From the IMG/VR virus record IMGVR_UViG_3300036859_000285, positions 1 to 57,561 of that record: 57,561 nucleotides of DNA, one strand, 5' to 3'. This DNA is from a virus. The notes below the pieces were generated by a model. It was not told the DNA's origin and ran no database searches. It was given only the letters and a program-made list of their open reading frames with translations. The position numbers were made by a program, and so were the translations under genes. Positions 1-57,561 of the stretch are shown piece after piece (position 1 is the stretch's first letter; each line of letters opens with the position of its first letter).

Positions 1-1617
1 AAAACGCCTGAGCCGCGGAACATCCGAGGCGCTCGGTTCGATCCCGCCAGGGTCGACAAGGTCCTCGCGGCGATGCGGCGGCTACGCCACACGAAAGGCA
101 AATGGGCAGGTCAGCCGCTCATCCCCGACCCGTGGCAGGTCGCCCATATCATCGCTCCCATCTTCGGATGGGTCCGCAAGGACTCGGCCGGCGACTGGGT
201 CCGCATCATCACCTCGGCGCACGTCGACGTGTCCCGCCGGCAGGGCAAGTCAACGATCGCCGGCGGCATCGCGATCTACCTGACCGCCGCCGATGGCGAA
301 AGCGGCGCCGAGGTGTACGCGCTCGCGGCGTCGAAAGACCAGGCGCGCCGCCTGTTCGACCCGGTCAAGATGATCGCCGAGCGGTCACCGGATCTCGCCC
401 CGCACGTCAAATGCCTGTCCGACAAGATCGTGCACAAGCGGTCGCTCGGTTCGTTCTTCCAGGTCGTCAGCTCGATCGCCGACCTGATGCACGGCGCGAA
501 CGTGCACGGCGGCATCGTCGACGAGCTGCACGTCCACAAGGACCCAGCCCTGCTCGAGACCGTAGAGACCGGTACAGGCTCGCGCTCGCAGCCGCTCGTG
601 GTGACCATTACCACCACCGACAAAGGGCAGCCCGACACCATTTACGATCGGCGCCGCCGCTACGTCGAGCAGCTCGCCGAGCGGGTGTTCGTCGACGAGA
701 GTACGTACGGCGTCATCTGGGCCGCCGACGACGAGGACCAGTACGGCGAGCGGCCGTTCCTTGAGGAGACCTGGAAGAAAGCGAACCCGGGGTACGGCTG
801 CAGCCCGACCCGCGAGTACCTCGAGCGGGCCGCGAAGAAAGCGAAGAACTCGCCGGCCGACCTCAACACGTTCCTGCAGCTACACCTCGGGATCCGGGCG
901 CGGCAGGCGACCCGCTATTTTGAGCTCAGCACATGGGACGCCAACGGCGGGCTCGTCGACGAGCAGGCGCTACTCGGCCGCGAGGCGTACGGCGGGCTGG
1001 ACCTGGCCAGCACCAGCGACCTGTGCGCGTTCGTGCTGCTGTTCCCACGCGACGAGGCAGGCGGGTACGACGTCCTCTGGCGGTTCTGGATGCCCGAGGC
1101 CGCCCTCGAGGCGCTCAACAAGCGGACGGCCGGCGCCGCGTCCGTGTGGGTCCGCGAGGGGTTCCTGCGGCTCACCCCGGGCAACGTCACCGACTATGAC
1201 CACATCAAGGCGGCGATCAACACCGACCGCGAGCGGTATGACATCAAGCGGATCGGCTACGACCGCTGGAACGCCTCGCAGATCGTTAACGACCTGGTCG
1301 GCGACGGGGCGCCAATGGAACCGCTCGGCCAAGGGTTCGCCAGCATGAGCGCCCCGACGAAAGAGCTACAGCGGGTCCTGCTGCAGGGCGCCGAGGGCAA
1401 GGGCGGGTTCGCGACCGGCGGCAACCCGTGTGCCCGCTGGCAGGCCTCGAACTTCGCGGTCGCGCAGGACGCCGCCGGCAACGTCAAGCCGGCCAAGGAC
1501 AAGGCGATGGACAAGATCGACGGCATCGTTGCACAGGTCATCGCTTTAGATGGCGCGATGCGCCGCGAGGTCAAGCGAAAGAGCGCCTATGACGACCATG
1601 ACCTTGAGGTCGTCTAA
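1..1617 (+). CDS. terL: Terminase large subunit (5' end lies across the window boundary)
   Basis: DNA-packaging motor that cuts concatemeric DNA and pumps it into the prohead through the portal. The frame is open from base 1. Counting from the ATG at 73 (514 residues), a Walker A-like SRRQGKST sits near 54-61, the Walker B GGIVDE near 146-151 and the coupling TITTT near 178-182. The C-terminal nuclease half shows GLDLAS, YDRWN and a late DKIDG acidic residue, as in RNase H-fold TerL nucleases. The ATG at 73 is not the true start: in-frame coding (DPARVDKVLAAM) precedes it and runs back through base 57561. HNH at 56860-57255 is the gene before it if the ends join. Confidence 0.93.
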   Translation, partial: KTPEPRNIRGARFDPARVDKVLAAMRRLRHTKGKWAGQPLIPDPWQVAHIIAPIFGWVRKDSAGDWVRIITSAHVDVSRRQGKSTIAGGIAIYLTAADGESGAEVYALAASKDQARRLFDPVKMIAERSPDLAPHVKCLSDKIVHKRSLGSFFQVVSSIADLMHGANVHGGIVDELHVHKDPALLETVETGTGSRSQPLVVTITTTDKGQPDTIYDRRRRYVEQLAERVFVDESTYGVIWAADDEDQYGERPFLEETWKKANPGYGCSPTREYLERAAKKAKNSPADLNTFLQLHLGIRARQATRYFELSTWDANGGLVDEQALLGREAYGGLDLASTSDLCAFVLLFPRDEAGGYDVLWRFWMPEAALEALNKRTAGAASVWVREGFLRLTPGNVTDYDHIKAAINTDRERYDIKRIGYDRWNASQIVNDLVGDGAPMEPLGQGFASMSAPTKELQRVLLQGAEGKGGFATGGNPCARWQASNFAVAQDAAGNVKPAKDKAMDKIDGIVAQVIALDGAMRREVKRKSAYDDHDLEVV

Positions 1618-1775
1618 CGGCGGTTCAGTTCCTCGATCTTGTCGTTCACCCTCTGCACGAGCAGAGTGAGGATCTCGGTCCAGGTCTTCCAGACGTTCGG
1701 CCATATCAGTTGAATGATCACGGGTGCGCAGCTCAAGCCGAACACGATTCCGAGCGCGCCTGCTATCCAGTCCAT
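1614..1775 (-). CDS. Small membrane protein, 53 aa
   Basis: Reverse-strand gene whose stop overlaps the terL stop by four bases. The protein begins MDWIAGALGIVFGLS; a hydrophobic segment covers about residues 4-25 and a polar, probably helical tail ends KIEELNRR. A weak AGGTG precedes the ATG. It lies behind the 1816-2262 reverse gene and may be cotranscribed with it. Function unknown; short length makes the call moderate. Confidence 0.5.
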   Translation of the reverse strand: MDWIAGALGIVFGLSCAPVIIQLIWPNVWKTWTEILTLLVQRVNDKIEELNRR

Positions 1776-1815
1776 GCGCGCACCTGCTGGTCGCGTGGCG
1801 TCTGCCGTACCCAGG

Positions 1816-2262
1816 TCATGCGCGCCCCGTTTGTGGGCCGATCATTTTCGACTCGGTCATGATCGCTTGTCCCTCAGCCTCGGACAGGAAGCCTGACGCC
1901 GGCTCGCATCCGTAGTCGCATCGCAAGGTGCTCACGGCGCCGTACAACCTGCAGATCGTGGGGCGGATCTCGTACAGGGCGCACCGGCCGTCGACCAGGG
2001 CGGGGCAGTGGTATTCGCCCGTCTCGGCGAGCTCATCCATCGCCTGATCGATCGTGGGGAGGAATACGCCGGCCGTCGCGAGCCTGAGTTCCTCGAACGG
2101 GTGCATGCGGATGATCGAGCAGGAATCGACGCATAGCCCCTTGCATCCCGGATCGGGAATGCGCGCGTAGAGGTCCTCGAAAGCCTGCTCGGTATGCCCT
2201 CTGCGGCCCAGTTCCTTGCCCGCCGCTTTCTTGGCGAGGCGCCGCTCGTTCCTATCGCTCAC
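1816..2262 (-). CDS. CxxCxxCC (YkgJ-like) metal-binding protein
   Basis: 148 residues from the GTG at 2262, which has GGATGGAGAG just upstream; an in-frame TTG at 2280 is a poorer choice. The cysteine pattern CKGLCVDSC ... CPALVDGRC ... RPTICRLYG ... CDYGC matches the zinc/iron-chelating YkgJ (CxxCxxCC) family, known as a putative Fe-S or zinc domain with no defined reaction. The N-terminus is basic. It is transcribed against the structural genes, between terL and the portal upstream gene, as moron-type cargo often is. Confidence 0.75.
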   Translation of the reverse strand: MSDRNERRLAKKAAGKELGRRGHTEQAFEDLYARIPDPGCKGLCVDSCSIIRMHPFEELRLATAGVFLPTIDQAMDELAETGEYHCPALVDGRCALYEIRPTICRLYGAVSTLRCDYGCEPASGFLSEAEGQAIMTESKMIGPQTGRA

Positions 2263-2350
2263 CGCTCTCCATCCTCGCAAAAAGGGATTTTAGGGGGGGC
2301 GACGCGGGCGAAGTTTGCATGTGCGCGCCCAACCAGCCCGACGCGCTCGC

Positions 2351-2366
2351 CCACGTTCTTACGTGG
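2351..2366. repeat. 6-bp inverted repeat in the divergent intergenic region
   Basis: CCACGT-TCTT-ACGTGG lies between the reverse gene starting at 2262 and the forward gene starting at 2433. It could be an operator for the divergent promoters or a weak hairpin; nothing else in the roughly 170-bp gap is clear. Confidence 0.3.
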
Positions 2367-2432
2367 CTGTCCTCGCCCCCTCATTCAAACCTGACCTTAG
2401 CCGCCGGCTGGTCCAGAAACAGGGGGTCTCGT

Positions 2433-2648
2433 TTGTTCGCCTGGCGCCGTCTCGTACGCCGCAGAGCCCTCGTCAGCCTGACCTCGGGTCGGGCGTTTCG
2501 AGGGATCGTCTGGGCTCGCCGCGGGCCGCTGCTGGTAATGCGCGACGTCTGGCTGCTCGAGCCGGGCGTCGAGCCCGTGCAGGTCGACGGCGAGGTTGTG
2601 ATCGAGCGATGCAAGGTCGAATTCATGCAAGTCGAGACGAGCGGGTGA
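2433..2648 (+). CDS. Small conserved head-module protein before portal, 71 aa
   Basis: The TTG at 2433 is preceded by AGGGGG at a good distance, and the protein then reads LFAWRRLVRRRALVSL. The basic N-terminus is followed by a beta-rich segment (FRGIVW, LLVMRDVWLL, VDGEVVIERCKVEFMQV). Short proteins of this kind (FRGVLY ... LVLRD) occur directly before the portal gene in many actinophages (from memory). Function unknown. The stop is 5 bases before the portal start, so translational coupling is likely. Confidence 0.6.
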   Translation: MFAWRRLVRRRALVSLTSGRAFRGIVWARRGPLLVMRDVWLLEPGVEPVQVDGEVVIERCKVEFMQVETSG

Positions 2649-2652
2649 GCCG

Positions 2653-4587
2653 ATGACTTTCGTCGTTACCGCTGGTCAGCTCGCCGCCATAACCCAGCCC
2701 GTACGGCCCGCAGCGCTGCCCGTCTACAACACACAGATCTCGACGACGACCTACCAGAGTTATGAGCAGATCTGGCGGACCCAGCCGAATGTGCGCAAGG
2801 TCGTCGGGTTCCTCGCCCGCAACATCGCTCAGCTCGGTTTGCACGTCTTCCGCCGGCTCTCCGATGTCGACCGGGTACGGCTGACCGATCACCCGCTCGC
2901 GCAGCTCATCGGCCGGCCGTTGCCGCCCGAGTTCAAGACCACGCGGTACCGCCTGATCAACAGCCTGGTTCAGGACATCGGCATCTACGACACCGCGTAC
3001 TGGATCAAGGTCAAGGCCGGCGACGCGGTCGGCGGTCTGGTCCGTGTCCCCCCAACGATGATCGCGCCCATCGGCAACTGGTTCACCCCGGCCGCCTACC
3101 AGCTCATGGGATCGCGCGGCCGCCGCGAACTGTCGGCCGACAAGGTCGTGCACTTCTTCGGGTACAGCCCGGACAAGGCGCTCGAGGGGGTTTCCCCGAT
3201 AGAGACGCTGCGCCGGCTGCTCGCCGAGGAATACGCGGCGGACGTCGCCCGTGAGGCGATGTGGCGCAACGGAACCCGGATCTCGGGCTACATTCGGCGG
3301 CCGCTGGACGCCCCCGAATGGGGCGACCGGGCGCGCGAGCGGTTCAAGTCTGGTTGGCAAGCCCAGTACACGGGCGATGGGCCGCAGACCGGCGGTACGC
3401 CCATCCTCGAGGACGGCATGGAGTTCACGCCGGCCGCGTTCAGCGCCGAGCAGGCGCAATACCTCGAGACGCGCAAGCTCAGCAGGGAAGAGGTCGCCGC
3501 GGCGTACTTCATCCCCCCGCCGATGGTCGGCATCCTCGATCACGCGTCGTTCAGCAACATCGAAGAGCAGCACAAGATGCTCTACAGCGACACGCTCGGC
3601 CCGTGGCTCACGATGATCACAGAGGACCTCGAGCTGCAGCTGCTGCCCGACTTCCCGGACTCGGCCGGCGTCTACGTCGAGTTCAACCTTGCAGCCAAGC
3701 TCGCCGGATCCTTCGAGGAACAGGCGACGTCGCTGCAGACCGCGGTCGGCGGGCCCTGGCTGACCCGCAACGAGGCGCGCGCCCGCCAGAACCTGCCGCA
3801 GATCGACGGCGGCGACGAGCTGATTGTGCCGCTCAACGTCCTTGTCGGCGGGCAGGCCTCGCCCACCGACAGCGCCCCGCCCAAGGCCTCGTCGGCGGGC
3901 CGTCAGGCCGTCCAGGTCAAGTCGCGCGCGTCGCAGGCCCAGGTGGACAAGGCGGCCGCCAAGCTGGCGAAATTCTTCGCCCGGCAGCACCGGGCGATCG
4001 CCTCGAAGGTCGGCGCCGACAAGGCCCGCGGCAAGGCCGCCGTCGACGAGGTGTATGACGCGCAGCGCTGGGACAACGAGCTTGCCGCCGACCTGTTCCC
4101 GATCGCCGAGAGCTCGGCGACCGCGGCCGGCAAGGACACCCTCGAGCAGGCCGGCATCGACCCCGACACCTACGACAGCGACCGCACGCTGCCCTGGCTC
4201 GAGGCGCACGCCTCGGGCGTCGCGAGCGGCATCAACGGTGTGACCAAGGTCGGCGTCGCTCAGGCCCTCGGCGAAGACGACCCGCTCGGCTCGCTGAAGT
4301 CGCTGTTCGAGGTGTATGCGACCGCGCGGGCCGCGCAGATCGCGCTGACCGAGGTCACCGCGGCGTCCGGGTTCGGCACCGTCGAGGCCGCGCAGCAGTC
4401 CGGACACGACGCCCGCAAGCAGTGGATCACCGGGCCGAAGCCGCGTAAAAGCCACCAGCGGATGAACGGCCAGACCGTCGCCGTGGGCGAGAAATTCAGC
4501 AATGGGGCCCGCTGGCCTGGTGATTCGCTGCTGAGCGATGACGAGCGAGCGGGATGTAACTGCGACCTGTCGATCATTCTGGAGTAG
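2653..4587 (+). CDS. Portal protein fused to MuF-like minor head protein
   Basis: 644 residues. The N-terminal ~400 residues are an HK97-type portal, the ring through which DNA enters and leaves (VRKVVGFLARNIAQL; EVAAAYFIPPPMVG; EEQHKMLYSDTLGPWL). After a linker near 400-430 comes a helical region ending in the classic Mu gpF/SPP1 gp7 signature: HQRMNGQ, then FSNGARWPGDS, then CNCDLSIILE. In many phages these are two genes; here they are one continuous frame with no stop or frameshift. Portal and MuF partners sit together at the head vertex, so the fusion fits their place. Confidence 0.92.
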   Translation: MTFVVTAGQLAAITQPVRPAALPVYNTQISTTTYQSYEQIWRTQPNVRKVVGFLARNIAQLGLHVFRRLSDVDRVRLTDHPLAQLIGRPLPPEFKTTRYRLINSLVQDIGIYDTAYWIKVKAGDAVGGLVRVPPTMIAPIGNWFTPAAYQLMGSRGRRELSADKVVHFFGYSPDKALEGVSPIETLRRLLAEEYAADVAREAMWRNGTRISGYIRRPLDAPEWGDRARERFKSGWQAQYTGDGPQTGGTPILEDGMEFTPAAFSAEQAQYLETRKLSREEVAAAYFIPPPMVGILDHASFSNIEEQHKMLYSDTLGPWLTMITEDLELQLLPDFPDSAGVYVEFNLAAKLAGSFEEQATSLQTAVGGPWLTRNEARARQNLPQIDGGDELIVPLNVLVGGQASPTDSAPPKASSAGRQAVQVKSRASQAQVDKAAAKLAKFFARQHRAIASKVGADKARGKAAVDEVYDAQRWDNELAADLFPIAESSATAAGKDTLEQAGIDPDTYDSDRTLPWLEAHASGVASGINGVTKVGVAQALGEDDPLGSLKSLFEVYATARAAQIALTEVTAASGFGTVEAAQQSGHDARKQWITGPKPRKSHQRMNGQTVAVGEKFSNGARWPGDSLLSDDERAGCNCDLSIILE

Positions 4588-4590
4588 TCC

Positions 4591-5451
4591 ATGCGGATCA
4601 AAACCTGCCCCGTGAAGATCAAGGCCGCGGGCACCAACGAGGGCACCGATGAGGGCGTCTTCGAGGCGCTGGTCGCCGTCTTCAACAACATCGACAGCGT
4701 CGGCGACAAGATCGTGCCCGGGGCTTTCGAGGAGACGCTGAAGGCGTGGCAGGACTCGGGCGACCCGATCCCCGTCTATTGGTCGCACCGCATGGACGAC
4801 CCCGACATGAATATCGGCGAGGTCCTCGACGCCAAGGAAACCGATCAAGGGCTGTGGGTCAAAGCGCAGCTTGACCTCGAGTCGCCGAAAGGCCAGACGA
4901 CCTACCGCCTGCTCAAAGGCCGGCGGGTCACGCAGTTCTCGTTCGCCTACGACGTCGAGGATTACGCCATCATCTCCGAGAAGGACGCGCCGACCTTCTT
5001 TGAGCTGCGCAAACTCAAGCTTCACGAGGTCGGGCCGACACCGATCGGCGCCAACCAGGAAACCGACCTGCTCGCCGTGAAAACGGCCGGCGGCCGTCTG
5101 GTGCAGGTGACCATCGCCGGCGGCACCCTCGAAGACTCCGACAGCATCCGCAAGGCGCTTGACGTGGCCCTCGCGTCCCCGGGAGATCACGCCAAGTCGG
5201 GTCGGGTGCTGTCGGGCAAGAACGAGGACGCGCTGCGCAGCGCCCTCGAGAAGATCAACGGCGGAGCGGCCGAAATCAAGACGCTGCTCGCCGCGCTCGA
5301 CGACGAGAAGGCCAAGCCGGCGGCGCCCGCCCCGTCCGAGGAGCCCGATGGGGCCAAGGACGACAGGCCAGCACAGCCCGGACCCGCCTCGCTCCGTCTG
5401 CACGCTGACCTGGCCTCGCTCGAGGCCGAGGTGTTCGAGCTCACGGGATGA
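4591..5451 (+). CDS. Prohead protease (HK97 family)
   Basis: Matures the capsid by cleaving scaffold or capsid N-termini inside the prohead. 286 residues; catalytic His in YWSHRMDD (H66) and Ser in TQFSFAYD (S117) match the herpesvirus-assemblin-like fold. The segment LKLHEVGPTPIGANQET is typical of the family. The last ~100 residues are Ala/Lys/Glu-rich and may act as an internal scaffold. It starts 3 bases after the portal stop and is followed by the capsid gene. Confidence 0.9.
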   Translation: MRIKTCPVKIKAAGTNEGTDEGVFEALVAVFNNIDSVGDKIVPGAFEETLKAWQDSGDPIPVYWSHRMDDPDMNIGEVLDAKETDQGLWVKAQLDLESPKGQTTYRLLKGRRVTQFSFAYDVEDYAIISEKDAPTFFELRKLKLHEVGPTPIGANQETDLLAVKTAGGRLVQVTIAGGTLEDSDSIRKALDVALASPGDHAKSGRVLSGKNEDALRSALEKINGGAAEIKTLLAALDDEKAKPAAPAPSEEPDGAKDDRPAQPGPASLRLHADLASLEAEVFELTG

Positions 5452-5460
5452 GGACCCCAC

Positions 5461-6810
5461 ATGAAGACCATTGACCAGCTCAAGGAAGAGCTGAAGGCCA
5501 AGCTCAAGGCCGCATCGGAGATCGCCGGCAAGGCCGAGGACGAGGGCCGCGACTTCACCGACGAAGAGCGGGCCGACGTTCAGGCGAACATCGCGGCCGC
5601 CCAGGACCTCAAGTCCAAGATTGTGAAGTCGGCCGGCGATGGCGCACTGCGGCAGACGCTGGCCGACCTCGGCGACGACATCGGCATCGACGACGAGCCG
5701 AAGGTCAAGCGCAGCCCTGCTGGACTGATCGTCGCGGACGGTAAGAAGACCCTCGGCCAGCACTACACCGAGAGCGGCGAGTTCAAGCAGCTGCTCGAGA
5801 CCGTACCGGGCGGGCACTTCTCCAAAGAGCACCGTGTGCAGGCCCGCCCTGTCGGGTTCAGCCGCCTGCTCGCCCCCGGCCGCGGCGCTAAGGCGCTGGT
5901 GACGGGTGCCAGCGACACCAGCGCCGGCGCTTTCGTCGTCAACGACAACCTCGGGCTGCAGGTAGGCCTGACCGCGTTCGAGCGGCCGCTGACGCTGCGC
6001 GACCTGGTGACCAACGGCACGACCGGCAGCGACACCGTCGAGTACGTCCAGGTGACGTCGGTCACCAACAACGCGGCGCCCGTGGCCGAGGCGACCTCGT
6101 CGGCCGCACCGACCGCCCCGGGCACTGTCCCTGGCGCGCTGGTGCTCAATGCCGGCGGCGGGTACAAGCCCGAGTCGGCGATGGCGGTCGCGAAGGTCAC
6201 GACCCCTGTACGGACGCTCGCCCACTGGATCCCCGCGACCAAGCGGGCCCTGAGCGACGCCGCCCAGATCCGCACCCTGATCGACAACTTCCTGCAGTAC
6301 GGGCTCGAGGAAGAGCTCGAGGACCAGATGATCTCGGGCGACGGTACCGGCGAGAACTTCGACGGCATCGGCCACATCAGCGGCACGCAGTCGCAGGCCT
6401 GGAACACCGACCTGCTGACCACGACCCGCAAGGCCAAGACGCTGGTCCGCACGGTCGGCCGCTCGATCCCGACCGGCTACGTGCTCAACCCGTCCGACCT
6501 GGAGGCGCTGGACCTTCTGAAGGACAACGAGGGCCGCTACTACTTCGGCGGGCCCAGCGGGACGATCATGTCCGCGCCTGTCCTGTGGAACCTGCCCGTG
6601 ATCGAGTCCGAGGCCGTTCCCGCCGGCGTGGGCTACGTCGGCGACTGGCGCAAGGCGATCCTGTGGGACCGCGAGCAGGCGTCGATCACCATGACCGACA
6701 CGCACGCGGACTTCTTCATCCGCAACCTCGTCGCCATCCTCGCCGAGATGCGCGCGGCGTTCGGCGTCATCCAGCCGTCCGCGTTCGTCGAGATCGACCT
6801 GACCGCGTAA
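5461..6810 (+). CDS. Major capsid protein (HK97 fold)
   Basis: 449 residues. An N-terminal coiled-coil delta/scaffold domain (residues 1 to ~110, charged and helical, KTIDQLKEELKAKLKAA) precedes the HK97 shell domain. FVVNDNLG, RDLVTNGTT, VEYVQVTSVTNNAAPVAE and the C-terminal AEMRAAFGVIQPSAFVEIDLTA are typical of this family. The delta domain is probably removed by the adjacent protease. Position after portal and protease agrees. Confidence 0.93.
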   Translation: MKTIDQLKEELKAKLKAASEIAGKAEDEGRDFTDEERADVQANIAAAQDLKSKIVKSAGDGALRQTLADLGDDIGIDDEPKVKRSPAGLIVADGKKTLGQHYTESGEFKQLLETVPGGHFSKEHRVQARPVGFSRLLAPGRGAKALVTGASDTSAGAFVVNDNLGLQVGLTAFERPLTLRDLVTNGTTGSDTVEYVQVTSVTNNAAPVAEATSSAAPTAPGTVPGALVLNAGGGYKPESAMAVAKVTTPVRTLAHWIPATKRALSDAAQIRTLIDNFLQYGLEEELEDQMISGDGTGENFDGIGHISGTQSQAWNTDLLTTTRKAKTLVRTVGRSIPTGYVLNPSDLEALDLLKDNEGRYYFGGPSGTIMSAPVLWNLPVIESEAVPAGVGYVGDWRKAILWDREQASITMTDTHADFFIRNLVAILAEMRAAFGVIQPSAFVEIDLTA

Positions 6811-6822
6811 GGGAGAGCGATC

Positions 6823-7035
6823 GTGAACTACCTCAACCCAGCGGCAGGAAAAGCACGGGAGGCCAGACAGGGCGCTGCCGTGGCCGCGGTCGGCGCCCTC
6901 ACGGGTGCCGCCGCGGCCGGTTCAACCCCGACCAAGGCCGAGTTCGACGCCGTCGTCGCAGATCTTGCGACGCTGCGGACCAAGCTCAACGCTGCGCTTA
7001 CCGCGCTGCGCGACGCCGGCGTCATCGCGACCTGA
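6823..7035 (+). CDS. Head fibre-like small protein
   Basis: 70 residues from a GTG with GGGAGAG upstream. The Ala/Gly-rich N-terminus ends in PTKAEFDAVVADLATLRTKL, a short helix seen in phage head-fibre-type proteins (Phage_fiber_2-like), which trimerise on the capsid surface. The match is by eye. Placed right after the capsid gene, where decoration proteins are common. Confidence 0.6.
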   Translation: MNYLNPAAGKAREARQGAAVAAVGALTGAAAAGSTPTKAEFDAVVADLATLRTKLNAALTALRDAGVIAT

Positions 7036-7037
7036 CC

Positions 7038-7415
7038 ATGTCGGGATCTGTGCGCTGCCCGCTGTGCGGCACCCCAGGTGCCGCCTGCGGGCAGCCCAGC
7101 ACCTCAACCCCGTTCGGCCTATCCATGGAGGACAAGCAGGTGAGCGGACCGCTCAAAAAGTATCGAGTGAACATGCACGGGCGGGAAACGGTCATGAAGC
7201 TGAACGAGGCCGACGCGCAGCGGTACGGCGGGATCGCCATCGATGGCGATGCCTGCCCGATCCCGCCTGAGGACCCCGCGGCCGGCGACGGCGAAGGCGG
7301 CGGGACCGAGCCGGCTGAGCCACCGGCGGAGGCGCCCAAGGCCGCGCCTAAGGCCAAGGCGAAGAAGCCGGCGAACAAGGCCCGCGGTGCGTCCTCGAAG
7401 GGCACAGGCGCCTGA
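7038..7415 (+). CDS. Small zinc-finger-like head-region protein
   Basis: 125 residues from the ATG 2 bases after the preceding stop. The N-terminus has CPLCGTPGAACG, a possible zinc knuckle; then YRVNMHGRETVMKLNEADAQRYGG, a motif I recall from actinophage head modules; the tail is low-complexity, rich in Ala, Pro, Lys and Glu. Its stop overlaps the next start (TGATG). Role unknown, perhaps head completion. Confidence 0.65.
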   Translation: MSGSVRCPLCGTPGAACGQPSTSTPFGLSMEDKQVSGPLKKYRVNMHGRETVMKLNEADAQRYGGIAIDGDACPIPPEDPAAGDGEGGGTEPAEPPAEAPKAAPKAKAKKPANKARGASSKGTGA

Positions 7416-7924
7416 TGTTGGCGACCGGGGCGGACTGGCCGGACTACGTGGGGGTAGACCCGCCCGAGAACGCTGACGCGCTGCTGCAGGCCGCCTCGGG
7501 CCTGGTCCGCCTGTCGTGCGGCTGGAACATCAGTCGCGAGACGGTTACCGAGCAGCTGCTCGACGGCTCGGGCGCGACGATCCTGTTCCTGCCGACCCTG
7601 CACCTGGTCGACGTGACCGAGGTTCTGATCGACGGCACGGCGGTCACCGATTACCGCAAGTCCGCGATGGGCGCGCTGTACCGCGCGGCCGGATGGCCTT
7701 GGGGGTTCGAGAACATCTCGGCGAGCTACGTCGACGGCCTCGATCCGGTACCGGCCGAGGTCAAGGCGCTGGTGGTCAACATGGCGGCCCGTACGGTCGG
7801 CCCGACCCCGGGCCTGATACAGAAGACGGTCGGGCAGGTGTCCTACCGCTGGGGCGACGTGTCCGGGATCCGGCTGGACCTCGCCGACGAGCGGGTGCTC
7901 TCGCGGTACAGGATCGCCGCGTGA
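7415..7924 (+). CDS. Head-tail connector (adaptor) protein
   Basis: 169 residues. The order after capsid and the sequence (ADALLQAASGLVRLSCGW; LPTLHLVDVTEVLIDG; PAEVKALVVNMAARTV) fit the gp6/gp15-type adaptor that binds below the portal ring. Helices at both ends flank a beta core, as in that family. It overlaps its upstream neighbour by one base and its downstream neighbour by four, so it is translationally coupled. Confidence 0.75.
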   Translation: MLATGADWPDYVGVDPPENADALLQAASGLVRLSCGWNISRETVTEQLLDGSGATILFLPTLHLVDVTEVLIDGTAVTDYRKSAMGALYRAAGWPWGFENISASYVDGLDPVPAEVKALVVNMAARTVGPTPGLIQKTVGQVSYRWGDVSGIRLDLADERVLSRYRIAA

Positions 7925-8244
7925 TCGACCTCGGCGCCGACCAGATCACCGTGCTGCGGTCCCCGCCAGGCGATGCGTTCGGCGACCCGACAGGGGCGGC
8001 CGCCGAGACGCTCATCACGGGCTGCAGCATCCAACCCGGCAGCAGCAGCGAGGACGTGAACGGCCGCGACCAGGTCATCACCGACCTGTCGGCGTTCCTG
8101 CCCGCCGGAACCGACATCACCTCAACCGACCGCGTCCGCTGGCAGGGCGTCGACTACGCCGTGCACGGCCAGCCGCAACGCTGGGCCGACCTGGAAGGCG
8201 TCGAATCCCACGTGCATGTGACCCTTCGCAGAGTCACCGGATAG
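7921..8244 (+). CDS. Head closure (stopper) protein
   Basis: 107 residues from the GTG that overlaps the preceding TGA. The beta-rich sequence (ITVLRSPPGDAFGDPTG; STDRVRWQGVDYAVHGQP; VHVTLRRVTG) fits the SPP1 gp16-like stopper family that closes the head channel after packaging. Position between adaptor and neck genes supports it. Confidence 0.65.
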   Translation: MIDLGADQITVLRSPPGDAFGDPTGAAAETLITGCSIQPGSSSEDVNGRDQVITDLSAFLPAGTDITSTDRVRWQGVDYAVHGQPQRWADLEGVESHVHVTLRRVTG

Positions 8245-8258
8245 GAAGGCGCGCGCCA

Positions 8259-8558
8259 ATGGCCGACATGACGTATGTGGCGTTCCCGAGCGGGATCCGC
8301 GACCTGATGCGATCCGAGCCGATGCGCCGCGCCATGGAACAGGCCGCTCAGCGCGGCAAGGCCTACGCCGAGTCGATCGCGCCTCGCGACAGCGGCGAGT
8401 ACGCGACCTCGTTCGTCGTGACCTCGGGGATCGGCAAGAGCAGGGCGTTCGCCGTCCTGGCCAACACCGCGCCGCACGCCGTCGTCGTCGAGCTGGTCAA
8501 CGGCGGCGGGCAGCGTGTCCTCGGCCGGACCGTCGACGTGATCGAGAAGGGCGGATGA
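8259..8558 (+). CDS. HK97 gp10-like neck/tail-completion protein
   Basis: 99 residues. RRAMEQAAQRGKAYAESIAPRDSGEYATSF followed by a beta segment and HAVVVELVNGGG is the usual pattern of the HK97-gp10 family, which joins head and tail. Standard place between stopper and tail terminator. Confidence 0.7.
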   Translation: MADMTYVAFPSGIRDLMRSEPMRRAMEQAAQRGKAYAESIAPRDSGEYATSFVVTSGIGKSRAFAVLANTAPHAVVVELVNGGGQRVLGRTVDVIEKGG

Positions 8559-8559
8559 T

Positions 8560-8934
8560 GTGGCCGACCTCTCGGTTTTCCCCGACGTGGCCGCGGCGCT
8601 GGTTGTACGGCTCGGATCCTACGGCTCGACATGGGAGAAACTGCCGGCCGACCTGGGCGCGCACCTGCCGGCCGTACGGGTGCGCCGTACGGGGGGGTCA
8701 GGCGATCGGATTACCGACGTCCAGCGGATCGACGTCGAGGTGTACGCGACGACCTACGCAAGCGCGATGAGCATCGGCCGGCAGATCGAGCAGACGCTCA
8801 TCTCAGGGCCGATCCTGTCCGCCGGCGTGGTTCTGGACCGCGTCGAGACCGAGGTCGGCCCGCACGAGGCGCCGTACCCCGACGAGCGGATGCGGCTGGT
8901 CGCCGCCACCTACCGGGCATCTGTCCGCCGCTGA
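8560..8934 (+). CDS. Tail terminator protein
   Basis: 124 residues from a GTG, with AAGGGCGG upstream. The sequence (FPDVAAALVVRLGSY; AVRVRRTGGSGDRITDVQRIDVEVYA; PYPDERMRLVAATYRASVRR) matches the lambda gpU-like alpha-beta fold that ends tail-tube growth and docks on the neck. It precedes a terminator hairpin and the tail tube gene. Confidence 0.7.
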   Translation: MADLSVFPDVAAALVVRLGSYGSTWEKLPADLGAHLPAVRVRRTGGSGDRITDVQRIDVEVYATTYASAMSIGRQIEQTLISGPILSAGVVLDRVETEVGPHEAPYPDERMRLVAATYRASVRR

Positions 8935-8947
8935 ACCCCCTGTTTCA

Positions 8948-8966
8948 AGCCCCGTCCTGCGGGGCT
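8948..8966 (+). terminator. Hairpin before the tail tube gene
   Basis: AGCCCCG-TCCTG-CGGGGCT, a 7-bp GC stem with a short T-poor tail (CTTCG). Probably a partial terminator or mRNA processing stem that sets the ratio of head to tail-tube transcript. Confidence 0.6.
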
Positions 8967-9015
8967 CTTCGTGTAGTCCGAAGCGTCCCAGAACACTGAA
9001 AGGGCGGGCCGTCCG

Positions 9016-9663
9016 ATGGCCTCTTGGGAAAGTCTGAAGAACAAGCAAAACGAGCTCATCCGCAAGGCCTTGGAAGGGTCCGTTTTCGTCGCCCCGTCGA
9101 CGTCGGCGGCGATCACCACACTCACCGGTTCGGACAGCTCGCTGACCGCGCTGCCGGCGGGTTATGAGGATGTGGGCTGGACCAGCGACGACGGCGCCTC
9201 GTTCGGCCGCAACGTCGACACCTCGGACGTCACCTCGTGGGGATCGGTTGAGCCGACCCGCACCGACATCGTCAAGGACACCACGACCCTCAAGTTCGGG
9301 TGCCAGGAAACCAAGCTGCTCACCATCGGCCTGTACACCGGCGCGGACATGTCCGCCGTCACCGCCGACCCGACGTCGGGCGAGGTCAGCATCGAGAAGC
9401 CCGACCGGCCGCGGCAGACCTTCTACCGCGCGTTCACGGTCGGCGTCGACCTGTCGGACGCCGGTGAGATCTACGTCGCCCGATTCCTGCCCAGGGCCTC
9501 GGTCACCGACTACGACGACCAGGCGTTCAAGAGCTCGGGCGACGACCCCACCATGTGGGCGGTCACCATGACCGGTCACATGGACTCGACGCTCGGCTAC
9601 TCCGAGCGGTACCTGTTCGGCGGCGCCGGCTGGAAAGCCCTGCTGACCGACATGGGGTTCTGA
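9016..9663 (+). CDS. Major tail protein (tail tube)
   Basis: 215 residues. Typical actinophage tail tube: helical N-terminus (LKNKQNELIRKALEGSVFVAP), then beta-rich segments (EDVGWTSDDGASFG; SWGSVEPTRTDIVKDTTTLKF; RQTFYRAFTVGVDLSDAGEIYVARFLPRASV). It forms stacked hexameric rings along the tape measure. Downstream lie small ORFs and the frameshifted chaperones. Confidence 0.85.
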   Translation: MASWESLKNKQNELIRKALEGSVFVAPSTSAAITTLTGSDSSLTALPAGYEDVGWTSDDGASFGRNVDTSDVTSWGSVEPTRTDIVKDTTTLKFGCQETKLLTIGLYTGADMSAVTADPTSGEVSIEKPDRPRQTFYRAFTVGVDLSDAGEIYVARFLPRASVTDYDDQAFKSSGDDPTMWAVTMTGHMDSTLGYSERYLFGGAGWKALLTDMGF

Positions 9664-9734
9664 CCCCGATACCGACTAACCGCGGCACCTGGAAATTTCG
9701 CGGACATTCCGCGCAACCCCAACGAGGAGGATCC

Positions 9735-9797
9735 ATGATCGCGTTTCTGCATGCTTGCCTGAATCTGGCGGTTGACCTGGCGGTCCACCTCGGCTGA
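9735..9797 (+). CDS. Possible 20-aa hydrophobic peptide with strong SD
   Basis: GAGGAGGATCC precedes ATG; the peptide MIAFLHACLNLAVDLAVHLG then stops. The ribosome site is one of the best in the window, yet the product is tiny. It may be a leader, a tiny membrane peptide, or chance. The 147 bases after it hold no convincing gene. Confidence 0.35.
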   Translation: MIAFLHACLNLAVDLAVHLG

Positions 9798-9953
9798 GGC
9801 CCCTACGCCGTCGCGGCGACCAGCAGTCCTCGGGCGGGCCTGGTCGTCGCGACGCACCACCGCCCGCTATTCAAGCTGGCGTGCATTCGAGCGCCCGGCT
9901 GTTAAAGCAAAGCGCCGTTTGGTTGAAATACAGCCCGACCGAGGATGGCAACC

Positions 9954-10124
9954 ATGACCAAGATCTACGTCTCGCCGGACGGCCAGTCGTCCATGCCCGT
10001 CGACTCGCCGATCGTCGAGGCCCGCATGAAAGCGCGCGGCTGGACCGAGAAACCCCAGACCACGACCAAGACCACCGCGCCGGCGCCCAAGCCGGTACCC
10101 GAACCGAGAACCTCAACCGACTAG
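9954..10124 (+). CDS. Small tail-module protein, 56 aa
   Basis: ATG at 9954 with GAGG 9 bases upstream (an in-frame ATG at 9945 lacks room for a ribosome site). Begins MTKIYVSPDGQSSMPVDSPI and ends in a Pro/Thr/Lys-rich tail. It lies between tail tube and tail chaperone genes. Unknown function. Confidence 0.55.
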   Translation: MTKIYVSPDGQSSMPVDSPIVEARMKARGWTEKPQTTTKTTAPAPKPVPEPRTSTD

Positions 10125-10148
10125 CCCGCCCCGCAAGGCCCGCCCGAA

Positions 10149-10523
10149 ATGAGCATCACTGCAGTGAGCAACAGCAGATCCGGCAACCCCGCCAAACGCA
10201 ACCTTCCGAATCCGAAGCGCATGGTTTTCGATCTCGACACCCTCGAGCGTGAGAACGCTCCCGAGCCGTTCGTCGTCCGCGTCGCCGGCGAGGAGTTCGT
10301 TTTCGCAGACCCGATGACGATCGACTGGCAGCACGCGAACGGCATCGACATCAGCGACATCGGATCCAGCACGGCCGCCCTGCTCGGCGACGAGCAGTAC
10401 GCCCGGTTCTGCAAGCTGAGCCTGCCGCTCTGGAAGATCGTCGCCATGTCCAAGCAGATAGAGGCCCACTACGCCGGATGGCTGGGGGAGCCGGGGGAAG
10501 AGCCCGCCTCGTCTACCTCCTGA
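10149..10523 (+). CDS. Tail assembly chaperone (gpG-like)
   Basis: 124 residues. Starts with a disordered segment, then MVFDLDTLERENAPEPFVVRVAGEEFVFADPM, typical of the G-type chaperone that coats the tape measure before tube assembly. It ends GEPGEEPASSTS. The downstream frame continues by -1 frameshift to give a longer GT protein, the usual arrangement between tail tube and tape measure genes. Confidence 0.8.
   Translation: MSITAVSNSRSGNPAKRNLPNPKRMVFDLDTLERENAPEPFVVRVAGEEFVFADPMTIDWQHANGIDISDIGSSTAALLGDEQYARFCKLSLPLWKIVAMSKQIEAHYAGWLGEPGEEPASSTS
10484..10500 (+). other. Probable -1 ribosomal frameshift site
   Basis: Two G-runs, CTGGGGGAG and CCGGGGGAAG, lie at the end of the gpG-like frame. 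Slipping back one base at either joins AGWLG or AGWLGEPG to the downstream frame GRARLVYLLSRYGEAI. A P-site GGG can re-pair after slipping. Which run is used cannot be told from sequence. Confidence 0.55.
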
Positions 10524-10942
10524 GCAGGTATGGCGAGGCCATCGAACGCGACCTGTTCGACCGCGGCTGGGACCTGGCCGACCTGTGGCGCCGGCGGCGG
10601 GTCCGCCTGCTGCTCAACGTCATCGACGGCCTCCCCGTCAACTCGGCCTACGTCGAGGCCATCGCCGACGACGACGAGGCCGCCGAGCAGGCGCCCAAGG
10701 GTGAGCCGGCCCCGCCGCGGCTGCGCGAATGGTCGCCCGAACGGTCACTTCTGACCGATATCAACGAGCGACTCGGCGAGCTCATCGCGGTGACCGCCGC
10801 CGCGGCCAGCGGCAAGCCCGTACGGCCGCCGCCGGCCTACCCGCGGCCCATCACCGCGGCAGAGCGGATCGCACGGCGCCGGCGACGCGAGCAGCACGAG
10901 CGCCTCGTACAGCAGCTCTTGCCCGGCAAAACCCAGACATGA
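10484..10942 (+). CDS. Tail chaperone T-part, made by -1 frameshift
   Basis: This frame has no convincing own start, and its first residues (RARLVYLLSRYGEAIERDLFDRGWDLADLW) are the usual C-terminal extension of actinophage GT chaperones. The rest is charged and helical and ends RIARRRRREQHERLVQQLLPGKTQT. The fused product recruits tail-tube subunits in lambda-type assembly; here that is inferred from family and position. Confidence 0.75.
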   Translation, partial: GGAGGRARLVYLLSRYGEAIERDLFDRGWDLADLWRRRRVRLLLNVIDGLPVNSAYVEAIADDDEAAEQAPKGEPAPPRLREWSPERSLLTDINERLGELIAVTAAAASGKPVRPPPAYPRPITAAERIARRRRREQHERLVQQLLPGKTQT

Positions 10943-10968
10943 CCGATTGACGTGACGGGGGTGGATGC

Positions 10969-13758
10969 GTGGCGTTCGAGGCTGGGGCTGCATTCGTCCA
11001 GGTCGTGCCGAGCTTCCGGGGATTTCACGCCAGGGTCGCCCGCGAGCTCAACGTCACGTTGGTCCCCGCGGCCGAGCGCGCCGGCGACGAGGCCGGCGTC
11101 AAGGGCGGCCGTAAGTTCGGCGCACGGTTCCGTGACGCTGCGCTCTCCCCGCTGAAGGGGTTCGGCGGGGCGATCGCGGCCGCGTTCGCCGGCGCCCAGG
11201 TCGTCAAGTTCTTCTCCGATAGCGTCGGCGCCGCATCCGACCTCAACGAGAGCCTGTCCAAGTCGCAGGTCGTTTTCGGCCAAAGCGCCGGCGCCGTCGA
11301 GAAGTTCGCCGACACCGCGGCGACCGCTCTCGGGCAGTCCAAGCAGCAAGCCCTCGAGGCGGCCGGCACGTTCGGCAACCTGTTCGTGTCCATGAAGATC
11401 GGGGCGGCGCCCGCCTCGGAGATGTCGACCAAGCTCATCGGCTTGGCCGGCGACCTGGCCTCGTTCAACAACGTCGACCCCGCCGAGGCATTGGACGCCT
11501 TGCGTTCGGGGCTGGTCGGCGAGACCGAGCCGCTACGGCGGTTCGGCGTCAACCTGTCTGCCGCGGCGATCGAGGCCGAGGCGCTGCGCACGGGCCTGGT
11601 CAAGGGCGCCGTCGACATGACCAAGGTCACGTCCGCTCGGGCCGCGCTGGCGGCCGCACAGGAGCGCCTGAACAAGGTCAGCAAGGACAGCAACGCGACC
11701 GACGTTCAACGGCAGCAGGCGACGGCCGCGGTCGCCCGGGCCGAGGACGGGCTCAAGAAGAGCATGGGCGGCAAGGTGCCCGTGCTCACCGCCGCGCAGA
11801 AGGCCCAGGCCGCCTACAGCCTGATCATGGATCAGACGGCGACCGCCCAGGGCGATTTCTCGCGCACGTCGGGCGGGCTGGCCAACCAGCAAAGAATCTT
11901 GACCGCCGAGTTCAGTGACGCAAAAGCGCAGATCGGTAGCGCGTTGCTCCCGGTCGCGCTCAAGCTGACGACCTGGCTGACCGGCTCGTTCGTGCCCGGT
12001 CTCAAGGACTCGATCAAGTGGATGGGCGACAACGCCGGCGCGCTCAAGGCGATCGCCGTCGCGGTCGGCATCGGCCTGGCAGCCTGGGCCGCCTACAGCG
12101 TGACCGTCAAGACCGCCCGGGCGATCACGGCCGGTATCGGCACCGCCAAGTCGATCGTGTCGGGCGTGGCCGGCAGCTGGGAGACTCTGCGGCTGCGCGC
12201 CATGTATGCAGGCGACGCGGTCAAGGGCGCCGGATCGAAGATCACGTCTGCGGCGTCGGCCAGCAAGAACGCGGCCGGCTCGCTGCTCAACCTCGGCAAA
12301 ACGGCTTTCATCACCGCCGGCCGGTTCATCGGCCTGGCGGTCGCTCAAGCTCGATCCGCCGCGGCGTCCGCGCTTGCCGCCGGCAAGACGATCCTGCTGT
12401 CGGCGGCACAGAAGATCGCCGCCGTGACCATGGCAGCGCTCAACCTGGTCATGTCGCTCAACCCGCTCGGCCTTGTCGTCCTGGCGATTGCCGCCGTCAT
12501 CGCCGTCGTGATCGTCATGTACAACAAGTTCAAGTGGTTCCGCGACTTCATCAATGTCGTGTGGACCGGGATCAAGGCGGCATTCGCCAACGGCGTGAAG
12601 ATCGTCGTCAACGTGTTCCTCGGCCTGGTCTCGGCGATCATTCACGGGGCTGCGAACGCATTCGGCTGGATCCCCGGCATCGGCGGCAAACTCAAGACCG
12701 CGGCCGCCGCGTTCGACGCGTTCAAGGACAAGGTCAACCGGTCGCTCGACGGCATCAACGACGAGGGCGTCAACGTCAGCGTCCGCGTGCCGTTCGCGCC
12801 CGGCAAGGATCCCGGCAACAAACCTTTTTGGCAGATCGTCCCCAAGGCCGAGGGCGGGATCGAGAACCACGTCGCGCAGATCGCGCGAGGCGGCGCGATG
12901 CGGCTATGGGCTGAGCCCGAGACCGGCGGCGAAGCATACATTCCTCTCGCGGCCGGCAAGCGCGGCCGCTCTACCTCAATCCTCGCCGACGTCGCCGGCC
13001 GCTTCGGATACGGTCTGATGCCGTTCGCCAATGGCGGACTGTCCATGACCGGGCATTTCCCGAACGTCGCCAAGATCGCCTCATTTACCAAGGCGATCGC
13101 AAAGGCCGTCGCTCAGGCGGCCCTGGATCGGGCGATCGCACAGGGCGGGCTGTTCGGGATCCTCGGCCGCGCCGGCGCCCTCGGGCAGGCCGCGCTCGCC
13201 CTCGCCCGCCAGTTCCTCGGCGTCCCCTACCTATGGGGCGGCACAACCGCGAGCGGCTTCGACTGCTCGGGCCTGGTCCAGTTCGTGTACCGGCACCTGG
13301 GCATCACGAACATCCCGCGGACGTCCGAAGCACAACAGGCCTGGGCAAAGAACATTCCCGGGGCCATGGCCGCCGTGGGAGACCTGCTGTTCTTCGGCCG
13401 GCCCGCCCATCACGTCGGCCTGTTCGCCGGCGGCAACACCATGCTCGATGCGCCGCATACCGGCGCCAACGTCCGCTACGACTCCCTGTCCGGCCGCTCG
13501 ATCACCTCGGTCGGCCGCGTCTACGACTCGGGCGGCTGGCTGCACCCCGGCATGAACCTGGCCTACAACGGCACCCGCCGGCCCGAGGCCGTCCTCACCG
13601 GCGACCAGTGGCAGGCGATGGTCGACGGGCGCTCAGGCGGCTCGGCCGGCGACACCTACATCAATGTGACCCCCAAGTACGCGCTCATGGATGAGCGGCG
13701 GCTCGCCGAGGTCCAGCGCGTGCAGGCGGTCAAGGCTCGGGTCGGAAGGCGGCGCTAG
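10969..13758 (+). CDS. Tape measure protein with NlpC/P60 peptidase domain
   Basis: 929 residues from a GTG. Ala/Gly-rich helical tape measure with repeated LGQSKQQALEAAGTFGNLF-type phage-tail domains. A strongly hydrophobic segment lies near 495-520 (LGLVVLAIAAVIAVVIVMYN). A C-terminal NlpC/P60 hydrolase starts near 740 (PYLWGGTT), with catalytic Cys in FDCSGLV (C766) and His in HHVGLF (about H815). The peptidase likely opens peptidoglycan during DNA entry. At ~0.15 nm per residue the non-enzymatic part would predict a tail near 110-130 nm, a rough family rule. Confidence 0.93.
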   Translation: MAFEAGAAFVQVVPSFRGFHARVARELNVTLVPAAERAGDEAGVKGGRKFGARFRDAALSPLKGFGGAIAAAFAGAQVVKFFSDSVGAASDLNESLSKSQVVFGQSAGAVEKFADTAATALGQSKQQALEAAGTFGNLFVSMKIGAAPASEMSTKLIGLAGDLASFNNVDPAEALDALRSGLVGETEPLRRFGVNLSAAAIEAEALRTGLVKGAVDMTKVTSARAALAAAQERLNKVSKDSNATDVQRQQATAAVARAEDGLKKSMGGKVPVLTAAQKAQAAYSLIMDQTATAQGDFSRTSGGLANQQRILTAEFSDAKAQIGSALLPVALKLTTWLTGSFVPGLKDSIKWMGDNAGALKAIAVAVGIGLAAWAAYSVTVKTARAITAGIGTAKSIVSGVAGSWETLRLRAMYAGDAVKGAGSKITSAASASKNAAGSLLNLGKTAFITAGRFIGLAVAQARSAAASALAAGKTILLSAAQKIAAVTMAALNLVMSLNPLGLVVLAIAAVIAVVIVMYNKFKWFRDFINVVWTGIKAAFANGVKIVVNVFLGLVSAIIHGAANAFGWIPGIGGKLKTAAAAFDAFKDKVNRSLDGINDEGVNVSVRVPFAPGKDPGNKPFWQIVPKAEGGIENHVAQIARGGAMRLWAEPETGGEAYIPLAAGKRGRSTSILADVAGRFGYGLMPFANGGLSMTGHFPNVAKIASFTKAIAKAVAQAALDRAIAQGGLFGILGRAGALGQAALALARQFLGVPYLWGGTTASGFDCSGLVQFVYRHLGITNIPRTSEAQQAWAKNIPGAMAAVGDLLFFGRPAHHVGLFAGGNTMLDAPHTGANVRYDSLSGRSITSVGRVYDSGGWLHPGMNLAYNGTRRPEAVLTGDQWQAMVDGRSGGSAGDTYINVTPKYALMDERRLAEVQRVQAVKARVGRRR

Positions 13759-14648
13759 TGGCCACCATGGACGCGCCGCTGCTCACCTGGACCGACGCGG
13801 ACGGCACCGCGTGGCCACTCATCGCCGACCTCGGCGTGATCGTCGAGTGGGGACTGTCCGGGTTCGGGTCGCCGGCACGGCAGATCGCAACGACGCCGCT
13901 CCCGGGCGGCGGCTCGCTGCCCAAGAGCGCCTACGTGCCCGAGGGGCACCTCGTGTTGCCGCTGTACGTGTACGGCAGCGATGAGACCGCGTTCCGCACG
14001 CTCATTCGCAGCCTGCGCGGCGCGTTCGACCCGATCCGCGGCGACGACCTGACCCCCGGCAGCCTCGAGGCAGCCTGGGCGGACGGGCAGCGCCGCATGA
14101 TCGAGGCAATGGTCACCGACATCCCCGAAGAGCTCGATCAGGGCAAATCGAATCTCGATCACATTCACGTTGTGCTCGAGATGACCTGTCCCGACGCGTA
14201 TTGGCGGGACGCGGTCGCGCAGACGGCCGGCCCCTGGGTCCTGGGCACTACCCGCGACTGGCTCGCGCCATACATGACCGTCAGCTCGGGCCTGGTCCTC
14301 GGATCGGGGCAGGTCATCACCAACGACGGCGACGTCGAGGCGTGGCCGATATGGACGATCCTCGGACCGGCGACCAACGTCGTCCTAACCAACACGACGA
14401 CCGGCAAATCGTTCTCGATCCCGTCCGGGGTCGGGTCGGGGGAGACCCTCACCGTGAACACGAAACCGGGCGACCTCGCTGTCACGAGCGATTCCTCGTC
14501 AGGGTCGCAGCTCGGCCGGCTCGGCTGGCCAGGCGCCCAGTTGTGGCCGCTGGTCAAGGGCGACAACAACGTGACGCTGCAGCTCGACGGGGCGACCTCG
14601 GCCACCCGCGTCAACCTGTCCTACTACCGGCGGTACCGGGGCATCTGA
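13758..14648 (+). CDS. Distal tail protein (Dit-like)
   Basis: 296 residues from the GTG that overlaps the preceding TAG. The N-terminal part (LPGGGSLPKSAYVPEGHLVLPLYVYG; FRTLIRSLRGAFDPIRG) and C-terminal beta part (NDGDVEAWPIWTILGPATNVVLTN) match the Dit/Phage_tail family, a ring at the tail tip joining the tube to the baseplate. Standard position after the tape measure. Confidence 0.8.
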   Translation: MATMDAPLLTWTDADGTAWPLIADLGVIVEWGLSGFGSPARQIATTPLPGGGSLPKSAYVPEGHLVLPLYVYGSDETAFRTLIRSLRGAFDPIRGDDLTPGSLEAAWADGQRRMIEAMVTDIPEELDQGKSNLDHIHVVLEMTCPDAYWRDAVAQTAGPWVLGTTRDWLAPYMTVSSGLVLGSGQVITNDGDVEAWPIWTILGPATNVVLTNTTTGKSFSIPSGVGSGETLTVNTKPGDLAVTSDSSSGSQLGRLGWPGAQLWPLVKGDNNVTLQLDGATSATRVNLSYYRRYRGI

Positions 14649-15811
14649 TGACCGTTACCGTCCTGGTCCGCGATCAGAACCGCATCATCCGCGACGCGCT
14701 GGACGTCTGGACGAAAGTCTCAGCGCCGCGGCGGTTCAACGAGATCGCCAACGGCTCGCTAACCTTCCCCGGGCATGTCGACCTGCGCGCCCTGTTCGAC
14801 CCCGGCTGGGGCGTCGTCGTGGTCCGCGACGGCAAGGTGTGGAAGTCCGGCTCGATCGTCGAGGACGGCCCGTACACCTGGTCGGCCGAGCCCGACGACG
14901 CCGACGCCGGCCCCGGCACACAGACGATCACCTTCGATGATGACCTCGCGCGGATCGCGCACCGCATCACCTACCCGATCCCCAACCAGCCCGCGTCGCT
15001 GCAGCAAGACCAGGCGTATTGGCGGCGCACGAACGCCAATGCTGAGGAGACGATCCGGGAGATCATCGACCTCAACGCGGGCCCGAACGCCCGGGCCGAA
15101 CGCCGGCAGCAGGGCCTGGTGTTCGGGCCGATCGCCGGCGTCGGCGGGCTGGCCACGATCAACAGCAGGTTTCAGCCGCTGCTCGACGAGGTGCGCGCGA
15201 TCGCCAGCGCCGGCGGCGGGCTCGGCGTCGAGGCGATCCAGGTCGGCAACCAGATCCAGGTGACCGTGTTCTCGCCACAGGACAGGTCCGCCGACGCCCG
15301 TTTCTCCCGTGACCTGGGGAACCTGCGGCGGCTCGGGTTCAACCGGATCGCGCCCAAGGCCACGACGTGCATTGTCGGCGGCGGCGGCACAGGCACCGAG
15401 CGCTACATCATCGAACGAACCGACAGCGACGCCGAGACCGAATGGGCCGAACGGATCGAGCTCTTCCTCGATCGGCGCGACGCCGGCAGCGAGGACCTCA
15501 CCCTCGCCCAGGCCGGCGACGAGGTGCTCACCGAGAACGCCCGCACGGTCGCCCTCGAGGTCGCGTTGATCGACACAACGAACCTGATGTACGGCCGCGA
15601 CTATGGCCTCGGCGACACGATCTCGATCGACCTCGGGCAGGGCCTGGCCGTCACCGACCTGATCCGCGAGGTACAGCTCGAGGCGACCCCGCAAGACGAG
15701 TCGGTCATCGCGATCGTCGGATCGACCGACACGTCAGGCTCGTCAGATCCGCTGTGGCTACGACCTATCGCCGAGCTCGATCGGCGGCTATCCAGGCAGG
15801 AGACCGTCTAA
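14648..15811 (+). CDS. Baseplate / minor tail protein (ReqiPepy6 Gp37-like)
   Basis: 387 residues from the ATG overlapping the Dit stop (TGATG). Begins VTVLVRDQNRIIRDALDVWT; contains ARRFNEIANGS-like and GRDYGLGDTISIDLGQGLAVTDLIREV segments typical of the Siphovirus ReqiPepy6 Gp37-like family, which occupies the Tal/gp27-like hub position. No lytic motif seen. It is followed at once by a fibre-like gene. Confidence 0.8.
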   Translation: MTVTVLVRDQNRIIRDALDVWTKVSAPRRFNEIANGSLTFPGHVDLRALFDPGWGVVVVRDGKVWKSGSIVEDGPYTWSAEPDDADAGPGTQTITFDDDLARIAHRITYPIPNQPASLQQDQAYWRRTNANAEETIREIIDLNAGPNARAERRQQGLVFGPIAGVGGLATINSRFQPLLDEVRAIASAGGGLGVEAIQVGNQIQVTVFSPQDRSADARFSRDLGNLRRLGFNRIAPKATTCIVGGGGTGTERYIIERTDSDAETEWAERIELFLDRRDAGSEDLTLAQAGDEVLTENARTVALEVALIDTTNLMYGRDYGLGDTISIDLGQGLAVTDLIREVQLEATPQDESVIAIVGSTDTSGSSDPLWLRPIAELDRRLSRQETV

Positions 15812-16816
15812 GTGGCTCAGGACGCATATCCGTGGAGCAACCGAAGCTCGGGCGCGGTCACCGACACCGAACACGAGCGGCTCGCCCGCCGCTGGGCCTG
15901 CGACGGCATCATCGGCAACCCAGGCGACGCCGCCGAGGTGTACGCCGACAACGGCGGCATGCGCGTCTTCGTACGGTCGGGCACAGAGGCGATTATCCGC
16001 GGTCGCCGCTGGCTCGCCGGCGGATCCAACGTGCAACTCACGATCGCCGCGGCCAGCTCGCAACCGCGCCTCGACTACGTCGTACTGCGAACCAAGCTGT
16101 CGACCCTGTCGACGGTCCTCGCAGTCGTGCAGGGCACCGCCGCCGGCAGCCCAGTACCGCCGACCCTGCTCGACGACGGCGACACCTACGAAATGCCGCT
16201 GCGGCGCGTCCGCGTGCTCAACGGCGTCTCGGCGATCGCCGCCGACAAGATCGAGGGCTACCCGCCGTACTGGGCCTCGGGATCCGGCCCCTGCCATTCG
16301 ACTGATCGGCAGTTCACGGGCTTGCCCCCGGGCGCGATCAAGCGTGAGCACGACACCGGCAACTGGATCGGCTGGACGGGCTCGGCCGTCGTCACCCTGT
16401 ACGACGCTGCGGCAACCGGCGTCTGGCAGACCTACACCCCGGACTGGCACGGCACCACGACCAACCCCGCCCTCGGCAACGGCACGATCACCGGCCGCTA
16501 TATGGTCGATGGCAAGACCGTCCGCGTCGAGATCAACCTCGTGATGGGCTCGACAACCACCTACGGCAGCGGCGTCTGGTCCTGGTCCCTGCCTGTGACC
16601 GCCCGCGACATCGGCTCGGGCAGCTTCAACGCCTGCGGCTCGGCCATGTTCAACGACTCGAGCGCCGGCGACTACGAGAGCGGCCAGGCGTTCGTACACC
16701 GCTCCACGAACCGCATGCGCGCGATCGCCGCCGGCACCAGCGTTGACGCAACCCACCCATGGACGTGGGGCAACGGCGACGACCTCAACCTGTGCCTCAC
16801 CTACGAGTCGACCTGA
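15812..16816 (+). CDS. Minor tail / fibre-like protein
   Basis: 334 residues from a GTG right after the stop of the hub gene. The N-terminus ([45 protein letters not shown]) is the attachment region seen in actinophage minor tail proteins; DYVVLRTKL resembles the same family. The C-terminal half ([24 protein letters not shown]) is the beta-rich WQ-TYTP domain common in receptor-binding proteins. Likely binds the host surface. Confidence 0.75.
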
Positions 16817-16947
16817 TGCGCCCCAACGTGCGCATAGTCCGCGCCTTCCTGGCGATGCTGCTATTCCTCGCCGTCGCCTACCCGTGCCAGGCCGTACGCC
16901 TGCACGGCTCGAGCAGCACGCCGAGCGGCGGGCACGGGGGCCGCTGA
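16816..16947 (+). CDS. Small protein with signal-like N-terminus, 43 aa
   Basis: ATG overlaps the fibre gene stop. A basic start and a hydrophobic stretch ([16 protein letters not shown]) resemble a signal peptide or single membrane helix, then a Gly/Ser tail. The residue before the cysteine is Pro, so this is not a standard lipobox. First of a three-gene membrane/coil/collagen cassette. Confidence 0.5.
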
Positions 16948-16950
16948 CCT

Positions 16951-17268
16951 GTGCCCGACGAGCCAACCCCCTGGGAGCTGCAACGGACCCTGCAGGACAT
17001 GCGGCAGGACATGCGCGACGGTTTCAGCGGCTTGAACGCCCGATTCGATCGTGTCGTCTCGGCCGAGCTGTTCGCCGCGTACCAGCAGGCCGTCAACGCG
17101 CGTTTCGAAGAGCAGAGCAAACGCGTGACCGCGATCGAAGAGCAGCGGACCGCCGAGAAAACCCAGCGCGCCGGCGACCGCCGGCTCGTTCTGATGGGCC
17201 TTTTCACCGCCATCCTGTCGCCCGTCCTGCTGCTGTTCCTGCAGCTCTACCTCACCACGAGGTCCTGA
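16951..17268 (+). CDS. Coiled-coil protein with C-terminal membrane helix
   Basis: 105 residues from a GTG. A heptad-rich coil covers about 8-70 ([20 protein letters not shown] ... [15 protein letters not shown]), and the C-terminus holds one membrane segment ([22 protein letters not shown]). Such tail-module coiled-coil/TM proteins are often called holin-like, but here the real holin appears to be at 23647. Its stop overlaps the collagen gene start. Confidence 0.65.
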
Positions 17269-17828
17269 TGGCACGACCGACCGGACGAACACGCCGCTAC
17301 CTCGCCCCCCTGGCCGGCGCCTTCCTCGTCGCTGTCGTCCTGGGCCTGTTCGCATGGCAGATCGCCGGCCTCACCGACCGGCTACGCCAGGCCGAGGCCG
17401 ACCGTGAGACCCTCGCCGCCCAGGTGCGAGGTCTGGGCGGAGTCCCCACTTATGCGCCGGCGCCCGGGCCGCCAGGCGCTCCAGGTGCGGCTGGCGTTCA
17501 GGGCCCGCCCGGGCCTCGAGGACCGTCCGGACCGCCAGGACCGACCGGGCCCAAGGGTGGCAAAGGGTCCGCGGGCAAACCCGGCATGGCAGGGCCGTCA
17601 GGGCCCGCGGGTGACGGCGGCCCCGCCGGCGCGAACGGCGCGGCCGGCGAGCAGGGGCCTGCAGGAGAGCAAGGCCCGCGCGGCGAGCAGGGAGCGCCCG
17701 GGCCGCAAGGCGAGCAGGGCCCGAAGGGAGACCCGCCCGCCCAGTTCACATTCGAGTTCTTGGGCGTGACGTACGTGTGTACGCCCGAGAGCAGCGGATC
17801 CGACAGCTACACCTGCCGCCCGACGTAG
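17268..17828 (+). CDS. Collagen-like membrane-anchored protein
   Basis: 186 residues. N-terminal membrane helix ([22 protein letters not shown]), short coil ([16 protein letters not shown]), then about 29 Gly-X-Y triplets from about residue 64 to 151 ([30 protein letters not shown]), and a C-terminal knob with two cysteines ([15 protein letters not shown]). Collagen-like trimers occur in phage fibres, but the N-terminal membrane helix suggests anchoring in the host envelope or use as a lysogen surface protein. It ends the late operon before a terminator. Confidence 0.85.
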
Positions 17829-17887
17829 CGAACAGGTCAACACGAGGGCATCGTCCGTCCCTCAGATCAGGGCCCAAACTAGAAGTC

Positions 17888-17921
17888 GCCTCACCCCGTC
17901 CGGGGGTGAGGCGGCTCTTTT
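17888..17921 (+). terminator. Terminator of the structural operon
   Basis: GCCTCACCCC-GTCCG-GGGGTGAGGC forms a perfect 10-bp stem, then GGCTCTTTT. It lies between the collagen-like gene and the reverse gene ending at 17943 and may work in both directions. Confidence 0.85.
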
Positions 17922-17942
17922 CGCATGTCAGGGGGCCACGGG

Positions 17943-18152
17943 CTATTGCATGGTCCGCGCCGAGACCTCGAGGTCGTGCATCATCCTGGCGAGCTCGTTG
18001 GCACGCTCTTGATGCCACTTGACCAGCTTGGCGAGCAGCTCGGCATGCGAGTCTGCCGTCATGATCAGAGGGCTTCGCCCGTCCTTCAACTGGACATGGA
18101 CGGCCACCGTCCCCTCGCCAGTGATGATCCAGTCGTCGTTGCTGCCGCTCAT
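17943..18152 (-). CDS. Small hypothetical protein, 69 aa
   Basis: Reverse-strand gene facing the structural operon. Begins MSGSNDDWIITGEGTVAVHV, with a beta-like N-half and a charged helix (SHAELLAKLVKWHQERANELARMMHDLEV). No clear Shine-Dalgarno; a TA-rich stretch (GGATAGTT) lies about 10 bases upstream, so it may be leaderless or weakly expressed. Function unknown. Confidence 0.6.
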   Translation of the reverse strand: MSGSNDDWIITGEGTVAVHVQLKDGRSPLIMTADSHAELLAKLVKWHQERANELARMMHDLEVSARTMQ

Positions 18153-18229
18153 GACGCCAACTATCCGCTTGCGCGCCTTTGGGCGCTACCCCGTACGAAC
18201 CTTTCGCCTGGGCTGGAATTATGTGGTTA

Positions 18230-18257
18230 TTGTCGGCGTGTCGCCCTACCCTATAAG
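18230..18257 (+). promoter_or_regulatory. Possible promoter for the 18298 gene
   Basis: TTGTCG, 16 bases, TATAAG, about 40 bases before the GTG at 18298. AT-rich against the surroundings. Spacing is slightly short for a sigma-70 type promoter. Confidence 0.4.
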
Positions 18258-18297
18258 GGAGCACTTACGAGTGTTGCCTTACGGGAGGAGGGGCACC

Positions 18298-18537
18298 GTG
18301 AACGCCAACCCCTGTCCTTGGCCCGACTGCACCTGCCCGCACGTCGGCTGCCTCGCGGGCTGGGTCGACAACACCGACTCAACCGCCGCCGTACCCTGCC
18401 CCGGCTGCAGGCCCGAGGTCGCCGAGCATCTACGGCGCGGCCGCTACTTCATGTCCAACGCCCGCGCCTCGCTGCGGCGCCTCGAGCGCCCCTCGAAAGA
18501 GCACGCGGCGGCGACCCGTCCCAGGCGTCGAAAGTAG
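18298..18537 (+). CDS. Small zinc-ribbon-like protein, 79 aa
   Basis: GTG with GGGAGGAGGGG just upstream, a very strong ribosome site. The cysteine clusters CPWPDCTCPHVGC and CPGCRPE suggest zinc binding; the form C..GWVDN..CPGC is common among small actinobacterial phage and plasmid proteins. The tail is basic (RPRRRK), so nucleic-acid binding is possible. Confidence 0.75.
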   Translation: MNANPCPWPDCTCPHVGCLAGWVDNTDSTAAVPCPGCRPEVAEHLRRGRYFMSNARASLRRLERPSKEHAAATRPRRRK

Positions 18538-18558
18538 CGGCGAGCTGTAGCGGAACTA

Positions 18559-18597
18559 TTGCAGCGACGCACTCATAGGTGTAGCGTTCCTCTTGCA
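18559..18597 (+). promoter_or_regulatory. Shared-family promoter A
   Basis: TTGCAG, 17 bases, TAGCGT with TG directly before the -10, then two bases and CTCTTGCA. The same layout occurs at 24366, 30079 and 46826. It serves the 18628 gene, with a leader of about 30 bases. Confidence 0.65.
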
Positions 18598-18627
18598 CCC
18601 CCAAGGGCAAGCGAGAGGACGATCAGA

Positions 18628-19005
18628 ATGACCAAGAACGAAGAGCGCGAGATGCTACACAGGGCATTGAACGAGTCGCTCACCCTGATCGAGATGCAGG
18701 GCTGGAACGTCACCTCCGTGCATCAGTTCCCGCTGCAGTTCCGTGCCGCGATGGGCTGCGAGCCCGGCTACAGGGAGATGTACGACGCGGCGCATGCGGA
18801 CCCCCCGACGCTCGCTCGCCGGTACACCGCGCTGCAGGTCATCGCCAAATGCGTCGGCAAGCTGGGCTACAACGAGTCCGTTACGTTCGCCCTGCGCGAC
18901 CCCTACGGCAACGCCGGCGAGCTCCGACTCTGGTACCTCGAGGCCGCAAACCCCGATGTCCTGCACTGGCACATTGACGAGATGCTGGCAAAGTCCCTGG
19001 CCTAG
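18628..19005 (+). CDS. Hypothetical early protein, 125 aa
   Basis: ATG with GAGAGGA 8 bases upstream, behind promoter A. Begins MTKNEEREMLHRALNESLTL; mixed alpha-beta, no membrane segment, no motif I recognise (ALRDPYGNAGELRLWYLE near the C-terminus). First gene of a probable early operon running to about 22767. Confidence 0.65.
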   Translation: MTKNEEREMLHRALNESLTLIEMQGWNVTSVHQFPLQFRAAMGCEPGYREMYDAAHADPPTLARRYTALQVIAKCVGKLGYNESVTFALRDPYGNAGELRLWYLEAANPDVLHWHIDEMLAKSLA

Positions 19006-19046
19006 CCCCTGGACCAACCCACTGCTGACCGAACGGAGCCACGATC

Positions 19047-19517
19047 TTGAGCCGAGCAACCACATTCGCCGCCGTCCTCGCCGCGCTGTACGCCGCGCAC
19101 GAGATCGGCGACCAGTGGGTACAGACCCGCGCTCAAGCGTGCGCCAAGGGCGGCCGAGGACCCAACCAGCGAGCTGGGCAGGCCGCCTGCGCTCGCCACG
19201 TCGCGGGCATGACCGCGACCAAGGCCGTCATTCTGGCCATCACGGCGAAAACGACAGGGGTACGGTTGTCGCCTCGCCGGACCGCTCTCGCCCTCGCCGT
19301 CGACGCCGCCTCGCATTACTGGGCCGACCGCCGCTATCCCCTCGAGGGCCTCGCCCGCGTGCTCGGCAAGCAGGAGTACTACCGGCTCGGTCAGCCCCGC
19401 GCCGGCCGCAACGACAACCCCACCATTGGCACCGGCGCCTACGCCCTCGACCAGGCCTGGCATACCGCCTGGCTTTGGGTCACGGCGCTCATCATCAGTG
19501 AGGATGCCCCCCGATGA
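19047..19517 (+). CDS. Conserved hypothetical (HEIGDQW motif), 156 aa
   Basis: TTG start with GGAGCC upstream. AALYAAHEIGDQWVQT, then a basic middle, AGMTATKAVILAITA and DAASHYWADRRYPLEGLARVLGKQEYY. This reminds me of DUF3307-like proteins in actinobacterial mobile elements, some labelled transcriptional regulators. Histidines and acids spaced in hydrophobic helices suggest a membrane-linked metal site. The stop overlaps the next start. Confidence 0.6.
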   Translation: MSRATTFAAVLAALYAAHEIGDQWVQTRAQACAKGGRGPNQRAGQAACARHVAGMTATKAVILAITAKTTGVRLSPRRTALALAVDAASHYWADRRYPLEGLARVLGKQEYYRLGQPRAGRNDNPTIGTGAYALDQAWHTAWLWVTALIISEDAPR

Positions 19518-20083
19518 GCGACGCATTCTGGATCGACTACAAGTACGACCGTTCGAGCGACGGCAGGTCTCGGTACAGCAGCTACCTGCGCGACCGGCGC
19601 AAGCAGTTCGAAGAGATCGACAGCGACGACAAGACGGCCGCGTTCGCCGCGACCGCCTGGCGGATCGCCAACAGCCCGATCATGGCCCCCGGGTATGTCC
19701 GCCGCAGCGAGAGGATCCTGTCCGCCGAGCTCAACCGGTCATACGAGTACGAGGACGGCGCTCTTCTGGCCAATATCGAGATCGCCGTTGCGCTCCCGTC
19801 GTACCTGCGCTCCATCAGGCCGCCGGCCCAGGACGGAGCGGTCAGCCCCAGCTACTACGCCGACTGGCCGCACAACTACGCGGTGTACGAGGAAGACCCC
19901 GACCGCGGCCCCTACCTGCTGACAAAGGTCAAGGTTCTCACCAGGCTCCCGGCTCGGATCCTGCCCCTGCCCGGGTTCGGCGACGAGATCACCCTCGCCG
20001 AGGTACTCGCCGAGGCTCCCCATTTCGTCTCGGCCCTCGTCACCGTGCTCAACGGCATCGTCAACCCGATCCTGGCGGCGTGA
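19514..20083 (+). CDS. Hypothetical protein, 189 aa
   Basis: Overlaps the previous gene by four bases (ATGA). Begins MSDAFWIDYKYDRSSDGRSR; contains RILSAELNRSYEYEDGALLANIEIAVALPSYL and a hydrophobic C-terminus (HFVSALVTVLNGIVNPILAA). I do not recognise a family. Confidence 0.65.
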   Translation: MSDAFWIDYKYDRSSDGRSRYSSYLRDRRKQFEEIDSDDKTAAFAATAWRIANSPIMAPGYVRRSERILSAELNRSYEYEDGALLANIEIAVALPSYLRSIRPPAQDGAVSPSYYADWPHNYAVYEEDPDRGPYLLTKVKVLTRLPARILPLPGFGDEITLAEVLAEAPHFVSALVTVLNGIVNPILAA

Positions 20084-20084
20084 C

Positions 20085-20624
20085 ATGGCCGGCGACGTCA
20101 TCACGCGGTTCATCAGCGTCGGCGAGGCGATCGTCGAGCTGCACTCTGTCCGATTCACCACGCACTGGACCTACAGCGGACCGCCGTTTGCGGCCGACAA
20201 GCCGTACGTGATCGACGGCTTCAACTGGCGTTGCCTCGGCTGCGGCGAATACGGCCGCGAGGACGAGACCTACGACGACCCCGCATACCGGGAGGCGACC
20301 GAGGCGCGGACGGAAGCCCAGGCGCATGCCGCGGCATGCCGGGCGCTACCCGTACCCGAACCACAGCCCGAACCTCAGCCCGGATCTAAGCGGCTGCGCG
20401 CACGATGGCCGGCACGGCTCGGGTTCCTGATCCCGCAGCGTCTCCTGATCACCTACGGCCCGTACAAGGGCGTAGCGGGTTTGCCTGGCACGGACGCCTA
20501 CGGCATGGGCTGCGGCCGCTGCCTCGCCGGCGAGTACATGCCTTCCGAAAAGCTCGCCAAGGCGGCAGCGCTGGACCACGCCTGCCAACACATCCTCATG
20601 TGGGTCCGCTACTCGCCGGGATAA
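20085..20624 (+). CDS. Hypothetical cysteine-rich protein, 179 aa
   Basis: Starts one base after the previous stop. Two Cys sets (WRCLGCGEYG ... HAAACRA, and MGCGRCLAGEY ... DHACQH) could form zinc sites with nearby His. A Pro/Glu linker (PVPEPQPEPQPG) separates the halves. Function unknown. Confidence 0.65.
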   Translation: MAGDVITRFISVGEAIVELHSVRFTTHWTYSGPPFAADKPYVIDGFNWRCLGCGEYGREDETYDDPAYREATEARTEAQAHAAACRALPVPEPQPEPQPGSKRLRARWPARLGFLIPQRLLITYGPYKGVAGLPGTDAYGMGCGRCLAGEYMPSEKLAKAAALDHACQHILMWVRYSPG

Positions 20625-20666
20625 TTCGACCACCCTGGGCACAATAGGAAAGGAGCCGTCCAAAAC

Positions 20667-21117
20667 ATGGACGCACTGAATGGGCGCGAGGCGCGCATCG
20701 CCGAGGAGACGGTCAGCGCGATCGACTTCATGTCGCGGTTGGTAGGCGCCATCGAAGACGGCAATTGGTACTACGCCGCCGACAAGCTGTCGCAGCTCAC
20801 ACGGACGCTTGAGAAGTTGTCGGGCCAGTTGGCTCGTACCGACCACCCCGCCGTTGGTCCGCCGGTTGCCGCATACGTAGCCGAGCAGGCCCAGCAGTAT
20901 CGCATCGGCCGCGGCCTGTACGGCCGAGCCAACCGCAGACCGGAAGCCGCAGACCAGTCGGTGGACCTCGACGCCGTCGAGATCCCGCCTGCGGTCGCTG
21001 CCCATGTGCTGCGGCCTTCTCGCGCAGGCGTATCCCGACTACGTCAAGGCGTTCAACCTCGCCCAGATGACTGATCACGGGACCGCCGAGCTGCAGGCCA
21101 TCGCGGGACTGAGCTAG
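20667..21117 (+). pseudogene. Hypothetical gene with a single-base frameshift
   Basis: The first frame begins MDALNGREARIAEETVSAID and stays coding-like until about 21013; it then loses GC3 bias and stops at 21074. The +1 frame from there reads LLAQAYPDYVKAFNLAQMTD to a stop at 21117 with strong GC3. Removing one C from GCGGCCTTCT near 21014 joins them as HVLRLLAQAYPDYVK. It is a decayed gene or an assembly error. Ribosome site GGAAAGGAG is strong but 12 bases from the ATG. Confidence 0.55.
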
Positions 21118-21319
21118 ACCAAGAATGTGGAGCGCCGTGCAGGTTCGCAGGGGCCCTGAGATGATGCGCGCGTTCCCGCTCTGTCTCATATTCGCCGAGG
21201 GAGACATCGGCTTATGACCGGTTACCGTTCGCGGCTGTACGGCTACGCGCCGCAGCTCTCGAGCGTCCGCATGCGCGGCCCGCCCTGAGCCCATACCAGG
21301 CGCCACCGACAATCACGAG

Positions 21320-21337
21320 CCCCGCGAGCTCGCGGGG
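21320..21337. terminator. Perfect GC palindrome, possible terminator
   Basis: CCCCGCGAGCTCGCGGGG, 18 bp, with no T-tract on either side. In the 266-bp gap between 21118 and 21383, which otherwise shows only very short ORFs (for example 24 codons at 21214) and an AT-richer CATAATGC before the next gene. Confidence 0.4.
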
Positions 21338-21383
21338 ACACACACCTGACAAGCACGCATAATGCAGAGAAAAGATCCCCCAA

Positions 21384-21752
21384 GTGACTGAACTGCATCA
21401 GCTGCTGCTGCCTGGCGATGAGGCGATAGCCCACGCCACTCTCGAGGCTTATCTCGAGGCCCGAGTCGAGGCAGCAGACAAAGAGATCCGACGCGCTATC
21501 GAGGCGCGCAACCAGGCCCGAGCCGACCTCGAGGACTGGCAGAAAACCGGCACGATGACCATCGACCAGGCTTTGCACGCCTGGCAGTGCTTGGTCAAGG
21601 CCACGAGCACCATGGGCCTGATGTACGCCAGCGAGCAGGCCGGCCGCAGCGAGTGGGCGGCCGCTGACACCTCGTTCCGCGCGACGACCCGCTACTTTCA
21701 GCACCGCGGGTTCAAGCTCACCGCGCCGCCGATGATCGGCGGCGCGACATGA
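21384..21752 (+). CDS. Hypothetical helical protein, 122 aa
   Basis: GTG start (MTELHQLLLPGDEAIAHATL). Long charged helices (AYLEARVEAADKEIRRAIEARNQARADLEDW) look like a coiled coil. The middle GTMTIDQALHAWQCLVKATSTMG is amphipathic. Overlaps the next gene by four bases. No known family. Confidence 0.6.
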   Translation: MTELHQLLLPGDEAIAHATLEAYLEARVEAADKEIRRAIEARNQARADLEDWQKTGTMTIDQALHAWQCLVKATSTMGLMYASEQAGRSEWAAADTSFRATTRYFQHRGFKLTAPPMIGGAT

Positions 21753-22129
21753 CCCGAACCCTTGGCGGAGCGGTTCCATCGACGGCACCCGTCGTCCAGG
21801 ACGACACGATCAGTCCCGTAATCGTCGAGGTCGCCGAGGCGTGCCAGCGCCTCGATCGCGCCTGGGGCGAGCAGGGCCGCGACTACCCGGACGGGACAGG
21901 ACCAGGCGAGTACGCAGCGCTGGACCTGTCCGACCTGTGGGCCAGGGCCGCCGAGAACGCCAAGGCCAGCGACGCCCTCTCATGGCGTCTGCTCATCCTG
22001 GCGAAGATGTCCGGGGCGTTCGCCGAACGCACCCCCCAGGCGCTACGCGGCGCCCTCGTGCAGGTCGCCGCCCTGGCGTGCACCTGGATACGGGCGATCG
22101 ACCGACGCACCGAGGGGATGCGGATGTGA
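21749..22129 (+). CDS. Conserved actinophage protein (WGEQ..PDGTGP motif), 126 aa
   Basis: RLDRAWGEQGRDYPDGTGPGEY followed by an Ala-rich helix and RGALVQVAALACTWIRAIDRR. I recall this layout from actinobacterial phage proteins loosely related to MazG/DUF550-type nucleotide-pool proteins, but no catalytic acids are clear, so no activity is claimed. ATGA overlap before, ATGTGA overlap after. Confidence 0.6.
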   Translation: MTRTLGGAVPSTAPVVQDDTISPVIVEVAEACQRLDRAWGEQGRDYPDGTGPGEYAALDLSDLWARAAENAKASDALSWRLLILAKMSGAFAERTPQALRGALVQVAALACTWIRAIDRRTEGMRM

Positions 22130-22767
22130 CCGCCGTCGTCGACTACCAGGCCCAGGCCTACGCCATGGCCACCGACAGCGGCCGCGAGCAGGCGATCGAC
22201 AGCATCGCCCGCTACCTGCATCACGAGGAAACGATGCACATGCACTCGCCGCCCTACGGCAAGGCCCCGTGCGGCTACTGCTGGCTGCGCGCCGGCCGCG
22301 CCGTACGGATCCTCGGCCTGCTCAACCTGCTCGCCCCGCCCAGCAGATGGGCCAAGCCAGGGGTGAGCTGGGCCGAGATAGGCCTGCCCGAGCTCGGCGG
22401 CGAACTCCCGATCGGTGTCGACGAGGGCGCGGCACCGCAAGGACCCCACGAGCTCGACGGCGATCCCGAGGAAAGGGTCGCCTACCGGGTTCGGCTGCGG
22501 TTCACCTGCGCGGGCCTGACACCGGAATGCACGACCGAGCTGTTCAAGTACGGCGAATTCGCGCGTCTGTCCCCGCGGGTGCGGGAATGGCGAACGACCG
22601 TCGCCGACAAGCGGAAGAAGCTCTACAGCCCTCAGGTTGCGATCTCCCGCGCGAATTCGGTCCTGGGCTCGGTCTGCCAGGAGTACGGCGTCACGAGCCT
22701 GCGGGTAAGCGAGACGCACGTCCAGCCGACCGAGCCGCCAGCCGACGACGAGGACGACAGCGGCTAG
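22126..22767 (+). CDS. Hypothetical protein, 213 aa
   Basis: GTG start overlapping the previous TGA. The N-terminal HHEETMHMHSPPYGKAPCGYCWLRAGRAVRIL holds a Cys/His-rich patch that could bind metal. The C-terminal half (RVRLRFTCAGLTPECTTEL; SRANSVLGSVCQEYGVTSLRVSE) is mixed. Ends in an acidic tail before a terminator. Unknown. Confidence 0.6.
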   Translation: MTAVVDYQAQAYAMATDSGREQAIDSIARYLHHEETMHMHSPPYGKAPCGYCWLRAGRAVRILGLLNLLAPPSRWAKPGVSWAEIGLPELGGELPIGVDEGAAPQGPHELDGDPEERVAYRVRLRFTCAGLTPECTTELFKYGEFARLSPRVREWRTTVADKRKKLYSPQVAISRANSVLGSVCQEYGVTSLRVSETHVQPTEPPADDEDDSG

Positions 22768-22789
22768 AGGCGGACACGCTGCAATGACC

Positions 22790-22821
22790 GGCCCCGTTCA
22801 TCACGCCAGGTGAGCGGGGCC
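22790..22821 (+). terminator. Terminator before the lysis genes
   Basis: GGCCCCGTTCA ... TGAGCGGGGCC, an 11-bp stem with one T-G pair and a 10-base loop, followed by TCTCCGTGC. Separates the early operon from the endolysin gene. Confidence 0.6.
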
Positions 22822-22843
22822 TCTCCGTGCGTAAGCTGCCCGG

Positions 22844-23650
22844 ATGGACGTCACGATGGTTTCCCGAGCGACGTGGGACGCCAAATACGACTACGACCAG
22901 ACCCCGACGAACATCCACCCTGAGCAGGGCGGCGTGGCCATCCACTACAACGGGCCCGCCCTGAACCTGCCAGCCGATCACAGCCGCTGTGACGCCGCCG
23001 TGCTCGGAATCGAGCGGTTCCACGTGCAGACCCGCGGCTGGTCCGGCATCGCCTATACCCTGCTCGCCTGCCCCTGCCCGAGCCGCCATCTCTACGTCGG
23101 CCGAGGCCTCGGTAAGCGCACCGCGGCGAATGGAACCACGGTAGGCAACGATCACTTCTACGCCATCATGGCGTTGATCGGGAAAGGCGAGACCCCGACC
23201 GACGACCTGCTCGCGACCCTGAGGTACGGGATCGACTACCTGCGCGCTCACGGCGCCGGCGGCCGCGTCGTCGGGCACCGCGACCTGTACAGCACCGACT
23301 GCCCAGGCCCCAAGCTGTACTCGTGGGTCAAGGCAGGCGCCCCCTATCCAGGATTCGACATCCCGCCGCTTCCTGGCGGCGACACAGACGACCACACAGA
23401 CGGTTGGACGGCAACGCTCATGAAGAACCTGCCCACCTTGGCCGCCGGCGACGTCGGCAAGCCCGTCATGCGCGTCCAGGCCCTTCTGAACGTCGCCAAC
23501 TCGACGAGCAGCGGCGCGCGCCTCGTCGAGGATGGCGTGTTTGGCCACAAGACCGAGGACGCCGTTGCAGCGCTGCAGGCGGGCCACAAGCTGACCGATG
23601 ACGGGATCGTCGGCCGCAAAACGTGGCCGATCCTGCTCGGCGTCGCATGA
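22844..23650 (+). CDS. Endolysin: N-acetylmuramoyl-L-alanine amidase with PG-binding domain
   Basis: Cleaves the amide bond between MurNAc and the peptide stem at the end of the lytic cycle. 268 residues. Amidase_2/PGRP zinc ligands are visible: His in VAIHYNG (H34), His in VVGHRD (H145) and Cys in TDCPGP (C153). A PG_binding_1 domain follows from about 195 (DVGKPVMRVQALLN; VEDGVFGHKTEDAVAALQ; LTDDGIVGRKTWPIL). No signal peptide, so it relies on the holin that overlaps its stop. Confidence 0.93.
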   Translation: MDVTMVSRATWDAKYDYDQTPTNIHPEQGGVAIHYNGPALNLPADHSRCDAAVLGIERFHVQTRGWSGIAYTLLACPCPSRHLYVGRGLGKRTAANGTTVGNDHFYAIMALIGKGETPTDDLLATLRYGIDYLRAHGAGGRVVGHRDLYSTDCPGPKLYSWVKAGAPYPGFDIPPLPGGDTDDHTDGWTATLMKNLPTLAAGDVGKPVMRVQALLNVANSTSSGARLVEDGVFGHKTEDAVAALQAGHKLTDDGIVGRKTWPILLGVA

Positions 23651-23901
23651 CCCGCCGAGCCCGACGAGCAGCCCTGTTCACCCGACGATTCTGGGGCGAC
23701 GCCGTCGAGCGGCTTATCCGCGCCGGCGCGGCCGCCATGCTGTCGACCCTCACCGGGCGCGCGGTCGGCCTGCTCGAGGTGCACTGGCTGGGCGTGCTCG
23801 AGGTAGGCGGTATGGCCGCTCTGGTCAGCCTGCTCACGTCGATCGTGGCCGCCCACACGGGCGACCCGGAAACGGCCGGATTCGCAACGGGCGACGCGTA
23901 G
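23647..23901 (+). CDS. Holin (r1t-type)
   Basis: 84 residues; ATG overlaps the endolysin stop. FWGDAVERLIRAGAAAMLSTL, then LEVHWLGVLEVGGMAALVSLLTSIVAA, is the pattern of the r1t holin family with two membrane helices. It would open the membrane to release the amidase. The basic N-terminus (MTRRARRAALFTRR) suits a cytoplasmic face. Confidence 0.85.
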   Translation: MTRRARRAALFTRRFWGDAVERLIRAGAAAMLSTLTGRAVGLLEVHWLGVLEVGGMAALVSLLTSIVAAHTGDPETAGFATGDA

Positions 23902-23919
23902 TTGCGTAGTGTGTCCGGA

Positions 23920-24357
23920 ATGCACGACCCCGAGCTCTACAACAGCGAGCTCTACCTCGACATGGTGCGCGCGACAATCCAGCGCGCCGGCTGGGCGGTC
24001 CACGGCTTGCCCGACCAGCAGCTCGCCTACACGATCGGGCTGACCGAGCGAGGCCTGCCCGAGGTCTACATGCGCGGCTACGACATCGCGGCGGCCGCCG
24101 GCCTGCTCAACCAGGTCGCCGCCACCATCGGCCAGGCCCCGCCCGACGTCGCCGGCGACGCCGCCCTGTTCGTCGACGTCATCGCCGGCGCGCACATTGC
24201 CGTGAACACGGCGCTCGGCTCGATCCTCGTGCAGGTCACCGCCGGCGACGCCGAGGGGTTGGCGATCGCGAACCGGCTCTACCCGGGACAGGTCGCCGCC
24301 CTGCAGGTGCACCCGCCGGCGCGCGTCTGGCAGGCGCCGGCACCCGCCAGCCTGTAG
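23920..24357 (+). CDS. DUF4262-like protein, possibly leaderless
   Basis: MHDPELYNSELYLDMVRATI ... LAYTIGLTERGLPEVYMRGYD is typical of DUF4262, a family of unknown role. An in-frame TTG at 23902 is possible. No Shine-Dalgarno precedes the ATG, but TAGTGT ends 7 bases before it, the spacing of leaderless actinobacterial transcripts. It would then be expressed independently of the lysis genes, from within the holin stop region. Confidence 0.7.
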   Translation: MHDPELYNSELYLDMVRATIQRAGWAVHGLPDQQLAYTIGLTERGLPEVYMRGYDIAAAAGLLNQVAATIGQAPPDVAGDAALFVDVIAGAHIAVNTALGSILVQVTAGDAEGLAIANRLYPGQVAALQVHPPARVWQAPAPASL

Positions 24358-24365
24358 CGCATCGG

Positions 24366-24404
24366 TTGCTGAGGTCCCCTCACAACTGTAGACTCCCTCT
24401 TGCA
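24366..24404 (+). promoter_or_regulatory. Shared-family promoter C
   Basis: TTGCTG, 17 bases, TAGACT with TG before it, two bases, CTCTTGCA. Same layout as promoters at 18559, 30079 and 46826. Drives the tandem HTH gene at 24426 with a leader of about 25 bases. Confidence 0.65.
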
Positions 24405-24425
24405 ATCATGAGGAAGGGTGCAATT

Positions 24426-24815
24426 GTGGACTCTGCCCCCCTGCCCGAGTTGATCGGGCTTAAGGAGATCGCCGAACTCAAGGGAGTTCCGCGCGGCACA
24501 GCCGACTCTTGGCGTAGCCGCGGCGACCTGCCTGAGCCGGATATCACCCTTTCGGGTAAGCCTCTATGGATTAAGTCGCGGATCATGAATCCCGAAGCGC
24601 CGACCGAGCCGCTCCCCGCGCTGGTCAGCACCGCCGAGGTAGCACACCTGTTCGGCGTCAAAGTCACGACGGTCAAGGAATGGAAGAACCGCAATATCAG
24701 GCCCGAGCCCGACGTGACCATCTCGCGTCAGCCCGTCTGGCGGCTCGAAACCTGGCTCGCGTGGAGCGCCAAAACGGGGCGGCCGATCGTGCACGCCTAC
24801 AACACCAAGCCTTAG
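24426..24815 (+). CDS. DNA-binding protein with two tandem helix-turn-helix domains
   Basis: 129 residues from the GTG with AGGAAGGG upstream. Two similar units: LPELIGLKEIAELKGVPRGT ... PDITLSGKPLW and LPALVSTAEVAHLFGVKVTT ... PDVTISRQPVW, each a MerR/HTH_17-like winged helix. Small proteins of this fold act as excisionases or repressors. An internal duplication gives one chain able to bind a direct repeat. It sits between lysis and replication genes. Confidence 0.75.
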   Translation: MDSAPLPELIGLKEIAELKGVPRGTADSWRSRGDLPEPDITLSGKPLWIKSRIMNPEAPTEPLPALVSTAEVAHLFGVKVTTVKEWKNRNIRPEPDVTISRQPVWRLETWLAWSAKTGRPIVHAYNTKP

Positions 24816-24950
24816 GCTCGCCCTTCGCTCAGCCCATCCCCAAGCCGGGATATCGCGCGCCTAACTCATGCTCACTGCCTATAAGGAAACTGCGAGCGAG
24901 TGATTCCCTATGAGCTGGCATTCCCGTAGTCCCGTTTTCGAGGCCCCGCC

Positions 24951-25199
24951 ATGGTGACGTTGATTGCGGTCTACAACTCCGAGGGCCTCGTCGGTCGATG
25001 CGACGCCCGCTGTTATGCCGCCAGTGACGAGCGATGCCGCTGCATCTGCCAGGGCAAGAATCACCGCAAGGGCCTACAGGTCGCGATCGACAACACCCGC
25101 GACATGTGCGACCGCTGGCTCGAGCACGCTCGGGCCGTCGATCCGAGCATCACCAAACACATGATCAACTACTGGTCCGCAACGGATCCGCTCTTCTGA
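24951..25199 (+). CDS. Small cysteine-rich protein, 82 aa
   Basis: VYNSEGLVGRCDARCYAA, then RCRCICQGKNH, giving five cysteines and a His in a compact N-terminal half; the C-terminal half is helical. The CDARCY ... CxCICxGxNH pattern recurs in actinobacterial plasmid and prophage proteins. Probably a zinc-binding accessory protein of unknown role. The 135 bases before it show no gene. Confidence 0.7.
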   Translation: MVTLIAVYNSEGLVGRCDARCYAASDERCRCICQGKNHRKGLQVAIDNTRDMCDRWLEHARAVDPSITKHMINYWSATDPLF

Positions 25200-25218
25200 A
25201 CCCCTTCTGACGCGCAAC

Positions 25219-25422
25219 GCCGCGAACGCGGCAGATCGTAGACCTGTATGCAGGGATAGGACTACAGTCCCCCTCTAGCGGCTCGCCCCCGCTCTGCGCT
25301 GGGTTGCTCACGGACAGGCTGCGCGAGGGGCGGCCCGCCCCCGAAACAACCAAAAAGAAAAGGGCCCCTGCCGACTGCTGCTAACAGTCCGGGGCCCATG
25401 AGACCTAGCAGGAGGTCTGGTA
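25219..25422 (+). promoter_or_regulatory. Structured leader before the replication operon
   Basis: The gap from 25200 to 25422 holds several inverted repeats: GCCGCG-AA-CGCGGC (25219-25232), GGACT-AC-AGTCC (25259-25270), a long GGGCCCC ... GGGGCCC stem with inner GACTG/CAGTC (about 25363-25400), and AGACCT-AGCAGG-AGGTCT (about 25402-25419). The last one encloses the GGAGG of the 25423 gene. An attenuator or antisense-RNA control of replication genes is plausible; no antisense promoter was proven. Confidence 0.5.
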
Positions 25423-25770
25423 ATGAATTTACCACAAAACCCCCTATCGGCACAGGCGAATGAGCCTATCGATTCACCCTGTTTGCCCAGGTCAAAGGGT
25501 GATCTAGCACCCAACCGCGCCGAGTACTTCGCGCTTCTCTATCGCGAGCGCTACGGCGACATGGATCGCCTGGAAATGGAGCGGCACGCCCCCCTTCCAC
25601 CGGCGCCTGACCACGAGCGTCACGAAGAGCTCTACCTGCCGGTAACCCGCCTTGAGGCCTGGCGCAATCTCAGCGAACTGAACCGCACGGTTCGCGAAGT
25701 CGACGGCTACCTCGGCTTCTGGCGTTACCGCGACTCGGCAATCCCCGCGGCCGAGGGGGGAGAGGCGTGA
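25423..25770 (+). CDS. Hypothetical protein upstream of rep, 115 aa
   Basis: ATG with GGAGG 9 bases upstream, the site being part of a small hairpin. Begins MNLPQNPLSAQANEPIDSPC; contains RAEYFALLYRERYGDMDRLEMERH and a C-terminal amphipathic helix. No family recognised. GTGA overlap with the replication gene suggests a shared role or control. Confidence 0.6.
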   Translation: MNLPQNPLSAQANEPIDSPCLPRSKGDLAPNRAEYFALLYRERYGDMDRLEMERHAPLPPAPDHERHEELYLPVTRLEAWRNLSELNRTVREVDGYLGFWRYRDSAIPAAEGGEA

Positions 25771-26777
25771 GCGGCGAAGACGCCAAGAACGACGAGGTGA
25801 GGATCGAGCGGCCCGAGTGGAATCGCGATCTCTGGTCGCAGATGTACTGGGCCGTTTACGACGATCCCGACATGGATCGGAACGGCCATACCGCGTACAT
25901 GGCGTTGATCCGCTGGGTCAACTTCCAGACCCGTAGGACGAAGCCGATCTCACGAGCCGACCTCGCCAAAGGGGCTCGAGTCAGCGTCGACACCCTCGAT
26001 CGAGGGCTGCGCACGTGCGTGAAGCTCGGCTATGTCGAGGTAGTCAAGGACTTCGATCCGGACACCAACCGCTTCGGCGAATCGACCTACCTCGTGTACG
26101 ACGAGCGCGGCGCACGGGAAGCTCGAGCGGCGGCCGCAGTCACGGAAAGTGAGTCAACTACGGACCGTGAAACTACCAAGCCAGACCCTAGCCGCTCACA
26201 GCGGCCAGGTAGGGGTAGCCGCTCACAGCGGCCAGGGCAAACCGGTACAAGTCCGGAATGGGGTAGCCGCTCACAGCGGCTACCCCTAGCCGCTCACAGC
26301 GGCCACCTAGCCGCATATTGCGGCAGTACTACTAGAGAAGAAAACCAAGAAGAAGAGCGAGAGAAAGACCTACCCCTTCTCGCCGTAGGCGAGCGAACGG
26401 TCCGTAACGCGCGCGACGCGCCTACGGCGAAGGATCAAGATCTCGATTCGGTCGGGTTGGCGATCGCGCTTCGCCTGCCCGGGCCGTACGCCGCGGCGCC
26501 GATGTGGGTCCGCCGGATCGTTGGCGTGCGGATCGCGGCCGCGATCGCCGAGGGTCTGTCGCCGTGGGCGATCGAGGTCTACGCCGCTGCGTTCGCCGAT
26601 GATCCGGAGTACGGCGACTTCGAGCACCTCAAGGTGTTCGACGCCACCATGCGCAAGCTGGCCGACGACATTGCCCGCGGCGAGGCCTGCCCGGGATGCG
26701 GCCGCGATCCGTCGCATCCTTGGTGCGATGCAGCGATCACGGACGAAACGGAGTCAGGCGATGTTGCCCAAGCATGA
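25767..26777 (+). CDS. Replisome organiser / replication initiator with origin inside the gene
   Basis: 336 residues from a GTG. Residues 20-110 form a winged helix typical of phage replication initiators (DLWSQMYWAVYDD; ISRADLAKGARVSVDTLDRGLRTCVKLGYVEVV). Residues ~142-186 are encoded by five iterons and have odd composition (SRSQRPGRGSRSQRPG, then LAAHSGHLAAYCGS). An acidic linker (EENQEEEREKD) leads to a helical C-domain with CPGCGRDPSHPWC. The layout, DNA-binding domain before and partner-binding domain after an internal origin, parallels lambda O. Helicase-loader contact is inferred only. Confidence 0.8.
   Translation: MSGEDAKNDEVRIERPEWNRDLWSQMYWAVYDDPDMDRNGHTAYMALIRWVNFQTRRTKPISRADLAKGARVSVDTLDRGLRTCVKLGYVEVVKDFDPDTNRFGESTYLVYDERGAREARAAAAVTESESTTDRETTKPDPSRSQRPGRGSRSQRPGQTGTSPEWGSRSQRLPLAAHSGHLAAYCGSTTREENQEEEREKDLPLLAVGERTVRNARDAPTAKDQDLDSVGLAIALRLPGPYAAAPMWVRRIVGVRIAAAIAEGLSPWAIEVYAAAFADDPEYGDFEHLKVFDATMRKLADDIARGEACPGCGRDPSHPWCDAAITDETESGDVAQA
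26191..26324 (+). repeat. Iteron array (probable replication origin) inside the rep gene
   Basis: GCCGCTCACAGCGGC occurs at 26191, 26218, 26266 and 26289, with a diverged copy GCCGCATATTGCGGC at 26310. Each is itself a dyad (GCCGCT-CAC-AGCGGC). Copy 3 is part of a larger dyad with 12-bp arms and CAC centre at 26260-26286. Copies 1-3 are read in one frame (SRSQRP) and copies 4-5 in another (LAAHSG, LAAYCG), so conservation is at DNA level, not protein level. Confidence 0.8.
26325..26430 (+). other. Purine-rich stretch and 12-bp inverted repeat after the iterons
   Basis: From about 26330 to 26369 the + strand is almost all A and G (GAGAAGAAAACCAAGAAGAA and on), far less GC-rich than the genome; a candidate unwinding element. 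Then TCGCCGTAGGCG (26380-26391) and its exact inverse CGCCTACGGCGA (26419-26430) flank 27 bases. Lambda's origin has the same order of iterons then an A-rich purine strand. Confidence 0.55.
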
Positions 26778-27132
26778 TCTTCGTCCGTGCGCGTGCGGCG
26801 CCGAGATCCGCTGGACCATCACGACGGCCGGCCGCAAGCTCGCCGTCGACGCCAAACCGCACCCGCTCGGGAACGTCGCCTGTCACCGCGACCACATGGG
26901 GACCTGGCGGTCGCGGGTGCCGAACGCCGAGCTGCCGCTCGCGAACTTCGAGAAGTTGTTCATGCCGCACGCGGCGACGTGCACCAGCCCGCCGCCGGCG
27001 AAAAAGCCTCGAGCTCGAGCAGCGCGGGATCTGCGCATGGGTCCGGGCGCGCAAGTCGAGCTCGATCTCGGCCTCGGACTCCCGGAGGGCGTCAGCTCGC
27101 TCGCGGCATACCGCCGGCGGCGATCGCCATGA
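26761..27132 (+). CDS. Small zinc-binding protein of the replication operon, 123 aa
   Basis: ATG 17 bases inside the rep gene end. RPCACGAEIRWTITTAGRKLAVDAKP, then VACHRDHMG and a late HAATC, give a Cys/His set as in small zinc ribbons common in actinophages and integrative elements. The tail is basic. Possibly binds single-stranded DNA or RNA; not shown. Confidence 0.65.
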   Translation: MLPKHDLRPCACGAEIRWTITTAGRKLAVDAKPHPLGNVACHRDHMGTWRSRVPNAELPLANFEKLFMPHAATCTSPPPAKKPRARAARDLRMGPGAQVELDLGLGLPEGVSSLAAYRRRRSP

Positions 27133-27320
27133 CCGATCGGGCGATACACGATGATCCAATTCCCGTCGAGCAGGAGCTCACGCCCAGCGAGCGTGCGCGG
27201 TATCGCGTGCGGCTCGTCGTCTATGCGGCGATGCTCACAGGCGCGACCCGGGCGGAAATACTCGCAGAGGTAAGCCGGGCATTTGCACTGGCAAGCAGGA
27301 AAGTAACTCTCCGTCGCTGA
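27129..27320 (+). CDS. Small hypothetical protein, 63 aa
   Basis: ATGA overlap with its upstream neighbour. MTDRAIHDDPIPVEQELTPS, then a helical part RYRVRLVVYAAMLTGATRAEILAEV. Last gene before the terminator at 27349. Unknown. Confidence 0.6.
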   Translation: MTDRAIHDDPIPVEQELTPSERARYRVRLVVYAAMLTGATRAEILAEVSRAFALASRKVTLRR

Positions 27321-27348
27321 ATTGAAGAGTGGTATCTGTCCGGCCCTG

Positions 27349-27375
27349 CCCCACCGTGTCACGGTGGGGCTTTTG
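27349..27375 (+). terminator. Intrinsic terminator of the replication operon
   Basis: GCCCCACCGTG-T-CACGGTGGGGC, an 11-bp perfect stem (three-base effective loop), followed by TTTT. Confidence 0.85.
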
Positions 27376-27658
27376 TATACCCCCACCCCTCAATACTTTT
27401 CGTCACCCCTATATGATTGATTAACAGTCGGGGGCACGAATGTTCGGCAAGCATATAGGCTCAAACCTATAACGTGTTGCAACAATCGCGCCCCCTTATA
27501 GGTGATTGACGTATGAATGATCGCCGACTTCTGGCCCCTGCTGGGCTGGTGTCATACCCTCGCCACCGACGCCCGCTGCGCAGGCGTCGCTACCCGCAGT
27601 CACGGCCCAGATCCCTCGCACCGGGCCGATCCGCCGAGACCCGCGATCAGGTGCTGAC
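27376..27658. other. AT-rich region before integrase, attP candidate
   Basis: No gene seen in these 283 bases. 27376-27520 is much richer in A/T than the genome. CCTATA and TATAGG alternate at 27409, 27455, 27467 and 27498; TATAGG-CTCAAA-CCTATA is a direct dyad at 27455-27472; GTTGCAAC at 27477-27484 is a perfect palindrome. TGATTGA occurs twice (27414 and 27504). Serine integrases usually have attP beside int as imperfect inverted repeats, so this is the best candidate; promoters for the integrase operon may lie here too. Confidence 0.4.
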
Positions 27659-28213
27659 GTGAATTCACCCCCACACGCCCAACCCTGGGACGGCTCAGGA
27701 GAGGCCGCCAGTGGCCGCCAGGGCCACGACAAGCCCCTCTCTGGCATCCCAGGACCCGAAAACGACCCCCAGAGGCTCACGGAGCCGCACAGCGCCTCGC
27801 CGAAAGCCGGCGGATGCTGGGCCCTGTACTGCCGCTCCAACCGCGGCGGCGACGACGCGATGCAGACCCTCAACGCCCAAGAGGCCACGCTGCGCGCTCT
27901 CGCGGCCGCCCGCGGCGCCACCGTGTGCGGCGCCTGGCTCGAGATCGGCCCAGGCCCAGGCAGCGCCTATCACGCGATGATCCAGCACCTGCGCGGCAAC
28001 GGATGCGCACGCGTCGCCATCTACGACCTCGGCCGGCTCACCCGCGACCCCAACGAGTTTCAGCTCGTGATGGAGTTGCTCGCCGAGCTCGGCATCGGCC
28101 TGACCCTCGCGGACGGCACCGACCTGGATACCGCCGACGACCCCGTACTCAGGCTCAGGCTGTACGGCTTCGCACCGCGAAAGGCTCGCCTCGCCCCGGG
28201 ATCCAACTGGTGA
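27659..28213 (+). CDS. Resolvase-domain-only protein upstream of the integrase
   Basis: 184 residues from a GTG. After about 50 disordered residues it reads CWALYCRSNRGGDDAMQTLN, AQEATLRALAAARGATVCGAW, GCARVAIYDLGRLTRDPNEF, VMELLAELGIGLTLADG: the order of a serine-recombinase catalytic domain, ending where the DNA-binding part would begin. The DRLTR-type arginine motif is kept (R126, R129), but the serine is one place early (YCRS rather than YxRxS). Its TGA overlaps the integrase GTG, so the two are coupled. Perhaps an accessory or inhibitor subunit; a decayed or inactive paralogue is also possible. Confidence 0.7.
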   Translation: MNSPPHAQPWDGSGEAASGRQGHDKPLSGIPGPENDPQRLTEPHSASPKAGGCWALYCRSNRGGDDAMQTLNAQEATLRALAAARGATVCGAWLEIGPGPGSAYHAMIQHLRGNGCARVAIYDLGRLTRDPNEFQLVMELLAELGIGLTLADGTDLDTADDPVLRLRLYGFAPRKARLAPGSNW

Positions 28214-29646
28214 AACAAGGCATTCTCGCGGCCGCCGTGGCGCCCCTGCCATGCGGCATCTACGTCCGCATTTCCAAGGACAGGCTCATGGAAGGCCTCG
28301 GCGTCGCACGGCAGGAAGGCGACTGCCGAGCCCTGGCCGAGAAACGCGGATGGGCCGTCGTCGACGTCTACTGCGACAACGACGTTTCAGCGAGCGGCAA
28401 GAAAAAGCGAGAGCAGTGGGAACGTCTACTTGCCGACCTCCAGAGCGGCCGCATCCGCGCAATCGTCGCCTGGCATGTGGACCGGCTGACCCGCCGCCCT
28501 GTCGAGCTCGAGGGCGTTATCGATATGGCCGACCGGCTCGGCGTGCAGTTGGCGACCGTGAACGGCGAAATCGACCTCGGCACACCCACCGGGCGTGCAA
28601 TGGCCCGCATTCTCGGCGCCTGGGCTCGGCTCGAGGTTGAACAGAAATCGCTGCGGCAGCAAGCGGCGAATAAGCAACGTGCACATAGCGGAGAGGTGTG
28701 GTGTGGGGGCATGCGCTGCTACGGATATACAGAAGACGGCCACGGCATTATTGAGAAAGAGGCGGAGATAATCCGCGAGATGACTAAGCGAGTCATCAAT
28801 GGCGATTCCCTGAGAAGCCTTGTTCTCGAGCTGGTACAGCGCGGCATCACCACCACGACGGGCGGCCCGTGGCAGGCGTTGACGATCCGCCGGCTGCTGC
28901 AAAATCCCCGGCTGACAGGCAAGCGGGTCTACCGCGGCGAGGTCGTTGCTCAAGGCCAGTGGCCGGCCATCCTGGAGGAGGCGACCCAGCAACGCCTGAT
29001 CGCCGTCTTGGCCGATCCGGCTCGTCGCAAGGACCGCTCGCAGCCTGGCGAGGCCAAGGTCCGAAAGTACCTGCTGACAGGGATCCTGGTCTGCGGGATC
29101 TGTGGCAAGCCGCTGCAGGCGCAGCCGAGCAACGCCGGCCGGCGCGGGTACGTCTGCCGCAAGACGCCGCCGTACGGCGGGTGCGGCCGCATCCGCATTG
29201 CCGCCGAGCCCCTCGAGCTGGACGTCGCCGAGCGGGTCCTCGCCCGGTTCGCCTCGCCGTCCATCCGGCAAAAGCTGGCCGCGGCGAGCACGTTCGAGGA
29301 TGACGCCACGCTGACCGAGCAGATAGGCGAGCTCGAGCGCCGCCAGGTCGAAAACGCCGAGGACTACGCGAATGACTTGCTCGATCGCCGCGCTTACCGG
29401 CTCGCCCAGGAGAAGATCTCAACGCGGATCAAGGAGCTCCGCGGCCGGATCATGCACCTGACGAGGCTGGAGCATCTGCCGACTGAGGTCACACCGGTCA
29501 CGTTGGCGCAATGGTGGGCCGACGCGTCTTTGCAGCGTCGCCGCGATCTGATTCAAACGGTCTTCGAGCAGGTCGTGATCGGGCCGACGACGCGTCCTGG
29601 ATTTCAGGGACTCGACGAAGCGAGATTGACCTATATCGCCCGATAA
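28210..29646 (+). CDS. int: Large serine integrase
   Basis: 478 residues from the GTG overlapping the previous stop. Resolvase domain 15-165 with nucleophile in YVRISKD (S22) and HVDRLTRRP; recombinase domain about 185-270 (IIEKEAEIIREMTKRVINGD; GGPWQALTIRRLLQNPRLTG). A zinc ribbon starts at C295 (CGICGK ... YVCRKTPPYGGCG), then a coiled coil about 375-430 (LTEQIGELERRQVENAEDYA) and a C-terminal RLTYIAR. Catalyses attP x attB recombination; no recombination directionality factor is recognised by homology. Confidence 0.95.
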   Translation: MKQGILAAAVAPLPCGIYVRISKDRLMEGLGVARQEGDCRALAEKRGWAVVDVYCDNDVSASGKKKREQWERLLADLQSGRIRAIVAWHVDRLTRRPVELEGVIDMADRLGVQLATVNGEIDLGTPTGRAMARILGAWARLEVEQKSLRQQAANKQRAHSGEVWCGGMRCYGYTEDGHGIIEKEAEIIREMTKRVINGDSLRSLVLELVQRGITTTTGGPWQALTIRRLLQNPRLTGKRVYRGEVVAQGQWPAILEEATQQRLIAVLADPARRKDRSQPGEAKVRKYLLTGILVCGICGKPLQAQPSNAGRRGYVCRKTPPYGGCGRIRIAAEPLELDVAERVLARFASPSIRQKLAAASTFEDDATLTEQIGELERRQVENAEDYANDLLDRRAYRLAQEKISTRIKELRGRIMHLTRLEHLPTEVTPVTLAQWWADASLQRRRDLIQTVFEQVVIGPTTRPGFQGLDEARLTYIAR

Positions 29647-29810
29647 CCAGTATTTTTTTGCGCTACACGAGTAAGGAAACGGTCAAGCGCGTCCCCCTAT
29701 CCCTCATTGTCTGTGGGCCGCCTTGGATGGCACTGTTGGGATGACCCTCGCGTTCCTTGGGGGATCGCGCGTTCTCGCGCCCGTGTGACTTTGGGGCAGG
29801 GAGATCACCA

Positions 29811-29987
29811 GTGGTAGACGTCGACCAACTCGCAAAGGCGATCGCCGGCCGGATCGCCGCCGAACCGGCCGCTGACCTGCCCGAGCTGACCGACGAGCAG
29901 GTTGAACAGGCCGCGCGCGTCTTCGGGCCAGGCTTCCTGAAGCCGTCTCGCGGTACGGCCGCCCGCACTGCGGCCGCCGTGGGTTAG
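29811..29987 (+). CDS. Small hypothetical protein, 58 aa
   Basis: GTG with CAGGGAG upstream. VVDVDQLAKAIAGRIAAEPA, then DLPELTDEQVEQAARVFGPG, basic C-terminus. Helical, acidic middle. The 164 bases between it and int (with a T7 tract at 29653) show no gene. A strong terminator follows it. Confidence 0.55.
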   Translation: MVDVDQLAKAIAGRIAAEPAADLPELTDEQVEQAARVFGPGFLKPSRGTAARTAAAVG

Positions 29988-30005
29988 CCGCTTCAACACG
30001 CCAAC

Positions 30006-30042
30006 AAAGGCCTCTGCGAACAAAAAGTTCGCAGAGGCCTTT
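30006..30042. terminator. Strong bidirectional terminator
   Basis: AAAGGCCTCTGCGAAC-AAAAA-GTTCGCAGAGGCCTTT, a 16-bp perfect stem; the + strand ends in T-rich sequence and the reverse strand likewise. Insulates the integrase unit from the next operon. Confidence 0.9.
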
Positions 30043-30078
30043 TGCGTGTCCTCAAGATCTCAGCCTGTATGGGGTCGG

Positions 30079-30118
30079 TTGCACGTCGCGCGAACATCGG
30101 TGTAGCGTGTCTCTTGCA
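30079..30118 (+). promoter_or_regulatory. Shared-family promoter B
   Basis: TTGCAC, 18 bases, TAGCGT with TG before it, two bases, CTCTTGCA. Directly behind the 30006 terminator and before AGGAGG and the ATG at 30143. Confidence 0.7.
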
Positions 30119-30142
30119 TCCCTGACAGGAGGACACCCGCCC

Positions 30143-30334
30143 ATGGACAAGATCGATCAGACCCCGGCAGACCAATGGCTCGAGGAGTTCGCCAATCGGC
30201 TACTCGTCTCGATCGAGACGATGGACGGCGTCGCCAGCGCCTCGCACATCCAGCTCCCGAGCCTCGATCACCCCGTCATCGGCGTCGAGCTCGATGGGGG
30301 CCACGAACTGTTCATCGACCTGATCGCTTCGTAG
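30143..30334 (+). CDS. Small hypothetical protein, 63 aa
   Basis: ATG with CAGGAGGACA upstream. MDKIDQTPADQWLEEFANRL, VASASHIQLPSLDHPVIGVE, ends LFIDLIAS. Acidic and soluble. First gene of the operon driven by promoter B; its TAG overlaps the next GTG. Unknown function; high expression expected. Confidence 0.65.
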   Translation: MDKIDQTPADQWLEEFANRLLVSIETMDGVASASHIQLPSLDHPVIGVELDGGHELFIDLIAS

Positions 30335-31146
30335 TGGAACTCACCTACTACGTCGCCCCCTGGGATCGCGACGTCGAACCCGACGAGATCGCCGAACCGG
30401 CGGCCGCGGACGTCCACGAAATCCGCCACGGCTACAACCTCGCCGGCCTAGAGCGGCTCACCCGCATCGCAGTCAGCCGCGCCATCACCCGAGGAGGCGA
30501 CTACCAGGGCCGCTACGAAGCAGCCTGGTCGGGCATCGCCGAGGCACTCTGCACGGCCAAACACGCACCGGACCGGGCTGACCTGATCGCCGCCGGATGG
30601 CGTGCGGTCGCAGACTACGCACGCGCCGAAGCCCACCACCACGGCATCGACCCGGAGACATGGGGACCGCTGCGCGGATTCGACCGCTACTGGCATGCCC
30701 GCAACTCTCCGAGCCCCGAGCGGCGGACCGTCGAGACCACGGCACTATGGCAGATCTGGCCCGAACTCTCCGACCGTCAGCGCGAGGCGCTCGCCACGTT
30801 GGCCGCAGTCGACGACTACGAGCAGGCCACCGACTCGTTGGGTATCGCCGCAGGCACGTTCAGGGCCTTGGTATCGCAGGGGCGGCGCCGATTCCTGGGA
30901 CTGTGGCATGAAGGTGAGGAACCTTCCCAGCCTTGGCATGTGGGCCGCCGTATCGGACATCGCCATGACCGCGACCGATTCGGCAAACCGCGGATCACTA
31001 TCGCCCAGCTGGACGACATCCGTGCCCGGTACCACGCGGGCGAGACGCTATCCGCTATCGGTGCCGACTACGGAGTGAAGAAGGCGTGCCTGTCGTCGCT
31101 GCTTAGCGGACGGACCAAACCTGCTCAAGATCGGCAGGCATCATGA
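30334..31146 (+). CDS. Sigma-factor-like / helix-turn-helix protein, 270 aa
   Basis: GTG overlapping the previous stop. The N-half (GLERLTRIAVSRAITRGGDY, WSGIAEALCTAKHAPDRADL) resembles region 2 of ECF-type sigma factors as they appear in actinophages; LSDRQREALATLAAVDDYEQATDSLGIAAGTF looks like region 4. A second HTH lies at the C-terminus (LDDIRARYHAGETLSAIGADYGVKKACLSSLL). May direct transcription of late or transfer genes. The N-terminal part is diverged, so sigma activity is inferred. Confidence 0.65.
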   Translation: MELTYYVAPWDRDVEPDEIAEPAAADVHEIRHGYNLAGLERLTRIAVSRAITRGGDYQGRYEAAWSGIAEALCTAKHAPDRADLIAAGWRAVADYARAEAHHHGIDPETWGPLRGFDRYWHARNSPSPERRTVETTALWQIWPELSDRQREALATLAAVDDYEQATDSLGIAAGTFRALVSQGRRRFLGLWHEGEEPSQPWHVGRRIGHRHDRDRFGKPRITIAQLDDIRARYHAGETLSAIGADYGVKKACLSSLLSGRTKPAQDRQAS

Positions 31147-32219
31147 ACCTAGCCGACAGTTCAACGTTCACCCGTCCGATTATCAAGGCGCTTCGATCAC
31201 ATGCGAACGCGATCGCTCAGTCCATGGCCGGCCCTAAAGGATCACCTGCGGCCATTGAGCGGGCGCTGCCCGCGGCCGGCTGCTGGGTATACCTGTCGGC
31301 CGTCGTCGCCTGGGCCGAGGACCACGGCCTGATTGATCCCTGGCTACGGCCCGGGGCCACCGAGCTGCGCGAGACATGGCTGACCGCCGGCGGCGACATG
31401 CGGTCCTGGCTAGGCGTCGCGTTCACCTCGCTCGCCGTCCATCCGGCAACCCGCTGCCTGGTCGATCCACGCTATGCCCCCTTGCAAGACCGCGACCCTG
31501 GCGAGCCAGAACTACAGGCGCTGGTGGACTGGTGGGGTAAGGCGCCCTCCCTCGCCTACGAGACGGACAGCGGTCCGGCCTCGGTGTCAGGGTGGATTAT
31601 CGGCGACCTGCTGCAATACCTTCGCGATCCACGCCCCGACGGCGGAGGGGGCGGAAACGCTCAAACTCCCTGGTGGGTCGCCGATTTCATCCTCGACCGC
31701 ACCCTCGTCCCCGCTGTCGAAACGTTCCCGCTCGAGACGCTTCGCACCATCGATCCTGCATGCGGAACTGGCCACTTCCTCATCCGCAAGATCGACTATT
31801 TATGGCAGTGGTACACCACGGGGACACTCGCATCCAGGCAGGTCAAGCGTCCGCCGCTTACCGGAGGAAAGGTCCGGGCACCCATGGACGCGATCAAAAT
31901 GATCCTCGCTGGTGTCGATGGCTGCGAGATCGACCCGCTCACAGCGGCCGTTGCTCGACTGCGCATGGTGGTAGCGATAGGTCAGCTACTCCATCGGTCT
32001 GGGCTGATTTCGAGCCCTCGGCTCGATGCCATTCCAGCGTGGGTAACGCCGCGGGTCGCGGTCGGAGACTCCCTACTCGCGGGAAAGGTCAGCCAAACCG
32101 AGTACGAGGCGCTGCATCCTGAACTCGCAGCCATCGAGAACCTCGGGGTTCCCGAGCAGGTCCATCCTCCCGCGCCGACCTTTCAGCAAGATTCTCTGTT
32201 TGACGAGGCCAACGCATGA
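31143..32219 (+). CDS. N6-adenine methyltransferase-like protein lacking the NPPY motif
   Basis: 358 residues, ATGA overlap before and after. Residues about 175-330 (TPWWVADFILDRTL; TIDPACGTGHFLIRKIDYLW with SAM motif I at D204; GVDGCEIDPLTAAVARLRMV; RVAVGDSLL) follow the pattern of N6-adenine MTases of the PglX type. After GDSLL the chain ends without an (N/D)PPY catalytic motif or a target-recognition domain. It may bind SAM but should not methylate adenine alone. Could be a truncated enzyme, a partner subunit, or a decoy for host Pgl/BREX defence. Confidence 0.7.
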   Translation: MNLADSSTFTRPIIKALRSHANAIAQSMAGPKGSPAAIERALPAAGCWVYLSAVVAWAEDHGLIDPWLRPGATELRETWLTAGGDMRSWLGVAFTSLAVHPATRCLVDPRYAPLQDRDPGEPELQALVDWWGKAPSLAYETDSGPASVSGWIIGDLLQYLRDPRPDGGGGGNAQTPWWVADFILDRTLVPAVETFPLETLRTIDPACGTGHFLIRKIDYLWQWYTTGTLASRQVKRPPLTGGKVRAPMDAIKMILAGVDGCEIDPLTAAVARLRMVVAIGQLLHRSGLISSPRLDAIPAWVTPRVAVGDSLLAGKVSQTEYEALHPELAAIENLGVPEQVHPPAPTFQQDSLFDEANA

Positions 32220-32473
32220 CCAGGCCCGATCGCCGCACGCGGTCCGCCTATGAGCTGCAGCGCGACGACTACGTGCACGACACCGCTACCCCGATGCGAG
32301 TCGAGAGCGTCACGCCCGACCAGTTCGGTTCGATCACGGTTGTCGGCATCTGGGCCGCGGGAACAGAAATGACCATCCATCACCCGCGCGACCTGCAGCT
32401 CGACGTGACCCGCCTCGTCGACGCCGACGACCCCATCGCGCGGCAACTCTCCCTGACAGGAGTCACCCCATGA
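32216..32473 (+). CDS. Small hypothetical protein, 85 aa
   Basis: ATGA overlap on both sides. ELQRDDYVHDTATPMRVESV, then beta-rich SITVVGIWAAGTEMTIH. Looks like a small beta-barrel. Operon with the MTase-like gene. Unknown. Confidence 0.6.
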   Translation: MTRPDRRTRSAYELQRDDYVHDTATPMRVESVTPDQFGSITVVGIWAAGTEMTIHHPRDLQLDVTRLVDADDPIARQLSLTGVTP

Positions 32474-32745
32474 GGCTCGCGTTCCTCGCCCTCTCGACGA
32501 CAGGCCCCGACGTCCTACGGCACGAGACCTGGGAAATGTCCCTGATCATCCGCGACTTCCAGCGGCACGACTACGAGCAGCACTGGCAGATCATGCCCGT
32601 GCACCTCGCCAGCGCAGACCCCGACACGCTGCGCGTCAACGGCTACTACGACCGCATCGAAAAGTCCCTGTCGGCCGACGCGTTCGGCTACGACGACGAG
32701 GGCCTGCTCATCGGCCCCGCGCACCCGTCCGTGATCGCGAGCTGA
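32470..32745 (+). CDS. Truncated DnaQ-like exonuclease without catalytic residues, 91 aa
   Basis: MRLAFLALSTTGPDVLRHET, WEMSLIIRDFQRHDYEQHWQ, then HLASADPDTLRVNGYYDR. This follows the start of DEDD 3'-5' exonucleases; compare VFVDTETTSL ... EIGMIRRD ... LSEADPYSLEIGGFHER in the gene at 49991. The DxE of the first motif is replaced (LALSTTG) and the chain stops before the other acidic motifs. Enzymatically dead; role unknown. Confidence 0.6.
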   Translation: MRLAFLALSTTGPDVLRHETWEMSLIIRDFQRHDYEQHWQIMPVHLASADPDTLRVNGYYDRIEKSLSADAFGYDDEGLLIGPAHPSVIAS

Positions 32746-32759
32746 AGGACGAGCTGAAC

Positions 32760-32831
32760 ATGTGCGGTGCGATCGAATGCCGGGCGGACGCGGTCACGCC
32801 GAACGGCCGGTGTGCCGATCATCCCCGGTAG
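32760..32831 (+). CDS. Possible cysteine-rich micropeptide, 23 aa
   Basis: AAGGACGAG precedes ATG; the peptide is MCGAIECRADAVTPNGRCAD plus three more residues, with three Cys and one His. Size and zinc-knuckle pattern fit small phage peptides, but chance cannot be ruled out. Confidence 0.35.
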   Translation: MCGAIECRADAVTPNGRCADHPR

Positions 32832-32865
32832 GGACGTTGCTTTCTAGATCGTGGATACTGGCCCA

Positions 32866-33102
32866 ATGCTGGTGGTGCGCGTCGAAATCTGGCCGCAGGG
32901 TGAGGCTGAGCGGGCCCGTGAGCTCGGCCGTGTCATCATCGCGAACAAGAGCCGCCTGGCGCCGGTCTCCCGGTATGAGGTGACCTGTACGGCTCAGGAT
33001 GGGACGCGTATGGCGGAGGTGCGGCATCACCTGCGTGCGGACGGCTGGCTGGCGTTGGCGGCGCGGGCGCTGGCTGCGTGCGCCGAGTCGGCGCCCATCT
33101 AG
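32866..33102 (+). CDS. Small hypothetical protein, 78 aa
   Basis: Start uncertain: GTG at 32851 or ATG at 32866. MLVVRVEIWPQGEAERAREL, GRVIIANKS, then SRYEVTCTAQDGTRMAEVRH and a helical tail. No Shine-Dalgarno before the ATG; GATACT lies 7 bases upstream, which would suit a leaderless transcript. Such WPxGxxxRxxxLG proteins are frequent in actinobacteria with no assigned role. Confidence 0.6.
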   Translation: MLVVRVEIWPQGEAERARELGRVIIANKSRLAPVSRYEVTCTAQDGTRMAEVRHHLRADGWLALAARALAACAESAPI

Positions 33103-33122
33103 TCGGTGGTCGCCGTGGCTGC

Positions 33123-33791
33123 TCAGGTGTCGAGTACTCGTAGCGAGGCGACGTTTCCCGGCGTTCCCGGCGCGACCGGCAGCGGGTCCTTCCATACGAG
33201 GTGCGCGATCGTTGCGGCGACCGCCCTGACGTAGATGGGGACGGCGCCCTGGGGTTCTGGCTGGTCGGCTGGATCGGGTTGCTGGTTGATGGGCCGGTTC
33301 CAGACGTGCTGGTCGAGGCCGGGACGGCCGCGCGTCAGGGTGAGGCAGTAGAAGCGGCCGTCTATGTCGGCGGCGTGGATTGCCCGCTTCTCGACGGCGT
33401 CGTCGCGCTGGTGGAATCGGCGTTCGCGCCGGTCCCGCTGGTATCGGGCCTGTTCCCAGGGGGTGTCGTCCGCAGTTGCCGCGATCACGTCGTGTACTTC
33501 GATTAGGAGGGCGACTGCGTAGAGGCGGGGCTGGTGGCCGTTGACGATGCGCGCCAGTTCTCGTTCGGTCCAGTGGGCGGCCGTCTCCTGGATGAGCACT
33601 CCGAGGTGGTCTGGGTTGAAGGTGTAGGGGATGTCTTTGTTTCCGCACATCCGGATGTGGGTGCCGTCCCAGGAGAACGCCATCAGGCGGTGGGGGGTGT
33701 CCCAGGTGTGGCCGAGGATGAGCCCTTCGAGTGCGTCGCCGAGCTTGCTGGCGGGGGCACCGCGCGGTGGGCCGAACCGGTTGGCCGTCAT
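33123..33791 (-). CDS. Reverse-strand hypothetical protein, 222 aa
   Basis: Begins MTANRFGPPRGAPASKLGDA; contains LILGHTWDTPHRLMAFSWDG, ERELARIVNGHQPRLYAVAL and an Arg/His/Asp-rich part (RDRRERRFHQRDDAVEKRAI). GC3 is high in this frame. GAGG lies about 11 bases before the ATG. It is isolated on the reverse strand with a possible TACAGT -10 near 33815. No family recognised; looks like cargo. Confidence 0.6.
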   Translation of the reverse strand: MTANRFGPPRGAPASKLGDALEGLILGHTWDTPHRLMAFSWDGTHIRMCGNKDIPYTFNPDHLGVLIQETAAHWTERELARIVNGHQPRLYAVALLIEVHDVIAATADDTPWEQARYQRDRRERRFHQRDDAVEKRAIHAADIDGRFYCLTLTRGRPGLDQHVWNRPINQQPDPADQPEPQGAVPIYVRAVAATIAHLVWKDPLPVAPGTPGNVASLRVLDT

Positions 33792-33893
33792 GGGGGGGGT
33801 GGATCCTCGCACTTGATCACTGTAAAGAGTCTCACTCAGGGTATCGCCGCGAACGCGGGGTGGAACGGCGTGTTCGCATCCATAATCGGCTGG

Positions 33894-34193
33894 ATGCAGG
33901 ACGGTCCGGTGGCGGATGGCGTGAAGATCGCAAAAGCGGTGAGGACCTGCACGGCCTGCCCGTCCCAGTGGGACGCATGGACGCCCGACGGCCTTTACCT
34001 GTACCTGCGTTACCGGTTCGGGGTGGGCACGGTGGACCGATACGACTCGCCCGATCCGCAGACGTGGAGCGCTCTCCCCTCTGGCAGGGTGGCCTACTTC
34101 CAGTTCGGGAACGCCCTCGACGGGAGCATCGGCCTGGCGGATTTCATGAGACTCGCCGGACTGGAGTGGGCGGAGGAGCCGCCGCGTGAATGA
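33894..34193 (+). CDS. Conserved small protein (CPSQWDAW motif), 99 aa
   Basis: KIAKAVRTCTACPSQWDAWT, DGLYLYLRYRFGVGTVDRYD, IGLADFMRLAGLEWAEE. I recall this short protein from actinobacterial genomes, without a function. The start is unclear: the frame is open upstream to a TTG at 33813, and the ATG at 33894 has no strong ribosome site. Reads away from the reverse gene at 33123-33791. Confidence 0.6.
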   Translation: MQDGPVADGVKIAKAVRTCTACPSQWDAWTPDGLYLYLRYRFGVGTVDRYDSPDPQTWSALPSGRVAYFQFGNALDGSIGLADFMRLAGLEWAEEPPRE

Positions 34194-34545
34194 GATCGAC
34201 AAGTACGGGCTCGGCCAGGACATCCTGAGGGTGCGAGGCGTGACGCGGGTGATCGAGGTCAGCCTCAATCAGGTCCTGGCCCACGTGTTCACGTTCACCG
34301 TCGACGGCGCCGACTACGCGGTTTCGATTGACGCCGGTGAGCCGTGGAGTTCCATGATGAGCCCGCCTCCCATCTCGCGTGAGGGCACGAGTTCGCCTGA
34401 CGCGCCCTGGGTCCGAGAGCCGGTGTTCGCCGAGCTGTGGCGCCTCCTGCGGACCAACGGCAGCACATTCAAGGGCGGCGCGTCGTTCATCCGCGCCAGC
34501 GCGCCCGGCGGGTCGGCCGAAAGGTCAGGGCTGGGGCCCGCGTAG
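34186..34545 (+). CDS. Hypothetical protein, 119 aa
   Basis: GTG overlapping the previous stop by 8 bases. MNEIDKYGLGQDILRVRGVT, HVFTFTVDGADYAVSIDAGE, then a Pro/Ser-rich and basic tail. The 3' end overlaps the reverse GntR remnant by 21 bases, which suggests the tail is partly read-through into foreign sequence. Confidence 0.5.
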   Translation: MNEIDKYGLGQDILRVRGVTRVIEVSLNQVLAHVFTFTVDGADYAVSIDAGEPWSSMMSPPPISREGTSSPDAPWVREPVFAELWRLLRTNGSTFKGGASFIRASAPGGSAERSGLGPA

Positions 34546-34764
34546 CGGGAGATCGTCGTACACGAAGCGGGTGCGCGCGGGGTCGGCGACGATCGTCGTG
34601 TATTCGATGGGTCGGCCGTGCTGGTCGCGGGTGAGCCGGGCGACGGTGAGGACGTCGCGGCCGGGCAGGCGGAGCTCGGCGGCTTCGGCGCGGGTGGCTG
34701 GCCGTACGGCGAGTTCTTCGGTGGCGGTGGCGGGTTGGATGCCGATGCTGTTGAGTACGCCATA
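34525..34764 (-). pseudogene. C-terminal fragment of a GntR-family regulator (UTRA domain)
   Basis: Reverse strand reads TEELAVRPATRAEAAELRLP, GRDVLTVARLTRDQHGRPIE, YTTIVADPARTRFVYDDLPL, the usual end of a HutC/UTRA effector domain. No start codon or N-terminal winged helix lies upstream in frame; instead a + strand coding stretch begins at about 34777. Conjugative actinomycete plasmids use GntR regulators (KorSA/TraR type), so this may be the relic of a transfer repressor. Confidence 0.6.
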
Positions 34765-34776
34765 CTGGTCATGGTG

Positions 34777-35083
34777 GTTTCGGGTCGGCGGAACAATGTC
34801 GAGCTGACGCCGTGGAACTGCGCGTGTGTCTCGGAGAAGATGCGCTGCATTCGGGCGGACGTCAACGACCTGCCCTGGAACGCCTTCCAGCTCGCCCGCG
34901 TCGTCGAGCGAGACGAGATGGGCGTCCAGCAGGATCGGGGCGAGGTTGCGGGCGCCCCCGTTCGCCGGCCCTACGCCTGCGGTCATCCCCGAGGACGACG
35001 GGCCGCCGGTCATCGCGTCCCACATCGCTCTTGTTAGCCGCGCCCACGCCGAGGACCCTTCCAATATCGAGCTGAGAGCGTGA
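34777..35083 (+). pseudogene. Hypothetical gene frameshifted at a C5 run
   Basis: The frame from about 34777 (MVVSGRRNNVELTPWNCACV, RCIRADVNDLPWNAFQLARV) has high GC3 up to 34954. After GGCGCCCCCG (C run 34955-34959) GC3 moves to the next frame, reading FAGPTPAVIPEDDGPPVIAS to a stop at 35083. One C too many explains it: either a decayed gene or a sequencing slip. Product about 100 residues, unknown. Confidence 0.45.
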
Positions 35084-35101
35084 GGTTGTTCGGCCCCCGT
35101 C

Positions 35102-35584
35102 ATGACTGACTACCAAGCTCCCTCGCCACTGGCGGCTGACCGGCCTGGATTTCTCGACGCCATCGGTCGCCTGGTAGCCGCCGGGATCATCCCGCTTAGG
35201 AAGCCCTGCGGCGTCTGCATGGTCTGCGCGGGCCGCGTTCAGGGGAATGTCGAGTGCGACGGGGCCGCCGTGCTTGACGCCGTCGACTGGCCGGTAGAGC
35301 TGGCCACAGCCATCGGCCGCGCCGAACGGGCTGAGGCTGCGATCGCCCGCGCAGACGAGGCCGCCATCCGGGCCGACGAGCGCGACCGAGTCATCGGAGA
35401 GATCAACGAGTGCTTGCACCTGAGTGAGGGCGAGTCCGCTGCCATTGGTCTGCTCAGGTGGATCTTGACCCAGAACCAACGGGAACAGGCCCGCCCCAGA
35501 CGCGCAAAGGCGCCCGAGGCGCCTGGGGCGTTCGCGAGCGCCTTCCGTACAGTCTCGCCCGCCCTCGAGGACGACGGCGAATGA
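35102..35584 (+). CDS. Hypothetical coiled-coil protein, 160 aa
   Basis: MTDYQAPSPLAADRPGFLDA, CGVCMVCAGRVQGNVECDGA (four Cys, possible zinc site), then an Ala/Arg/Glu helix (AIGRAERAEAAIARADEAAI). Ends before an ATGA overlap with the next gene. No known family. Confidence 0.6.
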   Translation: MTDYQAPSPLAADRPGFLDAIGRLVAAGIIPLRKPCGVCMVCAGRVQGNVECDGAAVLDAVDWPVELATAIGRAERAEAAIARADEAAIRADERDRVIGEINECLHLSEGESAAIGLLRWILTQNQREQARPRRAKAPEAPGAFASAFRTVSPALEDDGE

Positions 35585-35997
35585 CCGAGGCCTCGGTCAA
35601 AAGGACGGCGCGCAAAGGCACGCCGCTGACGCTGTTGGATGTGGCCGGCCTGCTCGGCGACGCGGCGCGAGCAGGCATACCCGCACAGGCGACATTGCAT
35701 GGTGCCGCATACGGGTTGAAGGCACACCTTCGATGGATTGAGGCCCGCGCCGAGGACGACCACGGCGCCCCCTTGCACCGTATAGAAACCGCCGTCTCGG
35801 ACGCGATTAAGTCCGCGCCTCTCGGCGGCGAGGGCAGCGTCTATCTATTCCTGGCCCAGCTGAAACGCAACGCCTACGCGGTTGTACCGCTCGGCATATT
35901 CAAATATCTGAAACATCTGGACGACGCATGCGCGACCGGGGATTGCGTATGCGGGTTTGAGCAGATACACCGGCTCGGCCGATATCCGACCTCGTAA
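35581..35997 (+). CDS. Hypothetical protein, 138 aa
   Basis: MTEASVKRTARKGTPLTLLD, GLKAHLRWIEARAEDDHGAP, KRNAYAVVPLGIFKYLKHLD, then a Cys pair CATGDCVCG. Codon choice in the last third is slightly more AT-rich than neighbours. Unknown. Confidence 0.6.
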   Translation: MTEASVKRTARKGTPLTLLDVAGLLGDAARAGIPAQATLHGAAYGLKAHLRWIEARAEDDHGAPLHRIETAVSDAIKSAPLGGEGSVYLFLAQLKRNAYAVVPLGIFKYLKHLDDACATGDCVCGFEQIHRLGRYPTS

Positions 35998-36028
35998 CAC
36001 CAACTCCTATTGAATCGGGGGATTCATC

Positions 36029-36286
36029 ATGGAATGCGGAAAGATTATTGTTGACGATCTGGACCAGTTCGGGACGCAGATCGAGTTCTTGGGGCCTGAT
36101 GGCCGGCTCGTCACACGTATCCAGGTGTCGCGCAAGGTCGCCGTACGGTTCGAGCTCACCGACCGCGTCGAGCCGCTGCCGGACGTCAACCCTCTCGCCG
36201 CCGGCGGGGCGCTGCCGATCGCCAACCGGGCTGCCGAGGTCGTCGCCGGCGTAGGTAGCGCCGCTGGAAACGGAACGCGCGAGTGA
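36029..36286 (+). CDS. Hypothetical protein, 85 aa
   Basis: MECGKIIVDDLDQFGTQIEF, LVTRIQVSRKVAVRFELTDR; beta-rich first half and Ala/Gly-rich second half. GGGGG lies 8 bases before the ATG. GTGA overlap with the next gene. Unknown. Confidence 0.6.
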   Translation: MECGKIIVDDLDQFGTQIEFLGPDGRLVTRIQVSRKVAVRFELTDRVEPLPDVNPLAAGGALPIANRAAEVVAGVGSAAGNGTRE

Positions 36287-36588
36287 CCAAGCGTCGCCAT
36301 GATCCAGGCCTCTGGCCGATGCCGACCGTCACGCCGCCCGTCCTCTGGATCCCGGACGTGCCGAGCGTGCAGGTCGATATCGAGCCGTGGCTCGCCTGGG
36401 CCGAGACCGGCCTACGCCCAAGCCATGCGACGGCGTCGCGCCTGCTCGGCGACCTCATCCGGGCAGTTCATGCGCGGCTTGAGCCGTACTGGCTGCGGCC
36501 GCTGTGCCTGTTCTGCTCGCCGCTCGCGCTCAGCCAGCTCGAGCAGCAGTTCGCCGCGGGCCGCCATCGCAGGACGGCGGCCGCATGA
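36283..36588 (+). CDS. Hypothetical protein, 101 aa
   Basis: GTG start. RHDPGLWPMPTVTPPVLWIP, VQVDIEPWLAWAETGLRPSH, then a helical part and CLFCSPLALSQLEQQF with a Cys pair. Ends in a basic tail. Unknown. Confidence 0.55.
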   Translation: MTKRRHDPGLWPMPTVTPPVLWIPDVPSVQVDIEPWLAWAETGLRPSHATASRLLGDLIRAVHARLEPYWLRPLCLFCSPLALSQLEQQFAAGRHRRTAAA

Positions 36589-36944
36589 GCCGATTCGACG
36601 ATCGGGCGCCGCGTCAGGTCATCGCCGAGTTCGACCGCTTCATACGCACGGGGCCCAGGCCGACCAGCAACGGCACCGGCGGCATAGACGACCTCACGGA
36701 CGCGCTGCAGGCCGAGCAGGTCCGCAGAGTCGCCGGCGACCTCGGCGAGCTCACCTGGGCCGATCTGCTCAGGGAGGAGATGTGCGCTGTCCTGTCGATC
36801 CCTGCCAACCGCGAGGAGGACCTGCACCAGCGGTTGTGTCAGGCGATGGGGATGATGCTCGCGTGGATTTATACGCTGAATCAGCAAGCGAGGTATGCGC
36901 GACCTATCCCTCGTCGCCGGCGAGGGTTTCTCGGCCGTAGATAA
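36585..36944 (+). CDS. Hypothetical helical protein, 119 aa
   Basis: ATGA overlap. MSRFDDRAPRQVIAEFDRFI, LTWADLLREEMCAVLSIPAN, REEDLHQRLCQAMGMMLAWI, basic end RRRRGFLGRR. Last gene before the terminator at 36977. Unknown. Confidence 0.6.
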   Translation: MSRFDDRAPRQVIAEFDRFIRTGPRPTSNGTGGIDDLTDALQAEQVRRVAGDLGELTWADLLREEMCAVLSIPANREEDLHQRLCQAMGMMLAWIYTLNQQARYARPIPRRRRGFLGRR

Positions 36945-36976
36945 CCGATCAACGTCTGCTCGACGATCACGCAACG

Positions 36977-37019
36977 AAACACCCTCGCACGGAACCCGCC
37001 TTCCCGTGCGAGGGTGTTT
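36977..37019. terminator. Strong terminator before the transfer module
   Basis: AAACACCCTCGCACGG and its exact inverse CCGTGCGAGGGTGTTT (16 bp) around an 11-base loop; the stem ends in TTTT. Insulates the accessory region from the next operon; also works on the reverse strand. Confidence 0.9.
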
Positions 37020-37060
37020 TGTTCTCCCGCCATATATCGGCGTGGTCACATTTGTGTTAC

Positions 37061-37132
37061 TGACACATTCGGTGTCACCTCTGGTCCTCAACCCTGGTGC
37101 ATACTGTCCGCGTAGCGCGTAGTGCACTACGC
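37061..37132 (+). promoter_or_regulatory. Operator region of the transfer operon
   Basis: TGACAC-ATTCG-GTGTCA at 37061-37077 and the perfect palindrome GCGTAGTGCACTACGC at 37117-37132. Between them is ATACTGT, a possible -10 (37101-37107). The first dyad has the same half-sites and 5-base gap as the one at 45830-45846. No strong -35 was found, which suits an activated or tightly controlled promoter. Confidence 0.5.
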
Positions 37133-37205
37133 AAACTTAGGGGGAGACGCTCAGGTACGACCTGGGACGCCTTGCCCCCGGACAGCAGAGAGAGGGCACG
37201 TCCGA

Positions 37206-37388
37206 ATGATCCTTCTCGCCATCCTCACGGGCGCGATCGTCGCGCTCATGTGGGCACGGCAAACCAAGTGGTACGAGATCCTCCTCCTCGGCGGTTGGGG
37301 GCTCATGGCCGCCGGCACCCCGATTGGCGCGCCGATTGCAGGGGCCCTCAAGACCGCGAACGGCGCGATCGGCGGTTGGTTCCATTGA
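37206..37388 (+). CDS. Small membrane protein, 60 aa (Spd-like)
   Basis: ATG with GAGAGGG upstream. MILLAILTGAIVALMWARQT, KWYEILLLGGWGLMAAGTPI, one or two membrane helices around WARQTKWYEI. I recall very similar small proteins ahead of tra genes in Streptomyces plasmids and integrative elements, where such membrane proteins help intramycelial plasmid spread. First gene of the transfer operon. Confidence 0.7.
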   Translation: MILLAILTGAIVALMWARQTKWYEILLLGGWGLMAAGTPIGAPIAGALKTANGAIGGWFH

Positions 37389-37573
37389 TCCGCCAAATCC
37401 CACGATGGATCTGGGACAACCGGCCGACAGTCAAGGATCTGCTCGTCGTCGGCGCCATCGTCACGGTGATGCACTTCGTGCTCGGCATGCCGGTCATCCC
37501 GGTCATCGTCGCGTGGGTCGTCGTGGTGCTCGGCCTGGCGACCTTCGTGGGCTGGCGCGCCCGGGAGCGGTGA
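37385..37573 (+). CDS. Small two-helix membrane protein, 62 aa (Spd-like)
   Basis: TTG start overlapping the previous TGA. RQIPRWIWDNRPTVKDLLVV, VGAIVTVMHFVLGM, then VIPVIVAWVVVVLGLATFVG: two membrane helices with a basic end. Typical of the small membrane genes between regulator and tra in actinomycete conjugative elements. Confidence 0.65.
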   Translation: MIRQIPRWIWDNRPTVKDLLVVGAIVTVMHFVLGMPVIPVIVAWVVVVLGLATFVGWRARER

Positions 37574-37579
37574 TGACCG

Positions 37580-38497
37580 ATGTTCGTCATCGACCTCCTG
37601 TTCACTGGCGCCATCGTCATGGGGATCGTCGGCCTCGCCCGCTGGGCCAACAGCAAGCCCGCCACGGGCGGCAAGCCAGCCAGTCGCAGGCCGCCGAGCC
37701 GCACTCAAGCCCGCACCTCGGCCCGCAAGTCTCTGTTCGTCACGGCCTGGAATGCCAGCGGCGCCCAGAAGCTGGAGACGACGCGCCTATCCGAGGCGGT
37801 CGCCGAACTGACCGGCCGCACCGCCGGCGGTCTGGGCCGCGCTTCCAAGAGGAAGGCCAAGTCAGCCAGGGATCGAGCCGAGGAACGCTGGACGGCCCGA
37901 GAGCCCGCCCGCCCGATGTTCTGGCGGCTCCGCAAGCCCGAGGCCGACCCCGCCGAGCAGGCCGATGAGGTCAAGCCCGCAGACGCAGGCAAGCCGGCCG
38001 CCGAGCAGGCGGATGCACCACCGCCGGCGAAACCGCCCGCGGGCAAGGCCGCAGACGCACCGCACGACAGCAAGCCGACCGATCAAGGAGATACTCCCGT
38101 GGCTACTCCGTTCCGTCCCGCCCCCGCCCCCCTGGCGGCAGCCGGGACCGTGCTCAACGTCAGCGGCGCCTGGCCCGCGGTCATCGCCAACATCGCCGAT
38201 CTGGTCCCCGAGAGCGATCACCACCTGCTCACTACCTGCAAAGAGGAGATCTCGGGCGTTCTCGGGTACGCGTCGGCCTGGGCCGTCCTGCACGAGACCT
38301 GCATCAACGCCATCGGCCTTGACCCCGCATCGGTCCAGGGCGTCGCCGAGTTCGCCGAGCACCTCGGCGAATGCTCGGCCCGCCTCGCCGAGGCGCACCA
38401 GCAATTCATGACCGTGTACGCCGAGATCATGCAGGCCGTCGCGAACGGCGTCGTCCTGCCGTACAACGGCCGGTTCATGACTGGGGAGGCGAGCTAA
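37580..38497 (+). CDS. Membrane-anchored hypothetical of the transfer module, 305 aa
   Basis: N-terminal membrane helix (FVIDLLFTGAIVMGIVGLAR), then a basic part (SRRPPSRTQARTSARKS), an Ala/Pro/Lys/Asp linker (about 120-175), and a helical C-domain (GAWPAVIANIADLVPESDHH ... GLDPASVQGVAEFAEHLGEC ... YAEIMQAVANGVVLPYNGRF). The ending VLPYNGRFM resembles VLPFDGRWIS of the gene at 40913, so the two C-domains may be related. Unknown role, perhaps a transfer-complex scaffold. Confidence 0.65.
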   Translation: MFVIDLLFTGAIVMGIVGLARWANSKPATGGKPASRRPPSRTQARTSARKSLFVTAWNASGAQKLETTRLSEAVAELTGRTAGGLGRASKRKAKSARDRAEERWTAREPARPMFWRLRKPEADPAEQADEVKPADAGKPAAEQADAPPPAKPPAGKAADAPHDSKPTDQGDTPVATPFRPAPAPLAAAGTVLNVSGAWPAVIANIADLVPESDHHLLTTCKEEISGVLGYASAWAVLHETCINAIGLDPASVQGVAEFAEHLGECSARLAEAHQQFMTVYAEIMQAVANGVVLPYNGRFMTGEAS

Positions 38498-38760
38498 TGC
38501 TCGCGATGATCAAAGCCGTCCTGATCTTCCTCACCGATTGCATGATCGATCTGCTCTGGGCCGCCACCCTCTATTTCACCCTCACCCACTACGGCGCGCC
38601 GTCCTGGGCCGCCGGCCTGATCGCAGGCATGTGCCTCGTCATGTTCGGTGGCGCCGCCGTCGACCTCATCCAGGAACCGCTAGCCAAATACGTCCACCGC
38701 ATCGGACGCGCAGACGAGGACGACGACCAGCTGTGCGACTGCCAGGGCGAGAAGGGATAG
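38497..38760 (+). CDS. Small membrane protein, 87 aa
   Basis: ATG overlapping the previous TAA. Two membrane helices (MIKAVLIFLTDCMIDLLWAA and SWAAGLIAGMCLVMFGGAAV), then an acidic cytoplasmic tail with CDCQ. Directly upstream of the translocase gene. Spd-like by position. Confidence 0.65.
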   Translation: MLAMIKAVLIFLTDCMIDLLWAATLYFTLTHYGAPSWAAGLIAGMCLVMFGGAAVDLIQEPLAKYVHRIGRADEDDDQLCDCQGEKG

Positions 38761-38763
38761 ACG

Positions 38764-40788
38764 GTGCCACCGAGGGCCCCGAAGCCGCCGTTGCGGGTTG
38801 CTGTCGGCCAGCGTCTGGCCGGCCGCCCGCAAATCCATCTTGGCCAGCATGTCGGCCAGCATCAGAAGGCTCCTTCCCCTGGCCTTCTGTCGCGTGCCGC
38901 CGGCTGGATCCAGGCGGCACCGACCGAGCGCGCCCCGCTGCCTATTGGCGTGGGCGTGTTCGGCGTCGGCGAGATCCTCCACGTGACGCACACGCCCGCG
39001 TGGATGATCGGCATGGGCGTCCTCGGCGGCACCGTCGCAGCGTGGGGCGCGGTCCTCAACCGGACCAAGGACGGTCCGGCCGCGTTCAAGGCCGGCGCCG
39101 CGGTGATCGCCGCCGGCGCCTGGCTGTCCACTGCGGCGCTCGTCGGCGTCGACGCCTGGATGACCGCGGTCTACTGGGGCCTGTTCGGCGTTGCGTACGG
39201 CATCTATCGAGCCGACGACCTCACCCGCCAACAGGTGTACTGGCGCAAACAGAAAGCGTCCTGGCACCAGCTCGCCCGCCAGTTCGGAATCCCCGGATCA
39301 ACCCTGCTCAAGATCGAAGACACCCGCCTCGGGCAGAAACTCGTCATCGACGTCAAGGGCGCCGGCCGACGCGCCTCGCACATTGTCGCCTCGGACCTAG
39401 CCGAGCGGATCGCCGAACACCACATGATCCCCAAGGTGCGCGTGCAGGTGCGTGAGGCGAACATCGCCGGCCGCATCATCGTGTCGATCCGGATGAAAAG
39501 CCCGTGGGACGTGCCGATCAAGCACCCCACCCTTGACCCGACGTCCGAGATCGTGCTGCCCGAGATCGCCGACATCCGCGAGCCGCAGATCGTCGGCATC
39601 GACCCCGAGAACGGCCGGCCCCTCGAGATCACGTTCTGGGATGAGGACGGCGCCCGCAACATCCTGCTCGTCGCCGTCAAAGGCGGGGGCAAGTCGGTCC
39701 TGGTGTCCGACGTGCTCGAGCGGCTCACCGCGGCCGACAACGTGTGCATCTTCGGCATCGACCTGTCCAAGGCCAAAGAGATGCGGCGCTGGCGCAAGGC
39801 CCTCTACCTATCCGCCTGCGGCCCCGGGGAACGCGTCAAGGCGCTGCGCATGCTGGAGATCGCGCACGCAATCATCGACTGGCGGGCCGCACAGCCGACC
39901 GACGACGCCGTGCACGTGCCGACCAAACGCAAGCCGTACGTCGCCGTCATCGTCGACGAGATGTCCGCGGCGCTCGGCGTCAACGACCCGATCGGCCTGG
40001 CGATCCGCGAGCACATGGCCTACATCACGTCCAAGGGCCGAAGTGAAGCGGTCGGCGCGTTCCTCGTCGGGCAGCGTGGCACCGTCTCGCACCTGGGTAC
40101 GGCCGACATCCGCTCCATGGTCGACACGGTCATCCTGCAAAAGCTCAACCGCAAGGGCGAGGCCGCGCATGCCGCCGGCGAGCTCGGCCTCGAGCTTCCC
40201 GACATGTCGCGGTACGGCGAGGGCAAGCCTGGCGTCACCTGCATCGCGCAGATCGACGGCTCGTATGAGCTTGGGCGGACCTTCGCTCTGGTCGACCTGC
40301 GCGACATCGACCGGATCGCGGCCGAGCGCACCCCCTGCCCGCTCGAGCCCGAGCTTGTGGAGTTCCTCGGCCCGAAGCTCGCCAAACTGCACGACCCGAT
40401 CGAGCCCGGGCAGCTCGCCGAGACCGCACCCGAGGCGGCCGAGCAGGCGGCCCAGGGCGCGAGCATCCGCGAGAGCGTCCGCCGCTACCTGTTCGCCGTC
40501 CCCGACATGGCCAACCCGTCGCCTGAGATGGCCGCCAAGTTCGCCGAGGCCGCGGCGATCCGCCGAGCCCAAGCGGCCGAGCAGACCGTGCTGTCCGACG
40601 ACGTCCGCGCCCGCGTCATCGAACTGCTCAAGGAAGGGACCACGGTCCGCGCCGTGACCAAGCATCTGGACATCGGGCAGACGTCGACCTGGCGCGTCAT
40701 GGACCGGCTACGGCAGGAAGGTGTCGCGGTCTGCACGAGCCGCGGCCGTAACGCCCGCTGGCACCTCGCAGAGAGTGACTCAGCGTGA
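38764..40788 (+). CDS. FtsK/SpoIIIE-type DNA translocase, TraB-like conjugation protein
   Basis: 674 residues from a GTG. Membrane helices lie around residues 60-145 (PIGVGVFGVGEIL; AVIAAGAWLSTAALVGVDAW). The motor domain has Walker A VKGGGKSVL (K310) and Walker B AVIVDEMSA (D398), then ITSKGRSEAVGAFLVGQRGT. A C-terminal winged helix follows (RARVIELLKEGTTVRAVTKH, LDIGQTSTWRVMDRLRQEGV). In Streptomyces, TraB of this layout moves double-stranded plasmid DNA between hyphae as a hexamer, reading 8-bp clt repeats with its winged helix. A phage role in chromosome or phage DNA partition is the alternative. Confidence 0.85.
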   Translation: MPPRAPKPPLRVAVGQRLAGRPQIHLGQHVGQHQKAPSPGLLSRAAGWIQAAPTERAPLPIGVGVFGVGEILHVTHTPAWMIGMGVLGGTVAAWGAVLNRTKDGPAAFKAGAAVIAAGAWLSTAALVGVDAWMTAVYWGLFGVAYGIYRADDLTRQQVYWRKQKASWHQLARQFGIPGSTLLKIEDTRLGQKLVIDVKGAGRRASHIVASDLAERIAEHHMIPKVRVQVREANIAGRIIVSIRMKSPWDVPIKHPTLDPTSEIVLPEIADIREPQIVGIDPENGRPLEITFWDEDGARNILLVAVKGGGKSVLVSDVLERLTAADNVCIFGIDLSKAKEMRRWRKALYLSACGPGERVKALRMLEIAHAIIDWRAAQPTDDAVHVPTKRKPYVAVIVDEMSAALGVNDPIGLAIREHMAYITSKGRSEAVGAFLVGQRGTVSHLGTADIRSMVDTVILQKLNRKGEAAHAAGELGLELPDMSRYGEGKPGVTCIAQIDGSYELGRTFALVDLRDIDRIAAERTPCPLEPELVEFLGPKLAKLHDPIEPGQLAETAPEAAEQAAQGASIRESVRRYLFAVPDMANPSPEMAAKFAEAAAIRRAQAAEQTVLSDDVRARVIELLKEGTTVRAVTKHLDIGQTSTWRVMDRLRQEGVAVCTSRGRNARWHLAESDSA

Positions 40789-40795
40789 TGAAGAA

Positions 40796-40866
40796 ATGTT
40801 CCCCCCGAATGTTCCAGGCCAATGTTCCAGGCCCGTATAGGAGACCTGGCGAACGTTTGGAACATT
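40796..40866 (+). repeat. ATGTTCC repeat cluster, candidate clt / TraB recognition site
   Basis: ATGTTCC at 40796; AATGTTCCAGGCC twice in exact tandem at 40808 and 40821; the inverse TGGAACATT at 40858. All lie within 80 bases after the translocase stop (40788) in the gap before 40913. Known Streptomyces clt loci are short-repeat clusters near the 3' end of tra. An operator for the next gene is the alternative. Confidence 0.6.
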
Positions 40867-40912
40867 CACCGGCTCCAGCTACGGACAGTGACGAATCGGG
40901 AGGCTGGCGATC

Positions 40913-41440
40913 ATGACGGCTTTCACCGTGCAGGCCTCTCAGCTCGCCGATCTCCATGACCTCGCTTGGAGCGCCACGTTCGCAGCCGCCCGTTGCAAGG
41001 CGACCGGCCTGGACGTCCGCTGCTATGCCGGCATCATCGGCACGGCTCGCATCCTGTCCATGCGGACGGGCGCGGCAACCTGCCCCTGGTCCAACGACAC
41101 GGCGCTCGTCGCCTGGATCTACGACACGTTGCTTGAGGTACGGCAGCGCCTCGTCGCCCTCCGAGCGCTGCGTGTTCGTGTCGTAGACGCCCTGGCCAGG
41201 GCCGAACGAGGCCTTCGTGAAGCCCAGGAAGACGGGCGGGACACCTCGCGATACATGCGCATCATCGCCGACTGCCGAGCCGCGCTGGAAATCATCACCG
41301 CAGTCACCGCACTCCTCATCTACGTGGCTCGACGCCTGTCCGCCGTGCCCGCCGAGCTGGGGGAAACCTACGCGGCCGCCTACGCCCTGCTCGCTCGAGG
41401 GGGTGTCCTGCCCTTCGACGGCCGCTGGATCTCGCCATAA
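40913..41440 (+). CDS. Hypothetical protein of the transfer module, 175 aa
   Basis: ATG with GGGAGG upstream. MTAFTVQASQLADLHDLAWS, ATCPWSNDTALVAWIYDTLL, a long helix (RALRVRVVDALARAERGLRE), one hydrophobic stretch (EIITAVTALLIYVARRL), and the end GGVLPFDGRWISP. The C-terminus parallels the gene at 37580. Unknown; follows the clt-like repeats. Confidence 0.65.
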   Translation: MTAFTVQASQLADLHDLAWSATFAAARCKATGLDVRCYAGIIGTARILSMRTGAATCPWSNDTALVAWIYDTLLEVRQRLVALRALRVRVVDALARAERGLREAQEDGRDTSRYMRIIADCRAALEIITAVTALLIYVARRLSAVPAELGETYAAAYALLARGGVLPFDGRWISP

Positions 41441-41498
41441 ACACGTTGATCCACGAGTAATTTGACCTGCACCCGCCGTGACTGGAAGGCCCCCCGAC

Positions 41499-42773
41499 AT
41501 GTTTCGCCGCCGTACACCCGACCTCGTCGAAGACGTCATCACCGAAGCCGAGAAGGCGCGCGCCGTCGCCGACCTCAGCGAGTCCCAGACCCGCATTGCC
41601 GCCGCGGCCGCAGACGCGGCACAGATCACCCATCAGGCCAAGCTGGACCAAGACGCGGCCACACAAAAGGCCCGCATCGACGCCCAGGAACGTGACCAGC
41701 GAGCGGCCGCCAAGCGCGCGCTTGCCGCCGAGAAGAACCGCAAGGAGCTGCATGCCGTTCGCGGCGACAGGGTTGCCGCGCAGAAACGGCAAGCGCGGCA
41801 AGCAGGCGCCGAGCGTGGGATGCGAGCCGCCCGTACGGCGTTCTCGATCGGTGTCAACACGGCCGCCTGGTTCGGCCAGTTCGGCTACCTACACGACCAG
41901 GTTGCCGCCCCGCTCGTCTGGTCCGCGCTCATTGCCGCGCTGCTTGAGCTCGCCGCGGTCAGCGCTCAGGCGTACGCCACGGCGGCCGCCATCGATGGCG
42001 ACCGCGTCCTGCCCAAGCTCATCCTGTCCTACCTGTTCGCAGGGGTTGTCGCCTGGCTGAACTACAGCCACTGGACCCAGACGCCAGGCCGAGAAGGGCT
42101 TGCGATCCCGTTCGCCTTGATGAGCATCGCAAGCCCGATCTTCTGGCAGATGCACTCGGCGCACGCGCACCGCGACGAGCGGCGTGCCGCACGCGACAAC
42201 CGGCGTGCCGACAAGGAAGCCAGGCGTGCCGCTAAGGGTGTCGCGACCTTCTCGGTCTGGCGCTGGATCTTCTGGCCGATGGAGACTCTTAGGGCCCAGC
42301 GGATCGCCATCCGCTTCAACGAGCCCAATCCCGAGGTCGCCGTCGACCTAAGCCTCGACTACCTGGCCGAGCAGCGCGCCGAACGCGAACGGCAAGCCGC
42401 GATCAGGGCCCACCTGGACGCGGCAAGGCAACGGCAAGGCCTCCTGTCATGGTTTAAGAGGCCGCCCCTCGAGCTCGAGGCAGGAGAGCAGCAGCTGCAG
42501 GACGACGAGCTCGACGAGGACGCTGAGCGCGAGCTCGATCTACCCGACGTGCCCAGCCCGCACGAGCTCGCTGACATGAACGATCGGGAGATCAAGAAAG
42601 CGGCACGCGCGACGTACCGCGCGGCCAATCAGCAGGGCCTGGTCCTCACCGGCCTCGAGCTTGGCGCCGCCTACGAAAGGAGCGAGTCGTGGGGGCGCAC
42701 CCGGATCCGCGAAGTCAAGGGACAGGTGATCCCAGGCGAAACCATTGGCCGGCACGCGGCAGAGGGACTGTGA
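41499..42773 (+). CDS. DUF2637-like membrane protein, 424 aa
   Basis: ATG at 41499 has GGAAGG upstream; an in-frame GTG at 41478 is less likely. Charged coiled coil 15-100, three to four membrane helices about 110-200 (AAWFGQFGYLHDQV; LVWSALIAALLELAAVSAQA; LILSYLFAGVVAWLNYSHW), then a basic helix with DERRAARDNRRADKEARRAA and an acidic linker. DUF2637-type proteins accompany tra in Streptomyces plasmids and integrative elements. The C-terminal part (GLELGAAYERSESWGRTRIR) looks like an HTH. Confidence 0.75.
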   Translation: MFRRRTPDLVEDVITEAEKARAVADLSESQTRIAAAAADAAQITHQAKLDQDAATQKARIDAQERDQRAAAKRALAAEKNRKELHAVRGDRVAAQKRQARQAGAERGMRAARTAFSIGVNTAAWFGQFGYLHDQVAAPLVWSALIAALLELAAVSAQAYATAAAIDGDRVLPKLILSYLFAGVVAWLNYSHWTQTPGREGLAIPFALMSIASPIFWQMHSAHAHRDERRAARDNRRADKEARRAAKGVATFSVWRWIFWPMETLRAQRIAIRFNEPNPEVAVDLSLDYLAEQRAERERQAAIRAHLDAARQRQGLLSWFKRPPLELEAGEQQLQDDELDEDAERELDLPDVPSPHELADMNDREIKKAARATYRAANQQGLVLTGLELGAAYERSESWGRTRIREVKGQVIPGETIGRHAAEGL

Positions 42774-42776
42774 GCG

Positions 42777-43073
42777 ATGGCCGCGCTACGCGTTGCGCTT
42801 TACAATCCGATCATGCCGAGTGAACAGGACTGGCAGCGCGGCCGCGACAAGCTCGCCCGTTTTCGTGAGCTGCAGAAGGTAGCCGACGACGCTCGCATCG
42901 AAGCGTATGAAGAGATCCGAGCCCTGTACGCGGAGATCGAGGACGAATACGGCCCCCAGGCCGAGGTTGCTCGCCGCCTCGGCCTGGGCAAGTCTCACGT
43001 TCGCTGGATCACGAGTACGGACCTGGACGCGCTACGCCAACGGCTCGAGCAGAGCCGTGAGAAGGGCGATTGA
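42777..43073 (+). CDS. Small HTH protein, 98 aa
   Basis: ATG 4 bases after the previous stop; a second in-frame ATG at 42813 has TACAAT six bases before it and could be a separate leaderless start. RDKLARFRELQKVADDARIE, then EYGPQAEVARRLGLGKSHVR, a helix-turn-helix. Possible regulator of the module. TTGA overlap after. Confidence 0.65.
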   Translation: MAALRVALYNPIMPSEQDWQRGRDKLARFRELQKVADDARIEAYEEIRALYAEIEDEYGPQAEVARRLGLGKSHVRWITSTDLDALRQRLEQSREKGD

Positions 43074-43084
43074 CGGAATCCCCG

Positions 43085-43570
43085 ATGAGCCCCTATGCCG
43101 AGAACACTCAGGTACCTGCCGGCCGCAGCCGCGACGAGATCGAACGCACCCTCACCCGATACGGCGCGGCCGCGTTCGGCTACGCCGTACAGCGTGACCA
43201 AGCAATGATCGAGTTCCTGATGCACGGGTACCGCGTCCGCTTCGTCATCGACCTGCCCGACCCTGGCGATCCGCAGTTCACCGAAACCGAGACAGGCCGG
43301 CCTCGGCAGCCCGCCGTCGCGCGCTCGGAGTATGAGAAAGCATGCCGGCAACGGTGGCGCGTCCTCGCCCTGGTGACCAAGGCCAAGCTCGAGGCAGTCG
43401 AGGCCGGCGTCGTCACCTTTCAGCGCGAGTTCCTGCCGTACATCGTGTTGCCCTCGTCGGGGCTGACGCTCGGCCAGGTGATCGAGCCGAAGCTCGACGA
43501 TCTGACCGGCTCGGGCGAGGTGCTCTCGCTGCTCGCCGATTACACGCGGCCGGCGCTGCCCTCGCCGTGA
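43085..43570 (+). CDS. Conserved actinophage/element protein, 161 aa
   Basis: MSPYAENTQVPAGRSRDEIE, RTLTRYGAAAFGYAVQRDQA, MIEFLMHGYRVRFVIDLPDP, then RQRWRVLALVTKAKLEAVEA. I recall this family as a frequent hypothetical in actinophages, alongside replication genes. Start could also be TTG at 43070. Possibly nucleic-acid related; unproven. Confidence 0.7.
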   Translation: MSPYAENTQVPAGRSRDEIERTLTRYGAAAFGYAVQRDQAMIEFLMHGYRVRFVIDLPDPGDPQFTETETGRPRQPAVARSEYEKACRQRWRVLALVTKAKLEAVEAGVVTFQREFLPYIVLPSSGLTLGQVIEPKLDDLTGSGEVLSLLADYTRPALPSP

Positions 43571-43610
43571 TTTCGCGAATCACGAGTCATGGGCTGCAAG
43601 CCGCAACGGC

Positions 43611-43958
43611 TCAACTGGATCGCCAGACGTAGGTAACTCGAGTTTGGTCGAAGGCCTGCGAGTCCGGCTCAGTACGCGCGATCCGGATCTGCTCGAGCAG
43701 GTCGATCGCAAGGCGCTGACGCTCTACCGCCGAGGTGCCCTCAAACCAGCGCGCGAGATCGTCGATCACCATGCCGGGCATTACGCCGTGCATCATCTGC
43801 TGCAGCATCTGCTCGGCGGCGTCCCGGTCGAGAGCCTTGGCCTCGATGGTGTTGGGCCCGCATCCCAAGACGAGGCATTCGAATGCACCAGTTGTGGGGC
43901 AGACGTGCATCGTGCGGCCGCAGTCACCGCAACGGACAAGGTTGATCGAGTCCAACAT
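43611..43958 (-). CDS. Integrase C-terminal-like zinc-ribbon protein, 115 aa
   Basis: Begins MLDSINLVRCGDCGRTMHVC, then ECLVLGCGPNTIEAKALDRD, a recombinase-type zinc ribbon. Its end DLARWFEGTSAVERQRLAID, LLEQIRIARTE, FDQTRVTYVWRSS lines up with the end of the integrase at 28210 (TLAQWWADASLQRRRDLIQ, VFEQVVIGPTT, LDEARLTYIAR). It lacks the catalytic, recombinase and coiled-coil parts. It may bind att DNA or integrase and change direction of recombination; a decayed integrase is the alternative. Reverse strand, alone between transfer and regulator genes. Confidence 0.7.
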   Translation of the reverse strand: MLDSINLVRCGDCGRTMHVCPTTGAFECLVLGCGPNTIEAKALDRDAAEQMLQQMMHGVMPGMVIDDLARWFEGTSAVERQRLAIDLLEQIRIARTEPDSQAFDQTRVTYVWRSS

Positions 43959-44205
43959 CGTGGGAGGCCTTTCTAGGGACCCCGGTGCGAAGGGCCCCGG
44001 TCCGCTGCCCGACCCATCGGGACTTAGCGCGAGCTCGAGGCCCTTCTCCAAATTCACACCCTGACAGATGTGCCGCCGATAAGCCCAAGGCCGCCGACGT
44101 AGCAACTATCACTGTAGCGGCCAAGGGCGGGCCTGGCGTTAGTCACGTAGGCTTGCAAAAGGTACCTGACAGATACCCGCAGCACCGCCGGAAGGGACAC
44201 GACCC

Positions 44206-45432
44206 ATGTCCGAATTCCCCCTTGGGCGCCGCATCGCCTTTCTCCGCAATCAGCGAGGCCTGACACAGGCCGAGCTCGCAGGCAAGACGGGGCTGAGCCT
44301 GTCCTACATCCGCGGGATCGAGCGTGGCGAGAAGCTGGTCGGCCGAGCCTCGACGCTGGCCAACCTCGCCGAGGCCCTCGAGCTCGCCGACGTCGCCGAG
44401 CTGACCGGCGGCTACCCCTTCACAGTCGGCCCAACCTCGGACGCCTCTCGCCTGCTGCATCCGACCGCCCGCCAACTCGGCGACCTGTTGCGCCGGCCGA
44501 TGCTGGCCGCCCACGTCGATGCGTCCCCGCCGCCGACCGTCGAGCAGATGCAGGACCGTTGCGACGAACTCTGGGAAATCTGGCACAACAGCAAAACGTT
44601 CTACTCCGACACCGCGATCGAGCTACCCGCTCTGCTCGTCGACGCCCATCGGCTGCTGCGCTCCGCCGAAGGTGACAAGCGGCCGGCCTGGCGGGTGATG
44701 GCCCAGGCCTACCATCTGGCCCGGCAGTGGCTGCGCAAGGTCCAGGAATACGAGCTCGCGATCGTCGCCGCCGAACGCTCCCTGCATGCCAGCGAGCAGG
44801 CCGACGATCCGCTACTCATCGCGATGAGCGCCTGGAACTACGTCGGCCTGCACAACGCCGGCGGCCGCCCTGAGGCAGGCGCCGACGTCGCCGCCGAGGC
44901 GATCCGGATGCTCGACGAAGTTCCCGGCTCGACGCAGGACCGCAACCTGCACGGGATGCGCGGCGCTTTGCACCTGTACGCGGCGATCGCCTCGGCGCGC
45001 ATGGACGACGCTGACGGCGCCTGGCGGCATTGGCAGGCCGGCGACGACATCGCCCGCGATCTGGGCCCGACGTTCTTCGACCAGTGGACGACGTTCGGCG
45101 CGATGAACGTCGCGATGTACCGGGTTGGGATCAACATCGATCTCGGCAAGGGCCGCGACACGACCGATGAGGCCGAGCGGATCGACTACACGCGGATGCT
45201 CTGTGTGGAGCGCCGTACCCGGCACCTGATCGACGTGGCCCGCGGCTACGGCAGGCGCGAGGACGACACGGCCGCCGTCGCGACCCTGCTCGAGGCCGAG
45301 CAGCAGTCCCCCGAAGAGGTCGCGTACTCGTACTACTCGCGCGAGCTGCTGCGGCACCTGATGCAGCGCGGACGGGCGATCAATCGTGAGGGCATGTACG
45401 GCCTGGCGGCGAGGATCAACGTCCACGCGTAG
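44206..45432 (+). CDS. XRE-family regulator with TPR-like C-terminus
   Basis: 408 residues. HTH at 6-60 (LGRRIAFLRNQRGLTQAELA, LSLSYIRGIERGEK), then helical repeats (AYHLARQWLRKVQEYELAIV, ADDPLLIAMSAWNYVGLHNA, AYAAIASARMDDADGAWRHW-type). Long XRE-TPR regulators are common in actinomycetes and often answer peptides or control mobile elements. The upstream gap has CCTGACAGAT twice (44060 and 44165), possible operators. GGAAGGGACACG precedes the ATG. Confidence 0.8.
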   Translation: MSEFPLGRRIAFLRNQRGLTQAELAGKTGLSLSYIRGIERGEKLVGRASTLANLAEALELADVAELTGGYPFTVGPTSDASRLLHPTARQLGDLLRRPMLAAHVDASPPPTVEQMQDRCDELWEIWHNSKTFYSDTAIELPALLVDAHRLLRSAEGDKRPAWRVMAQAYHLARQWLRKVQEYELAIVAAERSLHASEQADDPLLIAMSAWNYVGLHNAGGRPEAGADVAAEAIRMLDEVPGSTQDRNLHGMRGALHLYAAIASARMDDADGAWRHWQAGDDIARDLGPTFFDQWTTFGAMNVAMYRVGINIDLGKGRDTTDEAERIDYTRMLCVERRTRHLIDVARGYGRREDDTAAVATLLEAEQQSPEEVAYSYYSRELLRHLMQRGRAINREGMYGLAARINVHA

Positions 45433-45447
45433 GAAAGGGATGGCGTG

Positions 45448-45666
45448 ATGGCTGAACGGTGGCGGTCGCCTGCCGCACGCGAGCTCGCGAAAGCGATCCG
45501 TGACGCTGGGGGAGAGCTCGAGCGTTTGGGTACCGGCCGCTGGCGGGTGACCGGACCGTCAGGCACGATAACGATCCACGAGCCCGGCACCGATACCCGC
45601 CGCGACCTGGCTCGGTCCTCGGCAGCACGCCGCATCCAGGAAGAGACGGGCCTGAATTTGAGCTGA
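45448..45666 (+). CDS. HicA-like small protein, 72 aa
   Basis: ATG at 45448 (or GTG at 45445) with AAAGGGATGG upstream. SPAARELAKAIRDAGGELER, GTGRWRVTGPSGTITIHEPG is the compact dsRNA-binding-like fold of HicA mRNA interferases. The usual catalytic His would lie in the GxH region; here the Gly-Thr-Gly replaces it, so toxicity is doubtful. No HicB-like partner is adjacent; the XRE gene upstream could act with it. Confidence 0.55.
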   Translation: MAERWRSPAARELAKAIRDAGGELERLGTGRWRVTGPSGTITIHEPGTDTRRDLARSSAARRIQEETGLNLS

Positions 45667-45743
45667 CCCCCGCCATCTGGGGGATATGGGATCGACTGCA
45701 TTCTGTCGTCTCTACTGACGTGAGTTAACTGCTGTAGCCAGAG

Positions 45744-45770
45744 AGCCGCGTGAGCTGGGATTACGCGGCT
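45744..45770 (+). terminator. Hairpin after the regulator pair
   Basis: AGCCGCGT-GAGCTGGGATT-ACGCGGCT, 8-bp perfect stem, weak T content after it. Probably ends the XRE/HicA-like transcript. Confidence 0.45.
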
Positions 45771-45777
45771 GTGGCTA

Positions 45778-45861
45778 TTGTCAACCTTTCTGACATTAGG
45801 TAGAAGTGATATACGCCCCGTATTGGGAGTGACACTATTAGTGTCACCCGGGCGGGGCGTA
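45778..45861 (+). promoter_or_regulatory. Promoter with nested dyad reaching the start codon
   Basis: TTGTCA, 17 bases, TAGAAG (45778-45806) predicts a start near 45813. GTGACACTATTAGTGTCAC at 45829-45847 is a perfect 19-bp dyad. Around it TACGCCCCG (45812-45820) pairs with CGGGGCGTA (45853-45861), whose last base is the A of the ATG. It can act as an operator in DNA or as a start-codon-blocking hairpin in RNA. Confidence 0.65.
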
Positions 45862-46286
45862 TGTGCATTAGCCTCGCGATCGACCCTGACAAGTCGACCC
45901 CCCGATTGGATCCCCCCAAGATGGATCAGCGAAGGTTTGAGACCGAAGCTCTCCATGATCCGATCGCCGACGAGCGTCGCCGCATTCTCGAGGCTCTAGT
46001 CGATCGCATCAAGCACACCGGCCTGGATGCGCAGGCCAAGCACCCGAACGTCGTCAAGGCTAGGCAGCCCGCAGCATCTGGCATGGTGCAAGGCGTCGCC
46101 CTGATCACTGACCTGGAATCCTCGGGCTCTGCGAACCGCCCGGGATGGTTCTGGATGTGGCCAGGCGACGACCGATACGCCCGCCCAGCGCTCGAGTGGC
46201 TGTGTCCCGCGGATCAACTCGACGAGGCGGCGCGGCGTATCGCCACGGTCCTCGCTGTATTGCCGGAATCTGAGCCGGCCGACTGA
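45861..46286 (+). CDS. Hypothetical protein, 141 aa
   Basis: ATG at 45861 lies in a dyad; ATG at 45921 (MDQRRFETEALHDPIADERR) is an alternative start. DERRRILEALVDRIKHTGLD, PGWFWMWPGDDRYARPALEW, DQLDEAARRIATVLAVLP. Not recognised. Its elaborate leader implies tight control. Confidence 0.6.
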   Translation: MCISLAIDPDKSTPRLDPPKMDQRRFETEALHDPIADERRRILEALVDRIKHTGLDAQAKHPNVVKARQPAASGMVQGVALITDLESSGSANRPGWFWMWPGDDRYARPALEWLCPADQLDEAARRIATVLAVLPESEPAD

Positions 46287-46366
46287 TCCGCTGCGCCTTC
46301 GCAGCCAGCTCGTACCGTCGCCGGTAAGTCCCTCCGATGACCGGAACCCGCAGGCGCGAGATAGAC

Positions 46367-46442
46367 GAGGGGCGGCACTAGGCAGATCCCCCAAGGAACC
46401 GTGACGGGATATTAATCCCACACGGACCCGGTGCCGCCCCTC
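46367..46442 (+). ncRNA. Candidate structured RNA or DNA element, 76 bases
   Basis: Outer stem GAGGGGCGGCAC (46367-46378) with its exact inverse GTGCCGCCCCTC (46431-46442). Inside, CCGTG (46399) pairs with CACGG (46421) and GGGAT (46406) with ATCCC (46415) around an ATTA loop. All 22 pairs are Watson-Crick. It does not fold as a tRNA. A small RNA, a single-strand origin or an att-like site are options. Confidence 0.45.
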
Positions 46443-46479
46443 CCTCCCCGATCTACCACATCCGGGCCTATCTAAACAA

Positions 46480-46497
46480 TGTGTGATGGCTCACACA
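46480..46497. promoter_or_regulatory. 7-bp dyad, possible operator
   Basis: TGTGTGA-TGGC-TCACACA within AT-rich sequence; GCATACGTAGTTATACAG follows and may hold a -10 (TATACA). Its half-sites differ from the TGACAC dyads. Confidence 0.4.
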
Positions 46498-46583
46498 CAG
46501 TGGGCAATTTTGCATACGTAGTTATACAGACTTGCGTGTGCCGATACGGTGCGCAGGCTCTTGAATCGGACACACGCGGCTAG

Positions 46584-46630
46584 AGGGCGCAAGACGGTTC
46601 CCGGAGGGGTGGACCGTTTTGCGCCCTTTT
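46584..46630 (+). terminator. Strong terminator-like hairpin
   Basis: AGGGCGCAAGACGGT pairs with ACCGTTTTGCGCCCT (15 bp, one G-T pair), 14-base loop, then TTT. It has no annotated gene just upstream, so it may end a non-coding transcript starting near 46500. Confidence 0.75.
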
Positions 46631-46660
46631 GGTTGCCCGGAACATCTCCGCACGTCAGCG

Positions 46661-46712
46661 AGCCCCTACGCGCCTGGGCCACTTGAGGGGCGGCACCACT
46701 TGCGTAGGGGCT
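46661..46712. repeat. Long-arm inverted repeat
   Basis: AGCCCCTACGC (46661-46671) and GCGTAGGGGCT (46702-46712), 11-bp perfect arms, 30-base loop containing GAGGGGCGGCAC. Confidence 0.6.
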
Positions 46713-46825
46713 CTGGGCCTCTGCTTCCCCCCATGCCCCAAGCGGCAAACCAGATCATTCTGTTTCGATCCGATCCCAGAGGGGACACAGAGCGCTATCG
46801 TTCCAGGTCACCTATATGAAAACTC

Positions 46826-46864
46826 TTGTCTCCGTTCCCTTACGGCTGTAGCGTATGTATTGCA
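46826..46864 (+). promoter_or_regulatory. Shared-family promoter D
   Basis: TTGTCT, 17 bases, TAGCGT with TG before it, two bases, GTATTGCA. Fourth member of the family, with the most diverged downstream box. Serves the small genes from 46901. Confidence 0.65.
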
Positions 46865-46900
46865 CGGAGTGAGGGAACGTAAGGAAGGCAAGGAACGCCG

Positions 46901-46987
46901 ATGACCAGGAACGCCGCCCACACGACCAGCCACACGGACGCCGCCAGCACCGGCCGCAACAAGGCCGCGGGGATCTCGTGGGCATGA
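46901..46987 (+). CDS. Possible small basic peptide, 28 aa
   Basis: AAGGAAGGCAAGG precedes the ATG. MTRNAAHTTSHTDAASTGRN then a short tail to a stop at 46987 that overlaps an ATG at 46984. It sits right behind promoter D and could be a leader peptide for the next frame. Low certainty. Confidence 0.4.
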   Translation: MTRNAAHTTSHTDAASTGRNKAAGISWA

Positions 46988-47049
46988 CCGCCATCGGCGC
47001 CCGCATCCGCTGTTACGGCCTACGACTGTGGAACGGAGGAAAACGTCAT

Positions 47050-47217
47050 ATGACCCCCCTGCAGCTCGCCCTCGAGGCGACCACGCACCTGCGCGAGGAC
47101 GTCAGCAACATCGTCTACCTCCCGCCCGCCGAGCACGACCGCGCCCTGCAGGACGTTGAGCTCGCCCTCGGCGAACTGGCCAAGCTCATCACGTCCGCCA
47201 TCGATCAGGCCGCCTGA
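47050..47217 (+). CDS. Small hypothetical protein, 55 aa
   Basis: ATG at 47050 with GGAGGA 9 bases upstream; the frame is open back to 46978, so a longer form from the ATG at 46984 is possible. MTPLQLALEATTHLREDVSN, AEHDRALQDVELALGELAKL; helical, acidic. Unknown. Confidence 0.55.
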   Translation: MTPLQLALEATTHLREDVSNIVYLPPAEHDRALQDVELALGELAKLITSAIDQAA

Positions 47218-47646
47218 AGAGGGGATCCCCTCTCGGTACGGCCAAGGCCCCCGAGCGATCCACGGCCGCACCCTGGTGCGGCCGCATCACGGGGGCCGAC
47301 AACCCGAGGACGTCGAGGAACACACGCGATCGGAGTGGTCTGTTCAGCGGGGTGCGATGCCCGCGTTCGGCCCCTCGGGACATCACCGGCAGGCGCTACT
47401 GTGCCTGTCTCATCCGGTGAGCTGGACTGCGGCAAGGGTGGCAGCCACGGTTCACCGCCCAGGACCCCCAGGACCGCGCAGCACGTCCCTGGGGGTCCTT
47501 CGGCGTCCAAGGCCCCCGACCGGCCGCCGACTCGCCCCCGAAACGGCCGCAACATGCGGGGAAACCTTGCAGATGAGACTCCTCATCGGAGAGATACATT
47601 TGGGATCACTCCAAACCAAAGCGCGGCAGTTTCTCGGGGGTCCGCC
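47218..47646. other. Non-coding gap with three strong hairpins
   Basis: AGAGGGGATCCCCTCT (47218-47233) is a perfect palindrome. GGCCCCCG/CGGGGGCC (47246-47297) encloses GGCCGCACC-CT-GGTGCGGCC (47264-47283). AGGACCCCCAGG/CCTGGGGGTCCT (47461-47499) is a 12-bp stem. Before the next gene, GATGAG-ACTC-CTCATC lies between TTGCAG and GATACA, a possible operator-promoter. I see no gene. Confidence 0.55.
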
Positions 47647-47838
47647 ATGCCCAAAAAGTGCGTCTTCTACCTGTCTTTGATCGTCGCCACGATCGGGGCC
47701 ACCGCCATCTGCATTTACGTCTGGTACATCATGATGACCGCGCTCATCGCCGGCCTCGCGAGCGTCGTCCTGGTGATGCTCGCCGGCGTCTGCCCGTCCG
47801 TTGGCCTGGACTCTCCTGCGCCGCTCCCGGGCGGCTGA
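47647..47838 (+). CDS. Small two-helix membrane protein, 63 aa
   Basis: ATG with GGGGG upstream. VFYLSLIVATIGATAICIYV and MMTALIAGLASVVLVMLAGV are two membrane helices; short tail with CPSVG. Unknown; membrane protein of the early/late boundary. Confidence 0.65.
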   Translation: MPKKCVFYLSLIVATIGATAICIYVWYIMMTALIAGLASVVLVMLAGVCPSVGLDSPAPLPGG

Positions 47839-47842
47839 CCCT

Positions 47843-48034
47843 ATGAGCACCTCGCTGCCGGCGCTCGGCCCGTACGCGGCCAAGTGGATGCGCCCGTGCA
47901 CCGCGCGCGGCCGCAACCACGCCGGCGAGGTCGCCGCGTGCGGGGCAACACCGACCCGCCGGTTCATCAATGACTGGCTGTGCCAGCAACACGCCTTGCC
48001 GCAGCCCACGATCACGGCGCCGCTCAAGGTGTAG
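47843..48034 (+). CDS. Small hypothetical protein, 63 aa
   Basis: MSTSLPALGPYAAKWMRPCT, ARGRNHAGEVAACGATPTRR, then FINDWLCQQH. Three Cys and two His could bind zinc. Starts 4 bases after the membrane protein stop. Confidence 0.55.
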   Translation: MSTSLPALGPYAAKWMRPCTARGRNHAGEVAACGATPTRRFINDWLCQQHALPQPTITAPLKV

Positions 48035-48086
48035 GGATACAGTCAGGCATTGTCACTGCAGGTGGTCAACGGGGGGACCAGCCAGC

Positions 48087-48638
48087 ATGAGCTATCCGAA
48101 GCCGCAGATCTTCCGCTCTAAAAGGGCGTCGATCGTCGCCATCTGGCACCAGTGGAAAAAGGACCGCGCGGTCTGGCAGGACCTCGCGCACGCCCTGGTC
48201 GACGATCTCGGGTTTCCCGGGCGGGCGCCCGTCCTGGTGCAGGACCCTGACACGCTCACGCTGTCGGTCGCTGCGATCGAGTACATCGCCGGCGAGCCGA
48301 TCCTGCCCGGCTGGGCCCGCGCCGAGTGCGACGGCCTGCCCGTCCTGGTGCCCGACCCCAGGACGATCACCGGCCGCCGCTCCCAGGACGCGTTACGGGC
48401 GCTGCGCTGCCCGACCGACCCGCGCTGGCTACTGCCCGGCATGCCGCCGACGATCCCGCCCGCCGATCCCGAGTCGCCGCCGGCCTACGCCGCTCTGGAG
48501 TGCCGCCACAACGGCACCGCCCTCTACGTCGTCTGGGACCAGGCGCCGGCCGCCGACCTGATCGACCTGGACCTGTGGCGCGAGGTGCCCTACGCCGAAT
48601 ACCGGCAGACCGCCGCCAGCGAGGCGGGCACCCCATGA
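48087..48638 (+). CDS. Hypothetical protein, 183 aa
   Basis: ATG with GGGGGGACC upstream. MSYPKPQIFRSKRASIVAIW, QDLAHALVDDLGFPGRAPVL, then a Pro-rich middle and TALYVVWDQAPAADLIDLDL. Not recognised. ATGA overlap with the next gene. Confidence 0.6.
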   Translation: MSYPKPQIFRSKRASIVAIWHQWKKDRAVWQDLAHALVDDLGFPGRAPVLVQDPDTLTLSVAAIEYIAGEPILPGWARAECDGLPVLVPDPRTITGRRSQDALRALRCPTDPRWLLPGMPPTIPPADPESPPAYAALECRHNGTALYVVWDQAPAADLIDLDLWREVPYAEYRQTAASEAGTP

Positions 48639-48877
48639 GCACGCGTCCGCGGCCGCGCTGCCAGTTCTCCGAGCTGTACGTCGACGAGTGCGCCCACTGC
48701 CGCGGCATCGCAGACGCCGGCGCCCGCAGCCCCGCGGCCGCCGCGGCGCCGACCCGAGCCGTCTACGCCGGCAGGTGCGCCGCCTGCAATGAGCCGTTCG
48801 GCGAGGGCGACCCGATCAAGAACGTGCGCGGCCTCGGCTGGATCGCCGGATGCTGCGAGGACTGCGATGGGGCGTAG
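48635..48877 (+). CDS. Small zinc-finger-like protein, 80 aa
   Basis: RCQFSELYVDECAHCRG, then RCAACNEPFGEGDPIKNVRG and CCEDC: at least three Cys pairs forming one or two zinc sites. Compact size suits a DNA- or RNA-binding adaptor. Overlaps the next gene by 11 bases. Confidence 0.65.
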   Translation: MSTRPRPRCQFSELYVDECAHCRGIADAGARSPAAAAAPTRAVYAGRCAACNEPFGEGDPIKNVRGLGWIAGCCEDCDGA

Positions 48878-49769
48878 TCCGGACGCGTGCCCGGGCGGCT
48901 GCAATCGGTCCTACCGCCGCGCCTGGGACCTGTATGAGCGAGCATTGTCGCGCTGGCTCTTCCAAGAGTTGGCCACGCCTGCCCTCAGGCTGGTCGCTGG
49001 CGGCTGCAACCTGCCCGCCCTACTGCTCGATACCGGCGGGCACCACATCGCCCCTCCTGTGGCCCTGCAGCGGCCCGACCCGCCGCGGATGCCGTTCTGG
49101 GTCGGCGGCCCCTGGTGCGCCCGCTGCCGCGGTCTGATCGCCCGCTGCCTGCGCAACATCGACGACTGGGCCGCCGAGATCGCCGCCGAGAGCGACGGTC
49201 ACCGCGGCGGCAACCACGGCGACAAGATCACCGCCTCGAAAGGCCGGCCGTCGCTGTCTCCGCCGGCCGACCTGCTCGACGTCGTGTACGGCAACCTCGT
49301 CACCCTCGAGGACGAATGGCGGCAGGTCCGCGGCTACCCCAAGCGGCCGCACCGCCGAAAGACGCAACGCGGCGGCTATGCCCGCCGGCTGACGATCGCG
49401 TTCCTGCTCGAGGAACTCGAATACCTGCTGACGCACCCGTCCAGCCACGAGCAGAACAAAACTCTTGACCATCTGCGGGGGTGCGCGAGCGTCCAGGCTG
49501 GCCGCATGATCCTGCGCTGGGAACGCATCCTCATGGACGCCGCCGGCGAGGACCCGCGCCCCTGGTGGGCCGCAGTGGAGTGCCCGCGCTGCCGTCAGCG
49601 TGCCCTGCACCCGCTCAACGACGGCTACATCGGCTGCGGCAACAGTAAATGCAACCGGATCATGACCGAGGACGAATGCCGCCGCGAGCTCGCCGAGCAG
49701 GCCGACGCCCGCCATACCGCGCAGGCTGAGCCGCAGACCGCCGAGCAGGCCCAAGATGTCCCCGCGTGA
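48867..49769 (+). CDS. Zinc-binding protein with C-terminal HTH-like part, 300 aa
   Basis: ATG inside the previous gene's end. N-terminal CPGGCNRSYRRAWDLYERAL, later WCARCRGLIARC, and near the C-terminus VECPRCRQRALHPLNDGYIG with CGNSKC: a treble-clef or zinc-ribbon set, then IMTEDECRRELAEQ as in small helical binding parts. Proteins of this size and pattern occur in actinophage late regions (from memory). Function unknown. Confidence 0.65.
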   Translation: MGRSPDACPGGCNRSYRRAWDLYERALSRWLFQELATPALRLVAGGCNLPALLLDTGGHHIAPPVALQRPDPPRMPFWVGGPWCARCRGLIARCLRNIDDWAAEIAAESDGHRGGNHGDKITASKGRPSLSPPADLLDVVYGNLVTLEDEWRQVRGYPKRPHRRKTQRGGYARRLTIAFLLEELEYLLTHPSSHEQNKTLDHLRGCASVQAGRMILRWERILMDAAGEDPRPWWAAVECPRCRQRALHPLNDGYIGCGNSKCNRIMTEDECRRELAEQADARHTAQAEPQTAEQAQDVPA

Positions 49770-49974
49770 CTGCTGCTCGCCGTGGCGGCGCCTGCTGTGC
49801 CTGCTCGGCCGGCACGACTGGGTCACCCGCCGACATGAGTTCGGCCGCGACGAGTACGGGATTGCCCTGCTCTGGCTCGCCCGCCGCTGCCTGTGGTGCC
49901 CCAAAACCCGCAGCCTCCCCGAAGACGGCCACGCACCCGCCAAACCGGACCTGCACGACTCACAAGAAACATGA
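49756..49974 (+). CDS. Small hypothetical protein, 72 aa
   Basis: MSPRDCCSPWRRLLCLLGRH, DWVTRRHEFGRDEYGIALLW, then CLWCPKT. Cys/His-rich; CLLGRHDW ... CLWC is a recurrent pattern in short actinobacterial proteins. Unknown. Confidence 0.55.
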   Translation: MSPRDCCSPWRRLLCLLGRHDWVTRRHEFGRDEYGIALLWLARRCLWCPKTRSLPEDGHAPAKPDLHDSQET

Positions 49975-49990
49975 ATCAGGAGAGCTGTAC

Positions 49991-50644
49991 GTGACACCTA
50001 TCGTGTTCGTCGACACCGAGACGACCTCGCTGCGGCACGACCGCCGCATCTGGGAAATCGGCATGATCCGCAGAGACGAGACCGGCGACACCGAGATCGG
50101 CATCTACGTCGCCGACGTCGACCTGTCCGAGGCCGACCCCTACAGCCTCGAAATCGGCGGGTTCCACGAGCGGCACCCGCTCTGCCGGCCGAAAGCCGCT
50201 GGCGACACCAACCTGATCCTCGGCGAGCAGGACGCGGCCGCGATCGTCCGCGACTGGACCCACAAGGCGCACCTCGTCGGCACCGTCCCCAACTTCGACG
50301 CCGAGGGCCTGGCGGGCCTCATGCGCCGCGTCTGGATGTGCCCCACCTGGCACTATCACCTGATCGACGCCGAAACCATGGCGATCGGCTGGCTGCACGC
50401 CTGGCAGAGCCTCGAGCCCCTCGAGGATGAGGACGGCAACCCCGCCGCCAGGCCGCTGGGCCTGCCCTGGGACTCCGACGCAGTCTCCAAATCGTGCGGC
50501 GTCGACTCCACGCTGTTCCCGCGGCATACCGCGCTCGGCGACGCCCGCTGGGCTCGAGCCCTGTATGACCGCGTGACCGGTCATCCGACCCCCGAGACAA
50601 CCAAGCCGGCCGACGTCGACCACATCTTTGGTCACCCGTTCTGA
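49991..50644 (+). CDS. DnaQ-like 3'-5' exonuclease
   Basis: 217 residues from a GTG with AGGAGAG upstream. First motif VFVDTETTSL (D8, E10), second around PNFDAEGLAGLM, third HTALGDARWARALY near 175-188, giving a DEDDh active site. Such phage proteins trim or proofread DNA. Compare the dead, truncated relative at 32470. It is followed by a MerR-like gene. Confidence 0.8.
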   Translation: MTPIVFVDTETTSLRHDRRIWEIGMIRRDETGDTEIGIYVADVDLSEADPYSLEIGGFHERHPLCRPKAAGDTNLILGEQDAAAIVRDWTHKAHLVGTVPNFDAEGLAGLMRRVWMCPTWHYHLIDAETMAIGWLHAWQSLEPLEDEDGNPAARPLGLPWDSDAVSKSCGVDSTLFPRHTALGDARWARALYDRVTGHPTPETTKPADVDHIFGHPF

Positions 50645-50661
50645 CCGAGCCGAGGGGGATC

Positions 50662-50907
50662 ATGGACACGATGAACCTGGATGCCGAGCTGACGATCGCG
50701 CAGGTCGTCCTGTACTTCGGCGGCGACGTCTCGTACCGGTGCGTCGACGGCTGGGTACGGCGAGGCCTGCTCAAACCGACCCGCTGCGAGGCGGACGGCC
50801 TGCGGATCCGCCTCGGCGACGCTCTGGAGGCCGAATGCGCGACCAGGTTGACGCGACGCGGCCGGCCGCGACGCCGCCAGGTGCTGGCCAGCCGTAACCA
50901 TTTGTGA
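50662..50907 (+). CDS. MerR/HTH_17-like DNA-binding protein, 81 aa
   Basis: ATG with GAGGGGGATC upstream. LTIAQVVLYFGGDVSYRCVD, GWVRRGLLKPTRCEADGLRI: a winged helix as in excisionases and small MerR proteins. The basic tail RRGRPRRRQ suits DNA binding. A candidate directionality factor or late-gene regulator; it directly precedes the structured leader of the fibre operon. Confidence 0.7.
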   Translation: MDTMNLDAELTIAQVVLYFGGDVSYRCVDGWVRRGLLKPTRCEADGLRIRLGDALEAECATRLTRRGRPRRRQVLASRNHL

Positions 50908-51226
50908 GACCCTCCCGTCGAAACTGGATGATCTATGGTTCCGCTCCGGTTCGTCGGGGGGCGACCGGGAGCCGTTCCGATCTCCAGTAAGCGGGTTGGC
51001 CGGCGACAAGAGGTCACGGCGGATCTCTTCCTCTCGCGGGGATAGCTGGCCACCCGCAACACCCCGAGACGCCGTACAGGTACCGCCCCCGGCCCTGTAC
51101 GGCAACCCCCGGTACGCGGCCCAGACCATCGCCCTCGGCCCCCTGGGCGTGGTCTGGGCCGCCCCAAAAGGCACCATTATGAGCCGTCCTCATCGGGCGG
51201 CTTTTCTCATGTGAGGAGGGCCCCCG
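50908..51226 (+). promoter_or_regulatory. Structured leader before the fibre operon
   Basis: 319 bases without a gene. TTGTGA near 50902 and TGGATG 17 bases on may be a promoter. GCCGTACAGG/CCTGTACGGC (51071-51103) is a 10-bp stem. GGCCCAGACCA/TGGTCTGGGCC (51118-51160) is an 11-bp stem with inner CGCCC/GGGCG. AGCCG ... CGGCT followed by TTTTCTCAT (about 51183-51209) ends as a terminator. GAGGAGGG then precedes the 51227 ATG. Attenuation of the late fibre operon is plausible. Confidence 0.5.
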
Positions 51227-51682
51227 ATGGGCGACGTCGTCGCGAACATTTCCAAGGGCAACCTGGTGAACTATGCCAACTTGCCCGGGGCAACCGATTC
51301 CTTGATCGCCGTGCTGCTCAAATCCTCGGGGCTCGAGGCCGACGCGACCCTCGTCGACTATGACGACCTGGCCGCGCTGCTCGCCGCAGCCAACGATGAG
51401 TGCGACTTCACGAACTACGCACGGCAGACCATAACCGCGATCGTGGTCACGGTTGACGACACGAACAACCGCGTTGACATCGACTGCGGCGACATCACGT
51501 TTACGAACGCCGGCGGCGCGACGAACAACGCCATCGGCAAGTTGGTCCTCTGCTACAAGCCAGCCTCGGGCAGCGCCGACTCGGCGATCATTCCGATGAC
51601 GTTCCATGACTACGTGGAGACGACCACGGGCAGCACGCTGCAGCTCCAGATCGCCGCGGCCGGTTTCGCTCGAGCAGCCTGA
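51227..51682 (+). CDS. Putative virion structural protein, 151 aa
   Basis: ATG with GGAGGG upstream. VVANISKGNLVNYANLPGAT, VLLKSSGLEADATLVDYDDL, then beta-rich TFTNAGGATNNAIGKLVLCY and SAIIPMTFHDYVETTTGSTL. Resembles minor tail or capsid-associated proteins coded beside fibres. First gene of the second virion module. Confidence 0.65.
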   Translation: MGDVVANISKGNLVNYANLPGATDSLIAVLLKSSGLEADATLVDYDDLAALLAAANDECDFTNYARQTITAIVVTVDDTNNRVDIDCGDITFTNAGGATNNAIGKLVLCYKPASGSADSAIIPMTFHDYVETTTGSTLQLQIAAAGFARAA

Positions 51683-51692
51683 GCGCTGACCG

Positions 51693-52196
51693 ATGGGAAC
51701 CGTCCGGCAGCTGCTCGCCCCCGAGGAAGCTCGTTTCCTGTCCTCGTCGTTCCCGCAGATCGTCCAGAACAACGGCAGCAACTTCCCGGTCACGGGCCTA
51801 GCGTTCGACTCGGGCGCGACCGAGACCGCCTATTTCAAACGCAGGCTGGTCTCGTACGGCTCGGGCAACATCACGATCAACCTGACGTGGTACGCCGACA
51901 CTGCCTCCTCCGGGGTCGTCCGCTGGTCGGGGGCGATCGCCTGCATCACCCCCGACACCGACACCCAAGACGTCGAGACCAAGGCATTCGCGAGCAGCAC
52001 AGACACCGATGACACGCACCTCGGCACGACCGGCCAACGGCTGCATCAGATGAGCCTGGCCATCAACAACCTCGACTCGGCGGCCGCCGGCGACGTCGTC
52101 TGGATCAAAATCTCGCGGCTCGGCGCCCACGCCAACGACACCATGAGCGGCGACGCGATCCTTGTCGAGGCCGAGCTGAGCTACTCCGACACCTGA
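51693..52196 (+). CDS. Putative virion structural protein, 167 aa
   Basis: MGTVRQLLAPEEARFLSSSF, FKRRLVSYGSGNITINLTWY, GDVVWIKISRLGAHANDTMS, DAILVEAELSYSDT. All-beta, like BppU-type or carbohydrate-binding baseplate modules. Located between two structural genes. Confidence 0.6.
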   Translation: MGTVRQLLAPEEARFLSSSFPQIVQNNGSNFPVTGLAFDSGATETAYFKRRLVSYGSGNITINLTWYADTASSGVVRWSGAIACITPDTDTQDVETKAFASSTDTDDTHLGTTGQRLHQMSLAINNLDSAAAGDVVWIKISRLGAHANDTMSGDAILVEAELSYSDT

Positions 52197-52209
52197 CCAG
52201 GGGGCGAAG

Positions 52210-54672
52210 GTGTCCGTACGGTTCAGCGCAGACGCCCAGGACTTCACTCGCAGTCTGTCCCTCGGCTCCCAAACCAAGATCACCGTCTGCTGTTGGGTCC
52301 GCCTGCAGGTCGACCGCAACACCACGCAATGCGCTTGGGACATCGACGCAGGCACCGGCGACTCCTACATCATGGAGACCGGCAGCGACGGCACCACGAT
52401 GGGCGTCTGGAACAAGCTGGGAACCCAGCTGTTCACGACCGCGATGACCGTGGGCGTCTGGTACTTCTTCGGATTCTCGTGCAACGGCATCAACTGGACG
52501 GCCACCCGCCGCGCCGCGACCGCCTCGAGCTTCACCGTCAGCACCGGCTCGAGCGCCAACACGTCGACGACCTGCACGAACCTGCAACTCGGCGAGTCCG
52601 CGTTCAACAACGAGTGGATGAACGGCAACCTCGCCGCGTTCAAGCTCTGGGTCGGCCAGACGTTGACGCAGGCCGAAATGGAGGCCGAGGCCTGGTCGTT
52701 CATGCCCGTCCGCGTCGCGAACCTGACCGCCTGGTACCCGTTCCTCAAATCCGAGACGGCCGACTACAGCGGCAACGGCCGCACCCTGTCAGGCGGATCC
52801 GGCACCTCGAGCGAAGACAACCCGCCGATCGCGTGGGGCCCCTACCCGGTACCGCTGTTCCTGCCACCGTCGATCCACATCACTGCAGTCGGCCAGGCCA
52901 CCGAGACCGACACCGCCCAAACGGTCACCAGGGTCAAGATCAGCACCCTGGGCCAAGCTGTCGAGACCGACACCGCGCAGGCGGCCGGCAGGGTCAAGAG
53001 CAAGGCAGTCGGCCAGGCCCTCGAGACCGATACCGCCACGGCCGCCGGCCGAACCAAGACCCGCGCGGTCGGCCAAGCGCTGGAGACCGACACCGCGACC
53101 GCCCTCGGCCGAACCAAGACCCGCGCCCTCGGCCAGGCCCTCGAGACCGACTCGGCCGGCGCTCTCACCCGCAGCAAGACCCGCACCCTCGGCCAGGCCC
53201 TCGAGACCGACACGGCGCAAGCCGTACAGGCCGCGAAAACCAGGGTGACTGGCCAAGCGATCGAGGTCGATTCGGCACATCCTCTCGCCGGCGCGAAAGT
53301 CAGCGTCCTCGGCGAGGCGTTTGAGGTCGACACCGCGCAGCCAGTCACCCGGGCAAAGCTCGCCACCCTCGGCCAAGCTGCCGAGCTCGACGTCGCCCAA
53401 CCGATCACCGGCACGAAGACGTCGACCATCGGCCAGGCCCTCGAGGTCGACTCGGCCGGATCCGTGGCCGGTAGCCACGTCCAGGCGATCGGCCAAGCGG
53501 TCGAGGTCGACACAGCGGCCGCAGTCGCCGGCTCAAAGACCGCGACGATCGGCCAGGCCCTCGAGGTCGACTCGGCCCAGGCCGTACACGGCGTCAAGAC
53601 CAGCGCGCTCGGCCAGGTCCTCGAGCAGGATACGGCGACCGCCGTACAAGCCGCCAAGAGCGCGACCATCGGCCAGGCCGTCGAGGTCGACATTGCCGCC
53701 CCGGTCACCGCGAGCCGCACAGCGACGATCGGCCAGGCCCTCGAGGTCGACAGCGCCCAGGCCGTACACGGCGTCAAGACGCAGCAGGTCGGCCAGGCCC
53801 TCGAGGTCGACTCGGCCCAGGCCTTACACGGCGTCAAGACCGCGACTATCGGCCAGGCCCTCGAGGCAGATCTCGCCCAGCCCATCACCGGCCACGTCAT
53901 CCAAGGCCTCGGCCAAACCGTCGAGGTCGACACCGCGCAGCCCGTCCAGGGCGCGAAAATCCGCGCGATCGGCCAGGCCCTCGAGCAGGACACCGCGGCC
54001 GCCGTACAAGCCGCCAAGAGCGCGACCATCGGCCAGGCCCTCGAGCAGGACGCCGCCAAGGCCGTACAGGGCGTCAAGACCTGGACGATCGGCCAAGCCG
54101 TCGAAGTCGACTCGGCCGGCTCGGTCGCGACGTTCACCTACTTCCAACTTGGCCAATCCGCCGAGCTCGACACCGCGCAGCCCATCACCGGCACGAAGAC
54201 ATCGACCATCGGCCAGGCACTCGAGGCCGACACCGCCGGCAGCACCAGCGCCGGCAAGAGCGCGACCATCGGCCAGGCCCTCGAGCAGGACGCGGCCCAG
54301 GCCGTACAGGGCGTCAAGACCTGGACGATCGGCCAAGCCGTCGAGGTCGACTCGGCCACGGCACTCAGCACCCGCCGGATCACCAGCATCGGCCAAGCCG
54401 CCGAGCAGGACCTCGCCCAGACGTTGACGCGGGTCAAGGTCCGCGCCATCGGCGAGGCTCTCGAGGTCGACACCGCCCAGCCGATTACCGGCCGGCAGAT
54501 CCACGGCGACATCACCGTCACCGCAACCGGCCTCACCCGCGACCGAACCGCCAGCGGGCCCACACAGGGCCGAGCAGGCGGCAACCTCGCCGATGCACGG
54601 TCAGGCCGTCCCGCTGAACGCGGCCGCGGCACCCAAGGCCCCGCCCGCGGCTGGTCCGCCGGCGCGACATAG
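52210..54672 (+). CDS. Lectin-like (LamG) fibre protein with 27 twenty-residue repeats
   Basis: 820 residues from a GTG. Residues 1-205 form a concanavalin/LamG-like domain (VRFSADAQDFTRSLSLGSQT, WYFFGFSCNGINWTATRRAA, NNEWMNGNLAAFKLWVGQTL), likely sugar binding. Residues 226-765 are 27 units of exactly 20 residues with core GQALEVDTAQ. The end is Arg/Gly-rich and disordered. The regular repeats suggest a beta-solenoid or fibrous stalk carrying the lectin head; many units share D(T/S)A turns. Probable receptor-binding or decoration fibre. Confidence 0.8.
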   Translation: MSVRFSADAQDFTRSLSLGSQTKITVCCWVRLQVDRNTTQCAWDIDAGTGDSYIMETGSDGTTMGVWNKLGTQLFTTAMTVGVWYFFGFSCNGINWTATRRAATASSFTVSTGSSANTSTTCTNLQLGESAFNNEWMNGNLAAFKLWVGQTLTQAEMEAEAWSFMPVRVANLTAWYPFLKSETADYSGNGRTLSGGSGTSSEDNPPIAWGPYPVPLFLPPSIHITAVGQATETDTAQTVTRVKISTLGQAVETDTAQAAGRVKSKAVGQALETDTATAAGRTKTRAVGQALETDTATALGRTKTRALGQALETDSAGALTRSKTRTLGQALETDTAQAVQAAKTRVTGQAIEVDSAHPLAGAKVSVLGEAFEVDTAQPVTRAKLATLGQAAELDVAQPITGTKTSTIGQALEVDSAGSVAGSHVQAIGQAVEVDTAAAVAGSKTATIGQALEVDSAQAVHGVKTSALGQVLEQDTATAVQAAKSATIGQAVEVDIAAPVTASRTATIGQALEVDSAQAVHGVKTQQVGQALEVDSAQALHGVKTATIGQALEADLAQPITGHVIQGLGQTVEVDTAQPVQGAKIRAIGQALEQDTAAAVQAAKSATIGQALEQDAAKAVQGVKTWTIGQAVEVDSAGSVATFTYFQLGQSAELDTAQPITGTKTSTIGQALEADTAGSTSAGKSATIGQALEQDAAQAVQGVKTWTIGQAVEVDSATALSTRRITSIGQAAEQDLAQTLTRVKVRAIGEALEVDTAQPITGRQIHGDITVTATGLTRDRTASGPTQGRAGGNLADARSGRPAERGRGTQGPARGWSAGAT
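52885..54504 (+). repeat. 27 x 60-bp coding tandem repeat
   Basis: Each 60-base unit carries a core like ATCGGCCAGGCCCTCGAG and codes for (T/A)IGQALE(V/T/Q)D plus a variable half. The phase never slips across 1620 bases. Some units are near-identical (for example those starting about 53545 and 53725), which points to recent copying; others are diverged. This also makes long reverse-strand open frames that are not genes. Confidence 0.9.
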
Positions 54673-54706
54673 GAACTCCCATTTAGGGGGCGACGCACAG
54701 AGATGG

Positions 54707-54850
54707 ATGTCCGACCTCGGCCCGTGGCCGCAAGGGGTCTGCGAGCGCCCGCAGCTCAGAGAGCAGGTCTCTGTCACCCCCGCACCGCCAGGTAACACAG
54801 TTCGGCGCCGTACCACGGTTGGGCGCCGAACCCCCACAACGGCCCCGTAG
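54707..54850 (+). CDS. Possible small protein, 47 aa
   Basis: MSDLGPWPQGVCERPQLREQ, then a Thr/Arg/Pro tail. GC3 is high at first. No good ribosome site, and it overlaps the hairpin at 54800. Low certainty. Confidence 0.3.
   Translation: MSDLGPWPQGVCERPQLREQVSVTPAPPGNTVRRRTTVGRRTPTTAP
54800..54831 (+). terminator. 10-bp perfect hairpin between fibre genes
   Basis: GTTCGGCGCC-12 bases-GGCGCCGAAC, followed by CCCCC rather than T. May be a transcript-processing or attenuation stem between the lectin fibre and the tail fibre. Confidence 0.5.
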
Positions 54851-54863
54851 GGAGGTGACGACA

Positions 54864-56315
54864 ATGCTGCGCATCGACAGCGGATCGAGCGAATGGATAC
54901 GGCTCCCGCTCGCCGGCGAGACCAACCTCACCGACTGGGACGTCGAGATGGCCGTCACCCCCTACGGAACCAAACCCACCGAGGACGACTGGAAAACGGC
55001 CACCTGGGACACCGCCACAACCCCCAAAATCAAGATCGGCCCCGGCACAGACCTCGAGCTCGAAGACGGCACTTACCAGGTACGAGCCCGAATCCACACG
55101 CCCGAGGAAACCCCCATCATCCGCGGGCCGATCCTCCTGCGCTACGGCACGACGACCTACGTGCCAGGCGGCAGCTCAGGCGGCAGCAGCGACGGCGCCG
55201 TCGACAGCGTCAACGGCCACACAGGCGCCGTCGTGCTCACCGCGACAGACGTCGGAGCAGACGTCGCCGGCGCGGCCGCCACGGCACAGACCGCCGCCCA
55301 GGCCTACGCCGACACCGCCGCCAACACTGCCGCCGGCGCACGCCTCGCCAAGAGCGCCAACCTGTCCGACCTGGCCAGCGCGAGCACCGCCCGCGGCAAC
55401 CTCGGCCTCGGCGACTCGGCAACCCGCAACATCGGCACCAGCTCAGGCACCGCCGCGGCCGGCGACGACTCACGCATCACCGGCGCCGCCCAGAAGACGG
55501 CCAACCTCTCAGACCTGCCGAGCCCGAACACGGCGCGGACCAACCTCGGGCTCGGCGGGGCCGCCCTGCTCAACATCGGCACCAGCGCGGGCACCGCGGC
55601 CGCCGGCGACGACACCAGGATCACGGGGGCCGCCCAAAAGACGGCCAACCTGTCCGACCTCGCCAGCGCAAGCACCGCGCGGATCAACCTCGGACTCGGC
55701 GCGGCCGCCCTGCTCAACGTCGGCACCAGCGCGGGCACAGTCGCCGCCGGCGACGACTACCGCATCCTCGACGCAACCCAGAAGAGCACCGTCTACCCGC
55801 TCGCCGGATACGGCCTGCTCGCCGCAAGCGGCGTACCCGAGGCGTTCAACACCCCAAGCTCGTACGGCTCGGGCGTCTTCGCCTGCCGCGTCTGGATCCC
55901 CGCGGGCGCGGCGATCACCTCGCTCTGGACCGCCGTCCTGGCCGGCGGCACCTACAGCTCAGGCGGCCCTAACCAGCTCGGCCTCTACGACGACGACGCC
56001 CTGCAGGTCGCACTCACCGCCGACGACCCCACCCTGTGGAGCGCAGCAGGATGGCGAGGCGGCGCCCTGGCCGGCGGCCCCATCCCCGCTCAGACCGTGG
56101 GCAGGTTCGTCTACCTGCTGACCATCGCGAACGGCTACAGCGGTCTGCAACTCCCGTTCGGCCCTGCCGGATCACACGGCGCATGGTTCGCAACCGGACC
56201 AGGCACGACCAAACGCCGCGCGATCTACAACAACGTCGCGTCAATGCCCGCCTCGTTCGACCCGAGCAGCTACGGCAGCGCGACCTCGTACGAGCCCCTG
56301 GTCGGCGTCAGCTAG
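54864..56315 (+). CDS. Tail fibre protein
   Basis: 483 residues; ATG with GGGAGGTGA upstream. The N-terminal beta domain (WIRLPLAGETNLTDWDVEMA) probably attaches to the baseplate. VNGHTGAVVLTATDVGA is the common phage-fibre linker. Three repeats of about 38 residues follow (KTANLSDLASASTAR, NLGLGxAALLNIGTSAGTAA, GDDTRITGAAQ), then a C-terminal head (YGSGVFACRVWIPAGAAITS, LPFGPAGSHGAWFATGPG). Likely trimeric receptor-binding fibre. Confidence 0.85.
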   Translation: MLRIDSGSSEWIRLPLAGETNLTDWDVEMAVTPYGTKPTEDDWKTATWDTATTPKIKIGPGTDLELEDGTYQVRARIHTPEETPIIRGPILLRYGTTTYVPGGSSGGSSDGAVDSVNGHTGAVVLTATDVGADVAGAAATAQTAAQAYADTAANTAAGARLAKSANLSDLASASTARGNLGLGDSATRNIGTSSGTAAAGDDSRITGAAQKTANLSDLPSPNTARTNLGLGGAALLNIGTSAGTAAAGDDTRITGAAQKTANLSDLASASTARINLGLGAAALLNVGTSAGTVAAGDDYRILDATQKSTVYPLAGYGLLAASGVPEAFNTPSSYGSGVFACRVWIPAGAAITSLWTAVLAGGTYSSGGPNQLGLYDDDALQVALTADDPTLWSAAGWRGGALAGGPIPAQTVGRFVYLLTIANGYSGLQLPFGPAGSHGAWFATGPGTTKRRAIYNNVASMPASFDPSSYGSATSYEPLVGVS

Positions 56316-56354
56316 ACCTCGCCACCCGTACCTTCGCTATGGAGTTGAGACACC

Positions 56355-56684
56355 ATGCCTCGAGCAAACCTGACGGTCACCAAGCTCAACCGCGATGGCG
56401 TCACCGACGTCACCCCGACCACCGGCGATGCAACTAACGGACACGCCATGGCCAATACGGGAATCACTGTCCTGCGGGTGCAGAACGCTCACGCCACTCT
56501 CGCTAAGACCGTCACCTTCGTGACGCCCGGCTCGGTCGACGGCCAGGCCGTAGCCGACCGCACCGAGTCGATCCCCGCCCTGACAACCCAGTTCTTCGGC
56601 GACTTCCAGCCCTCGATCTACGGCTCGTCACTCGGCATCAACGTCGAGTCGACCGACATCAAGCTCACCGCATACGAGCCGTAA
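56355..56684 (+). CDS. Small virion-type beta protein, 109 aa
   Basis: MPRANLTVTKLNRDGVTDVT, TGITVLRVQNAHATLAKTVT, SVDGQAVADRTESIPALTTQ. All-beta, resembles small head or tail decoration proteins near fibre genes. TAATG overlap with the next gene. Confidence 0.65.
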   Translation: MPRANLTVTKLNRDGVTDVTPTTGDATNGHAMANTGITVLRVQNAHATLAKTVTFVTPGSVDGQAVADRTESIPALTTQFFGDFQPSIYGSSLGINVESTDIKLTAYEP

Positions 56685-56911
56685 TGGACGTAGCCGTTGT
56701 AAGCGGGGCAATCCGCGCAGGCGGCTGGTGCGAGGGATGCCAGACCTCGAGCCTGCTCACCAGCACCCTGTACGCCGTCCCCCTGCACGGGGTCCCGACA
56801 CCGCAACCCATCGCCACCTGGCGAACCTGCCCTCGCTGCGACTGCGGAGAGAACCCCGCATGCCTACCCGCCCACAATCCAGATGCACCACAACCGGCTG
56901 CCCAGGCCTGA
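56684..56911 (+). CDS. Small zinc-ribbon protein, 75 aa
   Basis: GGWCEGCQTSSLL and CPRCDCGENPAC form two Cys pairs and more, a likely zinc ribbon. It overlaps the HNH start by about 50 bases in another frame. Unknown; perhaps linked to packaging with HNH. Confidence 0.6.
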   Translation: MDVAVVSGAIRAGGWCEGCQTSSLLTSTLYAVPLHGVPTPQPIATWRTCPRCDCGENPACLPAHNPDAPQPAAQA

Positions 56912-57255
56912 CAGACGGCGGACCTTGCGACGACTGCAGGACCAAGCGGCGCAAGGACACCGACAAGCGGCGTGGTACCGCAGCCGAGCGCGGGTACGGC
57001 GGCCGCCGATGGCGAGCAGCACGCCGCGCCGTGCTGCGACGTGACCCGGTCTGCACCTGCACCGCAACCTGTCCCGACCACGGCCCTCGCTGCCCGCGGC
57101 CGAGCACCGCATCTGACCACTACCCGCGCGAACGCAAGGACCTGATCGCCGCCGGCGTCGCCGATCCTGATGCACCCCACCTGATGCGCGGCATGTGCGA
57201 GCCCTGCCACAACCGCAAGACCGCAGCGACTAGACAAGGGGGATGGAACGCGTGA
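56860..57255 (+). CDS. HNH endonuclease
   Basis: 131 residues. Cys pairs CTTTGCPGL ... CDDC, then RRGTAAERGYGGRRWRAARR, AVLRRDPVCTC, TASDHYPRERKDLIAAG (the D-H of the HNH motif), LMRGMCEPCHNRKTAA (final N/H motif). In cos-type phages an HNH protein beside TerL is needed for packaging cleavage. It falls one gene upstream of terL across the window boundary. Confidence 0.88.
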   Translation: MPTRPQSRCTTTGCPGLTDGGPCDDCRTKRRKDTDKRRGTAAERGYGGRRWRAARRAVLRRDPVCTCTATCPDHGPRCPRPSTASDHYPRERKDLIAAGVADPDAPHLMRGMCEPCHNRKTAATRQGGWNA

Positions 57256-57503
57256 CCCAACCCGAGCGACCGCTACCGCCCGACCCAACAGGCGGCGCGA
57301 CGTGCGACGGCGGGCACTGTGCGCAACGATCCGCGGGCTGGCGATGGGACGCCGACCTCAACCTCTGGATGCCCGTCTGCCTCGAGCACAGCGCAGGCGC
57401 CGAGCCGGACGACTACGTTGCAGATGATGCGATGGTCTGGCGCGAAGGGCGTCCCAGGTATGGGCGCATGGATGCGCCTCTGCGAACCGGACGTAAGGGG
57501 TAG
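57243..57503 (+). CDS. Small hypothetical protein between HNH and terL, 86 aa
   Basis: ATG at 57243 (or GTG at 57252) overlapping the HNH end. GGATCDGGHCAQRSAGWRWD, LWMPVCLEHSAGAEPDDYVA: a CxxxxC and CxxH set suggests zinc binding. It stands where a small terminase is often found but does not look like one. Confidence 0.6.
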   Translation: MERVTQPERPLPPDPTGGATCDGGHCAQRSAGWRWDADLNLWMPVCLEHSAGAEPDDYVADDAMVWREGRPRYGRMDAPLRTGRKG

Positions 57504-57561
57504 GGGGTCGCAATCTCCACAGCTATGGATCTTGGAGACCGCCGAGGTGGCGATGCGCATG
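57504..57561 (+). other. Start region of terL reaching the window end
   Basis: In the frame that continues at base 1 these bases read QSPQLWILETAEVAMRM and then, across the junction, KTPEPRNIRGARFDPARVDK. GTG at 57547 and ATGs at 57553 and 57559 are possible starts, with GGAG at 57533; an earlier start inside the previous gene is also possible. No stop interrupts the joined frame. Confidence 0.6.

Follow-up and report, generated by a model that had tools for sequence, protein, structure and literature searches.

A putative lambda/SPP1-type replication origin embedded in the initiator gene of an actinobacterial phage

Introduction

Does a cluster of short dyads inside the rep gene of an actinobacterial phage mark the place where the phage begins to replicate, or does it serve the gene in some other way? 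The locus lies near 26.2 kb of a whole IMG/VR virus record of 57,561 bp without end repeats (hereafter the window), whose first 24 kb carry terminase, portal, protease, capsid, tape-measure and endolysin genes. An initial annotation of the window had taken the cluster for a Lambda-O-like origin. To our knowledge, the origins of most actinobacterial phages are unmapped. In a study of mycobacteriophage RepA prophages, no repeats were found in the searched region, and the origin was suspected to lie upstream of or within repA, like that of lambda (PMC7157519).

Results

A directional iteron array lies within rep

The array spans 26191-26324, wholly inside a 336-aa open reading frame (25767-26777). 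Its initial description as five 15-bp dyads including one variant is accurate. The dyad GCCGCTCACAGCGGC is present in four exact copies starting at 26191, 26218, 26266 and 26289 on the + strand, and the fifth, GCCGCATATTGCGGC at 26310-26324, keeps both arms but differs at its centre. The unit common to the copies exceeds 15 bp: it is directional, measures about 19 bp (TAGCCGCTCACAGCGGCCA), and all five iterons have the left TAG flank and the same + strand orientation. The gene and its iterons are the following.

25767..26777, + strand: rep, replication initiator, 336 aa, GTG start (phrog_186, E 1e-4; winged-helix profile, E 1.5e-4)
25806..26123, + strand: N-terminal winged helix-turn-helix domain, predicted iteron binder, residues ~14-119 (phrog_186 and profile match; low-confidence AF2 helices and wing)
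26187..26205, + strand: iteron 1, dyad 26191-26205 (motif search)
26214..26232, + strand: iteron 2, dyad 26218-26232 (motif search)
26242..26256, + strand: tentative degenerate iteron in the 48-bp gap, weak; centre 24 bp from both neighbours, outer 4/7 pairs, 6/15 identity to the iteron
26262..26280, + strand: iteron 3, dyad 26266-26280, extended dyad 26260-26286 (motif search)
26285..26303, + strand: iteron 4, dyad 26289-26303, in a reading frame other than that of iterons 1-3
26306..26324, + strand: iteron 5, variant centre
26442..26735, + strand: C-terminal helical domain of Rep with a CPGC...C knuckle, predicted helicase or loader contact (AF2 helices 226-303, pLDDT ~55-75)
26761..27132, + strand: 123-aa ORF downstream of rep (PHROG match, phrog_5984)

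Under a first-order model, about 0.0009 exact copies of the dyad are expected per strand of the window. No second cluster of the motif was found elsewhere in the record; the next one-mismatch site is a single one in another gene (31934-31948; 0.055 expected). That site, which has no TAG flank and is outscored by a chance site at 22969, is unlikely to be a second origin in the fashion of SPP1. Within the array, the iteron centres are 27, 48, 23 and 21 bp apart, 48 being twice 24. The empty position in the 48-bp gap holds a weak dyad (CCGGTACAAGTCCGG, centred at 26249), which may tentatively be read as a decayed sixth site.

The iterons fall in frames 1,1,1,0,0 of the rep ORF, in agreement with the earlier observation that copies 1-3 and copies 4-5 are translated differently. 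The linker peptide reads as SRSQRP-like repeats, and iterons 4 and 5, in the other frame, encode AAHSG and AAYCG. We kept the Rep protein and resampled its codons 20,000 times according to phage codon usage. The most copies of any 15-mer obtained was three, in 8 of the 20,000 trials, against the four observed. Since none of the recodings gave four copies of a 15-mer, the need to encode Rep does not account for the DNA repeats. GC3 is normal in the flanks of the array (0.78 before, 0.79 after), while codon-position GC is inverted inside it (GC2 0.76, GC3 0.54) and low in the tract that follows (0.35 at the second position, 0.43 at the third). The earlier impression of a peptide forced by the DNA agrees with this breakdown, which fits residues dictated by the DNA in both array and tract.

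The array adjoins a predicted unwinding element

Three further DNA elements were recorded downstream of iteron 5.

26325..26372, + strand: A+T-rich, purine-rich tract directly after iteron 5, predicted DNA unwinding element (composition)
26380..26430, no strand assigned: inverted repeat TCGCCGTAGGCG / CGCCTACGGCGA, 12-nt arms (26380/26419) 27 nt apart, role uncertain
27348..27370, + strand: terminator-like hairpin at the end of the rep operon (2 such hairpins found against 1.9 expected in shuffles)

The tract contains the only 40-bp windows in the 57.6-kb record with an A+T fraction of at least 0.6 and a purine bias of at least 0.8. It also ranks with the least stable 50-bp stretches of the record. 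Over the 50 bp after the array, A+T content is 58%, compared with a record average of 33%. Right after the last iteron, positions 26325-26335 read AGTACTACTAG (CTAGTAGTA on the opposite strand), reminiscent of DnaA-trio-type triplets. The inverted repeat at 26380/26419 is reminiscent of lambda but was dropped as an origin element: the window has other perfect 12-nt inverted repeats, and this one was not found in the 13 relatives checked.

A GC-skew peak at 26.2 kb had also been anticipated, and no inflection was found there. Elsewhere in the record, 32000-36000 has a local positive GC skew opposite to that of the remaining record, 52-57 kb has a strong AT skew, and 52210-54672 is an 820-aa ORF with 60-bp periodic repeats.

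Rep has an initiator-type winged helix and no sequence match to the O family

The lone PHROG match of Rep is a weak one to phrog_186, 'DnaD-like helicase loader' (residues 20-114, E 1e-4), and searches of Pfam and NCBIfam gave no match. A profile built from nine other phage winged-helix initiators also matches the Rep N-terminus, weakly (E 1.5e-4); the best E among the decoys, comprising 3,000 shuffles and 578 window ORFs, was 0.5. By this profile, the Rep winged helix belongs with those of actinophage RepA-like initiators. In sequence terms, Rep fits a broad group of RepA-like winged-helix proteins, phrog_270 and its neighbours, and some members of that group match O-like PHROGs. Rep itself does not join the Lambda O family by sequence, as phrog_186 was its only match and O-like PHROGs match distant relatives only. 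The "Lambda-O-like" label holds for the layout, with iterons embedded as in lambda, rather than for the protein sequence. It is well supported, on comparative grounds, that the locus would work like ori-lambda; membership of Rep in the O family is not supported by its sequence.

The best single-sequence relative of Rep is a Rep-like protein of a Streptomyces plasmid, 34.5% identical over 84 aa, with an E of 4e-6 in a small database and 0.5 in the full plasmid collection. No close homologues were found in phages, plasmids, viral contigs or genome contigs; a genus-level genome search for Rep relatives yielded nothing convincing, an iteron-pair scan over viral contigs yielded none, and the portal-sharing phages among the viral records gave no Rep match. 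Seven host genomes of portal-sharing phages contained one relevant match, in a Microbacterium prophage.

Single-sequence AF2 models of Rep are poor (mean pLDDT 48 and 57) and serve solely to locate the array. They order the protein as helix-turn-helix-wing, an unstructured low-confidence region (~137-223) and a C-terminal helical domain, which would place the array in the linker between the winged-helix N-domain and the C-terminal helical domain. A PDB search from the low-confidence model was meaningless and was set aside. No helicase or loader gene was recognised near rep, in a region where many proteins are without any match; the neighbouring ORF at 26761-27132, looked at for a P-type helicase loader, has no Pfam match beyond its phrog_5984 assignment.

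The same layout recurs in related initiator genes

Twenty-six initiator genes were picked by protein similarity or annotation, blind to repeats. At least three repeats were present in 18 of the 26, while control tiles cut from the records that hold these genes reached that number in 9 of 177 cases (Fisher p 2e-13, a value that is indicative only, as several of the 26 are near-duplicates and relatives are non-independent). The arrays are mostly located directly after the winged helix, with a pitch of mostly 22-25 bp. The comparison of related rep genes that the initial annotation had called for came out as it anticipated: slot and pitch are largely kept, while repeat sequence, reading frame and encoded residues vary. 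The array studied here sits in the same place, and its spacings accord with a pitch of ~24 bp directly after the winged helix. A separate group of four short repeats, spaced 18-27 bp, is found at 17645-17720 in a tail-region gene, the sole control tile with four copies.

Same-slot arrays are found in the Arthrobacter phages Kovu, Laroye, Edmundo, Waltz, Shrooms, Altadena, Bumble, Kuleana and Galaxy, and also in Lactococcus phage CAP and Streptomyces plasmid Reps, and each group has repeat sequences of its own; some of the array-bearing relatives are annotated 'RepA-like replication initiator'. The Microbacterium prophage initiator has three 22-bp dyads of the GGGGCGTCAAATATGACGCCCC type straight after its winged helix, followed by an A-rich tract. 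The Rep of the JCM17656 Streptomyces plasmid carries embedded dyads at 24/23 bp, and the corresponding pCQ4 region has spacings of 47/22/22. Some relatives (Gsput1, Daredevil, ReT1v2) have only two copies or microsatellite-like repeats. Because the pitch is mostly 22-25 bp, successive copies often switch frame, as in Kuleana (0,1,2), Vendetta (0,1,2), Lactococcus CAP (0,1,0,1,0) and Kovu (0,1,1,0).

Two of these loci have peculiarities of their own. In the Microbacterium prophage (positions 1840-1860 of its locus), the reading frame of rep closes at the last iteron with a stop codon that an ATG overlaps, and the C-domain is encoded in another frame. In the pCQ4 rep region (18743-19900 of its locus), an HNH endonuclease segment interrupts, and four dyad-like repeats of the CGGGGGGACTnnnAGTCC type come after it.

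Of 17 genes examined, most show A+T enrichment in the 50 bp that follow the array (48-60% in most GC-rich records, against a locus average of 31-37%), and purine bias is not conserved. The purine-rich strand noted after the array is a feature of the tract in this record; what relatives mostly keep is the A+T-richness. The predicted RNA fold of the array is often unremarkable in these genes, and dyad symmetry of the repeats is common but variable in strength. Taken together, the survey of repeats, A+T content, purine bias and RNA folding identifies direct DNA repeats at helical pitch and neighbouring A+T-rich DNA as the recurring elements.

Alternative explanations of the repeats

Repeats of this kind could be operators for Rep or a repressor that only autoregulate the gene, with the origin elsewhere. 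Dyads suit a dimeric regulator, and the genes of some relatives carry the annotation 'transcriptional repressor'; however, the array lies ~420 bp into the gene, far from any promoter, and beside the unique A+T/purine tract of the record, annotated replication initiators use the same slot, and the record has no other cluster of the motif. We regard a purely regulatory role as unlikely. A role for the dyads as hairpins in the rep transcript, in attenuation, stability or translation control, is still less probable. The predicted fold is strong, with z at -5.6 over 26180-26440 and at -7.1 over the array, but no U-run follows the dyads, all Rfam matches are far under the gathering score, and the repeats of Prairie, Kovu, Kuleana, Galaxy, Vendetta and Lactococcus CAP occur without hairpins (z near 0). 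Growth of a disordered protein linker by slippage, with no role for the DNA, is the least credible reading: it would suit the SRSQRP-like repeats and the unstructured stretch of the low-confidence model, but copies 4-5 retain the DNA in another frame, recoding of the protein never yields four repeats, and the 22-24 bp pitches in relatives move the frame from copy to copy.

Embedded origin and phage-plasmid status

Lambda has an embedded origin, yet it integrates. An origin of this kind consequently does not imply a phage-plasmid, and the earlier argument from the one to the other fails. Prophages of phage-plasmids are maintained outside the chromosome and as a rule have no integrase; the record here encodes a large serine integrase (28210-29646), and no match to the partition genes ParA/ParB was found in it, although the record may be incomplete. 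A short resolvase N-domain ORF (27659-28213) abuts the integrase gene at 28210. The record also has a plasmid-transfer-like gene in a phage setting, an FtsK/TraB-like ATPase with a C-terminal HTH at 38764-40788, which matched only Streptomyces plasmids in the two annotated collections searched; one match is a 99-kb S. atratus phage-plasmid with terminase and capsid genes. Plasmid pCQ4, which is among the C-terminal relatives of the Streptomyces plasmid Rep family, carries capsid, portal, terminase and TraA/TraB genes. With the nearest Rep and FtsK/TraB-like relatives on Streptomyces plasmids, phage-plasmids included, the record may yet represent a phage-plasmid.

Discussion

The repeats with their reading frames, the low-stability tract, the winged helix of initiator type and the recurrence of the layout among relatives are all seen directly. 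From them we propose that 26187-26372 is very probably a phage replication origin inside its own initiator gene, of the lambda/SPP1 type with embedded iterons. Rep dimers would use the winged helix to bind the 19-bp dyad iterons, five or perhaps six in number. With iteron centres about two helical turns apart, the dimers would occupy similar faces of the DNA, copy 1 excepted, and the complex could bend or wrap the DNA and strain the adjacent tract. The A+T/purine tract would then melt, the Rep C-terminal domain would recruit a DnaB-type helicase, either itself or by way of a loader, and theta replication would start with host enzymes. Binding, melting and loading are modelled on lambda and SPP1, where these steps are established (PMC3349717, PMC3985674, PMC6316719).

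The evidence leans modestly towards a wider rule, namely that winged-helix initiators of actinobacterial phages, Streptomyces phage-plasmids and Firmicutes relatives share one origin design. Each would have a private iteron array in one and the same slot of the linker, with the pitch fixed at ~24 bp regardless of frame, the sequence being replaced from phage to phage together with protein specificity. If this is true, a rep gene would directly reveal both the origin and the compatibility group. Embedded origins as a kind have been known since lambda; their generality and frame-independence across actinophage and phage-plasmid initiators seem, from the literature searched, to be unreported. The layout rule would give testable origin coordinates for many 'RepA-like' phages and candidate minimal replicons for vectors, and would allow replication incompatibility to be read from sequence.

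In lambda, four 18-bp iterons and 38 bp of A+T-rich DNA all lie within O (PMC3349717); the iteron is a 19-bp imperfect inverted repeat, and additional iterons in lambdoid relatives just add residues to O (PMC7466680). Like ori-lambda and its lambdoid counterparts, which have 4-6 dyadic iterons of 18-19 bp in mid-gene, the array here consists of ~19-bp imperfect inverted repeats inside the initiator coding sequence and adjoins an A+T-rich stretch at 26325-26372. As in O, the N-domain is the (here predicted) binder and the iterons encode an extendable linker. Unlike in lambda, Rep falls outside the O-like PHROGs, the iteron sequence is unrelated, no P-type loader is recognised beside rep, and the inverted repeat at 26380/26419 is unseen in the relatives checked.

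SPP1 provides a second parallel. Its replisome organizer gp38 binds the oriL repeats within gene 38, alongside an AT-rich region (PMC6316719), and the present locus likewise has direct repeats within the initiator gene and an adjacent AT-rich unwinding element. SPP1 differs in that it has oriR as a second origin and encodes a loader (gp39) and a helicase (gp40) of its own; neither is seen here.

The Reps of Streptomyces plasmids and phage-plasmids (JCM17656 plasmid, pCQ4) resemble the present one in their embedded dyads and include its best single-sequence match; those replicons are plasmids, pCQ4 with capsid and Tra genes, while the record here has an integrase. The Arthrobacter phage 'RepA-like replication initiators' of phrog_270 (Kovu, Laroye, Edmundo, Prairie) have other iterons and other C-terminal domains, and their identity to Rep is too low for BLAST, but they share with it the winged helix, the iteron array (mostly 22-25 bp pitch) and the A+T-rich stretch.
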